A stretch of DNA of 64,000 bases from Bifidobacterium choladohabitans (GCF_016102005.1 NZ_JACFPL010000002.1:124001-188000); one strand, 5' to 3'. Shown: positions 1 through 64,000, numbered from the stretch's first letter. The notes: a model not told the origin generated them from the sequence alone. A program made the numbers and translations.

Positions 1-1180
1 GATGGGCCAGGGATTCGTTCATGCCGCCGAACTCACCGGCGATGTACATGCTCCACATGTTCTGCAACTGCTCATGGGGAAGCCGGTGGACGCGGTCATA
101 GACCCAGTCGCCCAGATCCGAGGCCACTCGCAGAGCCGTTTCATTGCCCCCGAAGTGGTAGGCGTCGATCAGCCCGGCCAGAATCTTGTGCAGAGTGTAG
201 TACGGCGCCCAGATGGTGGGGTAGGGCGCGTACTGTTCCAGCTTGTCGAACTGGCTCTCGTCGTAGGCAGACAGGAAGCCCGGCTTGGTGGTCCCGCCCT
301 TTGCGAAGGCGGCCTGGACCTCGGCCAGCCCGTCGACCAGATAGGTCAGCTTGGCCTGGATGTCCTTGTCGCCGGTAGCGGCATACCCCAAAGCGTATGC
401 GGACAGGACATGCCCTGTGGTGTGGCCGCGCAGGTTGGAGTCCGGAGCGTCCCAGCCGATCATGGGCTTGGCTCCCTTGGTGTCCAGGTGGGAGGCTCGG
501 CGGAACTCAACCAGGAGCTGATCGTCGTCCAGGGTCTTCAGAAAGGCTATCCGTCGGCGCTGGTTGTCTGCCAGCATTCCATCGCCGGTCAGCCGAACCC
601 GGCTGATAGGCACGCGGCGGACCTTAGGGCTGGAATCCACTGGCTGTTCGGGGTCTTCGTCAATCACCTGAACCTTGCATTGCACACGGATGCCGCTGCC
701 GTCGATGGATCCTTGGAAGTCGTGTTCACCGGTCTGCCCGTCCCGCTGCTGAACGCCTTCGTCCCAGTTGACCCGCTGGGAGACTTTCTGTCCGTCCTTG
801 GTCAGTACGGCCGTGAACATGGGCAGATAGTAGGTAGCGCCCTTGCGAGCCTTGATCTCGATGGGGTAGACCTTGCGCACTTCGATCCTGTTGGGCATCT
901 GCAGCACGGTCACATCAAAGCTGCGCTGGGCCTTGGCCTCGCCCTTGGTGACGGTCGCGGTCAGGGTCACGTTACGGTCGCCTCGACCGTATTCGGGCTG
1001 ATTGACCTTGCCCTGAGGATTCACCCATCGATCGTCGCTGCTGGCCCATTCGATGGTGGCTTCCTCCACCCCTTTGGTCGGCAGCGTCAGGTCAAAGTCC
1101 ACGGTGCCTGTGTTGCCGATATATATCCGACGGGCTGTCTCGTCGACGCAGTCCTGATCAGTGTGCATGGGTGATGTCAT
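1..1180 (-). CDS. GH127/DUF1680 beta-L-arabinofuranosidase-like protein, C-terminus beyond the window
   Basis: The reverse strand reads open from the ATG at 1180 to the window edge, about 393 residues, and the rest of the gene lies before position 1. An N-terminal beta-sandwich (Ig-like) segment is followed by the start of an alpha/alpha barrel with the motifs GHTTGHVLSAYALGYAATGD, APYYTLHKILAGLIDAY and GEFGGMNESLA, which are typical of the DUF1680/GH127 family. Family members release L-arabinofuranose from plant glycoproteins or arabinans. No signal peptide is seen, so it probably acts in the cytoplasm on imported oligosaccharides. An in-frame TAA lies three codons before the ATG and an AGTAGG-type ribosome site sits about 10 bases upstream, which fixes the start. 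Substrate is inferred from family only. Confidence 0.78.
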   Translation of the reverse strand, partial: MTSPMHTDQDCVDETARRIYIGNTGTVDFDLTLPTKGVEEATIEWASSDDRWVNPQGKVNQPEYGRGDRNVTLTATVTKGEAKAQRSFDVTVLQMPNRIEVRKVYPIEIKARKGATYYLPMFTAVLTKDGQKVSQRVNWDEGVQQRDGQTGEHDFQGSIDGSGIRVQCKVQVIDEDPEQPVDSSPKVRRVPISRVRLTGDGMLADNQRRRIAFLKTLDDDQLLVEFRRASHLDTKGAKPMIGWDAPDSNLRGHTTGHVLSAYALGYAATGDKDIQAKLTYLVDGLAEVQAAFAKGGTTKPGFLSAYDESQFDKLEQYAPYPTIWAPYYTLHKILAGLIDAYHFGGNETALRVASDLGDWVYDRVHRLPHEQLQNMWSMYIAGEFGGMNESLAH

Positions 1181-1638
1181 GATGAATTACCTACTCCCGC
1201 CGCTGACGGGCGGATTCTGGCCGGTCATGCTCTCCATCGGGTCGTCTCCGATCCGTCGGCGCCGCTCTGCCCTGATGCCTTTGCGCGCCTTACCTCATCA
1301 GTTTATGGACGGCTGCCCTATCGAGAAGGTGGGGGATATCGTCGAATGGGTGGACAATCTTGTGTCTTTGGTTTGGAGTCGTTCTGGTTAGCGTCTCTTT
1401 CTTCGTAATCCTTTGCCATGGCGCGGTTTCCGAGCAAGCTACAACTTGTCGGGGGGCCTTGTCGAGTAGCGTTCAGACAGCATTACCAAGAAATATCCAC
1501 CTTTTTTCCCTTCGGTTTGCACCTAGGCCAGAAAGGCTGAGGATTTACCGTTCCAAGTGGAACAGCTTGTGGTTCCACGCAGAGCAAAAGGGTGCCGGAC
1601 AACGAGGGTCGGCACCATTGAGAAGCGAGGAGAAGCGT
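1181..1638. other. Intergenic region between divergent genes
   Basis: About 460 bases separate the divergent GH127-type gene and the peptide transporter. Open frames run through it on the plus strand, but they lack ribosome sites and their translations look like no protein family. It must carry both promoters. I could not assign confident -35/-10 boxes or a palindromic operator. Confidence 0.4.
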
Positions 1639-3204
1639 ATGGCTACACCAGCGGAAAACGGTGACGAGCAACCGGATATTGTGGTCGATGAATCCGGTCT
1701 CAAGGTTGACCGACAACAGGAGGAGGAGTTGAACCGGCTGAGGGCGGACCGCTCCTTTTTCGGCTATCCCAAGGGCATCGGCGCCCTGGCAGCCGGCAAT
1801 TTCTTCAATTCGATCTGTTGGGCCTCCTACGGGGCCGTGACGATCTACTACCTCTATAAGCCTTGGACCCAAGGTCTGGGATTCAGCCAGGGGGAGGCAG
1901 CCCAGCTTATCGCTATCGTGGCGGCCATCAATTCCATGTTCGGCATTGTGGGCAGCTGGCTGGCGGACCGGGTGTTCGGGGCGCGCAAGGCCCTGGTCAT
2001 CGGCAACATCGTCAAGGGGCTGTCCTGCGGGCTCTTGGCTATTCCGGCTTTCTCCGTCAGCCAAGGTCGAGCTATGGCCATCGTGGGCATGATCCTCATG
2101 AACCTGCCCATTATGGGAGCTTCGAACGCCTCGCTGACCGGCATGCTGTTCCACCGCAAGGACAACCGTCGTGATGGTGCTTTTGCTATTCACGCCATCG
2201 CCAACAACATCGCTGGGTTCATTACCCCGATCATCTCCGCGCAGCTGGGACTGATCAACTACCATTATGGATTCGCGATAGGAGCGGTAGCTGCGCTGAT
2301 CTACGCCGCCATCATCGGTGTGCCGGGCAATCGTTTCTTTGGATCCTTGGGTTCCAAGCCTACGCGTCCGCTCAACAGCCAGGAGCGTAAGCGCTATGGC
2401 TTTGGCGCCCTGGGTGTGCTAGTGGCGATCGGCCTGGTCATCGCCGTCCTGCTGATCACCCATAAGGTCAGCGTTAATGCGCTGGCCAGCACGGTAAGCT
2501 CCTGCACCTTTGTAGTGGCTATAGCTTTCTTTGCCGTCATCTGGCGGTCCAAGAGGATTGTCGGAGTGGAGCGTCGGCGGCTCAAGGCCTTCGTGCCCAT
2601 CGTGATCATGCAGATTGTTGCCGGAGTGGATTACGCCATTCAGGGCACCACCCTGCTCATGTTCCTGGACCAGCGGATCAACAGAAAGTTCGGCGGCATT
2701 GAAATCGCTCCGGGATCCTTCAACACTCTCGTGGGCATCATCGCCATGCTGGCCGGCATCTTCTTCAGCTGGTTCTGGCTGACCGACACGGGCAAGCGGT
2801 GGAAGTCAACCAACCGTCTCTGGTTCGGATTCGCCTTCTTCGGCATTTCCAACCTGCTGCTGATCGTCCCCACTGTGGTGCTCAATCCTCATACGGCAAA
2901 GTATTCCGTGCTCTGGCTGCTGCTCTACTATGTGGTCTCCAACTTCGGCGGCTTCCCCTATGGCGTTGCGGCCAACTCGACCGTGGCGGCCATCGCGCCC
3001 AAGTCCTACGAGACTCAGATGCAGACCGCTTTCAGCTTGTCGGCTGCCATCGGCACAGCTATTATGCTGCTGATTTATGGGAAGCTGACCACCCTGGACC
3101 AGCAGCTGCCGCTGATGCTGATCATCGGCATCGCCGAACTTGTCGTGGCCGTGGCGGTCATGCTCTTCCGCGGCAAGATAGACGCTACCGTCATGTCGGA
3201 TTGA
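1639..3204 (+). CDS. POT/PTR2-family proton-coupled peptide transporter
   Basis: A 521-residue multi-pass membrane protein of the major facilitator superfamily, probably importing di- and tripeptides with protons. After a charged cytoplasmic N-terminus of about 40 residues, the first helix region carries GNFFNSICWASYGAVTIYYL (53-72), the POT-type first helix. The loop GSWLADRVFGARKA (105-118) is the MFS motif A between helices 2 and 3. The frame is open further upstream (from 1360), but the ATG at 1639 is preceded by GCGAGGAGAAG at ideal spacing and begins the conserved protein, so I take it as start. The length fits bacterial POT proteins (about 480-520). It stands alone, followed by a broken SMR gene on the other strand. 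Substrate specificity is not visible. Confidence 0.85.
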   Translation: MATPAENGDEQPDIVVDESGLKVDRQQEEELNRLRADRSFFGYPKGIGALAAGNFFNSICWASYGAVTIYYLYKPWTQGLGFSQGEAAQLIAIVAAINSMFGIVGSWLADRVFGARKALVIGNIVKGLSCGLLAIPAFSVSQGRAMAIVGMILMNLPIMGASNASLTGMLFHRKDNRRDGAFAIHAIANNIAGFITPIISAQLGLINYHYGFAIGAVAALIYAAIIGVPGNRFFGSLGSKPTRPLNSQERKRYGFGALGVLVAIGLVIAVLLITHKVSVNALASTVSSCTFVVAIAFFAVIWRSKRIVGVERRRLKAFVPIVIMQIVAGVDYAIQGTTLLMFLDQRINRKFGGIEIAPGSFNTLVGIIAMLAGIFFSWFWLTDTGKRWKSTNRLWFGFAFFGISNLLLIVPTVVLNPHTAKYSVLWLLLYYVVSNFGGFPYGVAANSTVAAIAPKSYETQMQTAFSLSAAIGTAIMLLIYGKLTTLDQQLPLMLIIGIAELVVAVAVMLFRGKIDATVMSD

Positions 3205-3486
3205 GCAACTTGATCCCTGCCGGAGGATGGGTCTTCTGCCGGGGATCGTCCCAACAGGCTTCGACCCCCTAGCTATGGCGTACAGGACTGTCAAGGCAGC
3301 CCCAATGCCGACCCAGACAGCGTAGGCCGTGCTGGAAGGGATGCTGAGAATCAAACCCACAATAAAAACAATGTAAGGAACGATTTCGGTAAAACCCTGA
3401 GATTTTCCCAGGGCGGTGGCCCATACCGATTCACGGATGCCGGCGAGTATGAGTACGATCCACGAGGAGATGGTTCCCTTCGGCAT
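3205..3486 (-). pseudogene. Remnant of a small multidrug resistance (SMR/SugE-like) gene
   Basis: From the ATG at 3486 the reverse strand encodes SMR hallmarks: a first helix with LAGIRESVWATALGKSQGFT (the membrane Glu and the GFT turn), a second helix starting IVPYIVF, then TAYAVWVGIGAA of the third helix. Between LILS and IPSSTAYAVW the usual stretch of about 10 residues (ending helix 2 and opening helix 3) is missing. The fourth helix is not there either: the frame runs on into sequence antisense to the peptide transporter. A working SMR protein has about 105 residues and four complete helices, so this copy is probably dead through an internal in-frame deletion plus loss of the 3' end. Confidence 0.6.
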
Positions 3487-3691
3487 GTCTTGTCGCTGTC
3501 CGGGTGTTTGACCATCGTCCGGGAACCTGAATCTAATCCTGAGTGATGGTGGCCCAAGCAGGGGAGTGGCCGATGGCCTCATGTAAGAGGAATCAGGGTT
3601 GATTCAGGGTCGAATAAGGGGTTTGCCGGATACTGTCTTCCGCGTCGATCGACTATACATGTAATAGAGGGATTTGGCAGGTGAATGAATC

Positions 3692-5131
3692 ATGACTTGG
3701 GCCTTGCGTGATCTGAAAGCCAATAATGGCATCTGGGCTGGTGTCTTTATCGTTCTTGCGGTCGCCCAAATCCTGCTCTGTGCCATGAGCGTGAGCATGG
3801 GCGTCAACAGCTATTACCAAGGCCTATCGGTCAAGACCAGGGATCCTGCCAAGAGTCTGGCTTCGGCCCTGAGTTTGGTCTTCTTCACGGTCATTGTGCT
3901 CGGCTGCCTGGTGATCAAGCACACCCTGCAAGCATCAATTCGCCAACGTCGCCAGGGGCTGGCCCTTCTCTCGCTGCTGGGAGCTACGCCTAAGCAGATC
4001 CTGGTGCTCACGCTACTGCAGGTAATGATTTTGGCCCTGCTGGCCTCTCTTGTTGCTGCGGCTCTTTCGCCTGTACTGGCTGGAAGGATCCTCGATTGGT
4101 ATTCCGCCGGGATGCGAAGGCCAGTGCATTTCGCTTTTACCTGGCACGGTTTTCCCAGGTCTGCTTTGACCGGTCTTGCTGTGGGCTTTGCCACGGCCAT
4201 CTTGGCGACCAGCCTGACTTTGCGAGATTTGGCGAAGATGACACCCGTCCGGGTGGTGCGCCGTGCCGAGGAGAGTGAATCAGTCGAACGGCTCCGACAT
4301 GGACGCGGTCTTGTGCCGCTTTTTCTTGGGTTGGCCTTGCTGCTATTGCCGTTGCCTGTTTTTGCCTATCTTTCGAGCAGCGGCCCCAGGTCATTGGATC
4401 CTAAGCAGGTCTCGGCGGTCCTTAATGCTGTTGGAAGTGGACCGCTGTTCGCCATTCTCTTGCTGCTGATCGCCCTGGCTCGCGCGGGCGAGCCGGTTAT
4501 TGGCAGGGTCACTCAACTCTGGACGGCTCTGGTGCCGTCATCGTCTGCCGTCTGGCGAATAGCGCGTTCGCAGGCGGAGGCCAGAAGTCGAGACACGACA
4601 TTTGGCTCTACGGTCATAGCGTTGACCGCCTGCATGTTTCTGGTCGGCGGTCTGCTGACTGCCGGAAGCACCAGTACCGTCGCTATGAACAAAGTACCGG
4701 GAATAGAGAACATCACATCAGGCGGAACCCTGGAGTTGCTCTATGGCTTCTGGGCAGCGCTGCTGATCGCCCTAGTCGGCGTGATCGCGGGGTTCACCAT
4801 TGCTGCCCGGGATCGTGACCTGGATCTGGCACTCCTGTCAATTGCTGGTGCAAACCCGCAGCAGCTGACTGCTATATCCATATTGGACGGCACCATCGTG
4901 ACGACCACAGGCATTATCATCGCAGCTGTCGGTACCGGACTGGTCGGGCTGAGTACGGCCCTGGTCTATTGCCCGCTTGTCCACAGTCTGTCCATAGTTT
5001 TTCCTTGGCGGTTCTTCCTTATATGCGGGTTGCCGATTATCGTCGTCGGCTCGCTGGCGACCATGCTGACGGCTCGGCCTGCATTGAGGCGCTCGCCCAT
5101 AGCAATTCTGCAAGGCGCCATAGGCGAATGA
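3692..5131 (+). CDS. FtsX-like ABC transporter permease without a partner ATPase
   Basis: A 479-residue membrane protein with an N-terminal helix, three helices at about 55-180 in FtsX-domain arrangement (HTLQASIRQRRQGLALLSLLGATPKQI is the typical loop after the first core helix), a second cluster of helices, and a C-terminal FtsX-like set with IAARDRDLDLALLSIAGANPQQL, the same loop motif repeated. That duplicated layout is typical of MacB/BceB-type exporters for antimicrobial peptides or of lipoprotein/lipid extruders. The start has GGCAGGTG upstream. Its ATPase would normally be next door; upstream is only a dead SMR gene and downstream nothing, so the protein is an orphan half-transporter or uses an ATPase elsewhere. 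Confidence 0.75.
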   Translation: MTWALRDLKANNGIWAGVFIVLAVAQILLCAMSVSMGVNSYYQGLSVKTRDPAKSLASALSLVFFTVIVLGCLVIKHTLQASIRQRRQGLALLSLLGATPKQILVLTLLQVMILALLASLVAAALSPVLAGRILDWYSAGMRRPVHFAFTWHGFPRSALTGLAVGFATAILATSLTLRDLAKMTPVRVVRRAEESESVERLRHGRGLVPLFLGLALLLLPLPVFAYLSSSGPRSLDPKQVSAVLNAVGSGPLFAILLLLIALARAGEPVIGRVTQLWTALVPSSSAVWRIARSQAEARSRDTTFGSTVIALTACMFLVGGLLTAGSTSTVAMNKVPGIENITSGGTLELLYGFWAALLIALVGVIAGFTIAARDRDLDLALLSIAGANPQQLTAISILDGTIVTTTGIIIAAVGTGLVGLSTALVYCPLVHSLSIVFPWRFFLICGLPIIVVGSLATMLTARPALRRSPIAILQGAIGE

Positions 5132-5238
5132 TCGACAGTGGGCTTTAATTGCTGAGCCCGATCTGTAATTGAGCGGTTTTGCCAAGCATCGATTCCGGCC
5201 AAGGCTGTGTGTGACCAATTGATCAAGGGGACAGTTCC

Positions 5239-5269
5239 TTGTCGTATTGACAACTGGTCAATACGACAA
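5239..5269. promoter_or_regulatory. Perfect 13-bp inverted repeat, operator-like
   Basis: Arms TTGTCGTATTGAC and GTCAATACGACAA pair perfectly across a 5-base spacer (AACTG). The inner part, TTGAC-N5-GTCAA, looks like a TetR-type operator, and TTGACA at 5248 could be a -35 box. No plus-strand gene follows it and no regulator gene is nearby. It may also serve as the terminator of the FtsX-like gene, although no T-run follows. Confidence 0.5.
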
Positions 5270-5391
5270 ATACATGCTGGATGCTCAGAGACGGGTATCC
5301 CATTATGACAGGTCAATCTCTAGGTAGTTTAGTGCACGATCATCTATGAAGTGGATAAAAGTGCAAGCAAACTAGCGCCTTGATCGCAGTG

Positions 5392-5434
5392 ATCGAGTAT
5401 ATCGGAACCAGTCTCAATCGCCGAGATACTCGAT
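5392..5434. repeat. 14-bp inverted repeat downstream of the dead toxin gene
   Basis: Arms at 5392-5405 and 5421-5434 (ATCGAGTATATCGG against CCGAGATACTCGAT) differ at one position and enclose 15 bases. It lies just past the 3' end of the yafQ remnant on the reverse strand, where a terminator would be expected. Confidence 0.45.
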
Positions 5435-5438
5435 TGCA

Positions 5439-5717
5439 TCATAGTGTTCGGTCATGGCTGCCAGTGGTCATCAAGGTAAGAATCATTCAGTTCTTGACAC
5501 GTTTCTACACCAGGGGCCAGTCTGCGACGACATGAAGCTCTTCGTATTTAGACCAGCGACCTTCCAACCGTTGGTTTCGATATTTGCGCTTAGGCAGTGC
5601 TGAATTGCAGCCAGCCAAGTCGTCGAGCTCTTGATCGAGCCTGCTTAAGTCGAAATGCTTCCTCTTGATTCTCTTGACATCGCGCAGGAATTTTTGCGTA
5701 TATCCAAACTCATTCAT
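5439..5717 (-). pseudogene. yafQ: YafQ-family toxin, broken by two in-frame stops
   Basis: From the ATG at 5717 the reverse strand encodes a YafQ/RelE-superfamily mRNA interferase: an N-terminal helix with FLRDVKRIKRKHFDLSRLDQ, the RNQRLEGRWSKYEELHV strand region, and DWPLV. At that point a TAG (5505-5507) stands where the family has Tyr in LLVY. The frame then continues past a second stop (TGA, 5487-5489) with MILTLMTTGSHD, which matches the C-terminal strand and the catalytic-region T-G-S/T-H-x-D/S-L motif. The truncated product of 70 residues would lack the catalytic C-terminus. Both stops lie in one unshifted frame, which points to point mutation. Confidence 0.65.
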
Positions 5718-5749
5718 GATGGATGATGTCTTTCATGTTCTTTGCATCA

Positions 5750-5875
5750 CCCGCGTGAGTGATCGGTAAAGCCTCAGCTTCCTCCATTCTCTGTCAAATT
5801 TTGAAAGTCGAGAGCGAAACGGAATGCCTCCTTCGCGCAGCGACAGAGAGAGGAACATATTAATCGCCTCAATGT
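5750..5875 (-). pseudogene. RelB/DinJ antitoxin remnant
   Basis: Directly upstream of the toxin remnant on the same strand, one frame reads EAINMFLSLSLREGGIPF, the usual C-terminal signature of RelB/DinJ antitoxins (A-x-N-x-F-x5-REGGIPF). No proper N-terminus with a start codon is found, because the upstream part is out of frame and hits stops. Together with the yafQ remnant this is a decayed type II toxin-antitoxin pair. Confidence 0.5.
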
Positions 5876-6514
5876 GGAGCTTGACTACCGTCGATTGAGA
5901 AGATCATCATTTGGTATTTATTCCCAGGTTGTATGGTAACCATTCCAGTCTGCTTGACCGATGCTCTCGTTTTCTATTCCTGCCTGGTTGATTCTCTCCT
6001 GAGCCCTCGGGCGTGTGGCAGAGGATACATCCTGTCGTATGGGGGAAAGTCTGGATGAAACCAGGGATGCGAAATCAGAGATCGGGAGAGCGGATACTCC
6101 CAGCCGTTCGAGGGCCCTTCTGAATAGCGTAGGGAGCCGTCCGCCGAAGGGACGTCCAGGACACTATTCCATGCGCCCGTGGTCCTTGTCCTATGTTGTT
6201 GGGAAGCAGCTGTTCCGAAGGAAGGCGGTTTTCTGAGTTGCTGCTGCCGAGCATGGAATTACTGAGGGTGCCGTCGCTGGATATGAACCTCCAGGCGAAC
6301 GGGGAGCCCAGCAGGAGCAGGCTGTGCTCGGGCTCAGTGAAGTCTTTTGTGGTTGAAGCATCGATGTCCAGTCCCACCAGGTTGACCATCTGCTGGTGGT
6401 TCATGGTCTTCAACCGTGCACTGCTGGTCTATGGTGATGCTTTTTGCTTTTCATTGGGCGATGAGTGTTTCGGAGGATTTGGATTTACTGATTCCTGAGG
6501 TTTCGCCGATATGC
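5876..6514. other. Gene-poor stretch with degraded sequence
   Basis: No intact gene is supported. Reverse-strand frames at 6075-6413 give readable stretches (for example ASTTKDFTEPEHSLLLL) in a frame different from the lipoprotein start at 6515-6706, so this may be the shifted remainder of that lipoprotein gene. I recognise no family. Confidence 0.3.
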
Positions 6515-6706
6515 TTAAGGTTGCCTCTTGTGTTTTTGCCTGGGCTCGGCTGTGGTTTGTGTGGTTGGTGACTGGGCGGGGCTGTTGGAAGCTTGGGATG
6601 TGCTATTGGTTCCGCATGCTGATAGGCTTCCCAGCAGCAGGCAGATGATGGTGAGGGTGCATAATCTTTTATAGGAGCCTTCCGTGCCGTCTGCGACTTT
6701 GTACAA
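6515..6706 (-). pseudogene. Truncated lipoprotein
   Basis: A 63-residue frame with a positively charged start, a hydrophobic core (LCTLTIICLLLGSLSAC) and a clear lipobox LSAC, then a Ser/Thr/Gln-rich linker that stops after about 30 residues. Such a short mature part is unlikely to be functional. Downstream on the same strand other frames continue without stops, which suggests a frameshift. The folded domain cannot be identified. Confidence 0.35.
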
Positions 6707-6992
6707 AAGTTATCAAAGTAGCGGGACCGGGTTTGCTGGTACTGGATTACAATAATAGGGCTTCCGTATTGGCGACTTCGACGATATGATTGTTTTACCC
6801 AGCAACTTCAGGGCCCGGGACTGCTTGCGGCTTCTGGCTATTTTGCTACATTACCTTGGTAGGAAGCGGGCGTATGACCGCATCTGTATAAGGAGCGGAT
6901 GATGCCACTGTGCGTGTCAAGGAGCCTCTGGAAGCCCCTCATGATCTGGAGCTCTACGTTCGATTCTGTTTAATAGGATCTGAGCTTATTGT

Positions 6993-7320
6993 TTACAGAC
7001 CGTCAGCCTCAATTCTCGATTGTGCCAGACTGTTCCGGCACCTGTCCAACAAGACCCTGTAATCCTAGATGACTCGTAGGATCACGTCGAGTTCGCAGAC
7101 GATCTGGTACGGGTCTCCCTCGTATATGGTTTCAGCAGTCTGGTACTCCAACTGGTCGATCAGCTTCTATGCGGTCTCCCTCTTAGTGCGGTGTTCGATA
7201 CGAGCGCTGTAGACTCCTGTTCTGGTCTTGTCGGCATGCTGCCAGTGGATGAGCTCATGCAGGAGCGTGCACCGTTTCTGCGTGTAGGTCATGCTCCGGT
7301 CGATGAGGATCATGTTGGAG
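6993..7320 (-). pseudogene. ImmA/IrrE-type metallopeptidase remnant
   Basis: On the reverse strand one frame reads MILIDRSMTYTQKRCTLLHE with the zinc motif HELIH (codons at 7243-7257), then RTKRETA, a TAG at 7167-7169, and continues in the same frame with KLIDQLEYQTAETIYEGD and a further TAG before the final TAA at 6993. This is the catalytic core and C-terminus of the ImmA/IrrE family, usually encoded beside repressors in phages and integrative elements, where it cleaves the repressor. The N-terminus is gone: the frame merges into sequence antisense to the next gene. Two nonsense codons and the missing N-terminus make it a pseudogene. Confidence 0.6.
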
Positions 7321-7360
7321 AATGGAACCAATGGCAAAAGGCAAGCGAGGAGGAGATGCC

Positions 7361-8461
7361 ATGGATGAACACGATCTGACGGAGTCCACAGGCATCCAAT
7401 CAACGGGAAAGCAGCGGGGTAAACTCGGGCCAATCAAGGGTGAATCCGCGCAGGATCCGGCTGGCGAGGCCGATGCCGGGCCGAAGAATGGCGGCAGGCC
7501 CGGGCGGCGCACCATCGTGATCGCGGCCGTTGTGGCTGTCATCGTGATCGTCGTAGCTGTGGTCGCAGGGGTCTGGGTGTCCAGGCAGCGTCATGCCGAT
7601 GCGCTTGAAGGCTGCGACCACGCCTACCAGGCGTACACGGCCAGCGCCGCCAAACAGCAGCACGAACAGGATGAGGTCAGAAAAATGCTCCAGGCCACGC
7701 CCGAGCAGAACGTGGCCGACCCCGCCGTCCGCAAGACGCTGGAGCAGGCCGTACGGAAGCCGGCCGGCCATACCGCTGCCACCTGCACGGCCGGTCAGGA
7801 TACCGGGCAGCTGGACCGGAACAGGGACGGGCTGGCCAGGGCCGCCAGCATCAACAAGGGGCTCATCGGCCGGTACAGGGCCGCTGCTGCCAGAGTGCGG
7901 GCCTCCGTCAAGGCCAAGAGCCTGGCCGACGGGAAGAAGGGGCTGGAGGATGCCATCGGCTCAGCCTCCTCCCTGCTGGGCGGTTCGGATGGGAAGGTGG
8001 CGGACAATGCTACCAGGGATGCCTTGGTCAAGGCCATCGACGCCGTCAGGCAGGCCTGCGGCAGGAAGGATGTGACCGATCCGAAGACCTATGCGGATGC
8101 GAGGAGGAGCCTGGATGACGCTGTCAAGGCCGTCAACGACTCCATCAGCCGGAGGCAGGCCGCTGACGCGGCAGCAGCCGCGCAGGCAGCCGCACCCGCA
8201 GCCCCCGCCACGGGAGGCGCCGGAACCGGCTACAAGAGCAGCGGCCATGCGAGCGGCAACGGTGGCAGCCACCGGAGCACCAGTGGCGGCCACCGGAGCA
8301 CTGGCGGCGGCCACCGGAGTACCAGTGGCGGTCGCTCAGGTGGTGGAGCCAGCAGACCTGCACCTACCCCGCAGAATCATCAACAGACATCAAATGACGA
8401 TGGTTATGTGGAGTTGCATTTTTGCGGTACAAGCGACGGGAATGAGTTCACTCCCTGTTAG
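7361..8461 (+). CDS. Membrane-anchored protein with Ala-rich helical region and HRST-Gly repeats
   Basis: About 366 residues of unknown function. A short acidic cytoplasmic N-terminus is followed by one transmembrane helix at about 47-73 (IVIAAVVAVIVIVVAVVAGV), then a long Ala/Lys/Asp-rich helical region outside the membrane, a low-complexity Gly/Ser/His/Arg segment with three copies of a GGHRST-type repeat (8260-8335), and a C-terminal tail with two cysteines ending TPC. The ATG at 7361 has AGGAGGAG five bases upstream and is preferred over the in-frame ATG at 7322. The next gene, a secreted stub, follows after 28 bases and may form an operon. No enzymatic motif is seen; a surface or envelope role is inferred from topology. 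Confidence 0.6.
   Translation: MDEHDLTESTGIQSTGKQRGKLGPIKGESAQDPAGEADAGPKNGGRPGRRTIVIAAVVAVIVIVVAVVAGVWVSRQRHADALEGCDHAYQAYTASAAKQQHEQDEVRKMLQATPEQNVADPAVRKTLEQAVRKPAGHTAATCTAGQDTGQLDRNRDGLARAASINKGLIGRYRAAAARVRASVKAKSLADGKKGLEDAIGSASSLLGGSDGKVADNATRDALVKAIDAVRQACGRKDVTDPKTYADARRSLDDAVKAVNDSISRRQAADAAAAAQAAAPAAPATGGAGTGYKSSGHASGNGGSHRSTSGGHRSTGGGHRSTSGGRSGGGASRPAPTPQNHQQTSNDDGYVELHFCGTSDGNEFTPC
8257..8335 (+). repeat. Short tandem repeats coding for GGHRST units
   Basis: Three near-identical units of about 24 bases (GGCCACCGGAGCAC- and variants) lie in tandem inside the preceding membrane protein. Copies differ at a few bases, so the number of units could vary between strains by slippage. 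Confidence 0.65.
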
Positions 8462-8489
8462 CTGTAAATAAACAATTGAAAGGACAAGG

Positions 8490-8747
8490 ATGGAGAAGGT
8501 GTTGCATAAGACGCTGCGGGCGGTTCTAGCGCTCGTGGCTGCTGTAGCGGCCCTGGCCACCGGAACGATCACCGCTCATGCGGATTCTGGCCCTGGGCTG
8601 GTGCATGGGTATTACGTGTCTCCTATCTCCATGGGACCGCACTTTATAACCTCGCGAATCGCGGGCGTAGGTGTAATCGCAATGGATGGGGGCAACCCCG
8701 CTTATTGCATTCAGTTCGGAGAAGTGTCCCCGCGCATGCGGGGATGA
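8490..8747 (+). pseudogene. Secreted thioester-domain-like protein, truncated
   Basis: Starts with a Sec signal peptide (MEKVLHKTLRAVLALVAAVA, cleavage likely after AHA at about 31) and continues with GLVHGYYVSPISMGPHFI and NPAYCIQFGE, which resembles the start of Gram-positive thioester domains, where a Cys in a YCI-type motif forms a bond with a Gln further on. The frame stops after 85 residues, inside a palindromic element at 8724-8751, far short of a domain. Another frame beyond 8744 stays open briefly. I regard it as a broken adhesin. The family assignment is tentative because only the Cys region is visible. Confidence 0.4.
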
Positions 8748-8751
8748 GCCC
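8724..8751 (+). repeat. Single CRISPR-repeat-like palindromic unit
   Basis: A 28-base unit beginning GTGTCCCC, with the stem CCCCGC-GCAT-GCGGGG and the tail ATGAGCCC, resembles the type I-E repeat class (GTGTTCCCCGC...GCGGGGATGATCCC). There is no second copy and no cas gene in the window, so it is not an array. It sits exactly where the thioester-like gene loses its frame. Confidence 0.35.
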
Positions 8752-8829
8752 TGAAACAGGAGGGATTGAACCCTTTTACTTGGGTGGATTTCAGAAGCAG
8801 GACGTTATCTTTTCGCGGAAATTGAGGAA

Positions 8830-9808
8830 TTGAGTGTCGGGTGCTCTAAGGCTATCGGCATCCAGAACACCAGGCTCCTGTGCAAGAGCTGCCACCCGAC
8901 TTGGCACACCTTCGCAATTCAACAGGACAAAGCTTTCAACCAGTTCATGCTTCAGAAAGACCGGGACGAGGAGGACAAGACCAATGACCGTGAACTCGTA
9001 CACGGATTCGCGGGAGCTCCACATATCGACGCCAACGACATCGCATCGTTCAACACGGGCATAGCGGGCCCTGGAGATTACATGCTCAACACCAAAGGGC
9101 TGCTCAAGGCAAGCATGAGCAACGCCAATACGTTCGTGCTCGCAAGCGGCGACCTACTCATGCAGGGACGCCATGTGACCTTCGTCTCCTCAATCTCCGC
9201 GACTGTTGTTTCCGGCGCCCAGGGGGTGAAGAGGAACGACCCTGCCGTTTGCCCGTACTCAAGAGCGTCCAACGGTGTCGAGACGGCAGAGCTGAAGATT
9301 CTCCAGGAAGCCGCCATGCAGGGAACGCCAGCCGACCTCCGTATATCACAGAAGGGCCACATGATCGAAGGCGCAACCGTCTCGGATATGCCCCTGTACT
9401 GCATCCCGATCTCCGGCATCACTCCCGGCGCGCCCATCCCTCTCTGCAACCGCATACCCAGCATGTGGGATTCCGTAACCCGCACGGGTTGGACGCAGGC
9501 GGCACCTGGCGGATGGTGGCAGTGGGGAAAGACGGATGATCCCCACCTCTACGTCGCAAAATGGGGGAGCCACCTGGTGGAGCTCCGGAGTGTGATCGGC
9601 CGTACAGGTGGCCGGAAAAGCGGCTGGATGGTTGTCACCATACCGGCCGGCCAGCTATCGTCCGTCCGCACGGGTCTGGATGACCTCGAGCAGACGGAAC
9701 GTCAGTCACCTCTACGCCGACCCGGACGGGACTCTGAGAGTGACGAACGACACCCTCACAGGGGCCGTCTTCGTCGACCTATTGATCCATGCAACATGGC
9801 TCATCTGA
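8830..9808 (+). pseudogene. Unrecognised protein, frameshifted
   Basis: One frame from about 8850 to about 9690 has the G/C-rich third positions of genuine coding sequence in this genome. Near 9690 coding character moves to another frame, which continues as NVSHLYADPDGTLRVTNDTL and stops at 9808, so a single-base indel is likely. No signal peptide or start with a ribosome site is found, and it may be the downstream part of the surface protein begun at 8490. Visible features are two clusters of Cys and a Trp/Gly-rich stretch (GGWWQWGK). I do not recognise the family. Confidence 0.35.
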
Positions 9809-9819
9809 ACAGGCCGGCT

Positions 9820-10092
9820 CTACCGTCCCAATACGATCAGATAGGAAATGTCAATGAGGGCACCCTTGTTGATGGGCTTGTTCATCCTGACGGCCAGCCA
9901 CTTCACTCCCGGCACATAGTCGCAAGCGATCGCAGATGTTGTCGAGGAGTCTGCCCGATTCGACAGCATGACTGCCACGAAGTCGCGGGCCTGGTCGAAC
10001 GACCTGCCGACAATCGCCTTGAGCTGAGGATCGTCGAACAACCTTGAGGATTCCGTCCCTTCAGGAGTCAACATCTTCCTGCCAGTACGCAT
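9820..10092 (-). CDS. Small hypothetical protein
   Basis: A 90-residue frame with coding-like third positions. Readable parts are FDDPQLKAIVGRSFDQARDF and PGVKWLAVRMNKPINKGAL, but no family comes to mind. A stop lies a few codons before the ATG and there is no strong ribosome site, so it may be the tail of a larger lost gene. It lies tail-to-tail with the frameshifted gene to its left. Confidence 0.3.
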   Translation of the reverse strand: MRTGRKMLTPEGTESSRLFDDPQLKAIVGRSFDQARDFVAVMLSNRADSSTTSAIACDYVPGVKWLAVRMNKPINKGALIDISYLIVLGR

Positions 10093-10119
10093 GCGAGTTA
10101 CGGAAACCCATTTCTACAT

Positions 10120-10915
10120 GCTCATGATGGTGTTGGCCTGTTGCTTCTGTGCTTCTTTGAGGACATGGAGGTCGGGTGAGGCAGTAGCGTGCGGTGGTTT
10201 CGATGCTGGGATGGCCCGGGGCGCGGCTGACGACGGCCACGTCGACGCCGGTGGCGAGGGCCGTGGAATGGGCCCATGAGTGGCGGAGGTTGCGTCTGGG
10301 CGCGCAGGGCAGGCCGTGCTGGCGGCACCATGCGCGTTAGCGCCTGTCGACCTGGTACGGTTGAGGTCCCCGATGAGACAGCGTTTGCTTTTAATTTGGC
10401 GCAGCCGCATCACGGCGAACCAGGGAGGACCACGGTGCGTCTGCTCAGTTCGGCCTTGGGTTCGACGGTCAGTTCATGCCCGGGTACCCATCGCAGGCCG
10501 CGACAAATGTGGACGTGTCATGCGGTCAGGTTGATGTCTCTCTCCCCCCCCCCCCCCAAAAAAAAACCGCGGTCTCTTCGGTCCTGAGGCCGAGCGTCAC
10601 TGAACAGATGAGCCAGGCCTCCAATGGGGGTGGCCATAGAAGTTCTAGAGGAATCGGTGGATCTGTCTGGCATCGAGGGCCTCCGGCTGGTATTCGGTTC
10701 GTATGAGGGGGTTTCATCTGGATGGTGGGGTCGCATTCGATTAGTCCCCAGCGCATGGCTTTGCCCAGGATGGAGCGGAACACAGCCCAGGCTTTCTGTG
10801 CTGCGCCTTCGCTGGGCATGCCGGCCATCCACAGTTCTATCCGCTAGGAGCTTACCTCGTCGAGCTCGGAGACTCCAAACTCCGGCAGATGGCCAGTAAG
10901 TAGCACGGTGTAGTT
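10120..10915 (-). pseudogene. Tyrosine recombinase (phage integrase), degenerate
   Basis: Reverse-strand pieces of one integrase lie in order but in different frames. From about 10900 there is a core-binding domain (VLLTGHLPEFGVSELDEV, a TAG, then AAQKAWAVFRSILGKAMRWG and LIECDP). Next comes LEAWLICSVTLGLRTEE at the start of the catalytic domain. After a G14 tract and frame changes, LRHSWAHSTALATGVDVAVV and GHPSIETTARYC follow (10150-10310), carrying the catalytic Arg of the LRHS motif, the GH motif and the nucleophile Tyr. At least one in-frame stop, one homopolymer interruption and frameshifts make it dead. Confidence 0.65.
10544..10566. repeat. C14A9 homopolymer tract
   Basis: Fourteen C followed by nine A (plus strand) interrupt the catalytic-domain region of the integrase pseudogene. 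Such tracts mutate by slippage and are also a common place for assembly errors. Confidence 0.8.
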
Positions 10916-11095
10916 CTTTCAAGCTAGAAGTGCCTTATTGCAAGGAAAGTGCAGTTTCGCCCTTGTTTCGGGAGACCGGGATGGGGGCGTTTTTCTTGTT
11001 TTGGTGTGCTGTTTTTGCGCGGCTGGCTTGTGGTGGTATTGTGAAAACGATGTGATGCCGCGGTGTCTGCGGGTCGATTGTTAGTGGGGGTGGAT

Positions 11096-12817
11096 ATGTC
11101 TGGTGTTCGAAGGGGATTGTTGACAAGGCTCCCGGCTTTTGCTGTGGGTGCTGTGGCTTGTGTGGGGATGCTGGCGGCGTTGGGTCCGGTGGCGCCGGCT
11201 CGTGCGGATGGGGGCGGCGGCTCGTTGCCGCCTGCGGCTGCCCGTGCTGTCCGTGAGGCCAGGGCGAGGAAGGATCCGGCCCGGCTGGCTGCGGCTGCGA
11301 AGGCGGCCAGGCCGGTGGTGGAGCCTGTGGCGCCTGCGGCTGCTCGGTCGGCGGAGCCTGACGGGCTGGTGGCGTCGGGCGTGTGGGGGTCCAGCCCCTG
11401 GGAGTACCGGGTGGAGAACGGTCAACGGGTGCTGACCCTGCACGCCGGAATCATAGACAACACCTATTCCCCGGGCGAGTCGGCCTCCGAGCATCCGGTT
11501 GCTGATATGCTGCCGGACAAGGGGTCGGGCTTGTCCGTGATCCGCATCGACCCTGGCGTGGCGGCCGCATATGGTTATCACCTGTTCGCTGGGCTTCCCT
11601 CGCTGTTGAGGATCGAGGGCGGCGGCAACTTTGATGTCAGCAAGATCACGTCGACAGAAGCAATGTTCGAGGATGACGTGGCTTTGCAGAGCGTCGACGT
11701 GGGCGACTGGGACATGAGCAACGTGCACATCACGGCAGCGATGTTCAAGAACTGCCGGTCGCTCAGGAGCCTGGACGTGGGCAACTGGAATACGAGCAAC
11801 GTCTTTCAGACGGGATATGGCGGTGAGGACCAGTATGACCGTGGCGATGGCCAGTACAACGAGGCTGACCCGATGCATGCAACGCGGGGGATGTTCGAGA
11901 ACGATTCGATGCTGACTTTCCTGGACGTCGGCCGATGGGATGTGGGGAATTTATATAACGCGGCCGGGATGTTCAGGGGCGACACCTCGTTGCAGTATCT
12001 GGATGTCAGGGATTGGAACACGAAGACCCTCTCCTACACCGCTCATATGTTCGAGCATGATGCCATGCTGGATAATCTGGACCCAAGAGGCTGGGATCTG
12101 TCTAACATTCTGGGGATGGCCTACACGTTCAGGGATTGCGGGAGCCTGAAATCCATCACCCTCAGCCACCAAGCCAACCAGCAGACCGCCTTCGACTCCA
12201 TGGTGTACATGTTCGCCGACGACGCTTCCCTGGTGAACGTCGACATGGACCATGATTATTTTGCTTCCTTGGAAGCTTTCGGGCACATGTTCGCCAATGA
12301 TCCCGCCCTGGTATCGGTGAATATGAGCCACACTTCATGGCAGTCAGGCTACCGTATGGACTACATGTTCGCCGGGGACAGATCCCTGACGGACGTCAGT
12401 TTCCGCGGTGAGACTCCATGGATGGGGGACGGGATATACCCACCCGTCAGTTCGAAGCATATGTTCGACGGGGATTCATCCCTAGCCTATCTTGACCTCT
12501 CGACATTTTCCCGGACAGACTCTTGGGAGAATCCTCCCTACTGGCATGCCCCTTCTGAGGGCATGTTCGCGGGGGCTACGTCGCTTCATACGCTGGTGCT
12601 GCCACGCATAGCCTACCGTTGGATGGCGAATTCCGGCCTGCCGGATGTGCCGGCTGCGGGCAGCCGTGTGCCGGGGTCGTCGCAGGTTGTGGCTTCCTCC
12701 CGGTGGGTGGCCTTGAACGGGTCCGCGAAGGGTTCGATGTACACTTCGCAGCAGCTGATGGACATGGGCCCGCTCCCCGAGACGACGGTCTACCAGTGGG
12801 ATATGAGGGACGCCTGA
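11096..12817 (+). CDS. BspA-type leucine-rich-repeat (DUF285) secreted protein
   Basis: About 573 residues. The N-terminus has a signal peptide (RRGLLTRLPAFAVGAVACVG, cleavage near ARA at about 38) and an Ala/Arg-rich linker. From about residue 165 to 460 there are some ten copies of a roughly 25-residue repeat of the form MF-x6-L-x2-LDV-x2-WD-x-SNV, the DUF285/BspA repeat found in surface proteins that bind host proteins or mucus. A start at 11096 with GGGGGTGG upstream is preferred over one at 11063. The protein ends at VYQWDMRDA with no LPXTG motif or membrane helix, so it lacks its usual anchor, and a C11 tract begins 25 bases after the stop. It lies between two dead integrases, consistent with transferred DNA. 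Confidence 0.75.
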   Translation: MSGVRRGLLTRLPAFAVGAVACVGMLAALGPVAPARADGGGGSLPPAAARAVREARARKDPARLAAAAKAARPVVEPVAPAAARSAEPDGLVASGVWGSSPWEYRVENGQRVLTLHAGIIDNTYSPGESASEHPVADMLPDKGSGLSVIRIDPGVAAAYGYHLFAGLPSLLRIEGGGNFDVSKITSTEAMFEDDVALQSVDVGDWDMSNVHITAAMFKNCRSLRSLDVGNWNTSNVFQTGYGGEDQYDRGDGQYNEADPMHATRGMFENDSMLTFLDVGRWDVGNLYNAAGMFRGDTSLQYLDVRDWNTKTLSYTAHMFEHDAMLDNLDPRGWDLSNILGMAYTFRDCGSLKSITLSHQANQQTAFDSMVYMFADDASLVNVDMDHDYFASLEAFGHMFANDPALVSVNMSHTSWQSGYRMDYMFAGDRSLTDVSFRGETPWMGDGIYPPVSSKHMFDGDSSLAYLDLSTFSRTDSWENPPYWHAPSEGMFAGATSLHTLVLPRIAYRWMANSGLPDVPAAGSRVPGSSQVVASSRWVALNGSAKGSMYTSQQLMDMGPLPETTVYQWDMRDA

Positions 12818-12841
12818 TTCCCTGGTCCCTTTGTGTTCGGT

Positions 12842-12852
12842 CCCCCCCCCCC
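12842..12852. repeat. C11 homopolymer tract
   Basis: Eleven C follow shortly after the BspA-like stop codon. A slipped tract would not change that protein because the stop precedes it. Confidence 0.75.
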
Positions 12853-12987
12853 TGAGCGCCGTGTCCGCATGAGCGGTTCTTGGGGTTGGGACCGGCCGTT
12901 GTTTTGTGTCCGATGTGGGTGCGTGGCCGATGTCGTCGGGGGCAGGGAGATGCCGTGGGCCATCGACATGCAGACCACGGGGCCTGA

Positions 12988-13287
12988 TTGGTGTGCGCGT
13001 GCTTCTGGCAGCCGTGGGACACGGTGGCAGGGGGATCCCTCCTGGAGGCGCGCAGGCCTCTGTCATCCGAAGGCATGTGTATTCCCGATGATGTCAGCCA
13101 GATGCCCGACAACCATCCCGGCTACGTGTCGGCCCCGGAGGACCGCCGCGAGCGCCTCACCATCCCCCTGCACCAGCGGCTCGACCAGGCCATCGACCGG
13201 AAACACCAACCCAATTGCGGCAAACACAAACAAGAACAGCTCAAAGCGCTACACCAACAAATTCGTCAAGAACCCACCATCATATGA
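12988..13287 (+). CDS. Hypothetical fragment
   Basis: The last 65 codons (from about 13090) have coding-like third positions and read SQMPDNHPGYVSAPEDRRER, then a helical Gln/Lys/His-rich tail. The first part looks non-coding and there is no convincing start, so this is probably the end of a lost gene. Family unknown. Confidence 0.25.
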   Translation: MVCACFWQPWDTVAGGSLLEARRPLSSEGMCIPDDVSQMPDNHPGYVSAPEDRRERLTIPLHQRLDQAIDRKHQPNCGKHKQEQLKALHQQIRQEPTII

Positions 13288-13337
13288 TACAGCGCCAGAG
13301 AAGCGGACATCATCTAGCTCGAACGCAAATACCACAC

Positions 13338-14521
13338 TCACAACTCCTGAAGCCGGGCCACCAGATCCGCACGCTGCCTCGCCAAATCAGCAATATCATC
13401 ATCAATCCTTCCGATCTGTGTTCGCAGGAGCTCAGGTGTCTCATCCGGCAGGAAGTTGGCACTCAATTTTCGGCCAGGATGTCCTTTTATCTGTCGAGAG
13501 AGTGCTGATAGCGCATGGCCGTGTCCACGTCCGCGTCCGTGTATCCCACTGCATCCATGAGTTCACTGACTGTGGCCCCTTCCGCAGCAAGCCAAGTCAA
13601 TCCGGTATGCCTTAGTTTATAAAAACGGAGGTCAGGGCGGCCGGCCTGGTTCCGAGCCTGTGAGTACCAGGAGCGTGGTAAATTCGGGTGGACGGGTTTG
13701 GTGGGGCCTTCCCATTCCGGGAAAAGCCAAGCGATCTTCTCGGTTCGGACCTGGTCATCCAGGAACTGTTGGAGGAGCGGTAGCAGTTCCAGTAGTATCC
13801 GTTCGCTCCTGATGCTGTTGTCGGTCTTGGGCGTATCGGTGAGTCTCTCGTTATCCATGGTCCCCCTGCCTCGTCTGATGTGCAGGATGCTTGTTCCCGG
13901 GTCGATGTCCCGGCGTTGGAGGGCGCACACCTCGCCTATGCGTAGCCCGTCCCTGAATACGTCCAGGTAGATGCTTATCCGGTAGCGTTCCGGCATGGCG
14001 TCATAGATGGCCTTGACCTCTTCCGGTGTGGCCGGGATTGTGTTTGATTTTCTTTCTGGTTTCGGCAGTGAGTGTATGCGGGTATCAGAGGTGGTTCCCC
14101 TACAGGCCGGGCTGGCTGGTGGTCCGGAGGATGGATTTCAGGGCCTGCTGGTCGGGAGGCATGGAAGCCAGCCGCCGATTGATGCCGGCCTTCAGTGGCC
14201 GGCCTTTGAAGGTGCGTCCTTCAAATCAGGGATGTAGTAGTCGTTCATGGTGACACGTTGGGCGACCGCGCGGCTCTTTTTGACTGCAGCCGGTTCCCAG
14301 ACGCCGGCGTCTATCCTCTTGCGTGCCTGGCTCAGCCAGGCCATAGCGTTATCCTCCATGCCGGGTCTGAAGATCTTGCTCTGCCGTATGGGCAGGCCGG
14401 GCCAGCGGCCGAAGGCATCGACCGGCGTAGGGTAGGATGCTGCCGAATGCCCTGGTACTTCCGATGCGTCTGTCCTATTAGAAACGATTTCAAACGGTTC
14501 GAGATCGAGTATGCGCTTCAA
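13338..14521 (-). pseudogene. Tyrosine recombinase (phage integrase) next to ssrA, frameshifted
   Basis: On the reverse strand an N-terminal part (ATG at 14521) includes AWLSQARKRIDAGVWEPAAV, typical of an integrase arm/core-binding domain, and runs out of frame near 14190. A second piece reads INRRLASMPPDQQALKSILR. The catalytic domain at 13487-13996 is intact in one frame: GLRIGEVCALQRRDID with the first catalytic Arg, LRHTGLTWLAAEGA with the second, and AMRYQHS with the Tyr. After a stop at 13487 a shift restores LSANFLPDETPELLRTQIGR and a helical tail ending at 13338. Several frameshifts inactivate it. Its place just beyond the tmRNA 3' end identifies ssrA as the element's attachment gene. 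Confidence 0.7.
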
Positions 14522-14554
14522 CTCGGAAACGGCGGTAAATGGCGAAATTCCAAC

Positions 14555-14583
14555 AAAAAGCCGCCTGGGATAACCCGGGCGGC
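14555..14583 (-). terminator. Rho-independent terminator of ssrA
   Basis: A 10-bp stem (GCCGCCTGGG / CCCGGGCGGC, one G-T pair) with an ATAA loop, followed on the reverse strand by five T. It sits 11 bases past the mature tmRNA 3' end. Confidence 0.85.
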
Positions 14584-14593
14584 TGTGTTTGAG

Positions 14594-14989
14594 TGGAGCT
14601 GCGGGGAATTGAACCCCGGTCCGGTGACCGCACCCTCAGTCTTCTACGTGCGTAGTCTGCTGGCCTTTGTGGCTATCTGTCTGCCCCCACCTGTGTCGCA
14701 GACAACCGGTGGCGGGCATAGCCGCAGTAAAAGTCCCCGAACCGCCCTGTGGCGCAGCAGTTCAGGCAAGTCTTCTTAATGACGCTCAGCATCCCCCCGA
14801 AGGCGAAGGGGAGTGAACGGAGCAGCTGCTCACTGGTTAATCCTGGCGCGAAGCTCAGGCAGCGAGAGCGAACTCAGTGCGGTTAGATTTAGCACTTGTT
14901 GTTTGCGGGAGGACATTAACGAGCGGACCCCCGCGTTCTCGGCACGCTTCCCTGCGACGAACAGGTCACCGTCGAAACCGATCAGCCCC
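14594..14989 (-). ncRNA. ssrA: tmRNA
   Basis: Reverse-strand transfer-messenger RNA of about 396 bases, which rescues stalled ribosomes. The 5' end reads GGGGCTGATCGGTTTCGACG and the 3' end GGGGTTCAATTCCCCGCAGC followed by TCCA. The end segments GGGGCTG and CAGCTCC pair as a tRNA acceptor stem with discriminator A, and CCA is not encoded. The reading frame inside encodes the tag AKSNRTEFALAA followed by TGA (around 14858-14896), the form I know from bifidobacteria. The T-arm-like 3' end is a frequent phage attachment site, and a dead integrase lies beside it. Confidence 0.95.
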
Positions 14990-15102
14990 AATCTTGAATT
15001 ATCAAGCTCTGCCGGTGCCGTTGCGGACCAGCCTCGTCAGTATACAACAGATGGACGCTGCGGATATTCCCGCTTCTCCCTCGGCATTGAATTGAATCCC
15101 GA

Positions 15103-16047
15103 TCATGCCACGGAGCCCAGTCGACTGGTGGCATAGTCGCTGAAGGCGTGCACCTCCTCCACGTCCTCGTGGAAGGCCTCCCGCTTGGTGTCGTTGAAGA
15201 GGAAGATGTTGAAGCGAGGCATGTCATCACCGGCAAAGGGGATGAAGCGCAGGCCGTCGCCAGGGTGTACGCCGGCCGAGGTGATCAGGCTGCAGACCAG
15301 GCCGGATGTGGTCACCATCTTCAGGGTCTCCACGTCGGAGACCTCAATCAGATGGCTGACTGGTTCAGACAGGCGAATCAGCCTTTGGGCGGCCTGGGCA
15401 TGGACGAAATCGCGGTTGAGGGTGGCGAAAGGAACATCCCCGGGAAGCATGGACAGATCCTCGGGGTGCAGGCTGGTCATTCCCGCCGTACCCAGTCGGT
15501 CGACCATGGACTGGGTGCAGACCATGCCGAAGGGGAAGGAGGCCAGCTTGGTCGTCTCCACGCCATCCACGCTCAGCGACTCGTCGACGCTGGCCACCGC
15601 CCCGTAGTCCACGCGGTGGTTCTCTATCTGGCTCAGCAGCTTTTGGGACCCTATGGTTTCTACGGTCGTGTTCTTGTCTGGTTCATACTGCCCTTGCCGC
15701 CCTTGTTCCGAGCTCAGCAGCGATGAGATGATGGGTGGCAGTCCGATGGTGCGCCGTCGAATCCCGGTCCTCGCAGCCAAGGCCTCGGGCAGGGTGTTGA
15801 TCAGGTCCAAGGCCTGGCCGATGTGGTCCACCACTGTTCTTCCGGATTGGGTGAGCTGCGTGCCGTCACCTGCGCCGAAGCGCTGCCTTTGGACCAGCCT
15901 GGTTCCCAGACGTTTTTCCAGTCTTCTGATGGCCTGTGAGACGGCAGGCTGGGAGATGCCCGCCTCCAACGCGACGTCGGTGAAACTGCCGTACCGGGCC
16001 AGCATGGTAAGCAGCTCGAGGTCGCGGACATTATCCATATAGGTCAT
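15103..16047 (-). CDS. mleR: LysR-family regulator of the malolactic genes
   Basis: A 314-residue LysR-type transcriptional regulator. The N-terminal winged helix-turn-helix at about 20-51 reads YGSFTDVALEAGISQPAVSQ followed by AIRRLEKRLG, and a periplasmic-binding-protein-like effector domain follows. It lies 229 bases downstream of the malolactic enzyme gene on the same strand and near its divergent transporter, the arrangement of mleR beside mleS/mleT in lactic acid bacteria. Two LysR-type boxes (ATA-N9-TAT) are present in the divergent promoter region. Malate as co-inducer is inference. The gene symbol rests on context, not on diagnostic residues. Confidence 0.7.
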   Translation of the reverse strand: MTYMDNVRDLELLTMLARYGSFTDVALEAGISQPAVSQAIRRLEKRLGTRLVQRQRFGAGDGTQLTQSGRTVVDHIGQALDLINTLPEALAARTGIRRRTIGLPPIISSLLSSEQGRQGQYEPDKNTTVETIGSQKLLSQIENHRVDYGAVASVDESLSVDGVETTKLASFPFGMVCTQSMVDRLGTAGMTSLHPEDLSMLPGDVPFATLNRDFVHAQAAQRLIRLSEPVSHLIEVSDVETLKMVTTSGLVCSLITSAGVHPGDGLRFIPFAGDDMPRFNIFLFNDTKREAFHEDVEEVHAFSDYATSRLGSVA

Positions 16048-16188
16048 GAGCCGCTTCCCTTGATTGGTGCTCAGATTATTGCTTATCCGTCAACTTTGGC
16101 GAAAAACTATTCACAACCACACTATCATCGTCACTTGGACTTGAGAAGATCGACACTTGAAAATATAGCCAGGGCCCGACTCATGACC

Positions 16189-16238
16189 GGGGTCCGGTCG
16201 CCACGATCATCTGTTATCAATCGTGCCGGCCGGACCCC
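16189..16238. terminator. Long hairpin between mleS and mleR
   Basis: Outer arms GGGGTCCGG (16189-16197) and CCGGACCCC (16230-16238) pair perfectly, with an inner CACGAT/ATCGTG stem. It lies just past the malolactic enzyme stop codon. There is no clear T-run on the reverse strand, so termination is a guess; it may reduce read-through into mleR. Confidence 0.5.
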
Positions 16239-16276
16239 AATTTCAATGTCGCAAGAAGCGAAGGTGCCGGTTTCGC

Positions 16277-17899
16277 TCAGGCGTCGTAGTGCCACTGGGC
16301 CTTGGCGACGGCGGCGTCCACATCCTCAATCGGCTCCCGGTTCAGACCCTCCTGGACCGCCTGTTCAGCCACAGCAGTGGCCACCCGGCGTGAGATCTCC
16401 TTGAGATCGGCCACCGGCGGCAGCACGGCTGTTCCGGGCTTGTCCACGTCGATCATGTCGGAGATGGCGTAGGCTGCGGCCAACAGCATCCCCTTGGTGA
16501 CCAGCCGTGCCTTGGCGACGATGGCCCCGAAGCAGATGCCGGGATACATGAGGGCGTTGTTGCCCTGTCCGATGGAATAGGTGACCCCTTGGTAGTCAAC
16601 AGGCTTTGAGGGGGTGCCGGTGATGACGAAGCCGCGGCCGTGGGTCCAGGCGATTACGTCGGCAGCCTTGGCCTCGGCCAGTTCCGTGGGGTTGGAGATG
16701 GGGCAGATTAGCGGCCGCTCCACATGCTTGGCCATGGCCTCAACAACGTCCTGATTGAAGGCTCCGGCCCTGGTCGAGGTGCCGATGAGCACCGTGGGTT
16801 GGAAGGCGTCGACGACCTGTGCCAGCGAGGTTTTGTCGGTGGCTGAGGTGAACTCGTCCGGCTTGCGGGCATATCGTGTTTGCCCCTCGGTCAGATCATC
16901 CTGGCCCTGCTCGATCAGCCCCTGACGATCGAAGAGCAGAACCCTGTTCCGGGCGGTCTCAGGATCCATGCCCTGGCGAATAATCAGGTCGTCCACGATC
17001 TGGTCGGCGATGCCCACGCCGGCGGTCCCTGCCCCGAAGACCATGATCCTGGTGTCCTTGGGGTCGGCTCCGGCGATTTTCCTGGCGGCGATCAGTGCGG
17101 CCAGGACGGTCACGCCGGTGCCCTGGATATCGTCATTCAGTGTCAGGATCCGGTCTTGGTAGCGCTTGAGGACAGGTGCCGCCTCAGGCCTGCCGAAGTC
17201 CTCCCAGTGGATCAGGGCCTCCGGATAGCGCTGCAGGACCTGCTGGACGAAGTTATCGATGAAGTCGTCGTAGCGCTGGCCTCTGACCCTGGCGAAGTGG
17301 TTGCCCACATAGTCCGGATTGTCCAGCAGGGCCTGGCGGTTGGTGCCGACATCCACCATCACCGGTAGAACGCGCGAGGGGTCAATGCCGGCAGCAGCGG
17401 TGTAGACCGCCAGCTTGCCCGTCAGGATCTCAGCGCCCTGGGCGCCCCAGTCGCCGATGCCGAGAATGCCTTCCGCGTCGGTGCAGACCACCAGATCGAT
17501 GGGTCGGTCGCCGGCGTACTGGTCCAGGGCGTCGCCGATCCCTTCGGGGTGATCGATGGAGATGTAGGCCACGTCGCTGCCCGAATAGAACTCGTCGTAG
17601 CGTTGGATGGATTGGGCCACGGTGGGGGCGTAGACGATGGGCATGTACTCGGTCAGGTGCTTGTCCATGCTCCTGTAGAAGAGGCGACGGTCGGTGCGGC
17701 AGATGCTCATCAGGTAGATCCGCTTGTCCAGATCGGTGGGCTGGGCCAGGAAGCGGCGGTAAACGATGCGCTCGCGCTGTTCGTCATCCTGGACGGCAGC
17801 GGGCAGCAGCCCGTCCAGCTTGAGCTCGCGCCGTTGTTCATAGTCGAATCCCAGTCCCCGGTTGGCATAGGAATCGTTGATGGTATCGAATCCTGTCAT
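16277..17899 (-). CDS. mleS: Malolactic enzyme (NAD-dependent malate decarboxylase to lactate)
   Basis: A 540-residue member of the malic enzyme family, the exact length class of malolactic enzymes, which convert L-malate to L-lactate and CO2 with bound NAD and Mn2+. Visible motifs are YMPIVYAPTVAQSIQRY (85-101), the malic enzyme N-domain; GDWGAQG; VMVDVGTNRQALL; EDFGRP (233-238), with metal-binding acidic residues; NDDIQGTG (255-262); and the Rossmann motif FGAGTAGVG (288-296). The C-terminus NREPIEDVDAAVAKAQW matches malolactic enzymes more than malate dehydrogenases of the ScfA/MaeA type, as far as I recall them. The divergent anion transporter and nearby LysR regulator support the malolactic role. 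An ordinary NAD-malic enzyme making pyruvate is the alternative. Confidence 0.82.
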   Translation of the reverse strand: MTGFDTINDSYANRGLGFDYEQRRELKLDGLLPAAVQDDEQRERIVYRRFLAQPTDLDKRIYLMSICRTDRRLFYRSMDKHLTEYMPIVYAPTVAQSIQRYDEFYSGSDVAYISIDHPEGIGDALDQYAGDRPIDLVVCTDAEGILGIGDWGAQGAEILTGKLAVYTAAAGIDPSRVLPVMVDVGTNRQALLDNPDYVGNHFARVRGQRYDDFIDNFVQQVLQRYPEALIHWEDFGRPEAAPVLKRYQDRILTLNDDIQGTGVTVLAALIAARKIAGADPKDTRIMVFGAGTAGVGIADQIVDDLIIRQGMDPETARNRVLLFDRQGLIEQGQDDLTEGQTRYARKPDEFTSATDKTSLAQVVDAFQPTVLIGTSTRAGAFNQDVVEAMAKHVERPLICPISNPTELAEAKAADVIAWTHGRGFVITGTPSKPVDYQGVTYSIGQGNNALMYPGICFGAIVAKARLVTKGMLLAAAYAISDMIDVDKPGTAVLPPVADLKEISRRVATAVAEQAVQEGLNREPIEDVDAAVAKAQWHYDA

Positions 17900-17981
17900 G
17901 GTCTCACTTGTCCTTCACGATTGGGGCCGGCCGCGTTGCCGGACCTCTGCAATCAGCCTAGAAAAGCCCTTGGCAGCCCGG

Positions 17982-18002
17982 CAAATAAGCATTGTCTATA
18001 TG
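17982..18002 (+). promoter_or_regulatory. LysR-type box, copy 1
   Basis: CAAATAAGC followed by ATTGTCTATATG. It contains the dyad ATA-N9-TAT (17985-17999) expected of a LysR-family site, about 83-103 bases upstream of mleS. A second copy lies inverted at 18074-18094 and matches at 18 of 21 positions. Confidence 0.65.
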
Positions 18003-18073
18003 CCGCCAAGGGGATCATTTCAGTCTTTGACGGGTCTTTAAGGCCTTCAGCGGCTGCCGGATGCGGCGTCCTT

Positions 18074-18094
18074 CATATAGGCAGCGCTTATTTG
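18074..18094 (-). promoter_or_regulatory. LysR-type box, copy 2 (inverted)
   Basis: Reverse-strand CAAATAAGC followed by GCTGCCTATATG, again ATA-N9-TAT with an almost perfect dyad (ATAAGC-N3-GCCTAT). It lies 106-127 bases upstream of the transporter start. Each divergent gene thus has one copy in the same relative orientation. Confidence 0.65.
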
Positions 18095-18200
18095 TCGTCC
18101 CTGCCGCCTGCCGCATAGCATAAGTCCACACGAGCAAGCCGACGAGGAGGTCGGCGGTTTTCAGGCGGTCATACGCCGGACCATGAGCGAAGGAGCAATG

Positions 18201-19676
18201 ATGGGTGAAACAGTACGAACAGGCGGGGGCGGGGGAGACCCCCAGACAGGGGCCAGGCAGCCGTTCAATACGGGCCAACTGGTCAAGGCTCTGATCTGTG
18301 TAGCGGTCGGGTTGGTCATCTTCCTGATTCCGCCTCCCAAGGGACTGACCGCCCAGGGCATGCACATGCTGGGAGTCTTCGTGGGCACCATCCTAGGGTT
18401 GATTCTGCAGCCTCTGCCCACTTCAGCGGTAGCCATCATCGGCATGACCGTGGGGATGCTGACCGGGGCATTGGACCCCAAGAAGGCGGCTTTCAACGGA
18501 CTGGGCAGTGCCTCCATCTGGCTGATCGTGGCGGCCTTCTTCATCGCTCAGGGATTTGTCTCCACTGGACTGGGCCGCAGGATCGCCTTGGTCTTTCTGT
18601 CCAAACTGGGCAAGTCCAGCCTGGGCATAGCATACGGGCTCTCGGCCGCCGACCTGGTCCTGGCTCCGGCCACCCCGTCAAACACGGCTCGTCTGGGCGG
18701 CATCCTTTTCCCGATCATCACGTCCATCAGCGACGTGCAGGATTCAAAGCCGGACACTGATGAGTCCCGGCGACGCATCGGCGCTTACTTGGCGATCACG
18801 GCCAACAACGTCAACGCCATTACATCGGCCATGTTCCTGACGGCTATGGCGGCGGGCCCGGTCGTAGGACAGCTGGCCCAGAAATTCCATGTGGACATCG
18901 GGTGGGGCACCTGGGCCCTGGCCGGCATAGTGCCTGGCCTAATCTGCCTGATCCTCATCCCCGCCCTGATCTACCGCATCTTCCCGCCAACCCTGAGGAA
19001 CGTTCCTCAGGCTCAGGAGGATGCCAAGGATGAGCTCAAGGGTCTTGGCCCGCTGAGCATGCACGAGTGGATCATGGCCGTGACCTTCCTGGTCATGCTG
19101 GTCCTCTGGGCGACCGGCTCGGTGATCCATATCAATTCCACCACCGTGGCCTTCCTGGGCGTGGCCGTGCTGCTGTGCACCAAGATCATCACCTGGCAGG
19201 ACATGGTGGCCAACAAGTCGGCCTGGTCCACACTGATCTTCTTTGGTGTTCTGGTAGGCATGGCGGAACCGCTGAACACCCTGGGCGTCACCACTTGGGC
19301 GGGGGAGATCATCGCCGGACTGGTCAAGGGCATGCCCTGGGTGTTGGTCCTGGTCATTCTGACGATCTTCTACTTCTTCATCCACTACATGTTCGCTTCC
19401 GAGCTGGCCCAGGTGGCGGCCATCTACACGCTCTTCGTCAGCGTGGCCGTGGCTGCCGGGGTCCCCGCCATGCCTGCAGCGCTGATGCTGGGATGCGCCA
19501 GCGGTCTGATCGGCGCCATGACCCATTACGCCTCCGGACCGGCGGCCTTGATTTACGGTGCCGGATATGTCAAGACCTCTGAGTTCCTGCGGATCGGCCT
19601 GATCTGCGGACTGGTGACCGTGGCCATCTTCCTGACCGTGGGTCTGGGCTGGTGGCGGCTCATCGGCATCTGGTAA
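18201..19676 (+). CDS. DASS-family anion (dicarboxylate) transporter, probable malate carrier
   Basis: A 491-residue integral membrane protein of the divalent anion:Na+ symporter family (SLC13/CitT-like). It has about 12 helices, with ATPSNTARLGGILFPI (the SNT anion/Na+ motif) in the first half, ITANNVNAITSAMFLTAMAA, and in the second half HYMFASELAQVAAIYTLFV and MTHYASGPAALIYGAGYV. The ATG at 18201 has AAGGAG at good spacing, while those at 18183 and 18198 do not. It is divergent from malolactic enzyme with paired LysR boxes between them, which suggests uptake of malate or malate/lactate exchange. Citrate, succinate or tartrate are possible alternatives. Confidence 0.8.
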   Translation: MGETVRTGGGGGDPQTGARQPFNTGQLVKALICVAVGLVIFLIPPPKGLTAQGMHMLGVFVGTILGLILQPLPTSAVAIIGMTVGMLTGALDPKKAAFNGLGSASIWLIVAAFFIAQGFVSTGLGRRIALVFLSKLGKSSLGIAYGLSAADLVLAPATPSNTARLGGILFPIITSISDVQDSKPDTDESRRRIGAYLAITANNVNAITSAMFLTAMAAGPVVGQLAQKFHVDIGWGTWALAGIVPGLICLILIPALIYRIFPPTLRNVPQAQEDAKDELKGLGPLSMHEWIMAVTFLVMLVLWATGSVIHINSTTVAFLGVAVLLCTKIITWQDMVANKSAWSTLIFFGVLVGMAEPLNTLGVTTWAGEIIAGLVKGMPWVLVLVILTIFYFFIHYMFASELAQVAAIYTLFVSVAVAAGVPAMPAALMLGCASGLIGAMTHYASGPAALIYGAGYVKTSEFLRIGLICGLVTVAIFLTVGLGWWRLIGIW

Positions 19677-19697
19677 ATCCCGATACCGTAGATATAA

Positions 19698-19741
19698 GTT
19701 TGGCCCCGTCCTGTCGACAGTTCGACCTGGCGGGGCCAAAT
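19698..19741. terminator. Bidirectional hairpin between transporter and kinase
   Basis: Arms TTTGGCCCCG and CGGGGCCAAA enclose about 22 bases in the short space between the convergent transporter and PfkB-family kinase genes. Runs of T flank both sides, so it can end transcription in both directions. Confidence 0.65.
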
Positions 19742-19760
19742 CATATTCAAAGGACGGGGA

Positions 19761-20660
19761 TCATTGACCCTGCTGGCCCAGGTAGTCGGGGATATGCTCG
19801 GGATATTCGGGCCAGGCGCCCGGCTGGGTGCAGACGAAGGCAGCGGTGTTGACGGCAGCCCGGTGGGACTGGGTCAGGGAGGCCCCCAGCAGGCGGTTGA
19901 TGGCGAAGGTGCCGGAGAAGGCATCGCCGGCACCAACAGTGTCGGCCACAGTGATTTCAGGCGTGGGCAGGTGGGAGGACTGGCCGTCCGCCAGATAGAT
20001 TGTGCTGTAGTCGTTGCCGGCGGTCAGCACGATGGTGTCCAGGTACCACTGGTCCATGAACCAGCGGCAGAGTTCGTCGTCGGTGGCTCCGGGCACACGG
20101 AACATGTCGCGCAGGGCGACCAGCTCCTCGTCGTTGAGCTTGAAGACCGTGGCCATGTCCAGAAGCTCCTGGATCAGGTCCTTGCTGTAGAAGGTGCCGC
20201 GCAGGTTGATGTCGAAGAAGCGCATGGCATGGCTTTTGGTGTGGCGCAGCACCTGCAGGCAGGTCTCGCGTGACTGGCTGCTGCGCATGCTCAGCGTGCC
20301 ATAGCAAACGGCGTCGGCCTTGCTGGCCAACCCGGCCAGGTCATCCGTGTATTCCAGATGATCCCAGGCCACATCGGGCTTGAAGACGTACTGGGGGATG
20401 CCCTCGGTCAGCTGGACCTCGACGGTGCTGGTGGGGTGGTCGTTGTGCTGCAGGACGGCATCGACGCCGGCCTTCTGGACCGCCTCCTCAAGCTCCCGGC
20501 CCAGGTCGTCGCGTCCCACGGCGCTGATGGCGTAGCCTTCCGCCCCGTTCTTCGCGGCGTGATAGCTGAAGTTGACCGGCGCGCCACCGGCCCGCTTGCC
20601 TGTTGGCAGGACGTCCCAGAGGATCTCGCCGATGCTGAGGACCACGGGTTTACTGGTCAT
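19761..20660 (-). CDS. PfkB-family sugar kinase, fructokinase-like
   Basis: A 299-residue ribokinase-like kinase that phosphorylates a sugar with ATP in the cytoplasm. The N-terminal motif LSIGEILWDVLPTGKRAGGAPVN covers the substrate-binding GG motif, and TVGAGDAFSG (241-250) holds the catalytic Asp and anion hole. The sequence is closest in memory to bacterial fructokinases (ScrK type), but mannose or N-acetylhexosamine could be substrates. Its start overlaps the 3' end of the upstream ROK repressor gene by 11 bases, so both form one transcript, and the GH20 hexosaminidase gene is divergent. That context would suit a kinase for a sugar freed from glycans. Confidence 0.75.
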   Translation of the reverse strand: MTSKPVVLSIGEILWDVLPTGKRAGGAPVNFSYHAAKNGAEGYAISAVGRDDLGRELEEAVQKAGVDAVLQHNDHPTSTVEVQLTEGIPQYVFKPDVAWDHLEYTDDLAGLASKADAVCYGTLSMRSSQSRETCLQVLRHTKSHAMRFFDINLRGTFYSKDLIQELLDMATVFKLNDEELVALRDMFRVPGATDDELCRWFMDQWYLDTIVLTAGNDYSTIYLADGQSSHLPTPEITVADTVGAGDAFSGTFAINRLLGASLTQSHRAAVNTAAFVCTQPGAWPEYPEHIPDYLGQQGQ

Positions 20661-21927
20661 GGTGTTCCTTTCCTGATGACGGGCGATGCGTCCGCCTTGT
20701 GCTTGTTGACTTCACAGCTGGTCGGCCCATACTGGCCGGATGTTCCAAAAATTGGCTGGCAGCCACCGCAGCGGCCCCGGTCAGCGTGGCATCGGCAGGT
20801 AGGTTGGAGAGCAGAATCTGCGTGTGCTCCCGTAGGCCGGGCAGGGCACGTTGGGATACTATGGCCCGAACTCGTTCAAGCAGGCGGGTACCGGCGGCGG
20901 CCACCATGTCTCCGATGACGATCTGGGCGGGGTTGTAGGCGTTGACGATGGTCACGCAGCCATATCCCACGTAGTCGGCTATCTGATCCACCAGGGTCTG
21001 GGCGGCCTGCTGGCCTGAGCGGGCCTGGTCGAACAGGACCGCGCAGGCCTTGGCATGGGTCATGGCTTCGATTCCAGGGAAGTGATCCCGCATATCCGGC
21101 TGGCGCATGCGGCGATGGATGGCTACCGCCGAGCAGTAGCATTCCAGGCAGCCGCGGTTGCCGCACTCGCAGGGCAGGCCGTTCAGATCGATGCTGACGT
21201 GGCCGATTTCGGTGGCCGCTCCCCGGCTGCCGTCCACCAGGGCGCCCCTGTCGATGACTCCCAGTCCAACGCCTTCGCCCACCAGGAAGTAGGCCATGCT
21301 GGATGCGCTCACGCCTGGGTCGAACAGACTCTGGGCCAGCGCACCGGCTCGGGCATCCTGCTCGATGAAGGTGGGTACGCGGAAGGCCCGGCCGAATTCG
21401 TGGATAAAGTCCACCCCACGCCAGCCGGGCATGCTGGTGACCAGGGCGATGCGGCCGGTATCGCGCAGGTAGGGGCCCGGTACGGCCATGCCCACGGCCA
21501 CGATGGCGGGGTGCGCCTCCAATCGCGCTTCCACTCGTGTTCTGACCTCGGCCACAGCGCCGGGGATGTCATCGGGGTTGACGGGGGGCAGCTCCTCCGA
21601 GTCCAGCAGACGGCCGCTGATGTCGAACAGTCCGATGCTGACCAGGCTGCGGGCGAACTTGACGCCGATGACCTGGTAGCGGTCGGCGTTCAGTGCCAAT
21701 CCGATGGATCGACGGCCACCCTCTGAGTCCATGCTGCCGGTCTCGCTGATCAGGCCCAGGTCGATCAGGCGGGCCACCAGCTTGCCCACGGCCGCCGGCG
21801 TCAGGTTGATGTCCCGGGCCATCTGGGCTCGGGAACTGGTGCCGTGCTGGTGCAGGTACTGGACGATGCGTGACTGGTTGAGCTCGGAGAGGGCCTTTGG
21901 TGTGCTGGCGTATGGGCTGCCGCGCAT
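20650..21927 (-). CDS. ROK-family transcriptional repressor (NagC/XylR type)
   Basis: About 425 residues. The N-terminal winged helix-turn-helix reads LNQSRIVQYLHQHGTSSRAQ with MARDINLTPAAVGKLVARL, followed by the ROK sugar-binding/actin-like fold: VGMAVPGPYLRDTG, EIGHVSIDLNG and the zinc motif CECGNRGCLE. An ATG at 21957 exists, but the one at 21927 is preceded by AAGGAGGAGG and is preferred. It likely represses its own operon (with the PfkB kinase) and the divergent GH20 gene, released by a sugar such as an N-acetylhexosamine or its phosphate. The inducer is inference. Confidence 0.82.
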   Translation of the reverse strand: MRGSPYASTPKALSELNQSRIVQYLHQHGTSSRAQMARDINLTPAAVGKLVARLIDLGLISETGSMDSEGGRRSIGLALNADRYQVIGVKFARSLVSIGLFDISGRLLDSEELPPVNPDDIPGAVAEVRTRVEARLEAHPAIVAVGMAVPGPYLRDTGRIALVTSMPGWRGVDFIHEFGRAFRVPTFIEQDARAGALAQSLFDPGVSASSMAYFLVGEGVGLGVIDRGALVDGSRGAATEIGHVSIDLNGLPCECGNRGCLECYCSAVAIHRRMRQPDMRDHFPGIEAMTHAKACAVLFDQARSGQQAAQTLVDQIADYVGYGCVTIVNAYNPAQIVIGDMVAAAGTRLLERVRAIVSQRALPGLREHTQILLSNLPADATLTGAAAVAASQFLEHPASMGRPAVKSTSTRRTHRPSSGKEHHDQ

Positions 21928-22351
21928 GTCAACCTCCTCCTTGAGTGGTACAGTCACTACATTTTCGTGTACTTTATAAACAACGTTTATATATTAACAT
22001 CGTTTATTAATCTTGCGCAACCTGTATCAACTCGTTTCAACCTGTTAAAGGTTTCTCGATAGAGGCAATTCCATCGTTGAACGCGTCATCGTTGACCAGA
22101 AAGTTCGCCAGTTTCTGCTTCTTGACCAATGCGACCAATCGTAGGTTCTTGCAGGCTTGCCGTCTTGTGGGAATGCTGTTTGTGTAGAGGATATTCGACT
22201 CTGCCGGTGTCCGCTCGGCCTGAATGCCGGAATCTCTTCTTGTCTCCGGCGTATGGGTAGGCTGAGGAGGTGGCCATCGTTGGCCATGGCTGGAGCATGT
22301 CTCTGACGCGGTCGTCAGTGGCATCAGCCTGTTGCGGGAAAGGTATGGAGT
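21928..22351. promoter_or_regulatory. Divergent promoter region of the ROK operon and the GH20 gene
   Basis: About 420 bases with an A/T-rich core at 21971-22012, unusual in this genome. The core holds TTTATAAA (21973-21980) and two direct copies of CGTTTAT at 21984 and 22001, 17 bases apart, likely repressor sites on one face of the helix. The remaining sequence up to 22351 shows no gene that I can support. Confidence 0.5.
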
Positions 22352-24352
22352 ATGAGTCTTGATAATGGCATCGATGCCGTCGCCGATCCGTCCAGGGAGC
22401 GGCCGTTGGCCCTGATTCCCCGGCCGCTCCACTTGCAAAGGGATCGGGGCCGGTTGTTGTTGCCGGTGGCGGGCAGAATCGTCTGCGGTTCAGCGGTTGA
22501 CCAGGAGCTGGGTTCAGTCCTGAGTGGCCAGCTGACAGATACCATTCAGCAGGCCACGGGGATGGTCTGGGATCATTCGCGAGGGCAGGCGTGGAATGGC
22601 GCGATCAGTCTGGATCTGGACCAGAAACTTGGTCCCCAAGAGTATCTTCTGTCCATCGCTGATCGGGGGGAGCGCCGGCCGATTGTCGATATCCGCGGCG
22701 GCGACGGTCAGGGACTGCGATGGGGGGTACAGACCCTTCGCCAGATCATCATGCAATGCGGTCTGGTGCTTCCCGCCCTGCACATCCAGGACCGCCCCGC
22801 CTATCCAACACGCATCTACAGCCTGGATGTGACCCGCGGTCGGGTGCCCACCATGGACTGGCTGCGGCACTGGGCGGACATATTGGCCCTGTATAAGTTC
22901 AATCAGCTGCAACTCTACATTGAGCACACCATGGCTTTCCCGGGCATGAGCGAGGCTTGGAGGGGCACAAGCCCCCTGGAGCCCGGGCAGATCACCGACT
23001 TCGATGACTATTGCGCCCGCCTGGGCATCGAGTTGGTGCCTTCGATCTCCACCTTTGGCCACCATTACACCAGCCTTCGCACTCGCGGATTCAAGGATCT
23101 GGGCGAGTTTCCCGAGCAGGCGGACCGGCCATACTCTTTCATAGAGCGTCAGGAGCATCACACCATCAATGTCAACCACCCACAGGCTCTGGCATTCTCT
23201 ACAGGGCTGATTGACGCCTATGCGCCGCTTATGCGTACGCGAAACTTCAATATCGGCGGAGACGAGACCTTCGATCTGGGCAAGGGGCGTTCGCGGCAGG
23301 ACGGTTCCAGCAAGGATCCTGCTGACATGTATGCCGACTATCTGATCAGCCTGTGTGATCACCTGCATGCACAGGGCCGCCATCCCATGTTCTGGGGCGA
23401 TGTCGCTGTGTCCATGCCCAGGGTCCTGGACAGGCTGCCCAAGGACTGCACGTTGCTCAACTGGCTCTACGAGCCACAGGTGAAACCTGACAAGGTTGCT
23501 CTTGTAGCCTCTACAGGGGCCCGGCAGATAGTCTGCTCGGCCGTTCACGACTGGAATCATCTTCTGCCTGGAATCGACAATGCATGGAACAACATCAGCC
23601 GTCTGAGCCGATACGGGATCCAATACGGTGCCGTTGGGGCCATGGTCACGGACTGGGGCGATTACGGGCATATCAACGATCCGCGTATGAGTTTGCCGGG
23701 CATGGCCTACGCCGCCCAGTGCTTCTGGAATCCCGATGACGATGATCGGGACCGGGTGGACAGGGATATGGACCTGCTGGTCTATGGGGATGCGACGGGG
23801 GACTATCTGCCGGCGCTGATTCAGGCAGGCTCCAGTGTGGTCTTCGGCTGGGACGATATGGTGCGCTACTGGGAGCTGGACGACCGCCACGGCGGTCTTA
23901 ATCAGGATGTGGCATCTACAGTGCCAGGCGTGCCTGAACCGGATCCGTCTGCCGATGTCGACGAAGCTCGCCGTAACCTGCTTATGGCTTTGCGCAATCG
24001 TCTTGAGCAGGTGGATCAGCGTGACGCTCTGCTGGTCGACGCGGCTGCACGCATGGGCAGGGCGGCCGCCGAAAGCCAGGCTGATGCGCGCAGAACTTTG
24101 CAGGCTCAGTTGGTGGCTGTCCATGGCCAACGCCTCTTCAACGCATTGGGTCGTAGTCTGGCCGTTTGCCATGGCGTTCTGCCTGGAGCTCCGGATGCCG
24201 GCGCCGACCGGGGCCTGGCCGATGCCTTGGAGATCTGGTTCGAGTCCTACGCCACGGTTTGGCGTCAGGTCAGTCGCGAATCGGAGTTGGGGCGGATCGC
24301 CTCCGTGATTTGGGGCTTCGCCGACATTCTTCGGAAAGGGACGAACTCCTGA
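22352..24352 (+). CDS. GH20 beta-N-acetylhexosaminidase
   Basis: A 666-residue GH20 enzyme that removes terminal beta-linked GlcNAc or GalNAc. An N-terminal alpha/beta domain (20-150) precedes the TIM barrel: YSLDVTRGRVPTMDWLRHWA, SISTFGHH (231-238), and IGGDETF (301-307), with the catalytic Asp304-Glu305 pair of substrate-assisted catalysis. Conserved Trp and Asp residues follow in AMVTDWGDYGH. There is no signal peptide or anchor, so it acts in the cytoplasm on imported oligosaccharides. The last 200 residues are helical and family-specific. The neighbouring ROK repressor and sugar kinase suggest that it feeds amino-sugar metabolism, perhaps from the N-glycan genes further right. Confidence 0.85.
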   Translation: MSLDNGIDAVADPSRERPLALIPRPLHLQRDRGRLLLPVAGRIVCGSAVDQELGSVLSGQLTDTIQQATGMVWDHSRGQAWNGAISLDLDQKLGPQEYLLSIADRGERRPIVDIRGGDGQGLRWGVQTLRQIIMQCGLVLPALHIQDRPAYPTRIYSLDVTRGRVPTMDWLRHWADILALYKFNQLQLYIEHTMAFPGMSEAWRGTSPLEPGQITDFDDYCARLGIELVPSISTFGHHYTSLRTRGFKDLGEFPEQADRPYSFIERQEHHTINVNHPQALAFSTGLIDAYAPLMRTRNFNIGGDETFDLGKGRSRQDGSSKDPADMYADYLISLCDHLHAQGRHPMFWGDVAVSMPRVLDRLPKDCTLLNWLYEPQVKPDKVALVASTGARQIVCSAVHDWNHLLPGIDNAWNNISRLSRYGIQYGAVGAMVTDWGDYGHINDPRMSLPGMAYAAQCFWNPDDDDRDRVDRDMDLLVYGDATGDYLPALIQAGSSVVFGWDDMVRYWELDDRHGGLNQDVASTVPGVPEPDPSADVDEARRNLLMALRNRLEQVDQRDALLVDAAARMGRAAAESQADARRTLQAQLVAVHGQRLFNALGRSLAVCHGVLPGAPDAGADRGLADALEIWFESYATVWRQVSRESELGRIASVIWGFADILRKGTNS

Positions 24353-24734
24353 TCGGATCGGTTGCGATGGTCATGTCGAAAGGTCGGGAGAGCGCAAAGA
24401 TGACCATCAATGAGTAGAGCGTCGCTCTGCGGCATTTTGAGCGTTTCTTGCACGGAGTCCCAGGATTGCATAAATCTCGAACCAGGCAAATTGTCATGCC
24501 AGGAGGAGTTCGGCTTTCGTCGTTGGGTGCTAGTTGAGCGCGGGGTCTTATAGGGCGAAGGAGTTTCTTGAAAACCACTGAGTGGTACCTGGGTTGGCGA
24601 TACCACATCCATATAATTCAACGAATTGACAAAATCGATCCGTCCCTCTACTCTTGATGTTCAGGAGGCAGGAACTGGTTTCCTCCCCTGTGAACGCCGT
24701 AAAGGCAGATGCAATAGGCAAAGGAGCATTTCGT
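24353..24734. other. Gap between the GH20 gene and xylA
   Basis: About 380 bases without a convincing gene. The right end holds the xylA promoter (24626-24654). A palindromic CCACTGAGTGG near 24580 might be a regulatory site. Open frames on the reverse strand look random. Confidence 0.4.
24626..24654 (+). promoter_or_regulatory. Promoter of xylA
   Basis: TTGACA (24626-24631), a 17-base spacer and TACTCT (24649-24654), about 80 bases upstream of the xylA start. The perfect -35 box and ideal spacing make this the best sigma-70 promoter I can see in the window. Confidence 0.6.
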
Positions 24735-26078
24735 ATGGGTCTGTGGGACGTCGACAAGATCGAATACGTGGGTCGCCAGGGCGTGAAGGAGGGCCTGGGC
24801 TTCCGTTACTACGACAAGAATAAGGTGGTGGCCGGCAAGCCTATGAAGGACTGGCTGCGCTTCGCCGTGGCCTGGTGGCACACCTTCAACCAGGGTCTGG
24901 TGGATCCCTTTGGCGATCCCACTGCGCAGAGGCCCTACTACCGCTACACCGATCCCATGGATCAGGCGCTGGCCAAGGTGGACTACGCCTTTGAGCTCTT
25001 CACCAAGCTGGGGGTCGAGTTCTTCTGCTTCCACGACCGTGACCTGGCTCCCGAGGGCGACACCCTGCGCGAGACCGACGCCAATCTTGACAAGGTGATC
25101 GACCGCATCGAGGCCGCCATGAAGGACACCGGGGTCAAGCTGCTCTGGAACACCTCGTCGCTCTTCACCAACCCCCGTTTCGAGGCCGGCGCCGGCACCT
25201 CGCCCTTCGCTGACATCTACGCCTACTCGGCAGGCCAGCTCAAGCACAGCCTGGAGATCGGCAAGCGGCTGGGTGCCGAGAACTACGTGTTCTGGGGCGG
25301 CCGCGAGGGCTACGAATCCCTCTGGAACACCCGTATGAAGGAGGAGCAGGACCATATGGCCGCCCTCTTCCACATGTGCGTGGACTACGCCAAGGAGATC
25401 GGCTTCGACGCGCAGTTCCTGATCGAGCCCAAGCCCAAGGAGCCCACACTCCACCAGTACGATTACGACGCGGCCACCACCATCAACTTCCTGCGCACCT
25501 ACGACCTGCAGGACAACTTCAAGCTCAACATCGAGGGCAACCACGCCAACCTGGCCATGCATACCTATCAGCATGAGGTCCGCGTGGCCCGTGAGGCCGG
25601 ATTCCTGGGATCCCTGGATGCCAACCAGGGTGACAAGCTTATCGGCTGGGACATGGACGAGTTCCCCTCGGATCTCTACGATGCTACCGCAGTCATGTGG
25701 GAGGTGCTGGCCAACGGAAGCATCGGGCCCCGAGGAGGCCTGAACTTCGACGCCAAGCCTCGTCGCTCCTCCTTCCTGCCTGAGGACCTCTTCAGGACCC
25801 ACATCGTGGGCATGGACACCTATGCCGCCGGTCTGCTGGTCGCGGCCAAGATGCACGAGGACGGCTACATCGAGCAGCTGCAGCAGGATCGCTACTCCTC
25901 CTTCGAATCCGGCATCGGCTCGACGGTCAAGGATGGCACGGCCACGCTGGCCTCCCTGGAGGAGTACAGCCTCGACAAGCCGCAGGCCGAACTGATCGCC
26001 GCCGACAAGTCCGACCATCTTGAAGTGGTCAAGGCCACCATCAACAACTATATTGTCGAGGCTCTGGCCCAGGCCTGA
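24735..26078 (+). CDS. xylA: Xylose isomerase
   Basis: A 447-residue class II xylose isomerase that converts D-xylose to D-xylulose with two divalent metal ions. [13 protein letters not shown] contains catalytic His100 and Asp103. [15 protein letters not shown] and [18 protein letters not shown] supply metal ligands, and [19 protein letters not shown] the second metal site. An in-frame ATG at 24654 exists, but ATG 24735 follows AAGGAG and begins the conserved protein (MGLWDVDKI). Xylulokinase and the presumed XylR lie about 18 kb away at 44396-47367, so the xylose genes are split by the glycan loci. Confidence 0.95.
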
Positions 26079-26096
26079 GCTCTGACTAAGCATCAC

Positions 26097-26150
26097 TCAA
26101 CCCTGTACGACGGAATTCGCCTGGTCGCGCAGGGTTTCTTATGCGTTTTT
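26097..26150 (+). terminator. Likely terminator of xylA
   Basis: Arms AACCCTG and CAGGGTT around a 22-base loop with further possible pairing, followed by TCTTATGCGTTTTT. It lies about 20 bases past the xylA stop. Confidence 0.55.
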
Positions 26151-26347
26151 GGCTATCGGTGATTTCCTGTATGTCATGGTCAAGAGACACTCGGATGTGT
26201 CTGTGGAAAAACAAAGCGGGTATTTTCTGATCTGAGTAATGCCTAAGGCTTGAGGAATAGCCATTCCTGGCGTTTTTGTATTTCCCTCTTTTTAGGCGAC
26301 TTTTCTGTGTTTCCGAGGATTTTTGCGGCTCTTGTGTGGTAAGGGGC

Positions 26348-26372
26348 TATAATGAAACTAAATCGCTTTAGT
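26348..26372 (+). promoter_or_regulatory. Promoter and palindromic operator of the first glycan operon
   Basis: A perfect -10 box TATAAT (26348-26353) is followed three bases later by ACTAAATCGCTTTAGT (26357-26372), half-sites ACTAAA/TTTAGT around a central CG as in LacI-family operators. An identical layout precedes the second glycan operon at 31980-32004. A repressor bound here would cover the transcription start. Confidence 0.75.
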
Positions 26373-26413
26373 AGATCATCGGAGAACTACTGCGAACAAC
26401 ATGGAGGTTGTCG

Positions 26414-27340
26414 ATGTCGAATGAGGCAGAGGGCAGGCCAGACAATAATAGTGAAAGTGACGAACCAAGACCTATTTTGGCCGGTTATTACCGCGCCTGG
26501 CACGATAACTGCGGAAAGCCAAAAAAGGATTCGATTTCGCTTGGCGATGTGCCCGCAGACCTGGATCTTGTGTCAATCATCACCAATGGAGAAGTCGATA
26601 ATGATTTTTGGCTTGCTTTGCCGTCCTACATTGAAAAACTCCATGCGCAAGGCACAAAGGTGGTCAGAACCCTGTTTTTGGATTGCCTCTATCGGGATAC
26701 CTACGAGGATTGCGGCAAAGTCCATACTTTCACCAGGCTTGGCGAAAGAAACGGCGGACCGGATCGTCGTGCCGACGAGATAATTGCCAACTATCTGGAG
26801 CCCTTTGACTACGACGGCCTGGTGATCGATGTCGATCATGAACCTGAGTCCGAGCAAATGGCTGCCGTAGCCGAGGTGTTTCACGCTTTGGCAAAGAAGT
26901 GGGGACCGGGTTCAGCGTCCTCACGCATCATGATTTTCGATCAGGATATTCTTCTGCCCCAGACCAGCCTGATTGCTCAGGTCTTTCATGATTGCTCCTA
27001 CTACTTTGCAGACACCTATGGCATGGATGTTCGCCGTATTCAGGGACTTTTCGAGCAGGTTCGCGACTTCGTCCCTGCTTCAAAATTCGTCACTGGTTTT
27101 TCATTCTATGAAGAAGGAGGCCCTCGATGGGGTGATGTCACGTATCCGATTGAAGGAAGCAGGGTCAAAGATCTCCTATCCTGGCATCCGTTTGATTCGA
27201 ACCGCACGGGGGGACTGTTCGCCTATGCAATAGATCGCGATGGGGTTGCCCAAGGTGACGATCGGTTGCGGCGAACCGATTTTAAAACCATGCACTATTT
27301 AAAAGAAGAATTGGAGAACAAAGGAGTTTCTCATGAATAA
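26414..27340 (+). CDS. GH18-like protein, cytoplasmic, with altered catalytic motif
   Basis: A 308-residue protein resembling the barrel of GH18 endo-beta-N-acetylglucosaminidases (EndoF/EndoS group, which cut the chitobiose core of N-glycans). Strand motifs are ILAGYYRAWHD, VSIITNGEVD and LHAQGTKVVRTLF. The GH18 signature position reads DGLVIDVDHE (134-143): compared with DGxDxDxE, the second Asp is Val, the third Asp (139) is kept and the catalytic Glu is Asp141, with Glu143 two residues on. Conserved C-terminal parts are FVTGFSFYEEGG and GLFAYAIDRDG. There is no signal peptide. It starts the operon; its stop overlaps the next start by 8 bases. The ATG at 26414 follows GGAGG. Confidence 0.65.
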   Translation: MSNEAEGRPDNNSESDEPRPILAGYYRAWHDNCGKPKKDSISLGDVPADLDLVSIITNGEVDNDFWLALPSYIEKLHAQGTKVVRTLFLDCLYRDTYEDCGKVHTFTRLGERNGGPDRRADEIIANYLEPFDYDGLVIDVDHEPESEQMAAVAEVFHALAKKWGPGSASSRIMIFDQDILLPQTSLIAQVFHDCSYYFADTYGMDVRRIQGLFEQVRDFVPASKFVTGFSFYEEGGPRWGDVTYPIEGSRVKDLLSWHPFDSNRTGGLFAYAIDRDGVAQGDDRLRRTDFKTMHYLKEELENKGVSHE

Positions 27341-28691
27341 ACTAGGGAAGATATCAGTTATGCTGCTGGCCGCGACTACCAGCGTCGGGATTTTATCGGC
27401 ATGCGGCTCTTCCGAATCGGATAAAAAAACGGTCAAGTTTGCCTACCAGGCCACCGGAGACACCAGTGCCATAAGCAAGTGGATGAAAGACGTCAAAGCT
27501 CAGTTTGAGTCTGAGAATAAAGGCGCTACTTTGAAGCTGGAGCCTATCAAGTCGAACGGGGATGACTACGGCAGCAAGCTGGCCTTGATGAGCAAATCCG
27601 AAAAAACCGCTCCAGATCTCATGATCCTTGACACGGAAATGATCCGTCCCTATGTCGCAGCCGGTTACCTGAAGCCCATTGATGACCAACTGAAAGGGTG
27701 GAAGGACTGGTCGCAGTATTTTGACAGTTCCAAGAACGCCGGCAAAGCCGATGATGGAAAAATCTATGCGGTGCCTCTGGGCACTGACACCAGGGGCATC
27801 TGGTATAACAAGGACATTCTCAAAAAGGCCGGCCTCAGTGACGACTGGCAGCCTAAATCCTGGGATGAGGTGATTGATGCAGCGACAAAGATCAAGAAAA
27901 CGCAGCCTGATGTAATACCGATGAACCTCTATGCCGGCCGTCCTCTGGGAGAGGTCTCCGTCATGCAGGGCTTCGATATGCTTCTTTACGGCACCAAGGG
28001 TGGCACACTGTACAACACCAAGACTCAGAAGTGGGTCACTGGTTCCAAGCAATTCAAAGACTCCCTACAGTTCATCAAGGATATTTACAGCAAGGGTTTG
28101 GCACCCACGCCCCAGCAGGCTCTGGATCCTCAGCTTGGTGACAAGGTCGGGCAACAGTGGATGCCTCAGTCGAAACTTGGTATGTCAATCGAGGGCAACT
28201 GGCTGGCTTCATCGTGGATGCCCGGCGGCGACAGCGAATGGACCGACTGGCAGAAGCATATAGGTTGGTGTGGATTCCCAACTCAGAACGGTCAGAAGCC
28301 TGGTCTGATTTCCATGTCTGGCGGTTGGGGCCTGGCGCTGTCCAGCCATACGCAGAATCCTGATCTTGCTTTCAAAGCACTCAAAGTTTTCCAAAATGAG
28401 AAGCATGCTGCCGCGTACGACACAATCTCCGGATCGATCGCGGTGCGCAAGGACGTAGAGCAAGACAAGAAGTACCTGGGATCCAATCCCACTATCAAGT
28501 TCTTCACGGATTTGGCCAAGTACAGTCAGTACAGGCCGGCGAACTCCCAGTACAAAGAGGTTTCCGACCAGGTCGCCATAGCCACGGAAAGTGTATTGAC
28601 CGGCCAGAAGTCAGTCAAGGATGCAGCGGCTGAATACGATTCTGCGATAGCCAAAACCGTAGGTGCCGATCATACAGAAGCCGCGAAGTAA
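27333..28691 (+). CDS. ABC sugar importer, solute-binding lipoprotein (first glycan operon)
   Basis: A 452-residue extracellular binding protein of the CUT1 family, which would deliver oligosaccharide to the two permeases that follow. A signal peptide ends in the lipobox LSAC (Cys24). Family features are APDLMILDTEMIRPYVAAG and YAVPLGTDTRGIWYNKDILKKAG in the first lobe and SIEGNWLASSW in the second. AAAGGAG precedes the start, which lies inside the end of the GH18-like gene (8-base overlap). The ligand is probably an N-glycan piece released by a GH18-type enzyme; this is inferred from neighbours. Confidence 0.88.
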   Translation: MNKLGKISVMLLAATTSVGILSACGSSESDKKTVKFAYQATGDTSAISKWMKDVKAQFESENKGATLKLEPIKSNGDDYGSKLALMSKSEKTAPDLMILDTEMIRPYVAAGYLKPIDDQLKGWKDWSQYFDSSKNAGKADDGKIYAVPLGTDTRGIWYNKDILKKAGLSDDWQPKSWDEVIDAATKIKKTQPDVIPMNLYAGRPLGEVSVMQGFDMLLYGTKGGTLYNTKTQKWVTGSKQFKDSLQFIKDIYSKGLAPTPQQALDPQLGDKVGQQWMPQSKLGMSIEGNWLASSWMPGGDSEWTDWQKHIGWCGFPTQNGQKPGLISMSGGWGLALSSHTQNPDLAFKALKVFQNEKHAAAYDTISGSIAVRKDVEQDKKYLGSNPTIKFFTDLAKYSQYRPANSQYKEVSDQVAIATESVLTGQKSVKDAAAEYDSAIAKTVGADHTEAAK

Positions 28692-28735
28692 ACGAATTCC
28701 ATTCGCGGGTTTTCTTTCGTGACTGAGAGAAGAAA

Positions 28736-29626
28736 ATGAATAGCAGTACAAGAAAGAAATTGATAAACGCTGAGCACTACACCCCGATTCTGCCAGCAGC
28801 GGCGATGATGTTGATTTTCCTGCTTGGCCCAATCATATGGTCCCTGTATGCCTCGCTGACCGACTATTCAATGGTTGGTTCAACGGCTGTCAACCCACAC
28901 TTTGTTGGTCTGAAGAACTATGTGGCGCTCTTTACGGATCCTGTTTTCCCCAAGTCCCTCTGGCTGACCATTCTTCTGATTCTGGCCTCGGCACTAATTG
29001 GGCAGAACATATTGGGCATGGTATTGGCTCTACTCAGTCAAAAAGCGCCCAGAAGACTGACGAAGGTCGTTGACTCAATAGTTGTTCTGGCTTGGGTCAT
29101 TCCGGATATCGTCGGGTGCTACTGCGCCTACGCGCTCTTTGCTGGCGGAGGCACTCTTGACGCTTTGGGCAAGGTGTTGGGAGCCGATTGGTCGGCTCTT
29201 CTCTACTACCATCCAATGACCATCGTCATCATTGTGAATGTCTGGCGCGGCACCGCCTTTTCAATGCTCATCTATCAAGCTGCTTTGAACGACATCTCCA
29301 AGGATGTTATCGAAGCTGCTGAGATAGACGGCGCGAACGCCTGGCAGTCTTTCTTCAGAATCAAGCTGCCTATCATGCGGCACTCGATTCTTACCAATCT
29401 GATGTTGATCACCCTGCAGACACTCTCTGTCTTCAGCATCATCATTGTGCTGACGGGTGGGGGGCCTGGCACGAATTCGAGCACCCTTCCCGTTCTCGCC
29501 TACCTGGAGGCTTTCAACTTCTCGAAGTTGGGATATGGAACCGCCATCTCGGTGATATTGGTCGTCGTGGGTGCCCTCTTCTCGGTGCTCTATATCAAGC
29601 TGCTAAGGACGAATGATGAAGACTGA
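28736..29626 (+). CDS. ABC sugar importer permease, MalF-like (first glycan operon)
   Basis: A 296-residue permease with six helices. The cytoplasmic EAA loop reads EAAEIDGANAWQSFFRIKLP, where it contacts the ATPase. It begins 44 bases after the binding-protein gene and overlaps the next permease gene by 14 bases. No ATPase gene is in the operon; bifidobacterial CUT1 systems usually share one MsmK/MalK-type ATPase encoded elsewhere. Confidence 0.9.
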   Translation: MNSSTRKKLINAEHYTPILPAAAMMLIFLLGPIIWSLYASLTDYSMVGSTAVNPHFVGLKNYVALFTDPVFPKSLWLTILLILASALIGQNILGMVLALLSQKAPRRLTKVVDSIVVLAWVIPDIVGCYCAYALFAGGGTLDALGKVLGADWSALLYYHPMTIVIIVNVWRGTAFSMLIYQAALNDISKDVIEAAEIDGANAWQSFFRIKLPIMRHSILTNLMLITLQTLSVFSIIIVLTGGGPGTNSSTLPVLAYLEAFNFSKLGYGTAISVILVVVGALFSVLYIKLLRTNDED

Positions 29627-30476
29627 AGCCACTCTTGATCCACGGATGAACGCACCACACAGGTATGACTGGATGAAGCTGGTCGCTGCGGTACTGACAG
29701 CTCTGATAGGGTTTCTTTTCGCTGCGCCCATGCTCTGGCTGCTGGTGGCCTCCTTCAACACGCATGCAACCTTGTCTTCGTTCAACTTGGGTTTTTCCTT
29801 CCAGAACTTCGTCAAGGTATTCAACATGCAGACCTTCGGGTTGCCTATCGTCAACTCGCTGATCATCAGTATTGGCACATCGGTGCTGGTGGTGACTTTT
29901 TCGGTCCTGGCAGCCTACCCTCTCTCCAGATTCCGTTCAAAGACCACCAACCGGACCGTCAACGCCATCCTCTTCGCCAGCTGTCTGCCGATTACAGCCA
30001 TGATGGTCCCTGTTTACGGGATATTCGTCCAACTTCATCTGATTGATTCACTGACCGGGACCGTTCTTTTCATGACTGCCTGCGGATTGCCGCAGGGCAT
30101 CTTCATGATGAAGAATTTCATGGATTCAGTGCCGGTTACCTTGGAGGAAGCCGCTTGGGTGGATGGAGCCACGAGGATGCAGGCCTTGTTCCATGTAGTC
30201 GTGCCTCTGATGGTTCCATCGCTTCTGGTCATCTTTATTTCGGAATTCGCCGGGAACTGGGGGAACTTCTTCGTTCCCTTCATGCTTCTGATGTCTCCGG
30301 ATAAGGAGCCGGCAGCCGTCAGCATATACACCTTCTTCGGGCAGCATGGCACGGTTGCCTACGGCCAGCTGGCAGCTTTCTCGCTGCTGTATTCGATACC
30401 TATTCTGATCATTTATGAAGTAACGAATAGATATATCGGCAACCAAACCCTGCTTGCGGGTGCGGTCAAGGAGTAA
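29613..30476 (+). CDS. ABC sugar importer permease, MalG-like (first glycan operon)
   Basis: A 287-residue partner permease with six helices and the EAA loop EEAAWVDGATRMQALFHVVV followed by PLM. The typical long first periplasmic loop and the C-terminal helix ending near GAVKE are present. Its first codons overlap the preceding permease gene, so the two are translationally coupled. It is followed after 88 bases by the secreted GH18-like gene in the same direction. Confidence 0.9.
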   Translation: MMKTEATLDPRMNAPHRYDWMKLVAAVLTALIGFLFAAPMLWLLVASFNTHATLSSFNLGFSFQNFVKVFNMQTFGLPIVNSLIISIGTSVLVVTFSVLAAYPLSRFRSKTTNRTVNAILFASCLPITAMMVPVYGIFVQLHLIDSLTGTVLFMTACGLPQGIFMMKNFMDSVPVTLEEAAWVDGATRMQALFHVVVPLMVPSLLVIFISEFAGNWGNFFVPFMLLMSPDKEPAAVSIYTFFGQHGTVAYGQLAAFSLLYSIPILIIYEVTNRYIGNQTLLAGAVKE

Positions 30477-30564
30477 AGACGAAGCGTCGATGCTACGGGG
30501 AGGAGGGAATCGACATTTTATCTGCTTCAGTAAAAGCGAAGGCAAGCACGAAAAGAGATCAACC

Positions 30565-31542
30565 ATGAAAATCCGGAGATTGTTAACAGCATCAATGGCC
30601 GTTCTGGCCTTAGCCGGAACGTCCGCGATAGGGGCTGCCACTGCCTGGGCCGAACCTGCTGTTCAGGGGAAGACCCATGAGATGACCGTCGCCTATTTCA
30701 GGGCCTGGAGGGATACGCATTCGGATCCGACTGTCAATTTCAACTCGATGTCAGATCTGCCCAAGCAGGTGGACATTGCTATCGCCTTTCCCAACCCGGA
30801 GACCACTCAGACCTTCTGGGACACTCTTCCTGGGCAGATTGAGTCTCTGCACAAGCAGGGGACAAAAGTGATCAGGAGTCTGGATATCAGCCTCTTCTAC
30901 AAGGATGATTTCAACGACCCCCATGACCATCAGTCTCTTTCGCCCATGGAAAGCAATGCAGAGGGGTACGCCAAACGTGCCAGCGAGCTCAAAAAGTCCT
31001 ATCTTTACTTCCCTGGACTTGATGGCTTTGTCGTCAACGCCGAGGCGAGTATGACCTCTACCGACGTTGAACGAGCCACTGGGGTTCTCAGGGCCATGTC
31101 CCGCTACTACGGCCCCAAGTCGCCTGAGCCGAGTTCCATCTTTGCTTATAACACCAACAAGCCTGGGACCAACAGCCTCTATAGGGGAGTGTCCGACGTG
31201 GTCTCTTACGTATTCGCCGATGCCTATGGACGTTCGGTCGGAGCCCTCCAGCGGGACTGGGAGACCTACAAGGGTACGATCAAGAGCAGGCAGTATATTC
31301 CAGGTTTCTCGTTCTATGAAGAGCGTGGCGGATGGTGGTATGACACCGAAGAGCCAATGTCGACCAGCAGGGCCATGCAGTACGCTCTTTGGGAGCCTGA
31401 TAACGGGGCCGATGGCGCACAAAAAGGCGGCATTTTTGAGTATGCCGTCGACAGGGATGGAGTACGTCGTGGCGATGACAAGCTTCAGCCTACAACCTTC
31501 GAATGGACCAAGGCCCTTTCGGCGGCTATGAATAAGAAGTAA
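30565..31542 (+). CDS. GH18-like protein, secreted paralogue with altered catalytic motif
   Basis: 325 residues with a clear signal peptide (MKIRRLLTASMAVLALAGTS, cleavage after AWA at about 29). It is a paralogue of the protein at 26414: both share YxRAWxD, LHxQGTKV-R-L, GFSFYEE and a FEYAVDRDGV-RGDD end. The signature position reads DGFVVNAEAS (153-162). Against DGxDxDxE the second Asp is Val, the third Asp is Asn158 and the Glu (160) is kept, so the two paralogues have lost different acidic residues. It could be a weak or unusual endoglycosidase or a glycan-binding protein held in the envelope region. No anchor motif is seen, so release from the cell is likely. The family is inferred from motifs only. 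Confidence 0.65.
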   Translation: MKIRRLLTASMAVLALAGTSAIGAATAWAEPAVQGKTHEMTVAYFRAWRDTHSDPTVNFNSMSDLPKQVDIAIAFPNPETTQTFWDTLPGQIESLHKQGTKVIRSLDISLFYKDDFNDPHDHQSLSPMESNAEGYAKRASELKKSYLYFPGLDGFVVNAEASMTSTDVERATGVLRAMSRYYGPKSPEPSSIFAYNTNKPGTNSLYRGVSDVVSYVFADAYGRSVGALQRDWETYKGTIKSRQYIPGFSFYEERGGWWYDTEEPMSTSRAMQYALWEPDNGADGAQKGGIFEYAVDRDGVRRGDDKLQPTTFEWTKALSAAMNKK

Positions 31543-31559
31543 CGGCCATTTGAAAAATT

Positions 31560-31597
31560 GAGGGTCCTTCTGCCTCCTGGCACTCGGACCCTCTTTC
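31560..31597 (+). terminator. Terminator of the first glycan operon
   Basis: An 8-bp stem GAGGGTCC/GGACCCTC (31560-31567, 31586-31593) followed by TTTC, 18 bases past the stop of the secreted GH18-like gene. Confidence 0.75.
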
Positions 31598-31979
31598 ATT
31601 GTTGGTTAAGTTGCCTTGATTGTTTGGGCTGCATTCCAGGTTTTGGGAGGGGGGAATCGTTGAGTACAAAGTGCCATTTCAACATAGGGGGGATAAAGAT
31701 ACGATCTTGCATGTTTGTCGCGGGGAGTTATCAATTCGCGAACAGTGAACAAGAGCCATTTTGAGAAGCCGCAGTATAAGGCTGCAAGTGTTTTTCGGAG
31801 GTCATAAGTCTTCCATGGGCCGATGGACTTTCGCGAAGCGTGTGCAGGTCACAAAATGTTGTGATGCTGCCCTTCGTCAGAAACTCATCCAAGTGGAATG
31901 CAGGCTTGCCTCGTTTTTGAACTGGAGAATAGAAGCATGCCATTTTCGTCGACACCATATCTTTTAGATATAGATAGGG
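31598..31979. other. Gap before the second glycan operon
   Basis: About 380 bases without a supported gene. Short frames on both strands look random. The stretch ends at the promoter-operator at 31980. Confidence 0.4.
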
Positions 31980-32004
31980 TACAATTGTACTAAACCGCTT
32001 TAGT
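31980..32004 (+). promoter_or_regulatory. Promoter and palindromic operator of the second glycan operon
   Basis: A -10 box TACAAT (31980-31985) is followed three bases later by ACTAAACCGCTTTAGT (31989-32004). The palindrome differs from that at 26357 only in the central base pair next to CG, and the spacing from the -10 box is identical. Both operons are therefore probably controlled by one repressor. Confidence 0.75.
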
Positions 32005-32040
32005 AGAGATGCAAAGCGGACCTACGAGGAGGTTGTAAGG

Positions 32041-35000
32041 ATGCAGCTGAAGATAGAACGCGTGCTTGACAAGTGCGATCGTGTCATGCGTCAACGCGTG
32101 CTACCGAAGATTGAGCGGCCCATGGGCAAGGTCCAAGTCCGCTCTTTCGTCATTTCCGGGGAACCGATACCGTCATCGGAGTTCTTCGAGAAGGTACAGA
32201 GCAAGAGTGTGGACTTCCGGCCTCTCTCCTTGGGGGATACCTGGGGCACGACCTGGGGGACCACCTGGATGGAGGTTACCGGTCGCGTCGATGCCGACTG
32301 GGCGACCAGGGCTCCTGTCGAGCTGGTGGTGGATCTAGGTTGGCATCCGGATGCGCCGGGCGGCCATTTTGAGGCCCAGGCCTATAGGAGCGATGGTTCG
32401 ATCATCAAGGCCGTCAATCCCCGCAACCGCTGGATTCCGCTTGACGGCACCGACCTGGACGGGAATCCAATCCATGAAGAAGCTTCGGTCATCAACGCTG
32501 ATGGAACCTTTACCATCTATCTGGAAGCGGCCTGCAATCCGCTCCTGCTTGGAACCCCCGCATTCGTGGAGACGGAGCTGGGCGAAGGGACCACGGGTCG
32601 CGCCGATGAACCCAATGTCCTCAAGCAGATGGATGTCTGCCATTTTGACCATGAGGTATGGAACTACTACATGGATCTTGAGGTCACAGCCCAGTTGATT
32701 CGCGAATGCAACGAGAGTCAACCTCGGTACTGGCGTCTGGGCAAGGCCCTCCAGCGCTCGCTGAATATTTACGATGAGCGTGACCTGGCTACACTCGCGC
32801 CGGCTCGACAGGCCCTGGCTGGCGTGCTGGCAGTGCCTGCGACTCCTAGCGCACTGGATCATGCGGCAGTGGGGCATTCCCATATCGACTCCGCCTGGCT
32901 CTGGCCCAAGCGGGAGACCAGACGCAAGGTGGCACGGACGGTATCGAACATGCTCGCGCTGATGGAGCGCGACCCTCAATTCATCTATGCCATGAGCTCG
33001 CCCCAGCAGTATGCATGGCTGGAAGAGGATCATCCCGATCTCTTCGCCCGCGTCAAGCAACGCATCCAAGAAGGCAGGTTTATCCCCGTCGGAGGGATGT
33101 GGGTGGAGTCCGACGGCATGCTGCCTTCAGGGGAGTCGTTGACCCGTCAGTTCACCTATGGCAAGCGGTACTACCGTGAGCATCTGGGGGTAGACACGAC
33201 CGTCGTCTGGGAGCCGGATAGCTTCGGCTATACGGGCCAGTTCCCGCAGATTGCCCGCCGTGCAGGAATGACTTCATTCCTTTCGCAGAAGATCTCCTGG
33301 AATGACACGACCAAATTCCCGCACCATACCTTTGATTGGCAGGGCATCGACGGCACGGCCATCTTCACACATTTCCCTCCCATGGATACCTATGCCTCCA
33401 GCATGACGGCCCGGGAACTCAATCACTCCGAAGAGAACTACCAGGACAAGGACATCTCGACCAGGGCCCTGGTCCTGTTCGGCTATGGCGATGGCGGCGG
33501 CGGCACTACTAGGGAGATGCTAGGGCGTTATGACCGTCTGCATGACGTTGAGGGGTCGGCCAAGGTCCGGTATCAGGCTCCTGCAGACTTCTTCCGCCAG
33601 TCCGAGGAGGAAATCCGCAAGGAGGCCGGTTCCGAAATGCCCGTCTGGAAGGGCGAGCTCTACCTGGAGCTGCACCGCAAGACCCTGACCTCCCAGCAGG
33701 ATATGAAGCGGGGATGCCGGCAGGAGGAGGCCATGCTGCGCACGGTCGAATATCTGTGCGCTTACGCCGGCTTGGTCGATGACTCCTACACCTACCCCCG
33801 TCAGGAGCTGGACGAAATCTGGCGCACGCTTCTGCTCAACCAGTTCCACGACATTCTTCCAGGTTCCGCCATCTCCTGGGTGCATAGGCTGGCCAGGGAA
33901 GACTACCGCAGGGACATCGCCCGTCTGGAGCAGATCGGCGACGAGGCAGCTTGCGTCATAGCCTCCGCTCAGCCACAGGCTCCCATGGTGTCCGATGCCA
34001 AGTTGGTACCCATGGAGGGCAAGGGGCAGACAGCTTGGGAGGCTGTTGGGCCAGTCCATGCCCAGGAGGGGCCTGAGGGCATCCGGCCTGTCCAGGTCAG
34101 TCAAGAAGGCGATGGATTCGTCATGGACAATGGGCTTATCCGTGCCGTCGTCGCTTCGGATGGTAAAGTTCATTCTATTCTTGACAGGACCTCCGGCAGG
34201 GACCTGGTCCCGCAGGGTTCCTCGGTTGGCGGATACGAGCTCTTCAAGGATGAGCCCTACATGTGGGATGCCTGGGACCTGGAGCGCGATGCCCTGCTGA
34301 CTGCTTCTCCGGTCGATGACCCAGTCACCGTGGAGTCCCTGGATTCCGGTGTTCGGGTATCGCGTCGGCATGGGGAGACCACCATCGTGACCACAATCGG
34401 GTTGACCCCGGGCAGCAGGCAGTTGGACTTCACTGCTGATGTGGACTGGCATCAGGATGAGCAGCTGCTCAAGGTGGACATTCCCGTCGCTGTTCAGGCC
34501 AGGTACGCGCAATTCGAGTGCCAGTATGGCTTCATCGATAGGCCCATCCAGAAGAACAACGCCGCTGAAGAGGCTCAGTTCGAGAGCTGCACGCACCGAT
34601 TCGTCAGGATCAGCGACGACGATCTTGCCGTCGGCGTGGTCAACGCTTCGACATACGGCGGTGATACCACACCGATCCACTACGACGAGAAGGCCGGCAA
34701 AGAGGCGGGTACCCTGGTCAGACTGACCCTTCTGTCCGCTCCGGTCTTTCCTGATCCGCATACCGACAGGGGCAAGCACAGTTTTGCCTGGTCCATTGTC
34801 CCTGGGGACACCCAGGCCGACATCCTGCAAGCAGCCTACGCCCTCAACGCTCCGGTCTTCCACCATGGACTGCCTGCAGTTGAGCCCCTGGCTGCTGTAG
34901 AGGATATTCAGGGCACTACCGTCATCGACTGGATCAAGACGGCTGATGACGACAGCGACGATGTGATCGTCAGGGTCTACAACCCGGATTCTTCGCCATC

Positions 35001-35190
35001 CAAAGCCAGGTTGCGCACAGGATCCGTTCTGCAGGGTGCGACTGTGAAAGAGACCAATTCCTTGGAGGACGGACCTGTGCCCGAGGGTGTGCGGCCAGGC
35101 CTGTGCTCCGAACAGGGTGCACAAGCTGATGGGGCCTTGCTGGATCTTGTTCCCTTCCAGTTCACCACATTGAGACTCTCCAGGCGCTGA
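32041..35190 (+). CDS. GH38 alpha-mannosidase
   Basis: A 1049-residue zinc-dependent retaining alpha-mannosidase of family GH38. An N-terminal domain of about 260 residues precedes the catalytic barrel with GHSHIDSAWLWP (278-289), whose His and Asp bind zinc, and WEPDSFGYTGQFP (390-402), with nucleophile Asp393. The three-helix domain and large C-terminal beta-sandwich follow. There is no signal peptide, so it trims alpha-mannose inside the cell. GAGGAGG lies 10 bases upstream of the start. It opens an operon with an ABC importer and a GH5 enzyme, which points to high-mannose or core N-glycan fragments as substrate. Confidence 0.92.
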   Translation: MQLKIERVLDKCDRVMRQRVLPKIERPMGKVQVRSFVISGEPIPSSEFFEKVQSKSVDFRPLSLGDTWGTTWGTTWMEVTGRVDADWATRAPVELVVDLGWHPDAPGGHFEAQAYRSDGSIIKAVNPRNRWIPLDGTDLDGNPIHEEASVINADGTFTIYLEAACNPLLLGTPAFVETELGEGTTGRADEPNVLKQMDVCHFDHEVWNYYMDLEVTAQLIRECNESQPRYWRLGKALQRSLNIYDERDLATLAPARQALAGVLAVPATPSALDHAAVGHSHIDSAWLWPKRETRRKVARTVSNMLALMERDPQFIYAMSSPQQYAWLEEDHPDLFARVKQRIQEGRFIPVGGMWVESDGMLPSGESLTRQFTYGKRYYREHLGVDTTVVWEPDSFGYTGQFPQIARRAGMTSFLSQKISWNDTTKFPHHTFDWQGIDGTAIFTHFPPMDTYASSMTARELNHSEENYQDKDISTRALVLFGYGDGGGGTTREMLGRYDRLHDVEGSAKVRYQAPADFFRQSEEEIRKEAGSEMPVWKGELYLELHRKTLTSQQDMKRGCRQEEAMLRTVEYLCAYAGLVDDSYTYPRQELDEIWRTLLLNQFHDILPGSAISWVHRLAREDYRRDIARLEQIGDEAACVIASAQPQAPMVSDAKLVPMEGKGQTAWEAVGPVHAQEGPEGIRPVQVSQEGDGFVMDNGLIRAVVASDGKVHSILDRTSGRDLVPQGSSVGGYELFKDEPYMWDAWDLERDALLTASPVDDPVTVESLDSGVRVSRRHGETTIVTTIGLTPGSRQLDFTADVDWHQDEQLLKVDIPVAVQARYAQFECQYGFIDRPIQKNNAAEEAQFESCTHRFVRISDDDLAVGVVNASTYGGDTTPIHYDEKAGKEAGTLVRLTLLSAPVFPDPHTDRGKHSFAWSIVPGDTQADILQAAYALNAPVFHHGLPAVEPLAAVEDIQGTTVIDWIKTADDDSDDVIVRVYNPDSSPSKARLRTGSVLQGATVKETNSLEDGPVPEGVRPGLCSEQGAQADGALLDLVPFQFTTLRLSRR

Positions 35191-35212
35191 ATCGCCTGAC
35201 CAAGGGTGTCTG

Positions 35213-35248
35213 TCCGGCCGGTTCGCTCGTCGTTTTGGACCGGCCGGA
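35213..35248 (+). terminator. Hairpin between the mannosidase and binding-protein genes
   Basis: A perfect 10-bp stem TCCGGCCGGT/ACCGGCCGGA with a 16-base loop and no T-run after it. It may be an attenuator or a structure that protects the downstream mRNA so that the binding protein is made in excess. Confidence 0.5.
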
Positions 35249-35291
35249 AGCTCCACAAAGAAGTGAGTAGTAAAAAAGAAAGGAAGCTCCG

Positions 35292-36593
35292 ATGAGAGCA
35301 CTGAAGAAGGTAGCAGTATTGATCTGCACGACTGCCATGGCGGGTTCGTTGGCGGCGTGCGGAGGAAGCAACAGCAGTTCAGGCGGGTCGAAAGACGGCA
35401 AGCCGTCAGGCGAGATCTCCTTCCAGACCTGGAACCTGAAGAACGACAAGTACACTCCGTATTTCAAAAACCTGATTTCGACCTATGAGAAGTCGCATCC
35501 CGGCACCACCATCAAGTGGATCGATCAGCCCTCGGACAACTATGAACAGAAGCTGTCCGCCGACGCAGCAGCCAACTCCCTGCCCGACATCATCGATGCC
35601 GGCCCCTCCCTGATGTATGGCCTGGCCAAGGCCGGGGCCCTGATGAACATCAGCAAGGAAGCTCCCAAGGCTGAAAACAACTATTACAAGAATGCCTGGG
35701 ATGCAGTCACCTTCAAGGGCAAGGACATCGAGGAGGGAGCCTACGGCTTCCCCTGGTACGTCAACGATGGACCGACCTATTACAACACTGAGCTCATGCA
35801 GAAGTGTGGACTGGACCCCAACAAGCTGCCTGTGACCTGGGACGACTACTTCTCTCAGGCGGACACCATGGTCAATAGCGGCTGTGGGGCCTACATGTCC
35901 ACCATGATGGGAAGCTCCGTCGATGACTATGCATCGGCCGGCATCCCCATCATGAACAAGGATCACACCAAGTACGTCTTCAATTCCCCTGATGCCGTCA
36001 AGCATCTGCAGCGCTTCGTCGACCTGTATAACAAGAAGGGAATCCCGCCGGAGGCTCTGAGCGCACAGTGGTCTCAGCAGGGCGAATTCTTCCAGAAGGG
36101 CTCCATCGTGGCCATGGGCGGCAGCGCCTACTCGGCGGCGGATTTCAAGCAGAACTCTCCAGACCTGTACAAGCATCTGGCTGTGGGCACCAAGATCAGC
36201 GATCAGGGCAAGTCCGCCAGCCTGGCCTTTGAGATGCTGGCCGTCAACGCCCAGACCAAGAACAAGACGCTCGCTCTGGACTTCGTCCAGTATGTGACCA
36301 ATGCCAAGAACCAGCTGGAATTCGCCAAGAAGTCCAACACCTTCCCCTCCAGCAAGGGCGGTCTTGATGATCCCTACTACGCCAACATCGACACCAGCGA
36401 TGTTCAGGGCAAGGCCCTGAAGATCACTCTGAACTCCGTAAAGAATGGATACTCAAGCCGTCCTGCCGAGTTCACCGATGCCAATGGCAACCGTTACCTG
36501 CAACAGCAGGCCGCTCTGGCCCTGCAGGGCAAGCAGACAGCCAAGGAGTCCTTGGACAAGGCCGTCAAGTACGCCAACGAGAAGCTGCAGTAA
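35292..36593 (+). CDS. ABC sugar importer, solute-binding lipoprotein (second glycan operon)
   Basis: A 433-residue CUT1-family binding protein. The signal peptide ends with lipobox LAAC (Cys23), followed by a Ser/Gly linker and ISFQTWNLKNDKYTPYFKNL of the first lobe. Further motifs are NSLPDIIDAGPSLMYGLAKAG, AYGFPWYVNDGPTYYNTELM and GSIVAMGGSAYSAADF. It is only distantly similar to the binding protein at 27333, so the two importers probably take different glycan fragments. Its stop is two bases before the next start. Confidence 0.88.
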   Translation: MRALKKVAVLICTTAMAGSLAACGGSNSSSGGSKDGKPSGEISFQTWNLKNDKYTPYFKNLISTYEKSHPGTTIKWIDQPSDNYEQKLSADAAANSLPDIIDAGPSLMYGLAKAGALMNISKEAPKAENNYYKNAWDAVTFKGKDIEEGAYGFPWYVNDGPTYYNTELMQKCGLDPNKLPVTWDDYFSQADTMVNSGCGAYMSTMMGSSVDDYASAGIPIMNKDHTKYVFNSPDAVKHLQRFVDLYNKKGIPPEALSAQWSQQGEFFQKGSIVAMGGSAYSAADFKQNSPDLYKHLAVGTKISDQGKSASLAFEMLAVNAQTKNKTLALDFVQYVTNAKNQLEFAKKSNTFPSSKGGLDDPYYANIDTSDVQGKALKITLNSVKNGYSSRPAEFTDANGNRYLQQQAALALQGKQTAKESLDKAVKYANEKLQ

Positions 36594-36595
36594 CT

Positions 36596-37567
36596 ATGCG
36601 CCGCACCGACTCTTCCGCCATCCGGCCGAAGGCTTCCGCCCTCGGCCGGCACGGTGGGTCCCAGGCCGGGGTCCAAGGCGGCAAGGGGACCCACTGGACC
36701 ACGACCCTAGCCCCCTACCTCTTTGTCTTCCCGGCCTTTGCCATCGTCTTCGTCTTCGTCATCGTAGCTGCGCTGAATACCTGCCGGCTGGCCTTTACTG
36801 ATTCCACGTTGTTGCGCCCGGGCAAGTTCGTGGGCATCGAGAACTTCGTAAAGATTGTGCATGACGACTATTTCTGGACCGCGTTGCTCAATTCCTCACT
36901 GTACGTGGTCTGTGTGGTCCCCTTTATGGTCATCCTTCCCCTGATACTGGCCAACCTGGTCAAAGGGAACTCCAGAATCATGGGGTTCTTCAGAACCTCC
37001 TTCTACACTCCTGTGGTCATGTCGGCAGTGGTGGTGGGAATGATATGGACCAACCTGTTGGATCCCAAGGGGCTGGTCAATTCAGTTCTGGAGTCCTTGC
37101 ACATCATCCACAGCCCGATTCCATTTCTCAGCGATCGCTGGCTGATACTGTTCACTTCCATGTTCGTCACCATCTGGCTGGGTCTGGGATACTACATGGT
37201 CATCTACCTGACCGCGCTGGCCAACATCGACGTCTCCCTCTACGAGGCCGCCTCACTGGATGGGGCAGGACCGGTAAGGCAATTCCTGTATGTCACCATC
37301 CCAGGAGTGAGATCCACCATCGTGCTGATCATGATGCTGTCCACCATTGCGGCCTTCCGTGTGTTCAACGAGATCTACGTGCTCACCAACGGCACGGCTG
37401 GTCCCGGCGGCGAGGACATCACCATGTCCATGCTCATCCAGAGGGAGGGCACGGGCATCCAGGCCAGGACGGGCTATGCCAGTGCTCTGTCACTGATTGT
37501 CCTGGTTGTGGTCGGAGCCATGCTGATTCTGCAGCAGATTATCCAGAAGCGGGGGGAGGACTCATGA
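36596..37567 (+). CDS. ABC sugar importer permease, MalF-like (second glycan operon)
   Basis: A 323-residue permease with a longer N-terminal cytoplasmic part (about 40 residues) and six helices. The EAA loop is YEAASLDGAGPVRQFLYVTI. It begins two bases after the binding-protein gene and overlaps the next permease gene by ATGA. Confidence 0.9.
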   Translation: MRRTDSSAIRPKASALGRHGGSQAGVQGGKGTHWTTTLAPYLFVFPAFAIVFVFVIVAALNTCRLAFTDSTLLRPGKFVGIENFVKIVHDDYFWTALLNSSLYVVCVVPFMVILPLILANLVKGNSRIMGFFRTSFYTPVVMSAVVVGMIWTNLLDPKGLVNSVLESLHIIHSPIPFLSDRWLILFTSMFVTIWLGLGYYMVIYLTALANIDVSLYEAASLDGAGPVRQFLYVTIPGVRSTIVLIMMLSTIAAFRVFNEIYVLTNGTAGPGGEDITMSMLIQREGTGIQARTGYASALSLIVLVVVGAMLILQQIIQKRGEDS

Positions 37568-38403
37568 AAAGCGGTCACTCCAAAGTCACTGTTGGCAAGG
37601 TTATTCAGTATCTTGTGCTCATACTGGTCTTCATCCTGCTTGTGGGGCCCTTCGTCTGGGAGCTCTCGCTCTCCTTCAAGGGCAAGGGCGACAATGTCTA
37701 TGCGGTTCCGCCCTATATCATCCCGAAGACGCCCACCTGGAACAATTACATATCCGTCTTCAGGCAGGTTCCGGTCTTCCGGTACATGCTGAACACGGTG
37801 ATCGTCGCCATACTTTCCATCGGAGGCAACGTCATCTTCTCAACCATGGCCGGATATGCGCTGGGCCGGCTCAAGTGGCGCGGACGCAACCTGCTCTTCA
37901 CGATTTTCATGGGCACCATGGTCATCCCCGTCGAAGGTGTGGTCATCTCCCAGTTTCTGATTGTTAGAAGCGTCGGTCTGCAGAACACCCTCTTGGCTGT
38001 CGCCCTGCCTGGCATGGTGGGTGCCGTCAACATTCTGCTCATGACCAATGCTTTCAGGGGCATCCCGGACGAGCTTGAGGAGGCGGCCGAGGTGGACGGC
38101 GCCAATCTTTGGCAACGGTTCTACCGGATCTGCGTGCCTCAGGTCAAAGGCACCATGACCGTCGTCGGCATCTTCGCCTTCGTGGGAGCCTGGAATGATT
38201 TCCTCTGGCCCCTGATTGTCATCTCCGACGAGTCAAACTACACGCTCACTCTGGGCATGAACCGACTCAAGGGTATGTTCATTTCGGATCCCAGATTGAT
38301 AGCAGCGGGGGCCCTGGTCTCCCTGATACCGATCCTGGTCTTCTTCGCCTGCTTCCAACGCTACTTCTTCCGTGGTCTGGAACAGGGTGGCATCAAGGAA
38401 TAG
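37564..38403 (+). CDS. ABC sugar importer permease, MalG-like (second glycan operon)
   Basis: A 279-residue permease with six helices and EAA loop EEAAEVDGANLWQRFYRICV. Its ATG at 37564 overlaps the TGA of the previous gene (ATGA), a sign of coupled translation; longer in-frame starts upstream run antiparallel to nothing useful and lie inside the preceding gene. No ATPase is encoded in the operon. Confidence 0.9.
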   Translation: MKSGHSKVTVGKVIQYLVLILVFILLVGPFVWELSLSFKGKGDNVYAVPPYIIPKTPTWNNYISVFRQVPVFRYMLNTVIVAILSIGGNVIFSTMAGYALGRLKWRGRNLLFTIFMGTMVIPVEGVVISQFLIVRSVGLQNTLLAVALPGMVGAVNILLMTNAFRGIPDELEEAAEVDGANLWQRFYRICVPQVKGTMTVVGIFAFVGAWNDFLWPLIVISDESNYTLTLGMNRLKGMFISDPRLIAAGALVSLIPILVFFACFQRYFFRGLEQGGIKE

Positions 38404-38410
38404 CGTTATC

Positions 38411-39703
38411 ATGAAATTTGGAGTCAATTACACCCCCTCCCATAACTGGTTCTATTTTTGGCTGCATCCGGATTGGGATGCCGTCGCCAAAGACCTCGAC
38501 GACATTGCCTCCCTCGGGCTGGATCATATCCGCATCTTCCCGCTGTGGACGATTCTTCAGCCCAACAGGACCTGGATCAATGATGCAGCCCTGGACGACC
38601 TGAGGCATATGGCCGCCCTGGCGGATGAGCGGGGATTGGATGTCTATTCGGATGTGATCCAGGGGCACATGTCCAGTTTTGACTTTGTGCCCTCCTGGCT
38701 GGTCTCATGGCATGAAACCAATATGTTTAGGGATTCGGACGCAGTCCAGGCGCAGGCCCGGTTGGTCGCTGCGGTCTATGAGGCCCTGGCGGACCTGCAG
38801 CATTTCCGCGGTCTGACCATTGGAAACGAATGCAACCAGTTCACTGACCATGTCCATCCGCGTCGAATGCCTTGCACCTCCGAGGAGGCTGAAGACTGGC
38901 TGCAGGAGCTGCTGACTCCGTTGAGGGAGAGGGCATCCCAGGAGGGCCGTGTGCTCCTCCATTCCGAAAACGATGCGACTTGGTATCAGGATGGCCACGC
39001 CTTTCTTCCGCGATATGCATCCAACATCGGAGACATGACCTGCATTCATTCCTGGGTTTTCAACGGAGCCGCGCAGGAGTGCGGCCCCTTGGCTGAGGAG
39101 AGCACGCGTCATGCCGAGTACCTGGTGGAGCTGTCGAAGGCCTTTGCCAGTCAGCCCCACCGGCAGGTTTGGTTGCAGGAAATCGGTGCACCGCTCAATG
39201 TAATGAGTGCAGGGCAGGCCGCTGACTTTTGTAGGTCTTCGGTGGAGCATGCTCTCGATTGCAGCGACATGTTCGGCGTCACCTGGTGGTGCTCGCATGA
39301 CGTCGACCAGCAATTCGGCGATTTCCCTCCCTTTGAGCATCAGCTGGGTCTGTTCGATCAAGACAAGCACCTCAAGCCCATAGGCCAGGCCTTCGCCCAG
39401 GCGGTGAAGGACTACTCAGGCAAGCAGGATTCTCGGCCCAGGCCCACGGCTCTGGTCGTTGATGTGGACGAGCACGATGATCCCCTACTCAGATCTGCCT
39501 GCGCGCCTGGCGGGTCCATCTTCAATAAGTGGATGGAACTCAGCCGTCAGGGTGCAAGGCCGACCCTGGTCACCTCCCTGCATGCGGCGGATCGCAGCTG
39601 GCTGCAGGACAGGGGCATAAGCGAGTGCATCGCCGTCAAATCTGTTGGCGGAAGCTCCTACAGCGCCGTATCCGACCCATCCCTCCTGCGGAAAAAGTCC
39701 TGA
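38411..39703 (+). CDS. GH5-type glycosidase, probable beta-mannosidase of the GH5_18 kind
   Basis: A 430-residue clan GH-A barrel enzyme. The acid/base motif is LTIGNECNQF (Asn139-Glu140) and the nucleophile motif WLQEIGAP (Glu257), with HSW and WWCSHDVDQQFGDFP near the active site. Bifidobacterial GH5_18 enzymes cleave the Man-beta-1,4-GlcNAc core of N-glycans, and the GH38 neighbour fits that role: after alpha-mannose removal this enzyme would split the remaining disaccharide. There is no signal peptide, hence cytoplasmic. The ATG at 38411 lies 7 bases after the permease stop, with AAGGAA upstream. The last 70 residues form a tail I do not recognise. The subfamily assignment is inferred from context and recall. 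Confidence 0.7.
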   Translation: MKFGVNYTPSHNWFYFWLHPDWDAVAKDLDDIASLGLDHIRIFPLWTILQPNRTWINDAALDDLRHMAALADERGLDVYSDVIQGHMSSFDFVPSWLVSWHETNMFRDSDAVQAQARLVAAVYEALADLQHFRGLTIGNECNQFTDHVHPRRMPCTSEEAEDWLQELLTPLRERASQEGRVLLHSENDATWYQDGHAFLPRYASNIGDMTCIHSWVFNGAAQECGPLAEESTRHAEYLVELSKAFASQPHRQVWLQEIGAPLNVMSAGQAADFCRSSVEHALDCSDMFGVTWWCSHDVDQQFGDFPPFEHQLGLFDQDKHLKPIGQAFAQAVKDYSGKQDSRPRPTALVVDVDEHDDPLLRSACAPGGSIFNKWMELSRQGARPTLVTSLHAADRSWLQDRGISECIAVKSVGGSSYSAVSDPSLLRKKS

Positions 39704-39740
39704 CCGCGACATACCCGACTTCCAGTTTCTGCTACAGTTT

Positions 39741-39788
39741 CGTCTGAGGTTAGAATGTGAGCGGTAACAAGCTTTTTGGCCTCAGACG
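39741..39788. promoter_or_regulatory. Regulatory region of the lacI-type gene, with nested inverted repeats
   Basis: Arms CGTCTGAGG (39741-39749) and CCTCAGACG (39780-39788) enclose TGTGAGCGGTAACA (39756-39769), a TGT-N3-CG-N3-ACA palindrome of the LacI family that overlaps a -10-like TAGAAT (39751-39756). A related site lies at 41079-41092 before the beta-galactosidase gene, which suggests autoregulation. The outer repeat may act as the terminator of the glycan operon. Confidence 0.6.
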
Positions 39789-39932
39789 AGGTTGTCGACC
39801 ATGGTTTTGTGCTGATGAGGGTCTAAGTTAGGGTTAGAGGCCGATATGCGTGTACGCCTAAAGTGTGTGGCAGGCAGTCTGGTTTGCTAAGTCGGCCGAG
39901 CCGGATCACGGGTGTCGACGAGGATGGTTGAT

Positions 39933-41024
39933 ATGAGGTGGCGCATGGGCGGCGAGTCCGATGGCGGAGAAACAGAAGCCAGGGTCAACCTCAAAGACAT
40001 AGCCAACGAACTGGGGATATCCCAGACCGCGGTTTCCTTCGCCATCAATGATAAGCCCGGAGTCTCCATCCAGACCAAGCGCAGGGTTCGCGAAGCGGCT
40101 GCCAGGATGGGTTGGAAGCCAGTATACGCAGCCCAGGCCTTGGGCAGTTCCAGGACCATGACAGTCGGTTTCGCTCCGGCCAGGTCCATGGATGCCTTCC
40201 AAACCGAAGGATTCATGCTGCATTTCATGGCCGGCATCCACGCCTCCCTGAGCCGGTCGGGCTACGGCCTGCTCTTTCGCCCGTGCGCCACGTTGGACGA
40301 GGAGCTGGATACTTATCGGGACTGGGCCAGACGCAAGCGGGTCGATGGGGTGGTGCTGGTGGATCTTCTTTCCAATGATCCCAGGCCGCGGCTCCTGCAT
40401 AATCTAGGTCTGCCCGCAGTCTTGGCCGGGGGGCCGGACTCGGACAACTACCTGCCCTCGCTGTCCATCGACGATTCCAGAACCATGACGACGATCATGA
40501 ACCATCTGAGCTCGCGTGGGCATGCCCGGATTGCTTATTTGTCGGGGGATGAAAACCTTGACTACAGCCGAGCCCGTGTCTCCTCCTTCAAGGAGTTCGT
40601 CCGTCGGAAGAATCTGGGGGAGCCGAAGGTGGAGTTCACGGACTTCATCCCGGATAAGGCAGCCTCACTCACTCTTCGTCTCTCGTCTGGAGACAATCCG
40701 TATACGGCTTTTATCTATGAGAACGAGATCATGGCTGCGGCCAGTCTGCGCGTAATGCTGGAAAACAGGATGACGCCCAATAATATTGCGGCCTCTGATT
40801 CGGCTTATATGAGTCTGCCGGCCATGGTCAGCTTCGAGGACAGCTTCATCTGTCAGAGTACTTATCCCTCCATCACGTCGGTCCATCGTGATGCCGGGCT
40901 CTACGGCACCAAGGTGGCCAACCTGCTTCTGAAGATATTCCGAGGGGAGCAGGTAGGGGGCAACCGCCGCATCCTGACCCCCAAGCTGGTCATCCGCGAG
41001 AGCACGGCGCGTCCGGTTCGATGA
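39933..41024 (+). CDS. LacI-family transcriptional regulator
   Basis: About 363 residues. The helix-turn-helix reads VNLKDIANELGISQTAVSFA followed by INDKPGVS, then the hinge AAQALGSSRT and a periplasmic-binding-like sugar domain (GFAPARSMDA, RVDGVVLVDLLSNDPR, GGPDSDNYLPSLSIDD). Possible starts are GTG 39912 and ATGs at 39924, 39933 and 39945; 39933 has AGGATGG five bases upstream, but the choice is uncertain. Operator-like palindromes lie before this gene and before the beta-galactosidase gene, its most likely target. Whether it also acts on the ACTAAA-type operators of the glycan operons cannot be told. Confidence 0.85.
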   Translation: MRWRMGGESDGGETEARVNLKDIANELGISQTAVSFAINDKPGVSIQTKRRVREAAARMGWKPVYAAQALGSSRTMTVGFAPARSMDAFQTEGFMLHFMAGIHASLSRSGYGLLFRPCATLDEELDTYRDWARRKRVDGVVLVDLLSNDPRPRLLHNLGLPAVLAGGPDSDNYLPSLSIDDSRTMTTIMNHLSSRGHARIAYLSGDENLDYSRARVSSFKEFVRRKNLGEPKVEFTDFIPDKAASLTLRLSSGDNPYTAFIYENEIMAAASLRVMLENRMTPNNIAASDSAYMSLPAMVSFEDSFICQSTYPSITSVHRDAGLYGTKVANLLLKIFRGEQVGGNRRILTPKLVIRESTARPVR

Positions 41025-41061
41025 AACCCGTGACAACTGCCGGGAATGGTGTGCTATGTAA

Positions 41062-44376
<3,315 letters not shown>

Positions 44377-44382
44377 CACAGG

Positions 44383-44408
44383 CTGGCGGGGCCTTTCATC
44401 CCCGCCAG
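44383..44408. terminator. Bidirectional hairpin between lacZ and xylB
   Basis: A perfect 9-bp stem CTGGCGGGG/CCCCGCCAG with loop CCTTTCAT between convergent genes. It overlaps the last codons of xylB. No long T-run is present. Confidence 0.6.
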
Positions 44409-45937
44409 CGCAGGTACTGCTGGTAGACCTGCTCACAGGGGGCTCCGGTCAGCGTGGTCTCGACGTCCACCGGCCAGACGGGTGGCTCCTCTTCCCCGGT
44501 CAGAGCCCAGACCGCCTGACGGGCCGCACCGATGGCCACATACTCGTCCGGCCGGGGCAGCTGCACATCCATGCCCAGGATTCCCGGGGCATAGGCTCTG
44601 ACCGCCGGAGACTTGGCGCCGCCGCCGACCAGGAGGATCCTGGAGACCGTGGTGCCCAGTCGTTTCAGCAGCTCCAGGCAGTCACGCTGGGAGCAGAGCA
44701 GGCCTTCCACAAATGCCCTGGCCAGGTTGGTACGGGTGGTGTTGGCCAGGGTCAGCCCCTCCAGCCTGGCGTGGGCATCCGGGCGGTTGGGGGTGCGCTC
44801 GCCGTTGAAGTAGGGGATCAGGGTGATGCCCTCGGCCCCCGGCGTGGACTTCTCCGCCAGCTCGGCCAGACCGTCATAATCCGTCCCCAGGGCGGCCAGG
44901 CCCGCATCCAGGATGCGTGACGCGTTGATGGTGCAGGCCAGGGGCAGCCAGTGGCCGGTGGCATCCGCGAATCCGGTCACCGAGGCGCTCATGTCATAGG
45001 CGGGGACCGGGCTGACCGCTGCAGCGACACCCGAGGTTCCCAGGGATATGGAGACGTCGCCCACCTGCATGGCCAGGCCCAGGGCCGTCATGGCGTTGTC
45101 GCCTCCGCCCGGTGCGATGATGCAGCCGCCGGGCACATCTCTGCCGGCGACGCGGGGGTCGGCCTTGGCTCCGACCTGGTGGGGGCCGAGAACCTTAGGC
45201 AGAATCACACGCTCAGCCATGCCGTCGGGCAGGGCCATGGCCAGCAGGTCACGCCGATAGCGGTCGGCGGCTGGGTCGTAGTAGCCGGTGCCTGAGGCAT
45301 CCGAGCGATCGGTGAAGAGATCCTCCAGCCAGGGTTCGGTTCCCGGGTCGGCCATGGGCCCATGACCTGCGATGACCCAGCTCAACCAGTCGTGGGGGAG
45401 GCATATGGCCGCGATGGCCCTGGCATGATCCGGCTCCACCCGGCTGACCCAGGCCACCTTGGTGATGGTCAGCGAGGCTACGGGGGAGGAGCCCACAGCA
45501 CGAACCCAGGCCTGCTTGCCCCGCATGGCCAGGTCCTGATCCGAGTCCGGGTCCTTGTCTGACCTATCGTTTTCCGCCTGGTAGCTTTCAGCCTCGCCGG
45601 TCTTGGATCTGGCCAGCCGGATGATGAGATCGTCGGCATCAGGAGCCGAACGCGTGTCGTTCCAGAGCAGGGCATCCCTGATCACCTGCCCCTGGCGGTC
45701 CAGCAATACCATGCCGTGCTGCTGGCCGCCCACGCTGATGGCCGAGACATCGTTCAGGCCTCCCGCCTGGGCTGAAGCCTCCTGAAAGGCCTTCCACCAG
45801 GCCATGGGATCGACGCTGGTGCCTGCCGGGTGAGGAGCCTTGCCGAAGCGGACCAGCCGACCGGTCCGGGCTTCGGTGACCCTCACCTTGCAGGACTGGG
45901 TCGATGTGTCCACTCCCGCCACCAGGATCTCATTCAT
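44396..45937 (-). CDS. xylB: Xylulokinase
   Basis: A 513-residue FGGY-family kinase that phosphorylates D-xylulose. The first domain begins VAGVDTSTQSCKV, and SVGGQQHGMVLLD is the xylulose-binding motif. LLWNDTRS, GGGDNAMTALG (which includes the catalytic Asp), SLGTSGVAAAV and ILLVGGGAKSPAVRAYAPGI follow in order, the latter for ATP binding. A charged insertion of about 30 residues (GEAESYQAENDRSDKDPDSD) lies after LIIRLARSK. The ATG at 45937 is preceded by GAGGAGG, while upstream ATGs are not. It is divergent from a ROK repressor and far from xylA. Confidence 0.93.
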   Translation of the reverse strand: MNEILVAGVDTSTQSCKVRVTEARTGRLVRFGKAPHPAGTSVDPMAWWKAFQEASAQAGGLNDVSAISVGGQQHGMVLLDRQGQVIRDALLWNDTRSAPDADDLIIRLARSKTGEAESYQAENDRSDKDPDSDQDLAMRGKQAWVRAVGSSPVASLTITKVAWVSRVEPDHARAIAAICLPHDWLSWVIAGHGPMADPGTEPWLEDLFTDRSDASGTGYYDPAADRYRRDLLAMALPDGMAERVILPKVLGPHQVGAKADPRVAGRDVPGGCIIAPGGGDNAMTALGLAMQVGDVSISLGTSGVAAAVSPVPAYDMSASVTGFADATGHWLPLACTINASRILDAGLAALGTDYDGLAELAEKSTPGAEGITLIPYFNGERTPNRPDAHARLEGLTLANTTRTNLARAFVEGLLCSQRDCLELLKRLGTTVSRILLVGGGAKSPAVRAYAPGILGMDVQLPRPDEYVAIGAARQAVWALTGEEEPPVWPVDVETTLTGAPCEQVYQQYLRWRG

Positions 45938-45995
45938 GTCAGCCTCCTCGCTTTCCGGGCTCCTGTCTGTGGAGTACTCCATCATAGTATCTCAA

Positions 45996-46015
45996 TTATT
46001 AAATCGATAAACTAA
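45996..46015. promoter_or_regulatory. Probable ROK/XylR operator between xylB and its regulator
   Basis: TTATTAAATCGATAAACTAA, an imperfect palindrome centred on CG in an otherwise G/C-rich gap. It is placed where it could control xylB and the divergent regulator gene. Confidence 0.5.
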
Positions 46016-46131
46016 ATGGCCTTGCTCCGGGTGCCTCTCAATTGCTGACCTGCCGTCGGGCTGGAACGTAAGATGTTGAAGAGGCCCAGGATTCAGCGGG
46101 CCTATCTTCCCTCATGAAAGGTTGCTGAACC

Positions 46132-47367
46132 GTGACTGCCCTGCGCTCCATCAATCAGGATGATCTGAGGAACCACAACCTCTCGGTCATCATCGACACC
46201 ATTCTGCGGTCGCCTACCTCGCTCAGCAGGGCTGATCTGGCCAAGGCCACAGGGCTGACCAAGGCCACCATGTCGCTCCTGGCGGGGCTCCTGCTCAGGA
46301 ATCGGGTGGTGCGCGAGGAGGAGCCTGACACCTCACAGAGCAGCCACGGCCGACCCAGCACCCCGCTGTCCATCGCACACGGACGCTGGGCCGGCCTGGG
46401 CCTGCAGATCAACACCGATGGCTACGGCTGTCTGGCCATGGATCTGGATGGGACCCTGATCGATTCGGCCTGGGTCAAGGACGATATGCACGAGGCGGAA
46501 CCCGATCAGGTCTTCGCCAACCTGGAGAATCTGACCAAGCCCATCGAACGCAAGCTGTCACGTCGGCACTACCACACAGTGGGTTCGGGTCTGGCCCTGC
46601 CCGGACTGGTCGGCGGTGACACCACCCTGCTCATGGCCCGCAACCTGGGATGGGAGCGTCTGGATCTGCAGGACTTCCCCCTGGTTCGCCGCCTGTCTCC
46701 AACAGTGGGCAACGAGGCGCGTCTGGCGGCCCTGGCGCAGATACCCGGCTACGCTGCCCAGCGCCCAGACGGCGGAGATGAGGGGCCGCTTTCACCCACC
46801 GACTCCTTTATTTACATCTCGACGGACATCGGCATCGGCGGGGCCGTGGTGCGGCGCGGGACCGTCGAGACCGGGGATCATGGGTTCGCCGGTGAATTGG
46901 GACATGCCTCGGTGGATCTGAATGGACCCACCTGCCGTTGCGGCCGCCGCGGATGTCTGGAAACCTACGCCGGGCGCAGGGCCCTGGTTGAGGCCGCCGG
47001 CATCGCCACCGGAGCCGAGGCGGTCACGCCCCAGGCCATGGAGGAACTCTACCAGCGCTGGCAGCAGGGTGACACCAAGGCCGTCGATGCCATCGACCGC
47101 GGGCTCGACGCCATGATCTCGGTCATCGCCTCAGCCATCAATATTGTGGATGTGGACACGGTCATCCTGGGGGGATTCTGGTCGCACTTCGGGGGAAACC
47201 TGGCCCAGCGCCTGCAGAATCGCCTTAATCAGCTGACCCTGGGCCGGGATGCCGTTGACATCCGTGTGCTTATCCCGACCCAGGCTGACTATCCAGCCCT
47301 CAGGGGGGCGGCGCTGGTGGGCCTGCGGCGCTTCATCGACGATCCGCTGGATTTCTTCGAGGACTGA
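46132..47367 (+). CDS. xylR: ROK-family repressor, probable XylR
   Basis: A 411-residue ROK regulator. The N-terminal helix-turn-helix includes SRADLAKATGLTKATMSLLA, and the ROK domain has YISTDIGIGGAVVRRG, GELGHASVDLNG, the zinc motif CRCGRRGCLE and VDVDTVILGGFWSHFG. It begins with GTG, GAAAGG lying 10 bases upstream. It is divergent from xylB with an A/T-rich palindrome between, so xylose-dependent repression of xylB is likely, and xylA may be a distant target. The symbol is by context. Confidence 0.8.
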   Translation: MTALRSINQDDLRNHNLSVIIDTILRSPTSLSRADLAKATGLTKATMSLLAGLLLRNRVVREEEPDTSQSSHGRPSTPLSIAHGRWAGLGLQINTDGYGCLAMDLDGTLIDSAWVKDDMHEAEPDQVFANLENLTKPIERKLSRRHYHTVGSGLALPGLVGGDTTLLMARNLGWERLDLQDFPLVRRLSPTVGNEARLAALAQIPGYAAQRPDGGDEGPLSPTDSFIYISTDIGIGGAVVRRGTVETGDHGFAGELGHASVDLNGPTCRCGRRGCLETYAGRRALVEAAGIATGAEAVTPQAMEELYQRWQQGDTKAVDAIDRGLDAMISVIASAINIVDVDTVILGGFWSHFGGNLAQRLQNRLNQLTLGRDAVDIRVLIPTQADYPALRGAALVGLRRFIDDPLDFFED

Positions 47368-47395
47368 GCCGTCAGGGACTGAGCGGCCCAAAGGT

Positions 47396-47980
47396 TCAAT
47401 GGTCAGCCTGAGACCGGTCGAAATCGGACTGGTGGAAATCGGCCTGGTCGGAATCTGCAGGCAGCTGCCTGCCATTGACCCTGAAGAGGGCGTGGGCGTC
47501 ACCGCCTTGCAGGCGCTTGAGATAGGTTCGAGCCCGGGTCATGCGTTCCACAGTGGTCTGGGCCAGAGGGGCAGGAAGTTGACCGGGGTCGAACCAGCCG
47601 ACTGACAGGCTCTCCTCGTCACCCACGAAGGGGTCGGTGTTGCCGCTGGAGTCTGGCCGACAGATGAACAGATGATCCATGTACATGGTCCGGTCACCGT
47701 TGGCATAGGTGACCACCTCCCGGGAGGATGTGACCGCCGCCAGGTCGGTGACGATCACATCCACCCCGGTTTCCTCCTTGACCTCGCGGACCACGGTGTC
47801 GGCCGGATCCTCGCCGGGCTCGTTGATTCCGTAGACCAGGGCCCACTGGCCGGTATCGGAGCGCCGGCCCAGCAAGACACGGCCCTGGTCGTCGCTGACG
47901 AAAGCCGTGACACCATTCAGCCAGAGCAGGTCATGGCCTATGGATCGGCGCAGTTCGAGCACGAATTCGGGAGTGGGCAT
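47396..47980 (-). CDS. Nudix hydrolase
   Basis: A 194-residue Nudix protein, hydrolysing an unknown nucleoside diphosphate linked to another group. The Nudix box G-x5-E-x7-REVKEETGV is complete (about 52-74). VLLGRRSDTGQWALVYG precedes it. The C-terminus ends in an acidic Asp/Gln-rich tail. It lies three bases downstream of the Xaa-Pro aminopeptidase gene on the same strand, so both are probably one operon. Confidence 0.85.
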   Translation of the reverse strand: MPTPEFVLELRRSIGHDLLWLNGVTAFVSDDQGRVLLGRRSDTGQWALVYGINEPGEDPADTVVREVKEETGVDVIVTDLAAVTSSREVVTYANGDRTMYMDHLFICRPDSSGNTDPFVGDEESLSVGWFDPGQLPAPLAQTTVERMTRARTYLKRLQGGDAHALFRVNGRQLPADSDQADFHQSDFDRSQADH

Positions 47981-47983
47981 ATG

Positions 47984-49585
47984 TCAGTCCCGGTCCGGGT
48001 CGGCCAGCGCAGCCCGCTGCGCCATCCAGGCCTCCACCTCTTCCACGGTCTTGGGGATTCCTGCAGACAGCCACTGGGGCCCCTGCTCGGTCATGAGCAC
48101 GTCGTCCTCCACGCGTACGCCGAGGCCGCGGAACTCCGGTGGCACCAGCAGGTCGTTCTCCTTGAAGTAGAGTCCGGGCTCGATGGTGAAGATCATCCCA
48201 GGGGTGATGGGGGCACCCTGGTAGGACTCGTACCTGGCCTCCGCGCAGTCGTGTACGTCCAGACCCAGGTGGTGGGCGCATCCGCAGGCGTGCCAGCGGC
48301 GGTGCTGCTGGCCCTGGGGGGAGAGGGACTCCTCCACGCTGACCTTGAGGATGCCCCACTCGTGCAGGGTTTCAGCCAGCACACGCATGACGGCATGGTG
48401 GATGTCCGAGTAGGTGGCACCGGGCTTGGCGGCCTCAAAGCCGGCCTGCTGGGCCTTGAGCACGGTCTGGTAGATCCGCTTCTGCAGGGGGCTGAAGGTG
48501 CCGCCTACGGGGAAGGTGCGGGTGATGTCGGCCGTGTAGAGGCTGTTGACCTCCACGCCGGCGTCGATCAGGAGCAGGTCACCCTTTTGTACTGTCCCGT
48601 CGTTACGCATCCAATGCAGAATAGGAGCGTGCTTGCCCGAGGCGATGATGGACCCGTAGCCCACGTCATTGCCCTTCTCGCGGGCGTTGGCGTTGAAGAC
48701 GCCCTCCAGCATCCGCTCGGAACGGGGCTTGCCCACCACCTGGGGCAGGTGGGTCAGAATCCGGTCGAACCCGTCCTTGGTGGCGGCGATGGCCTTGCGC
48801 ATCTCGCCCACCTCGTAGTCGTCCTTGATCATGCGGGCCTCGGAGGTGAACTCCTCGAGCTTGTCGTCGGCTTCCTCATTGCGGTCCGGACCACCGATGC
48901 CGTTGGCCTTGCGGGCGGCCTCCACCTGGTTCAGGACCTCCTGGTCGGCGGTGCGGATCACCCGCATCTTGACCGCCCCCTGGTCCGGCCCCAGATCCTT
49001 GGCGATGGCATCAGGGAAGGAAGCGATGTCCTTGGTGGGGATGCCGGTCATGATGGCCAGCTCCCGCAGTCCGGCCCGGGGACCCACCCAATATTCCCCG
49101 TACTGGGCGGACCGGTAGTAGTCGCGAGTGGACTGGTCGGCCCGGGGATGGACGAAGAGCTCAGGGGTATGGGTCAGGCCCTTGGCGGCCTCAGGACTGT
49201 CGGGGTCCACCGGGTCCAGGACCAGGATGGCTCCGGGTTCATAGTCCTCGCCCAGGCCCGTGTAGTAGGCGAAGGTGGTATCTGGGCGAAAGGCGTAATC
49301 GTTGTCGTTGTTACGGGTCTTGTAGGAACCGGCGGGAATGACCAGGCGTTCGCCAGGGAAGCGTTTACCCAGTTCACGCAGACGGCGCTCGGTGTATTTG
49401 CTGGACTCCAGCGGCTCGATCTGCGGCTCCTGGGCCTGCCAGCCGGTGGTCATGAACTTCTGGAAGGCGGGGGAGTTGGGGCGCAGGGTGCGGTTGTTGA
49501 CCCGGTCCTCCATGTTCTGCTCATCCAGGTCCACGTTCTTGGGATCGGTGTCTCCTTGTAGATGCTCCTGAGCGGATGCGGTCAC
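47984..49585 (-). CDS. pepP: Xaa-Pro aminopeptidase
   Basis: A 533-residue M24B metallopeptidase that removes N-terminal residues before proline. The N-terminal domain (about 60-240) includes NDNDYAFRPDTTFAYYTGLG. The pita-bread catalytic domain has LLIDAGVEVNSLYTADITRT with two metal-binding Asp, HHLGLDVHD with His, and GMIFTIEPGLYF and GLGVRVEDDVLMT with the metal-binding Glu residues. The gene begins with GTG at 49585, preceded by AAGGAGG at seven bases; the longer open frame upstream has no ribosome site and runs toward the divergent folC. Confidence 0.9.
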   Translation of the reverse strand: MTASAQEHLQGDTDPKNVDLDEQNMEDRVNNRTLRPNSPAFQKFMTTGWQAQEPQIEPLESSKYTERRLRELGKRFPGERLVIPAGSYKTRNNDNDYAFRPDTTFAYYTGLGEDYEPGAILVLDPVDPDSPEAAKGLTHTPELFVHPRADQSTRDYYRSAQYGEYWVGPRAGLRELAIMTGIPTKDIASFPDAIAKDLGPDQGAVKMRVIRTADQEVLNQVEAARKANGIGGPDRNEEADDKLEEFTSEARMIKDDYEVGEMRKAIAATKDGFDRILTHLPQVVGKPRSERMLEGVFNANAREKGNDVGYGSIIASGKHAPILHWMRNDGTVQKGDLLLIDAGVEVNSLYTADITRTFPVGGTFSPLQKRIYQTVLKAQQAGFEAAKPGATYSDIHHAVMRVLAETLHEWGILKVSVEESLSPQGQQHRRWHACGCAHHLGLDVHDCAEARYESYQGAPITPGMIFTIEPGLYFKENDLLVPPEFRGLGVRVEDDVLMTEQGPQWLSAGIPKTVEEVEAWMAQRAALADPDRD

Positions 49586-49740
49586 GTCCAGCCTCCTTGA
49601 AATTCCGGTGCTTACTATGTTGGTTCCATGGTAGTGCGTTCGGCCGATGTGACAGTCGGCTGTTTCGGCCTTCAATCGGGGTCGGTCGCGCATAGAATGG
49701 GCGGGAAGCATCCACAGCCAGCAGGAGGCGCAGGCAGAAT

Positions 49741-51162
49741 ATGTCATTCGAACACCCCAACAGCAAGGGTCAGAATATTCGCGATGTCGAGCGGGCCATC
49801 ATGGCGCGTCCCGCCGAGCATGACAGCCCCAATCTAGACTTGGACAGGATGGGGATGATGCTGGACCTGCTGGGCCACCCTGAGCACAGCTTCCGGGTCA
49901 TCCACGTCACCGGGACCAACGGCAAGGGGTCCACGGCGCGGATGGCCGAGGCTCTGGTGAGGGCCTATGGTCTACGCACCGGGCTCTATACATCGCCCCA
50001 CCTGGAGCGGATCAACGAGCGGATCGCCATCGACGGCAAGGAGCTTTCAGACGAGGACTTCGTAGACCTATACCAGCAGATCGAGGATTTCATCGCCATG
50101 GTGGATGACCGCTTCGCCCGGCAGGGCAGGGCTCCCATGAGCTTCTTCGAGGTCCTGACCGCCATGGCTGTCTGGGCCTTCGCCGACGCCCCCGTGGACG
50201 TGGCCATCGTCGAGGTTGGGATGGGCGGCCGCTGGGATGCCACCAACGTCCTCGACGGGGATGCCTCCATCATCGGGCCGGTGGACATGGATCACATGCA
50301 GTGGCTGGGGGATACGGTCGAACAGATAGCGGGGGAGAAGGCTGGGATCATCAAGCCCAAGTCCACGGTCATCGTCGGCGCCCAACCCCATGAGGATGCC
50401 GTCATGCCCATCATCGAGCAGGCTGTACGCGAGCAGGGAGCCCCAACTCTTTTAAGGGACGGCAACGAGCTGGAGGTAGTCTCCCGCATGCCCGCAGTGG
50501 GCGGTCAGGTGGCCACCTTGCGCACGCCTCAGGGACTCTACAAGGATGTGCCCATCGACAAGTTCGGCGAGCATCAGGCCCACAACGCCCTTGCAGCCCT
50601 GGCCGCGGCCGAGACGGTCATCCCCGTCAACGGGGCCCTGGACCAGGATCTGGTGGCCGAGGCCTTGAGCCAGGTGCGCATCCCCGGACGGATCGAGCAG
50701 GTGCGCACCTCGCCCACCATCATCATCGATGGCGGGCACAACCTGAACGCGGCCCAGTCCCTGCGCTCGGCCATCGAGGAGAACTACGACTTCAAGCAGC
50801 TGGTGGGCGTGATCTCCATGATGGCCGACAAGCAGGTGGAGGACTATCTGGGCATACTGGAGCCCGTGCTGGACAGCGTCGTGGTCACCGAGAACTCCTG
50901 GAAGGGCCGGGTCATGCCGGCCGAGGATCTGGAGCGGGTCGCCGTGAGGGTATTCGGGCCAGACCGGGTGGTCCGGCGCGACCGGATGCCCGACGCCATC
51001 CAGACCGCCGTCGACATGGTCGACAGCGAGGACCAGACCGGCGTGGGCTATGGCCGGGGGGTGCTGATCTGCGGCAGCTTCGTCACTGCCGGCGACGCCC
51101 GCACCCTGCTGGCCGAGCGTCCCAATCCCGATCTGGCCAAGCCTAAGGCGGAGCGCGCCTGA
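49741..51162 (+). CDS. folC: Folylpolyglutamate synthase / dihydrofolate synthase
   Basis: A 473-residue Mur-ligase-like enzyme adding glutamate to folates (and possibly joining dihydropteroate to glutamate). P-loop GTNGKGSTAR (58-67), VEVGMGGRWDATNVLD, DHMQWLGDTVEQIAGEKAGI and DGGHNLNAAQSL are typical. Its stop shares one base with the smc start (TGATG), so translation of the two is coupled. Confidence 0.93.
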   Translation: MSFEHPNSKGQNIRDVERAIMARPAEHDSPNLDLDRMGMMLDLLGHPEHSFRVIHVTGTNGKGSTARMAEALVRAYGLRTGLYTSPHLERINERIAIDGKELSDEDFVDLYQQIEDFIAMVDDRFARQGRAPMSFFEVLTAMAVWAFADAPVDVAIVEVGMGGRWDATNVLDGDASIIGPVDMDHMQWLGDTVEQIAGEKAGIIKPKSTVIVGAQPHEDAVMPIIEQAVREQGAPTLLRDGNELEVVSRMPAVGGQVATLRTPQGLYKDVPIDKFGEHQAHNALAALAAAETVIPVNGALDQDLVAEALSQVRIPGRIEQVRTSPTIIIDGGHNLNAAQSLRSAIEENYDFKQLVGVISMMADKQVEDYLGILEPVLDSVVVTENSWKGRVMPAEDLERVAVRVFGPDRVVRRDRMPDAIQTAVDMVDSEDQTGVGYGRGVLICGSFVTAGDARTLLAERPNPDLAKPKAERA

Positions 51163-54100
51163 TGTATCTCAAGGAGCTGACCCTCAAGGGCTTCAAGTCC
51201 TTCGCCTCGGCCACCACCCTGCGCTTCGAGCCGGGCATCACCGCTGTGGTGGGCCCCAACGGATCAGGCAAATCCAATATCGTCGACGCTCTGGCCTGGG
51301 TCATGGGCGAGCAGGGGGCCAAGAGCCTGCGTGGCGGATCCATGGAGGACGTCATCTTCGCAGGCACCTCCTCCAGGCCGCCGCTGGGCCGGGCGCAGGT
51401 CACCCTGACCATCGACAACACCGACCGGACCTTGGACATCGACTACACCGAGGTGACCATCAGCCGGACCATCTACCGCAACGGAGGATCCGAATACGCC
51501 ATCAACGGGTCCGACTGCCGCCTGCTGGACATCCAGGAGCTGCTCAGCGACACCGGGCTGGGCCAGCAGATGCACGTGATCGTCGGCCAGGGGCGGCTGG
51601 ATGCCATCCTTCGGGCTGATCCGGCCGGCCACCGGGCCTTCATCGAGGAGGCGGCCGGCATCCTCAAGCACCGCAAGCGCAAGGAGCGGGCCCTGCACAA
51701 GCTGGCCAACACCGAGGCCAACCTGTCCCGCCTGGACGACCTGATCGGCGAGATTCATCGGCAGCTGGGGCCGCTGGGCCGCCAAGCCAAGGTCTCCCGC
51801 CGTGCCGACATGATCCAGGTCAGCCTGCGGGACGCCCAGGCACGCCTTCACGCCGACGACGCCCTGACCTCGCAGAAGAAGCTGGAGGATCTGCGCTCGC
51901 GGATGGTTCAGACCCGTGGGCGGCTGGCCAGGGGGCAGGAGGACCTGACCAGGGTCAAGCTGCGCATCGAACAGCTGGAGGGGCTGGACCGCCAGTCCAG
52001 CCCGGCCCTGGAGGCGGTCAACCAGCAGTGGAACGACCTGACCAAGCTGGCTGAGCGGGCCGGGTCCCTGGCATCCTTGGCCAGGGAGCGCAGCCGTTCG
52101 CTTGAGGCCGGCATGGTGGCCGACCAGGGACAGGACCCCGGGGTGCTCAGGCGGCGGGCCGACGAACTCAAGGGCCAGGCCGACCAGGAGGAGGGCCAGG
52201 TCGGAGCCGACCGGATCGCCCTGGATGGCTGCGTCCAAGCCCGTGCGGATCTGGAGAGGCGGCTGGCCGCCCACCGGCAGACCATGACCGAGCTGCGGCA
52301 GGCGGCCAGAAAGCGGCAGGCTAGGCTGGGCGACCTGGCGCAGTTGGTGGCCAAGGAGGAATCAGCCCTGGAACTTTCCAGGCAGCGCGAGCGTGACCTG
52401 ATCCGCCAGCAGGATCAGGTAAGGGAGGGTCTGGAGCGTGCCAGAAACCGGGTGCGGGACCTGGATGACCGGGAGGAGAGCCCTGACCAGGACGGCAGAC
52501 AGGCCCTGGACCAGGCGGGCCAGGTTAGGGATCAGGCCCGCGGCAGTCTCAACGATCTTCAAGAGCGGGAACGTCGCATCCAGTCCGATGCCATCTCGGC
52601 CCAGGCCAAGGCTGATGCCCTGGCGGACACGCTGGACCATCGCGGCGCCGGCGAGGCCCTGTCCCAGGCTGGAGACCCAGCCCTACTCGGTCAGCTGACC
52701 GACTTCGTCCGCGTGGAGGAGGGCTGGGAGGAGCCCCTGGCTCAAGCCCTGCACGACTATGCCTCGGCCCTGGTGGCCAAGGATGACCAGACGGTCGACC
52801 AGGCCCTGGAGCGGGCCCGCCGGGACCGTCTGGGACGCGCTGCGCTGATCTCGGCTTCAGGCCCGCTCAAGGGGGCGGACATCAAGCCCGGAGACGACCA
52901 GTGGAGGTCGGCCGCCGACCTGGTTGCCCTGCGGGAGCATCCTGCCGATCCTGACCGGGCCCAGGGGGTGCTGGCGGCTGTCCGCAGCCTGCTGGCCTCC
53001 ACAGCTGCCGTCGATGACGCTGGCCAGGCCCGCCGTGCCCTGGAGGACGGATGGCAGCAGGCGCTGACCCGCTTTGGCGACCTCTATGACCGGATCGGTG
53101 CTGTTGGCGGATCCGCCCCGGCCACCAGCGACCTGGCTTTGACCGCACGCAGGGACAAGGCCCTGGCGCAGGTGGAGGCCCTCCAGGAGGAGTCGCAGAC
53201 CCTGCAGCCGCAGATGGAAGCGGCCCGTGCCGCACTTGAGCAGGCCGAGCAGCAGCTGCAGGAGGCGCGCAATCAGTGCACCGAGGCCCGGGTCAAGGCC
53301 GAGCAGGCTGCCCGGGAGCTGGCCGCTGCCCGCAAGGAATCGGATCGGGCACAGGCCGGGGTCAAGGATCTGGATGACCGGCTGGCCCAGGTGCGCGACC
53401 AGGTGCGCACCCACGAACTCAAACTGGAGGATCTCAGGGCCGGCCTGGCCCGCGCCCAGGAGGACGGAGGGTCGGACCCTGACGACCCGGAGGGCATGGA
53501 AGACCGGCAGCATGAATTGGAGACGGCCTTGGACCAGGCCCGCACGGCCGAGATGGAGGCCAAGCTGACCTGGACCGAGAGCGACCGGCGGCACGCCTCC
53601 CTGCTGCGTCAGATCGATCTGCTGCGGGATCAGGCCGACCAGGCCGAACGCCATCGTCAGCGAGTTGGAGAGGAGAACCGTCGTCGCAAGGCCGGCATGG
53701 CCTCCCTGGGACTGATCGCGCTCAGGGCCGACCTGCTGGCCCAGCTGATCAAAGGGAGGATGGAGCACGCCGCCCGCCGCCGGGAGCAGCTCAGGGCCAA
53801 GGCTTCGGCCCACGATAAGGAGCTGACCGATCTGCGGGCAGACAGGGACGCTCTGGAACCCAAGGTAGCCGGTCTGCGCCAGGATGAGCACGGCCTGGAT
53901 CTGGAGCGGGAGCGCCTGGCCGGTGAGGACGGCCGCCTGCGTCAGCGCATCCAGGATGACCTGGGCATGGAGCCCGAGGAGCTGATCCGCGAATACGGCC
54001 CCGATCGTCCGGTGCCCGTCCTGGACGACGAGGGCAACCCGGTGCCCCTGGACCAGGAGGGGACGGAGGAAGACGGGGATACGCCAGCCTTCAAAACAGT

Positions 54101-54800
54101 GCCTTACCAGCGCGGTGAGCAGGAGAAGCGGCTGGCCAAGGCCAAGCGGGACCTGGCCGCCCTGGGCAAGGTCAACCCTCTGGCCACCGAGGAATACGAG
54201 GCTCTGGAATCCCGCAACCGCTACCTGCACGAGCAGCGTCAGGATGTGATAGGTTCCCGGGACGATTTGATGGCCCTGGTCAAGGATCTGGATTCGACCA
54301 TGGTCACGGTCTTCAAGGAGGCCTTCGACGACACCGCCCAGGCCTTCGAACGCATCTTCGCCACCCTCTTCCCCGGCGGGCGCGGACGGCTGCGGCTTGA
54401 GGACCCGGACGACCTGCTGACCACAGGCGTTCTGGTCGAGGCCAGTCCGGCCGGCAAGAAGGTCCGCAGGCTCTCCCTGCTTTCGGGTGGTGAGCGCTCG
54501 CTGACGGCCCTGGCCCTGCTCCTGGCCATTTTCACGGCCCGGCCCAGTCCCTTCTACGTCATGGATGAGGTCGAGGCCGCCCTGGACGACGTCAACCTGA
54601 CCCGGCTGCTCAAGGCCTTCGAACAGCTGCGGGAGCATGCCCAGCTGATCATCATCACCCATCAGCAGCGGACCATGGGCATCGCCGACGCCCTATACGG
54701 GGTCACCATGCGGGGGGACGGGGTGACGGCCGTCATCTCCCAGCGGTTGAAGGATCCGGATCGTTCCGGTCGCGAAGAGCCCGAGCCCGATCAAGGGTGA
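51162..54800 (+). CDS. smc: Chromosome segregation ATPase SMC
   Basis: A 1212-residue SMC protein that organises and segregates the chromosome with ScpA/ScpB. The N-terminal ATPase half carries GPNGSGKSNI (31-40, Walker A). Two long coiled coils flank a hinge at about 500-680. The C-terminal half has LSLLSGGERSLTALALLLAI (ABC signature) and YVMDEVEAALDD (Walker B). The last 68 bases overlap the convergent racemase gene. Confidence 0.96.
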   Translation: MYLKELTLKGFKSFASATTLRFEPGITAVVGPNGSGKSNIVDALAWVMGEQGAKSLRGGSMEDVIFAGTSSRPPLGRAQVTLTIDNTDRTLDIDYTEVTISRTIYRNGGSEYAINGSDCRLLDIQELLSDTGLGQQMHVIVGQGRLDAILRADPAGHRAFIEEAAGILKHRKRKERALHKLANTEANLSRLDDLIGEIHRQLGPLGRQAKVSRRADMIQVSLRDAQARLHADDALTSQKKLEDLRSRMVQTRGRLARGQEDLTRVKLRIEQLEGLDRQSSPALEAVNQQWNDLTKLAERAGSLASLARERSRSLEAGMVADQGQDPGVLRRRADELKGQADQEEGQVGADRIALDGCVQARADLERRLAAHRQTMTELRQAARKRQARLGDLAQLVAKEESALELSRQRERDLIRQQDQVREGLERARNRVRDLDDREESPDQDGRQALDQAGQVRDQARGSLNDLQERERRIQSDAISAQAKADALADTLDHRGAGEALSQAGDPALLGQLTDFVRVEEGWEEPLAQALHDYASALVAKDDQTVDQALERARRDRLGRAALISASGPLKGADIKPGDDQWRSAADLVALREHPADPDRAQGVLAAVRSLLASTAAVDDAGQARRALEDGWQQALTRFGDLYDRIGAVGGSAPATSDLALTARRDKALAQVEALQEESQTLQPQMEAARAALEQAEQQLQEARNQCTEARVKAEQAARELAAARKESDRAQAGVKDLDDRLAQVRDQVRTHELKLEDLRAGLARAQEDGGSDPDDPEGMEDRQHELETALDQARTAEMEAKLTWTESDRRHASLLRQIDLLRDQADQAERHRQRVGEENRRRKAGMASLGLIALRADLLAQLIKGRMEHAARRREQLRAKASAHDKELTDLRADRDALEPKVAGLRQDEHGLDLERERLAGEDGRLRQRIQDDLGMEPEELIREYGPDRPVPVLDDEGNPVPLDQEGTEEDGDTPAFKTVPYQRGEQEKRLAKAKRDLAALGKVNPLATEEYEALESRNRYLHEQRQDVIGSRDDLMALVKDLDSTMVTVFKEAFDDTAQAFERIFATLFPGGRGRLRLEDPDDLLTTGVLVEASPAGKKVRRLSLLSGGERSLTALALLLAIFTARPSPFYVMDEVEAALDDVNLTRLLKAFEQLREHAQLIIITHQQRTMGIADALYGVTMRGDGVTAVISQRLKDPDRSGREEPEPDQG

Positions 54801-55476
54801 CCTGCGCCAAAACGGCCTGGGAGTCCACGATGGGCAGCTGCGGCATGGGGTAGGCCTCGTTGAGCACCGAGAGCTCGGTGCAGCCCAGCAGGACCGAATC
54901 GCAGTGGTAGTCCTTCAGGAAGGCATCAAGGACACCCAGGTAGCGGTCCCGGTCCAGTCGACCTTCCTTGACGTCGTCGTAGATCAGTGCGCTCACCCGG
55001 TCCTGCAGGGCCCGGTCCGGGTCCACCAGCCGGTAGCCGGCGCTGTCGGCCGGGCCCTGGTAGATGGCGGCATGGCGGGACCCCTCGGTGCCCATGTACC
55101 CCATGCGCGGATGGGTTTTCGCCGGATAGTGCCGATCGGCCCAGTCGATGGTGGCCTGGGGCATGCTCAGAATTGGCACCGGGGTCAGGGCCTGGAGCCT
55201 GGGCAGAATCTGATGGGCGGTGTTGCAGGCCATGACCATGAAGGAGGCGCCCATGGCTGTGGCCTGGCGCACGTCCTCGGCCAGGTAGGGGAAGGGGTCA
55301 TCCTTGCTGCGGCCCAGGATGAAGTCGGTGCGGTCGGGCACGGTGGCGTGGTTGAAGACCACGTAGTCCAGAAAGTCCTGGTCCCGGTGCGCCCCGGTCA
55401 ACCGGTCCAGCACCCGTACGAAACTCTCGGTGGCCAGCGTGCCCATGCCACCCAGGACGACGAAGAAGTTCCTCAT
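54733..55476 (-). CDS. Aspartate/glutamate racemase family protein, probable aspartate racemase
   Basis: 247 residues. The motif VVLGGMGTLATESFVRVL at the start, MVMACNTAHQ with the first catalytic Cys and LLGCTELSVL with the second are those of PLP-independent Asp/Glu racemases. Its ATG overlaps the stop region of the ATP-grasp gene by four bases, and the MurE-like gene precedes that. In lactococci and enterococci, aspartate racemase supplies D-Asp to an ATP-grasp ligase for the peptidoglycan cross-bridge, and the gene order suggests the same. Glutamate racemase activity is possible, but MurI proteins lack this pairing. The 3' end overlaps smc tail-to-tail. Confidence 0.82.
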   Translation of the reverse strand: MRNFFVVLGGMGTLATESFVRVLDRLTGAHRDQDFLDYVVFNHATVPDRTDFILGRSKDDPFPYLAEDVRQATAMGASFMVMACNTAHQILPRLQALTPVPILSMPQATIDWADRHYPAKTHPRMGYMGTEGSRHAAIYQGPADSAGYRLVDPDRALQDRVSALIYDDVKEGRLDRDRYLGVLDAFLKDYHCDSVLLGCTELSVLNEAYPMPQLPIVDSQAVLAQVTLDRARALRDRNDPDPSTAGR

Positions 55477-56717
55477 GCCAGTGTCCTCTTGTCACGGAAG
55501 TAGCGCCGGTACCGACGCCGGTAGATTGCGAACATGTGTCGGATCAGCAGCCAGCGCTTGAAGTTGCGGTCCTTGCCGTACTCCAGGGTGGTGCCCCAGT
55601 CCCCGCGGCGGATCATGGCCATGGCCTGTCGCTTGTCCTCGGAATCGGCGCAGTATTTGCGGAAGATGTCCTTGGGGATCTCCATCCAGAGGCGATGTCC
55701 CCGACCGAAGACGGTGCGTCCGTTGAAGGGGGTGTCCAGGACCAGGTCGTCCACGAAGTAGCGGGCCAGGTTGAAGCCGTTCAGGGTGACCACGTAGCTG
55801 CTGCGGCCCTGGCGCAGATTGATCTCGAAGAGTTTGTAGACGCCGTCGCGCGGGTCGTACTTCATGTCGAAGTTGGCAACCCCGCTGTACTTGATGTCCT
55901 CGAGGAAGGCCTTGATCCGGTCGAAGATGTCCTGGTTGTAGTCGGGGATGATGGCCGCGTAGTTGCCCACGGCCTCGGGCGCGGGATCCTCCAGCAGGGG
56001 ATGGCCCAGGAACATCATGCGCACCCGGTGGTGACGGTCCACGTAGGCGTTGAGCACCCTCATATTGTCATCGCCCCCGGGCACGAAGTCCTGGATGACC
56101 ATCTGCGAGGTGTACCCGGCCTGGTAGGACCTGCGGATCATGGTGTCCAGCTCATCCGGGTTGCTGAAGATGAAGGCCTTCTTCCGCCCGGGGAAGTCGA
56201 TGCCCAACCACTCGTCGCTGTCCGCGGGCTTCATGGCCACCGGGTAGTCGAAGGGCAGGTTGCGGTGGCGGCCGGCTTTGACGTCATCGGCATCCACCGA
56301 AATAGTCTTCGGATGGGGCAGGTCATAGCGGTCACAGAGTTCGTAGAAGGAGGATTTCAGCGAGAGGGACCGGTTCAGTTCCTTGTCGATGGCGTTGAAG
56401 ACGAATCGTTCTCGCAGGGGCTCGCCGAACTCGTCCAGCAGGTTGGCGTAGGTGTCCCCGCAGGGCAGCAGGAGCAGGGTGGACCCAGGGTGGTCCCGGT
56501 GATAGGCATCGGCCCAGTCGTTCAGGGTGGACACGAAGACCTCGGGATTGGTGAAGTCGTGGACCAGGTGCAGGTCCAGGATCCTGCTGTACTTGGTGGG
56601 GGAGAGCTGGTAGTGGCCGAATGCGGTGGAGACCAGGCCGTAGGCCTCGTGGAAGGCTCGCGCCATCCCGTAGGTGTTGATGTCGGTGCCCAGTATGACC
56701 GGTTGGAATTCTTTCAT
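55473..56717 (-). CDS. ATP-grasp ligase, probable D-aspartate ligase for peptidoglycan side chain
   Basis: About 414 residues, ATP-grasp superfamily. PVILGTDINTYGMARAFHEA opens the N-terminal domain; ELNRSLSLKSSFYELCDRYD, YPVAMKPADSDEWLGIDF, MVIQDFVPGGDDNMRVLNAY and FDMKYDPRDGVYKLFEINLR (Mg2+ and ATP ligands) follow in the order of D-aspartate ligases such as Aslfm of Enterococcus faecium. It is followed by an aspartate racemase with a 4-base overlap and preceded by a MurE-type ligase. It would attach beta-D-Asp to the Lys side chain of UDP-MurNAc-pentapeptide in the cytoplasm. Start at 56717 is chosen over 56738 because the conserved protein begins there. The substrate is inferred. Confidence 0.72.
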   Translation of the reverse strand: MKEFQPVILGTDINTYGMARAFHEAYGLVSTAFGHYQLSPTKYSRILDLHLVHDFTNPEVFVSTLNDWADAYHRDHPGSTLLLLPCGDTYANLLDEFGEPLRERFVFNAIDKELNRSLSLKSSFYELCDRYDLPHPKTISVDADDVKAGRHRNLPFDYPVAMKPADSDEWLGIDFPGRKKAFIFSNPDELDTMIRRSYQAGYTSQMVIQDFVPGGDDNMRVLNAYVDRHHRVRMMFLGHPLLEDPAPEAVGNYAAIIPDYNQDIFDRIKAFLEDIKYSGVANFDMKYDPRDGVYKLFEINLRQGRSSYVVTLNGFNLARYFVDDLVLDTPFNGRTVFGRGHRLWMEIPKDIFRKYCADSEDKRQAMAMIRRGDWGTTLEYGKDRNFKRWLLIRHMFAIYRRRYRRYFRDKRTLA

Positions 56718-56803
56718 GTTTCTGAAACCACCTACCATGTGCTCGTGCGCCCCACCCTGCAGCGGGGCATTCGGCTTTCCATCTTAGAAACCTGTCGGGA
56801 TCG

Positions 56804-58372
56804 TCAGACCTTGGCTGCGCCGGTGGCTCCCAGGTCGTAGCTTTTTGTGCCCAGCAGACGTGCCACCACGTGGTCGTCGCCCTCGTAGGGCACGTGGCGG
56901 CCTTTGTTCTTGAACCAGCGTTCCTCGCCCTTGCCGGTGACCAGAATGATCCGCAGACGATCCCCCGGCTGGCCTGGTTGGCCAAGACCCTGTTCGATGG
57001 CCTGGGTCCTGTCCAGCACCATGCTGGTCTTCAGGTTGGCGTTGGTGACGAAACTCAGCATCTCCTGGTCCACATGTTCCGAGCTTTCCTCGTTTTCGTC
57101 GTCAGCGGTCAGGATGAGCCGATCGATACGGTCCTGGGCTGCCTGGACGATGCCCTTTCGGCGGTCGATTCCCCTGCCGCCGGTTGCTCCGCAGACCAGG
57201 GTGATCTCAGGTTTGCGCTCGCCGTAGCGCTCATCCACAAAGTCCAGAAGGGCCTTCATAGAGGCGTAATTATGGGCGTAATCGACATAGACAATCCGGT
57301 TGTCGGCTTGGAAGCATTCCATCCTGCCTGCGATGCGGATCTTCTCCATGGCGTGGAGTGCATCGGCATCGGGTTCCAGCCCCAGCCGGTTCAGCATGGC
57401 AAAAGCGGCTATGGCGTTCAGGGCGTTGAAATCACCGGCTATGGACAGGCTGATCGGGGTCATGGGACCACTGGAGGGGCCGATCAGATAGTCGTTGCCC
57501 TTGCCTGGAGCCTTGCGAGCCACGAAGTCGGCCTCTTGTTGGCCGAATCCGAAGGTGGTCACTGGAATGCCGGCGGCTCTCGCATCCTGACGGATCAGGT
57601 CGGCCCTCTGGATGTCGGCTCCCATGACCAGCTGCCTGCTGTTGTAGGCTATGCGGCGCTTGCAGTAGAGGTAGTCCTCGAAGGTGGGGTGCTCCATGGG
57701 ACTGACGTGGTCCGGGGAGATGTTCAGGAAAGCACCCAGGTCAAAGGTCAGTCCATAGACACGATCCACCTTGTAGGCCTGGGAGGAGACCTCCATGACC
57801 AGGTAGCGCATGCCGTCATCCACTGCCTGGCGCATCATGCGGAAGAGGTCCAGCGACTCGGGCGTGGTCAGCTGGGATTCTACGTAATGGCGGCCGTCCA
57901 GGCAGTTGTCCACCGAGGAGAACAGGGCCGCCCGACCTCCGGAGAGTTCGCCCAGCATGGCGTGCAGGTAATAGGCGGTGGTGGTCTTGCCCTTGGTTCC
58001 GGTGATTCCCACCAGGGTAAGCTGGTTCTGGGGGTAGCCGTAGAAGGCGGCCGAGAGCAGGCTCATGGACTTGCGCACGTCATTGACGATGATTCCCGGG
58101 GCGCTGGTGTGAGCGGACAGGTCCTGCTGGGCCACGTAGGCCGCCGGACCTTCGGGACCACAGGCATCCATGTACTCGGGCAGGAAATGCCCCTTGCAGA
58201 AGAGCAGGCTGCCGGGTCCCGCCTGGCGGGTGTCGTAGGTGACGTCGGTGAAGGGCTTGAGCAAATGGTGATCCGCGGGCTGATCCAAGGTCCATCGATC
58301 ACCCTGAATTACCTCGCGCAGCTGATCGTGTTTGCGCAGCAGCTCCAGGGCCGAAGCCATCGTCAGCGCCAT
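56804..58372 (-). CDS. murE: MurE-type UDP-MurNAc-tripeptide synthetase (Lys/Orn-like)
   Basis: A 522-residue Mur ligase that adds the third residue to UDP-MurNAc-dipeptide. VTYDTRQAGPGSLLFCKGHF lies in the UDP-binding domain, GITGTKGKTTTAYYLHAML is the P-loop, MEVSSQAYKVDRVYGL and the Mg2+ site follow, and VYVDYAHNYASM starts the C-terminal domain. Where diaminopimelate-specific enzymes have DNPR this one has ADDENEE, so it probably takes Lys or Orn, as expected for bifidobacteria. GAGGAGG precedes the start. It heads a likely operon with the ATP-grasp ligase and racemase. Confidence 0.85.
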   Translation of the reverse strand: MALTMASALELLRKHDQLREVIQGDRWTLDQPADHHLLKPFTDVTYDTRQAGPGSLLFCKGHFLPEYMDACGPEGPAAYVAQQDLSAHTSAPGIIVNDVRKSMSLLSAAFYGYPQNQLTLVGITGTKGKTTTAYYLHAMLGELSGGRAALFSSVDNCLDGRHYVESQLTTPESLDLFRMMRQAVDDGMRYLVMEVSSQAYKVDRVYGLTFDLGAFLNISPDHVSPMEHPTFEDYLYCKRRIAYNSRQLVMGADIQRADLIRQDARAAGIPVTTFGFGQQEADFVARKAPGKGNDYLIGPSSGPMTPISLSIAGDFNALNAIAAFAMLNRLGLEPDADALHAMEKIRIAGRMECFQADNRIVYVDYAHNYASMKALLDFVDERYGERKPEITLVCGATGGRGIDRRKGIVQAAQDRIDRLILTADDENEESSEHVDQEMLSFVTNANLKTSMVLDRTQAIEQGLGQPGQPGDRLRIILVTGKGEERWFKNKGRHVPYEGDDHVVARLLGTKSYDLGATGAAKV

Positions 58373-58549
58373 GCCGTCTTCCTCCTCGTCTGATGGGATT
58401 CTTTCAGCCCGACTGCAATCCGGTCAAGGCCAGGTCCAAGTCTATAGTCCCGGCCAGGCAGGCACAGAGGAGTCCTGCCACCCCTTGACCGAAAATATAC
58501 ATATGCCTCGGGTCCCATACAGGAAGTGACCGGGTCCGGTGATGAAGGC

Positions 58550-59308
58550 TCAGAGCCAGGAGTCGGTGACCGGGCGGCGGCCCTGGGAGATCAGGTGCTG
58601 GTTGAAATGTTCCCGCCACTTGGCCTGTGCCTGCCGCTGCCAGTCCATGAGGGAATCCATGGTGATCCGGGCCACCTGGGGGAAGAGGGTGGTCATGGGC
58701 TTGATCAGGTCCACGGCCGCCACCGTATCCGCCGTGGCATTGTGGAAGTTGCCATGGGGGATGACGCCGTAGTACTCGCTGGTCAGACCCAGGGTGCGGC
58801 GGCCGGACCGGTGGGAGATCTCCCTGTCCAGGACCAGAGGGTCCACCACCAGCAGATCGCCCTCGCTCAGGGGCTTGACCGAACCCGCGCACCAGCGGGC
58901 GATGTCTCCGTCCAGCATCTGCACGTCGAAGGGGGCGTTGTAGGCCAGCAGGGGAATGCGCTTGTCCTGGGCGCGGGCAATGAACCCGGCCATCTGTGCT
59001 GTGGCCTGCTCAGGCTCCATGCCTTCGGCGGCCAGCTGCTGATCGGTGAACCCGTTGACCCGACTGGCCCCCTTGCTGATATGCCGGTGCGGATTGACTA
59101 TCCAGGTGGCTACCGCATCCCCTGAGTAGCCCTTGGCCGGGTCGCGCAGAACCAGGCTGGCCGAAACAATGCCGTCCTTGCCCGGTCTGGTGCCCGTGGT
59201 CTCGGTGTCGAACCCCAGAAGCCAGGAGTCCCCCAGGCGTGTCGACCCCTCCTGCTGCGGGGCGGACGCAAGCGCCTGCTCCATGCTTGTGTGCTCGGTG
59301 TTTTCCAT
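58550..59308 (-). CDS. DnaQ-like 3'-5' exonuclease
   Basis: About 252 residues with the DEDDh exonuclease fold: LLGFDTETTGTRPGKDGIVS (ExoI with the first Asp and Glu), LAYNAPFDVQMLD (ExoII) and NATADTVAAVDLI (ExoIII region; here the expected H-x4-D is HNATADT). It resembles the epsilon subunit of DNA polymerase III, but in actinobacteria such stand-alone proteins may serve repair or RNA trimming. ATG 59308 follows GAGGAG. It is divergent from the ECF sigma gene with about 100 bases between. Confidence 0.85.
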   Translation of the reverse strand: MENTEHTSMEQALASAPQQEGSTRLGDSWLLGFDTETTGTRPGKDGIVSASLVLRDPAKGYSGDAVATWIVNPHRHISKGASRVNGFTDQQLAAEGMEPEQATAQMAGFIARAQDKRIPLLAYNAPFDVQMLDGDIARWCAGSVKPLSEGDLLVVDPLVLDREISHRSGRRTLGLTSEYYGVIPHGNFHNATADTVAAVDLIKPMTTLFPQVARITMDSLMDWQRQAQAKWREHFNQHLISQGRRPVTDSWL

Positions 59309-59405
59309 AAGCGATTTCTCCTCTGGCATTATGGTAACCGAGGAGCGACCTGCCCGCGACCGGGTCGGAACCGCAACGGGCGAGGGGGGATGGCACAATA
59401 GGGGT

Positions 59406-60080
59406 GTGGCAGATACCAGCGAACTCGAAAGCAGAAAACGTCAATTCGAGGCCCTGGCCATGCCTGCGGTGGATGTGCTTTACCGACAGGCCATGCGCCT
59501 GACCAACAACCCGGACGACGCCCAGGATCTGGTCCAGGACACTTTCGAACGCGGATTCAAGGCCTTCGACCGCTTCCAGCCCGGCAGCAACTTCGAGGCC
59601 TGGATGACCACCATCGAGCGCAATGCCTACTTCAACCAGTACCACAAGGCCAAGCGGCGCCCGCAGAGGGCCAACGACTCGACCGGCGAGTACAACGACT
59701 GGGACATCTATTCGGCCTCTGAACATGGGTCCGAGGGGCTCAAATCCGCCGAGCAGGAATACATGGAGACCTTCGCCCCCGAGGAGATCATGGCAGCCCT
59801 GAACCGGCTCAGTCCAGAACGCCGACGGGTCTTCATCGACGCCGCCATCGACGGCAAGAGCTATCAGCAGGTGGCCGATGAGGAGGGCATCAAGATCGGC
59901 ACGGTCATGAGCCGGCTGAACCGTGCGCGCTCGCAGCTACGCCAGGAGCTGGAGCGGTATGCCCAGGAGCGCGGCTACCAGCAGGGGCGCGGTGCTGCAG
60001 GCAAGCCCTCAGCGGAACAACATGGTGCCGGTGCTGCCAGGCCTAGTATAAAAAAAGAGATCAGCAGCAAGGGGCACTGA
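59406..60080 (+). CDS. ECF RNA polymerase sigma factor, SigH/SigR type
   Basis: A 224-residue group 4 sigma factor. Region 2 reads YRQAMRLTNNPDDAQDLVQD and TFERGFKAFDRFQPGSNFEA with the DDAQDLVQ motif, and region 4 has LSPERRRVFIDAAIDGKSYQ then QVADEEGIKIGTVMSRLNRA. That is the SigR/SigH pattern of actinobacterial disulfide-stress regulons. The open frame starts much earlier, but coding similarity begins with GTG 59406. A CACAAT six bases before this codon could make the mRNA leaderless. The C-terminus has a Gln/Gly-rich tail beyond region 4. A small Cys-rich protein follows and may be its anti-sigma factor. Confidence 0.88.
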   Translation: MADTSELESRKRQFEALAMPAVDVLYRQAMRLTNNPDDAQDLVQDTFERGFKAFDRFQPGSNFEAWMTTIERNAYFNQYHKAKRRPQRANDSTGEYNDWDIYSASEHGSEGLKSAEQEYMETFAPEEIMAALNRLSPERRRVFIDAAIDGKSYQQVADEEGIKIGTVMSRLNRARSQLRQELERYAQERGYQQGRGAAGKPSAEQHGAGAARPSIKKEISSKGH

Positions 60081-60119
60081 GGGCCCCCGAAGATCGGGTA
60101 TCAGGAAGCGGGCAGGAGC

Positions 60120-60407
60120 ATGGACGGACGCGTGGAGATGAGTCACTACGCCTACGATAACGGCGGCTCCGTCAGGGTGTCCCATACCAGCCTGCGCATC
60201 TACCAGGATGCCTCCTGCGTGGATCCCAACGACTGCTTTGATCCGGAATCCTGCTGCGACGAGCGGGAGCGCATGGTCATCGAGGAGCTGCGCCGGTATC
60301 TGCGTCCCGAATGCGCGCCGGACTGTCTGCTGGATCGGCTCAGGCACATGTTTGATCAGATGGATGAACTGGAGCAGGGGACACCGGATCGCGCCACGGA
60401 CAAGTAG
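60120..60407 (+). CDS. Small cysteine-rich protein, candidate anti-sigma factor
   Basis: 95 residues, 39 bases after the sigma gene and in the same direction. Six cysteines: Cys33, 39, 45, 46, 65 and 69, including DCFDPESCCDE and the pair in PECAPDC. Zinc-binding anti-sigma factors of the RsrA type are of this size and position and use a helical core with H-x3-C-x2-C; here the spacing differs (C-x3-C) and a His is not in place. Bifidobacteria lack mycothiol, so a divergent redox sensor would be plausible. Function is inferred from position and Cys content. Confidence 0.55.
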   Translation: MDGRVEMSHYAYDNGGSVRVSHTSLRIYQDASCVDPNDCFDPESCCDERERMVIEELRRYLRPECAPDCLLDRLRHMFDQMDELEQGTPDRATDK

Positions 60408-60530
60408 ATAACGCCAAGCAGGCCCGGTCGGCTTCTTGGTAGAGCAACGGTTCTGTCCGGCTGTCTCGGTAGTAGCAGGAACCAGGGTCATGCCTATGCA
60501 GCCATGGTTTTCTTTTTTATGTATATATGC

Positions 60531-60557
60531 AAAACCCCGGCACCGTTGGTGCCGGGG
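60531..60557 (-). terminator. Terminator of the bL37 gene
   Basis: A perfect 10-bp stem CCCCGGCACC/GGTGCCGGGG with a 3-base loop, followed on the reverse strand by TTTTGC, eight bases past the stop codon. Confidence 0.85.
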
Positions 60558-60564
60558 CAGACGA

Positions 60565-60639
60565 TCAGGTGTTCGGCCTCTTGCCGTGATTGGCGGCCTT
60601 CTTGCGGCGATCCCTGCGCTTGCGTCCGCGCATGCCCAT
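60565..60639 (-). CDS. Small ribosomal protein bL37
   Basis: A 24-residue very basic protein beginning MGMRGRKRRDRRKK and ending ANHGKRPNT. The RGRKxRDRxxxxANHGKRP pattern is that of bL37, the tiny large-subunit protein found in mycobacteria and other actinobacteria. It has AAAGGAG eight bases before the ATG and its own strong terminator, so it is a real gene although very short. It binds rRNA in the large subunit. Confidence 0.85.
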   Translation of the reverse strand: MGMRGRKRRDRRKKAANHGKRPNT

Positions 60640-60724
60640 GATTGGACTCCTTTGCTACTGATGAACCTATAAGCCTTGCCGATTATCGCACACCGGGCTG
60701 ACCTTTGTCGACCAGCCAGGCTGC

Positions 60725-61693
60725 TCAGACCTCTTGCGCCCGGTATCCCACCTGGGTGGTGTAGACGGCGGCAGGCTGCAGAATGACCAGGTTCCGACCA
60801 GTTCTGAAGGCGTTGGCATAGGCGGTCATGGGTTCCACGGCAACGCCGGCCGGACGCATGCCTGCGTCGAAGCCTGTCCCGGTGCAGACCTGCCAGGAGG
60901 TGATGGTTTCATCGCCCCAGAGCTGAATGCGGATGCCATCCGGCCGGGTGAACCAGGCCGAGCAGGTGCCGTCATCGTCCCGCTCCACATCGGTCCAGGC
61001 ATCGTCGAATTTCGCATCCTCGCCCAGCACAGGGCCCTGGCGCAGATCGGTCCGTCCCTGGACGGGTTCGGTGCCGGTGGGCAGCAGCCTGTCCGGATCG
61101 ACCACCACGTGGGTGCGGCAGGGGATGGACAGGGTGCAAGGGGCGTTGTCCTTCTGGATCTGGTCACCGACGCCCTGCTTGCCATTGGCCAGCCAGGGGT
61201 GGATGCCGAAGGCCCAGGGTGCGGCTTCGTCGCCCAGGTTCAGGGCCCGGGTGGTCATGGTCAGCCCCTGGTCGTCCAGGGTGTAGGTGACGGTGACCAC
61301 CACGTCGAAGGGGTATCCGCCCATGTCCGGTACCCGCCAGGAGAGGCTGACGGAGTCCTCGGTCAGGGCCTGCAGCCCCCAGTAGGCCCGGTAACCGTAG
61401 CCGTGGATGGCGGTGTTCCGGTCGTGCTCGTCGATGGGCAGGGTGTAGGTGTGGCCCTGGAAGTCGTAGGTGCCGTCCTCGATCCGGTTGGGGAAGGGGA
61501 CCAGCACGTTCCCGTTGCTGCAGGGTACGGTTCCATCCGGGTCGAATGAGGCCAGCAGGTCCTTTCCCCGGTATTTCAGGACGCGCAGGATGGCTCCCAG
61601 CTCGGTCACCACCGCCTCGTAATCCCCGTGACGGATGCTGTACTGCTGTCCTGTCCGGGGCACGGCCCCGCCCATCATCTCGTTCGTATGCAT
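60725..61693 (-). CDS. Aldose 1-epimerase family protein
   Basis: A 322-residue GalM-like protein that interconverts sugar anomers. NVLVPFPNRIEDGTY (substrate-binding Arg), NTAIHGYGY and WAFGIHPWL (catalytic His residues), DDAWTD and AVEPMTAYANAF (catalytic Glu) follow the family order. No signal peptide. The actual sugar is unknown. It is divergent from ispH. Confidence 0.85.
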   Translation of the reverse strand: MHTNEMMGGAVPRTGQQYSIRHGDYEAVVTELGAILRVLKYRGKDLLASFDPDGTVPCSNGNVLVPFPNRIEDGTYDFQGHTYTLPIDEHDRNTAIHGYGYRAYWGLQALTEDSVSLSWRVPDMGGYPFDVVVTVTYTLDDQGLTMTTRALNLGDEAAPWAFGIHPWLANGKQGVGDQIQKDNAPCTLSIPCRTHVVVDPDRLLPTGTEPVQGRTDLRQGPVLGEDAKFDDAWTDVERDDDGTCSAWFTRPDGIRIQLWGDETITSWQVCTGTGFDAGMRPAGVAVEPMTAYANAFRTGRNLVILQPAAVYTTQVGYRAQEV

Positions 61694-61865
61694 GCTCCCA
61701 CTTCCATAGTGCCGTTGATGCTTGGTACGTCACCATCCTAGCGCCTGGACGGTCTTGGCTTCTTGGTGAAAGAGTGGCGGATGGACTACCGGGGGCCGCT
61801 CCGGCTTTCTACCATGGACTTGCAGCGTCCGGGATTGTCCGGATTGACATCGATAAGGAGCGGCA

Positions 61866-62939
61866 GTGGCAGGATTTCGGACCACCGTGTGCGAACAGCC
61901 GACCCCGCAGGGGCATGGGCGGGTCATCCTGGCTGATCCACGCGGGTTCTGCGCGGGGGTGGACCGAGCCATCCAGACCGTGCAGACCATCCTGGATGCG
62001 GACAACCCCCACCAGGATCAGGGTCTGCCACCGGTCTATGTGCGCCGGCAGATAGTCCACAACCGGCATGTGGTCGAGGACCTGTCCCGGCGGGGGGCCG
62101 TCTTCGTGGACGAACTGGACCAGATTCCCGACCAGGCCGTCCGTGCCGGGGTGCCCGTGGTCTTCTCGGCCCATGGAATCGCCCCCTCGGTCGTCAAGGA
62201 GGCCCAGCGGCGGGGGATGCGCGTGGTCGATGCCTCATGCCCACTGGTCAGCAAGGTCCACCGGGAGGTCCAGCGCTTCGTTCGTGACGGCTACTCGATT
62301 ATCTACATAGGCCACCGTGGGCACGACGAGGCTGTGGGAGTCATGGGGGAGGCCCCGGACCGGGTTCACCTGGTCGAGCATGAGGCCGATATCGAGGCCC
62401 TGGACTTCGGGCCCGACACCCCGCTGGTCATGCTGACCCAGACCACTCTGAGCCTTGATGAGACCGCCGACCTGGCCGCGGCCCTGCGCCGACGCTTCCC
62501 CTGGATTCAGGAGCCACAGGGTTCAGACATCTGCTATGCCACCCAGAACAGGCAGCAGGCGGTCAAGCTGGTGGCCGGTCAGGCGGACTGCATGATTGTG
62601 GTGGGGTCGGCCAACTCCTCCAACTCGGTGCGCCTGGTCGAGGTGGCCCGTCAGGCCCTGGATACCCGGTTTCCCGGTCAGGGCGAGCAGAGGGCCCATC
62701 GGGTCGACGATGCCGGTGAGCTGGACCCGACCTGGCTGCAGGGCATGGACTCGGTAGGACTCACCTCGGGTGCCTCGGTTCCTGAAAACCTGGTTCAAGG
62801 GGTGCTGGAGACCCTGGCTGCCCGAGGGTTCACCCAGGTGACCCGGGCCCGGGCGGTCGACGAGCACATGCACTTCGTCCTGCCTGCCGCCCTGCGCCCC
62901 GCACGGGCATCCAGGAAGGTTCCACAGCCGCAGGGCTAG
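61866..62939 (+). CDS. ispH: 4-hydroxy-3-methylbut-2-enyl diphosphate reductase
   Basis: A 357-residue 4Fe-4S enzyme, the last step of the MEP isoprenoid pathway, giving IPP and DMAPP. The three cluster cysteines are in DPRGFCAGVDRAI, VDASCPLVSKVH and SDICYATQNRQQA; VLTQTTLS-type and GSANSSNSVRL motifs bind substrate. It begins with GTG five bases after AAGGAG. The C-terminal tail ends RASRKVPQPQG. Confidence 0.95.
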   Translation: MAGFRTTVCEQPTPQGHGRVILADPRGFCAGVDRAIQTVQTILDADNPHQDQGLPPVYVRRQIVHNRHVVEDLSRRGAVFVDELDQIPDQAVRAGVPVVFSAHGIAPSVVKEAQRRGMRVVDASCPLVSKVHREVQRFVRDGYSIIYIGHRGHDEAVGVMGEAPDRVHLVEHEADIEALDFGPDTPLVMLTQTTLSLDETADLAAALRRRFPWIQEPQGSDICYATQNRQQAVKLVAGQADCMIVVGSANSSNSVRLVEVARQALDTRFPGQGEQRAHRVDDAGELDPTWLQGMDSVGLTSGASVPENLVQGVLETLAARGFTQVTRARAVDEHMHFVLPAALRPARASRKVPQPQG

Positions 62940-62957
62940 ACCCCACGCTAAAATCTC

Positions 62958-63464
62958 TCAGTCGGTGGCCAGAGGGGCGGTCTTGGCCTTGAGAACGCGG
63001 ATCAGATCCCGAGGGTCCAGGCCCAGGCTGATGCCGCGCTTGCCGCCGGAGACCATGATGGTGTCGAATTCCAGGGCGCCCTGGTCCAACACGGTGATAT
63101 GTGCGGTGCGTTGGCCGAAGGGCGATATGCCGCCCAGGACGTACCCGCTCTCACGCTCGGCCTGGGCCTTGTCGGCCATGCGGGCCTTCTTGGCGCCCAC
63201 GGCCGCCGCCAGGTGCTTGAGGTTCAGGTGGCCGGTCACCGGCACAATGCCGATGACCCGCTCCTTGCCCGTGTCGGCCATCAGGGTCTTGTAGACCGTG
63301 CGCGGGTCCAGGCCCAGCTTTTTGGCTGCCTCGATACCGTACCCCTGGTCCATGTGGTCCGCGTTGTGATGATACTCGTGGATGGTGAAAGGAACCCCCA
63401 GACGCTTCAGCTGGGCCATGGCCGGAGTCGAGGCATCCGAATCCGGCCGATTCTTCTTGCTCAT
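62958..63464 (-). CDS. ybaK: YbaK/EbsC-type Cys-tRNA(Pro) deacylase
   Basis: A 168-residue YbaK-domain protein that clears mischarged Cys from tRNA(Pro). IEAAKKLGLDPRTVYKTLMA, the Lys in YKTL, LNLKHLAAAVGAKKARMADK and GYVLGGISPFGQR are typical. Convergent with ispH. Confidence 0.88.
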   Translation of the reverse strand: MSKKNRPDSDASTPAMAQLKRLGVPFTIHEYHHNADHMDQGYGIEAAKKLGLDPRTVYKTLMADTGKERVIGIVPVTGHLNLKHLAAAVGAKKARMADKAQAERESGYVLGGISPFGQRTAHITVLDQGALEFDTIMVSGGKRGISLGLDPRDLIRVLKAKTAPLATD

Positions 63465-63540
63465 GACTCCATGCTAAGGTACTGACCGTTTAGGGAGGCT
63501 GAGGGGTGTCTTTGGCGCAATCGCGCGGAAAGGGTGGTCC

Positions 63541-64000
63541 ATGACCGCTGTCAATGCCTGGCTGCTCGATGCGGTGACGGGCGGCTGGGGGCTGGCTGTG
63601 CTGTTCCTGGCCGCCTTTCTGGATGCCCTGATCATCCCCATACCCACGGAGCTGATGGTCCTGGCCACGGCTTCGGCCTTCCGGGCCACAGGAAGACCCC
63701 TTCCCGTCCTGGTCTTTCTGGTATGCGCCCTGGCCTTCGCAGGCGGCGATGCCTGCACCTATGGGCTGGGACGGCTGGTCCCGCTGAATCGTCTGGCCGT
63801 CTTCCGAGGTGCCGCAGGCAAGGCTGTGACCTCGTGGGCCCATCGGGCCCTGCTGCAGGGGGGTGGCTTCTTCACACTGGCCTCGCGCTTCGTGCCCTCG
63901 GGCCGGACCGTGGTCAATCTGACGGCCGGCGCGGCGCGGTATCCGCTGAACCGTTACCTGCCCCTGGCTGCCCTCGCCGGCCTGCTTTGGTCGATTTATA
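63541..64000 (+). CDS. DedA-family membrane protein, cut off by the window end
   Basis: 153 residues visible. The first helix pair holds FLAAFLDALIIPIPTELMVL, typical of the DedA/SNARE-associated fold with its re-entrant acidic/proline segment, and GGFFTLASRFVPSGRTVVNL TAG is the conserved R-x3-G-R motif region. DedA proteins move undecaprenyl phosphate or phospholipids across the membrane. AAAGGGTGG precedes the ATG. The C-terminus is beyond 64000. Confidence 0.85.
   Translation, partial: MTAVNAWLLDAVTGGWGLAVLFLAAFLDALIIPIPTELMVLATASAFRATGRPLPVLVFLVCALAFAGGDACTYGLGRLVPLNRLAVFRGAAGKAVTSWAHRALLQGGGFFTLASRFVPSGRTVVNLTAGAARYPLNRYLPLAALAGLLWSIY

Follow-up and report, generated by a model that had tools for sequence, protein, structure and literature searches.

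GH18 and GH85 endoglycosidases are one key catalytic residue apart, Asp in the former and Asn in the latter, which poses the question of how a working enzyme might cross from one family to the other. In the complex of the GH18 enzyme EndoE with its Man5 product, O1 is bonded by Q243 and E186, the acetamide nitrogen by D184 and E186, and the acetamide oxygen by Y245, while the -2 mannose is contacted by E276 and Y313 (PMC8894350). Changes at D233 (D233Q), Q303, and D279 of EndoS lower hydrolysis and favor transfer from oxazoline (PMC5825150). The GH85 enzyme Endo-A acts via N171 and E173 in the stretch DGWFINQETEG (motif from the printed primers), and N171A kills its activity (PMC2646837). A search of open-access papers for a natural Asn variant of GH18 returned nothing on point. 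Here we compare these enzymes with two predicted EndoS-type paralogues, a cytoplasmic protein (P1) and a secreted one (P2), encoded in a 64-kb window, by which we mean the whole stretch of DNA analyzed. The host is a Bifidobacterium of the honeybee gut and belongs to the asteroides group.

Gene order and operators of the locus

The two paralogues bracket an ABC transporter in a five-gene block on the plus strand, where all of the features described below also lie. P1 (26414..27340; 308 aa; PF23916, 2.3e-50) is followed by SBP1, the binding protein for the module's sugar ABC transporter (27333..28691; PF01547, 3.9e-32; 54% identity in relative L025), by two ABC permeases (28736..29626 and 29613..30476) predicted from their position and from homologues of 63% and 67%, respectively, in L025, and by P2 (30565..31542; 325 aa including the signal peptide; PF23916, 3.5e-65). 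The first-pass annotation had the pair flanking a binding protein and permeases in one unit, and this gene order is correct.

Downstream are a GH38 alpha-mannosidase (32041..35190; PF01074, 8e-95; 1273 bits against 7ufs and similar to 7ufr and 7ufu), a second ABC transporter (35292..38403, comprising SBP2 at 35292-36593 and permeases at 36596-37567 and 37564-38403), a GH5_18 exo-beta-mannosidase of the BlMan5B/BlGH5_18 type (38411..39703; 588 bits against 6mp2 and 537 bits against 7lqx), and a LacI-family regulator (39912..41024; PF13377/PF00356), with a regulator of 59-60% identity in each of the relatives L025, L052, and L053. The solved bacterial alpha-mannosidases 7ufr-7ufu, to which this GH38 protein is very close, are N-glycan enzymes of B. 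longum. Upstream of the block lies a GH20 beta-hexosaminidase-like protein (22352..24352; PF00728, 1.1e-12), with weak PDB matches to GH20 lacto-N-biosidase. Together, the GH38 and GH5_18 genes and the operator context support the assignment of the locus to N-glycan use.

The operator is a palindrome, CTAAANCGNTTTAG. Perfect matches to it occur only twice in the window, where 0.001 are expected per 64 kb: CTAAATCGCTTTAG (26358..26371), 42 nt upstream of the ATG of P1, and CTAAACCGCTTTAG (31990..32003), 37 nt before GH38. The palindrome is kept before P1 in all bifidobacterial relatives fetched (L022-L025). B. bohemicum and B. bombi also have it at their N-glycan loci, which encode a canonical DGLDIDME enzyme in place of the P1/P2 pair. 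Because P1, GH38, and these loci with the canonical enzyme have the operator in common, we place the pair in an N-glycan regulon, in which it fills the canonical enzyme's place. The LacI-family regulator is the putative reader of this operator. A scan for promoters and terminators gave a result no better than that for shuffled sequences. The GC content of the module is low (0.50-0.55, versus 0.56-0.63 in its neighbors) and therefore suggests acquisition; the five genes probably entered the N-glycan regulon of bee-gut bifidobacteria as a module.

Remodeled active sites in P1 and P2

The open reading frames, the motifs DGLVIDVDHE and DGFVVNAEAS, and the residue numbers reported at first pass all proved correct, and so did the description of the two proteins as GH18-like paralogues. 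Both match the EndoS barrel PF23916 well above its cutoff of 27 bits (P1, 172; P2, 220), their AF2 models have mean pLDDT values of 90.8 and 91.9, and Foldseek aligns them to EndoS2, EndoS, and EndoCoM with TM scores of 0.84-0.87. For each, the closest solved structure is EndoCoM (6kpl), at a TM score of 0.86 for P1 and of 0.87 for P2 (rmsd 1.8, 42% identity). These domain matches and models support the view that P1 and P2 are GH18-type endo-beta-N-acetylglucosaminidase paralogues with the EndoS fold. P1 starts at ATG 26414 and has no signal peptide; a miscalled start masking one was ruled out, as a good ribosome-binding site, GGAGG, lies a short way 5' of this ATG. The conserved start of P2 is ATG 30565 (MKIRRLL...), followed by a typical signal peptide ending AWA|E. 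A start at 30454 would give a longer frame, but 5' of 30565 the frame is closed in two relatives.

EndoE numbering was carried over to both proteins, with the residues that the EndoE and EndoS2 papers name serving as a check. EndoE D182, D184, E186, Q243, and Y245 correspond to V137, D139, D141, D200, and Y202 in P1 and to V156, N158, E160, D219, and Y221 in P2. In the P1 motif DGLVIDVD (V137-I-D139-V-D141, 26822..26836), the middle Asp is thus lost, D139 is retained, and Asp stands at the catalytic Glu position. In the P2 motif DGFVVNAE (V156-V-N158-A-E160, 31030..31044), Val again occupies the middle Asp position and Asn that of the acetamide-orienting Asp, and the Glu is kept. The substitutions extend beyond what the first-pass annotation described, to P1 D178 and P2 N196 in strand 5 and to P1 D200 and P2 D219 in loop 6. 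At strand 5, the canonical D-T-N is D176-Q-D178 at the strand end in P1 (26939..26947) and N196-T-N198 in P2 (31150..31158; N196 corresponds to EndoS D279, whose place was found by counting along the alignment with EndoSz). In loop 6, the canonical Q-x-Y is D200-T-Y202 in P1 (27011..27019), with D200 in place of the Gln by which EndoE touches the scissile oxygen, and D219-A-Y221 in P2 (31219..31227; EndoS Q303, EndoE Q243).

Homologues were drawn from named genomes, from the family and phylum of Bifidobacterium, and from Lactobacillaceae, the nearest named relatives among those fetched being Bifidobacterium sp. 7101, B. mellis, and B. asteroides, and their active-site columns were compared. 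The DGxDxDxE motif is present in all 51 other EndoS-type homologues but in neither P1 nor P2, and these 51 canonical proteins never vary at the middle Asp, the acetamide Asp, the Glu, the strand-5 Asp, or the loop-6 Gln. At the same five columns, P1-type proteins (7/7) have V/I, D, D, D, and D, the Asn two residues past the fourth column having also become Asp, and P2-type proteins (6/6) have V/A, N, E, N, and D; the latter read DGFVVNAE or DGVAINAE, so that the middle Asp has become Val or Ala. The loop-6 Gln is Asp in all 13 proteins of the two types, and the Tyr that follows in Q-x-Y is kept. A switch fixed in 13 of 13 proteins, set against invariance in 51 of 51, is far beyond chance. Glu143 of P1 (DVDHE) was ruled out as a substitute acid, as it varies (DVDRN in L025, DVDHP in L026).

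The pocket around these columns is largely intact. EndoE residues Y67, R69, W71, Y245, E276, E277, and Y313, which form the Man-beta-GlcNAc pocket, are identical in P1 and P2; the exceptions are Phe104 in the pocket floor, which is Ile56 in P1, and Asn281, a contact to O6 that EndoCoM lacks as well. Because the pocket residues are unchanged while Asp replaces the loop-6 Gln, the sites are rewired rather than simply stripped, with a new carboxylate at the scissile-oxygen position. The first-pass annotation had named other acids placed in the active site as evidence against its own reading, and in part such evidence is there: the loop-6 Gln (EndoE Q243) is Asp in both proteins.

Retention of the substrate pocket alongside altered acids could also mean that both proteins are dead enzymes serving as N-glycan lectins, with P2 capturing glycans outside the cell for the transporter and P1 binding or buffering them inside. 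Chi-lectins exist within GH18 (for example, PMC3662789), and P1 has Asp in place of the catalytic Glu. However, P2-type proteins keep the catalytic Glu in six of six cases, together with the GH85 dyad, and the specific polar replacements and new Asp residues are fixed over two genera, where decay would have scattered them. We therefore regard the lectin explanation as unlikely; to judge from their residues, P1 and P2 look re-engineered and not like dead N-glycan enzymes. The earlier suggestion that lost acids may have left both proteins inactive is not supported for P2, since GH85 endoglycosidases work with just such an Asn-x-Glu pair; for P1, it may be right.

Selection and distribution of the pair

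Purifying selection on P2 is very strong (dN/dS 0.02-0.10, near the 0.01-0.03 of its transporter); the protein is therefore firmly functional, and decay to a pseudogene was rejected for it. P1 is under weaker constraint (dN/dS 0.17-0.20), and its gene in Bifidobacterium sp. 7101 carries a one-base deletion that could be an error in the draft sequence. Decay of P1 was thus rejected only in part; because of these two observations, we consider P1 to be functional in most genomes and more dispensable than P2. The same two observations speak against a new chemistry confined to P1, in which Asp residues 139, 141, 176, 178, and 200 would form an acid or metal site for another reaction on the Man-GlcNAc core. 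All five are invariant in the seven P1-type proteins, one of which comes from another phylum, and three of the five replace the canonical Glu, Asn, and Gln, but we find such a chemistry very unlikely.

In the tree, P1-type and P2-type proteins are sister clades (support 99/96), and their neighbors are secreted enzymes of Bacteroidota and Pseudomonas. Because the two types are sisters, a single origin ahead of the P1/P2 split is probable for the changes that they share (loss of the middle Asp and replacement of Gln by Asp). P1-type proteins occur in two genera of Bifidobacteriaceae and in Schleiferilactobacillus harbinensis, a member of another phylum (35% identity) that forms a long branch and is the only carrier among 399 Lactobacillaceae genomes. 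In the second genus, the whole five-gene block occurs with the same substitutions at 43-67% identity. A metagenome genome of this genus has a P1-type protein at 42-43% identity and a P2-type protein at 60%; of three genomes examined in the genus, one carries the P1 type. A search for plasmid spread of P1 gave only one distant match, in Enterococcus, at 27% identity.

Within the genus of the host, GH38 is found in 14 of 27 genomes and the P1/P2 pair in 5, and GH85 is found in none of the 27; other members therefore manage without the endoglycosidase pair. Searches of the host's own genome with PF00704, PF03644, and PF23916 found no other endoglycosidase.

Proposed roles and comparison with known endoglycosidases

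We propose that P1 and P2 are a duplicated and redesigned EndoS-type pair, with P2 an active, GH85-like, possibly transglycosylating N-glycan endoglycosidase and P1 its cytosolic partner, a reading to which we assign a probability of about 0.5. P2 would cut the GlcNAc-GlcNAc bond of N-glycans outside the cell by the usual substrate-assisted route, with Asn158 holding the acetamide, Glu160 serving as acid/base, and the reaction tuned or assisted by Asp219, which is new to the scissile-oxygen position. SBP1 and the module's permeases would import the released glycan, and GH38 and GH5_18, judging from their families, would trim it. In the cytosol, P1 may bind this Man-beta-GlcNAc core as well, and Asp139/Asp141 and Asp200 could allow imported glycans ending in GlcNAc2 to be cleaved weakly or in an altered way; catalytic loss is nearly as likely. 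The best reading of P1 is thus a remodeled cytosolic partner of P2 with a candidate altered activity. Several points weigh against the proposal: the Asn of Endo-A works in surroundings unlike those in P2, the counts of GH38, the pair, and GH85 (14, 5, and 0 of 27) describe a pathway with no strict need of an endoglycosidase, and P1 is under weaker constraint and carries the deletion in sp. 7101.

By analogy with EndoS, P2 could be a poor hydrolase, because D233Q and then a change at the loop-6 Gln lower hydrolysis there (PMC5825150). Alternatively, P2 could be a natural, glycosynthase-like transglycosidase that forms the oxazoline but hands the glycan on to an acceptor sugar instead of water, P1 then cleaving the imported product. 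P2 is altered at the positions of EndoS D233, D279, and Q303, where mutation cut hydrolysis and kept or raised transfer (PMC5825150), and Asn-Glu enzymes of GH85 are known for transfer (PMC2646837); a nectar-fed gut would also be rich in acceptors. However, the EndoS changes were to Q, S, and L, whereas P2 has N, N, and D, and the EndoS mutants were given premade oxazoline, so we hold transfer as the main role of P2 to be doubtful. A more elaborate scheme, in which an ancestral change of Gln to Asp freed the strand-4 acids, P2 converged on the GH85 Asn-Glu dyad as a natural transglycosidase, and the acid/base of P1 moved to the loop-6 Asp, undoing or recutting the imported product, seems to us decidedly improbable.

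With P2 read as an active endoglycosidase, it looks like a natural intermediate between GH18 and GH85. It is small and easily expressed, with about 50 canonical relatives available as controls alongside its sister, P1. It would point to natural biocatalysts for glycan transfer and to the use of N-glycans by bee-gut bacteria.

Among described enzymes, the best structural and sequence match of both proteins is EndoCoM (TM 0.86-0.87, 32-42% identity), from Cordyceps militaris. Like this core-fucose-specific GH18 enzyme of the ORF1188 type (6kpl; PMC5762919), P1 and P2 are single barrels of about 300 aa with the same pocket residues, but EndoCoM keeps DGLDIDVE, DTN, and QSYG, and P1 and P2 are altered at all three. 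EndoS, EndoS2, and EndoE share the PF23916 barrel and the residues contacting Man(-2) and GlcNAc(-1), which are kept in P1 and P2; in contrast to the pair, they are multidomain proteins with canonical catalytic residues, and it is with their engineered positions (D233, D279, and Q303 of EndoS) that the P2 substitutions coincide. EndoBI-type enzymes, such as those of B. bohemicum and B. bombi, occupy the same N-glycan locus behind the same operator but differ in having the canonical DGLDIDME, a C-terminal extension, and only about 30% identity to P2. With GH85 (Endo-A and the bifidobacterial enzymes), P2 shares the DG-x-x-x-N-x-E dyad and a nonacidic residue at the middle Asp; bifidobacterial GH85 proteins read DG[WY]F[IV]NQE, with Phe at this position. 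The Asn-x-Glu dyad is present in six of six P2-type proteins and absent from P1. The GH85 domain PF03644 had no match in a Pfam scan of P1 and P2 or in the host's own genome, and a profile comparison of P2 with GH85 found a weak link over 80 columns, in which the DG-x-x-x-N stretches are in register. We conclude from these comparisons that P2 is best described not as a member of GH85 but as a GH85-like dyad set inside an EndoS/GH18 fold.

Gene content around the P1 module

A full xylose isomerase gene (window 24654-26078; NCBIfam equivalog) lies between the beta-hexosaminidase-like gene GH20 and the five-gene module, directly 5' of P1, the cytoplasmic EndoS-type TIM barrel. This placement may point to plant N-glycans that carry xylose (pollen) or to mannose isomerisation. 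Elsewhere, a 590-aa frame (window 11045-12814) carries two stretches of DUF285 (PF03382), a family described from Mycoplasma.

P1 and its relatives in other genomes

The P1 gene of Bifidobacterium sp. 7101 is broken in two by a one-base deletion (locus L022, about position 5988), reflecting either a true loss or a draft-sequence error, whereas the gene for the secreted barrel, P2, is intact there. The P1-type gene of Schleiferilactobacillus harbinensis (L026:2461-3375) stands alone, without a P2 partner; its neighbours are an AraC-type regulator and divergent genes that resemble ABC permeases. The motif of this P1-type protein is TGLVIDVD, in which even the first Asp is missing.

An operator shared among bifidobacteria

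The LacI-type operator CTAAANCGNTTTAG occurs twice (window 26358-26371 and 31990-32003). In several species it is a common mark of the N-glycan regulon of bifidobacteria, and searches with this sequence could reveal more members of that regulon.
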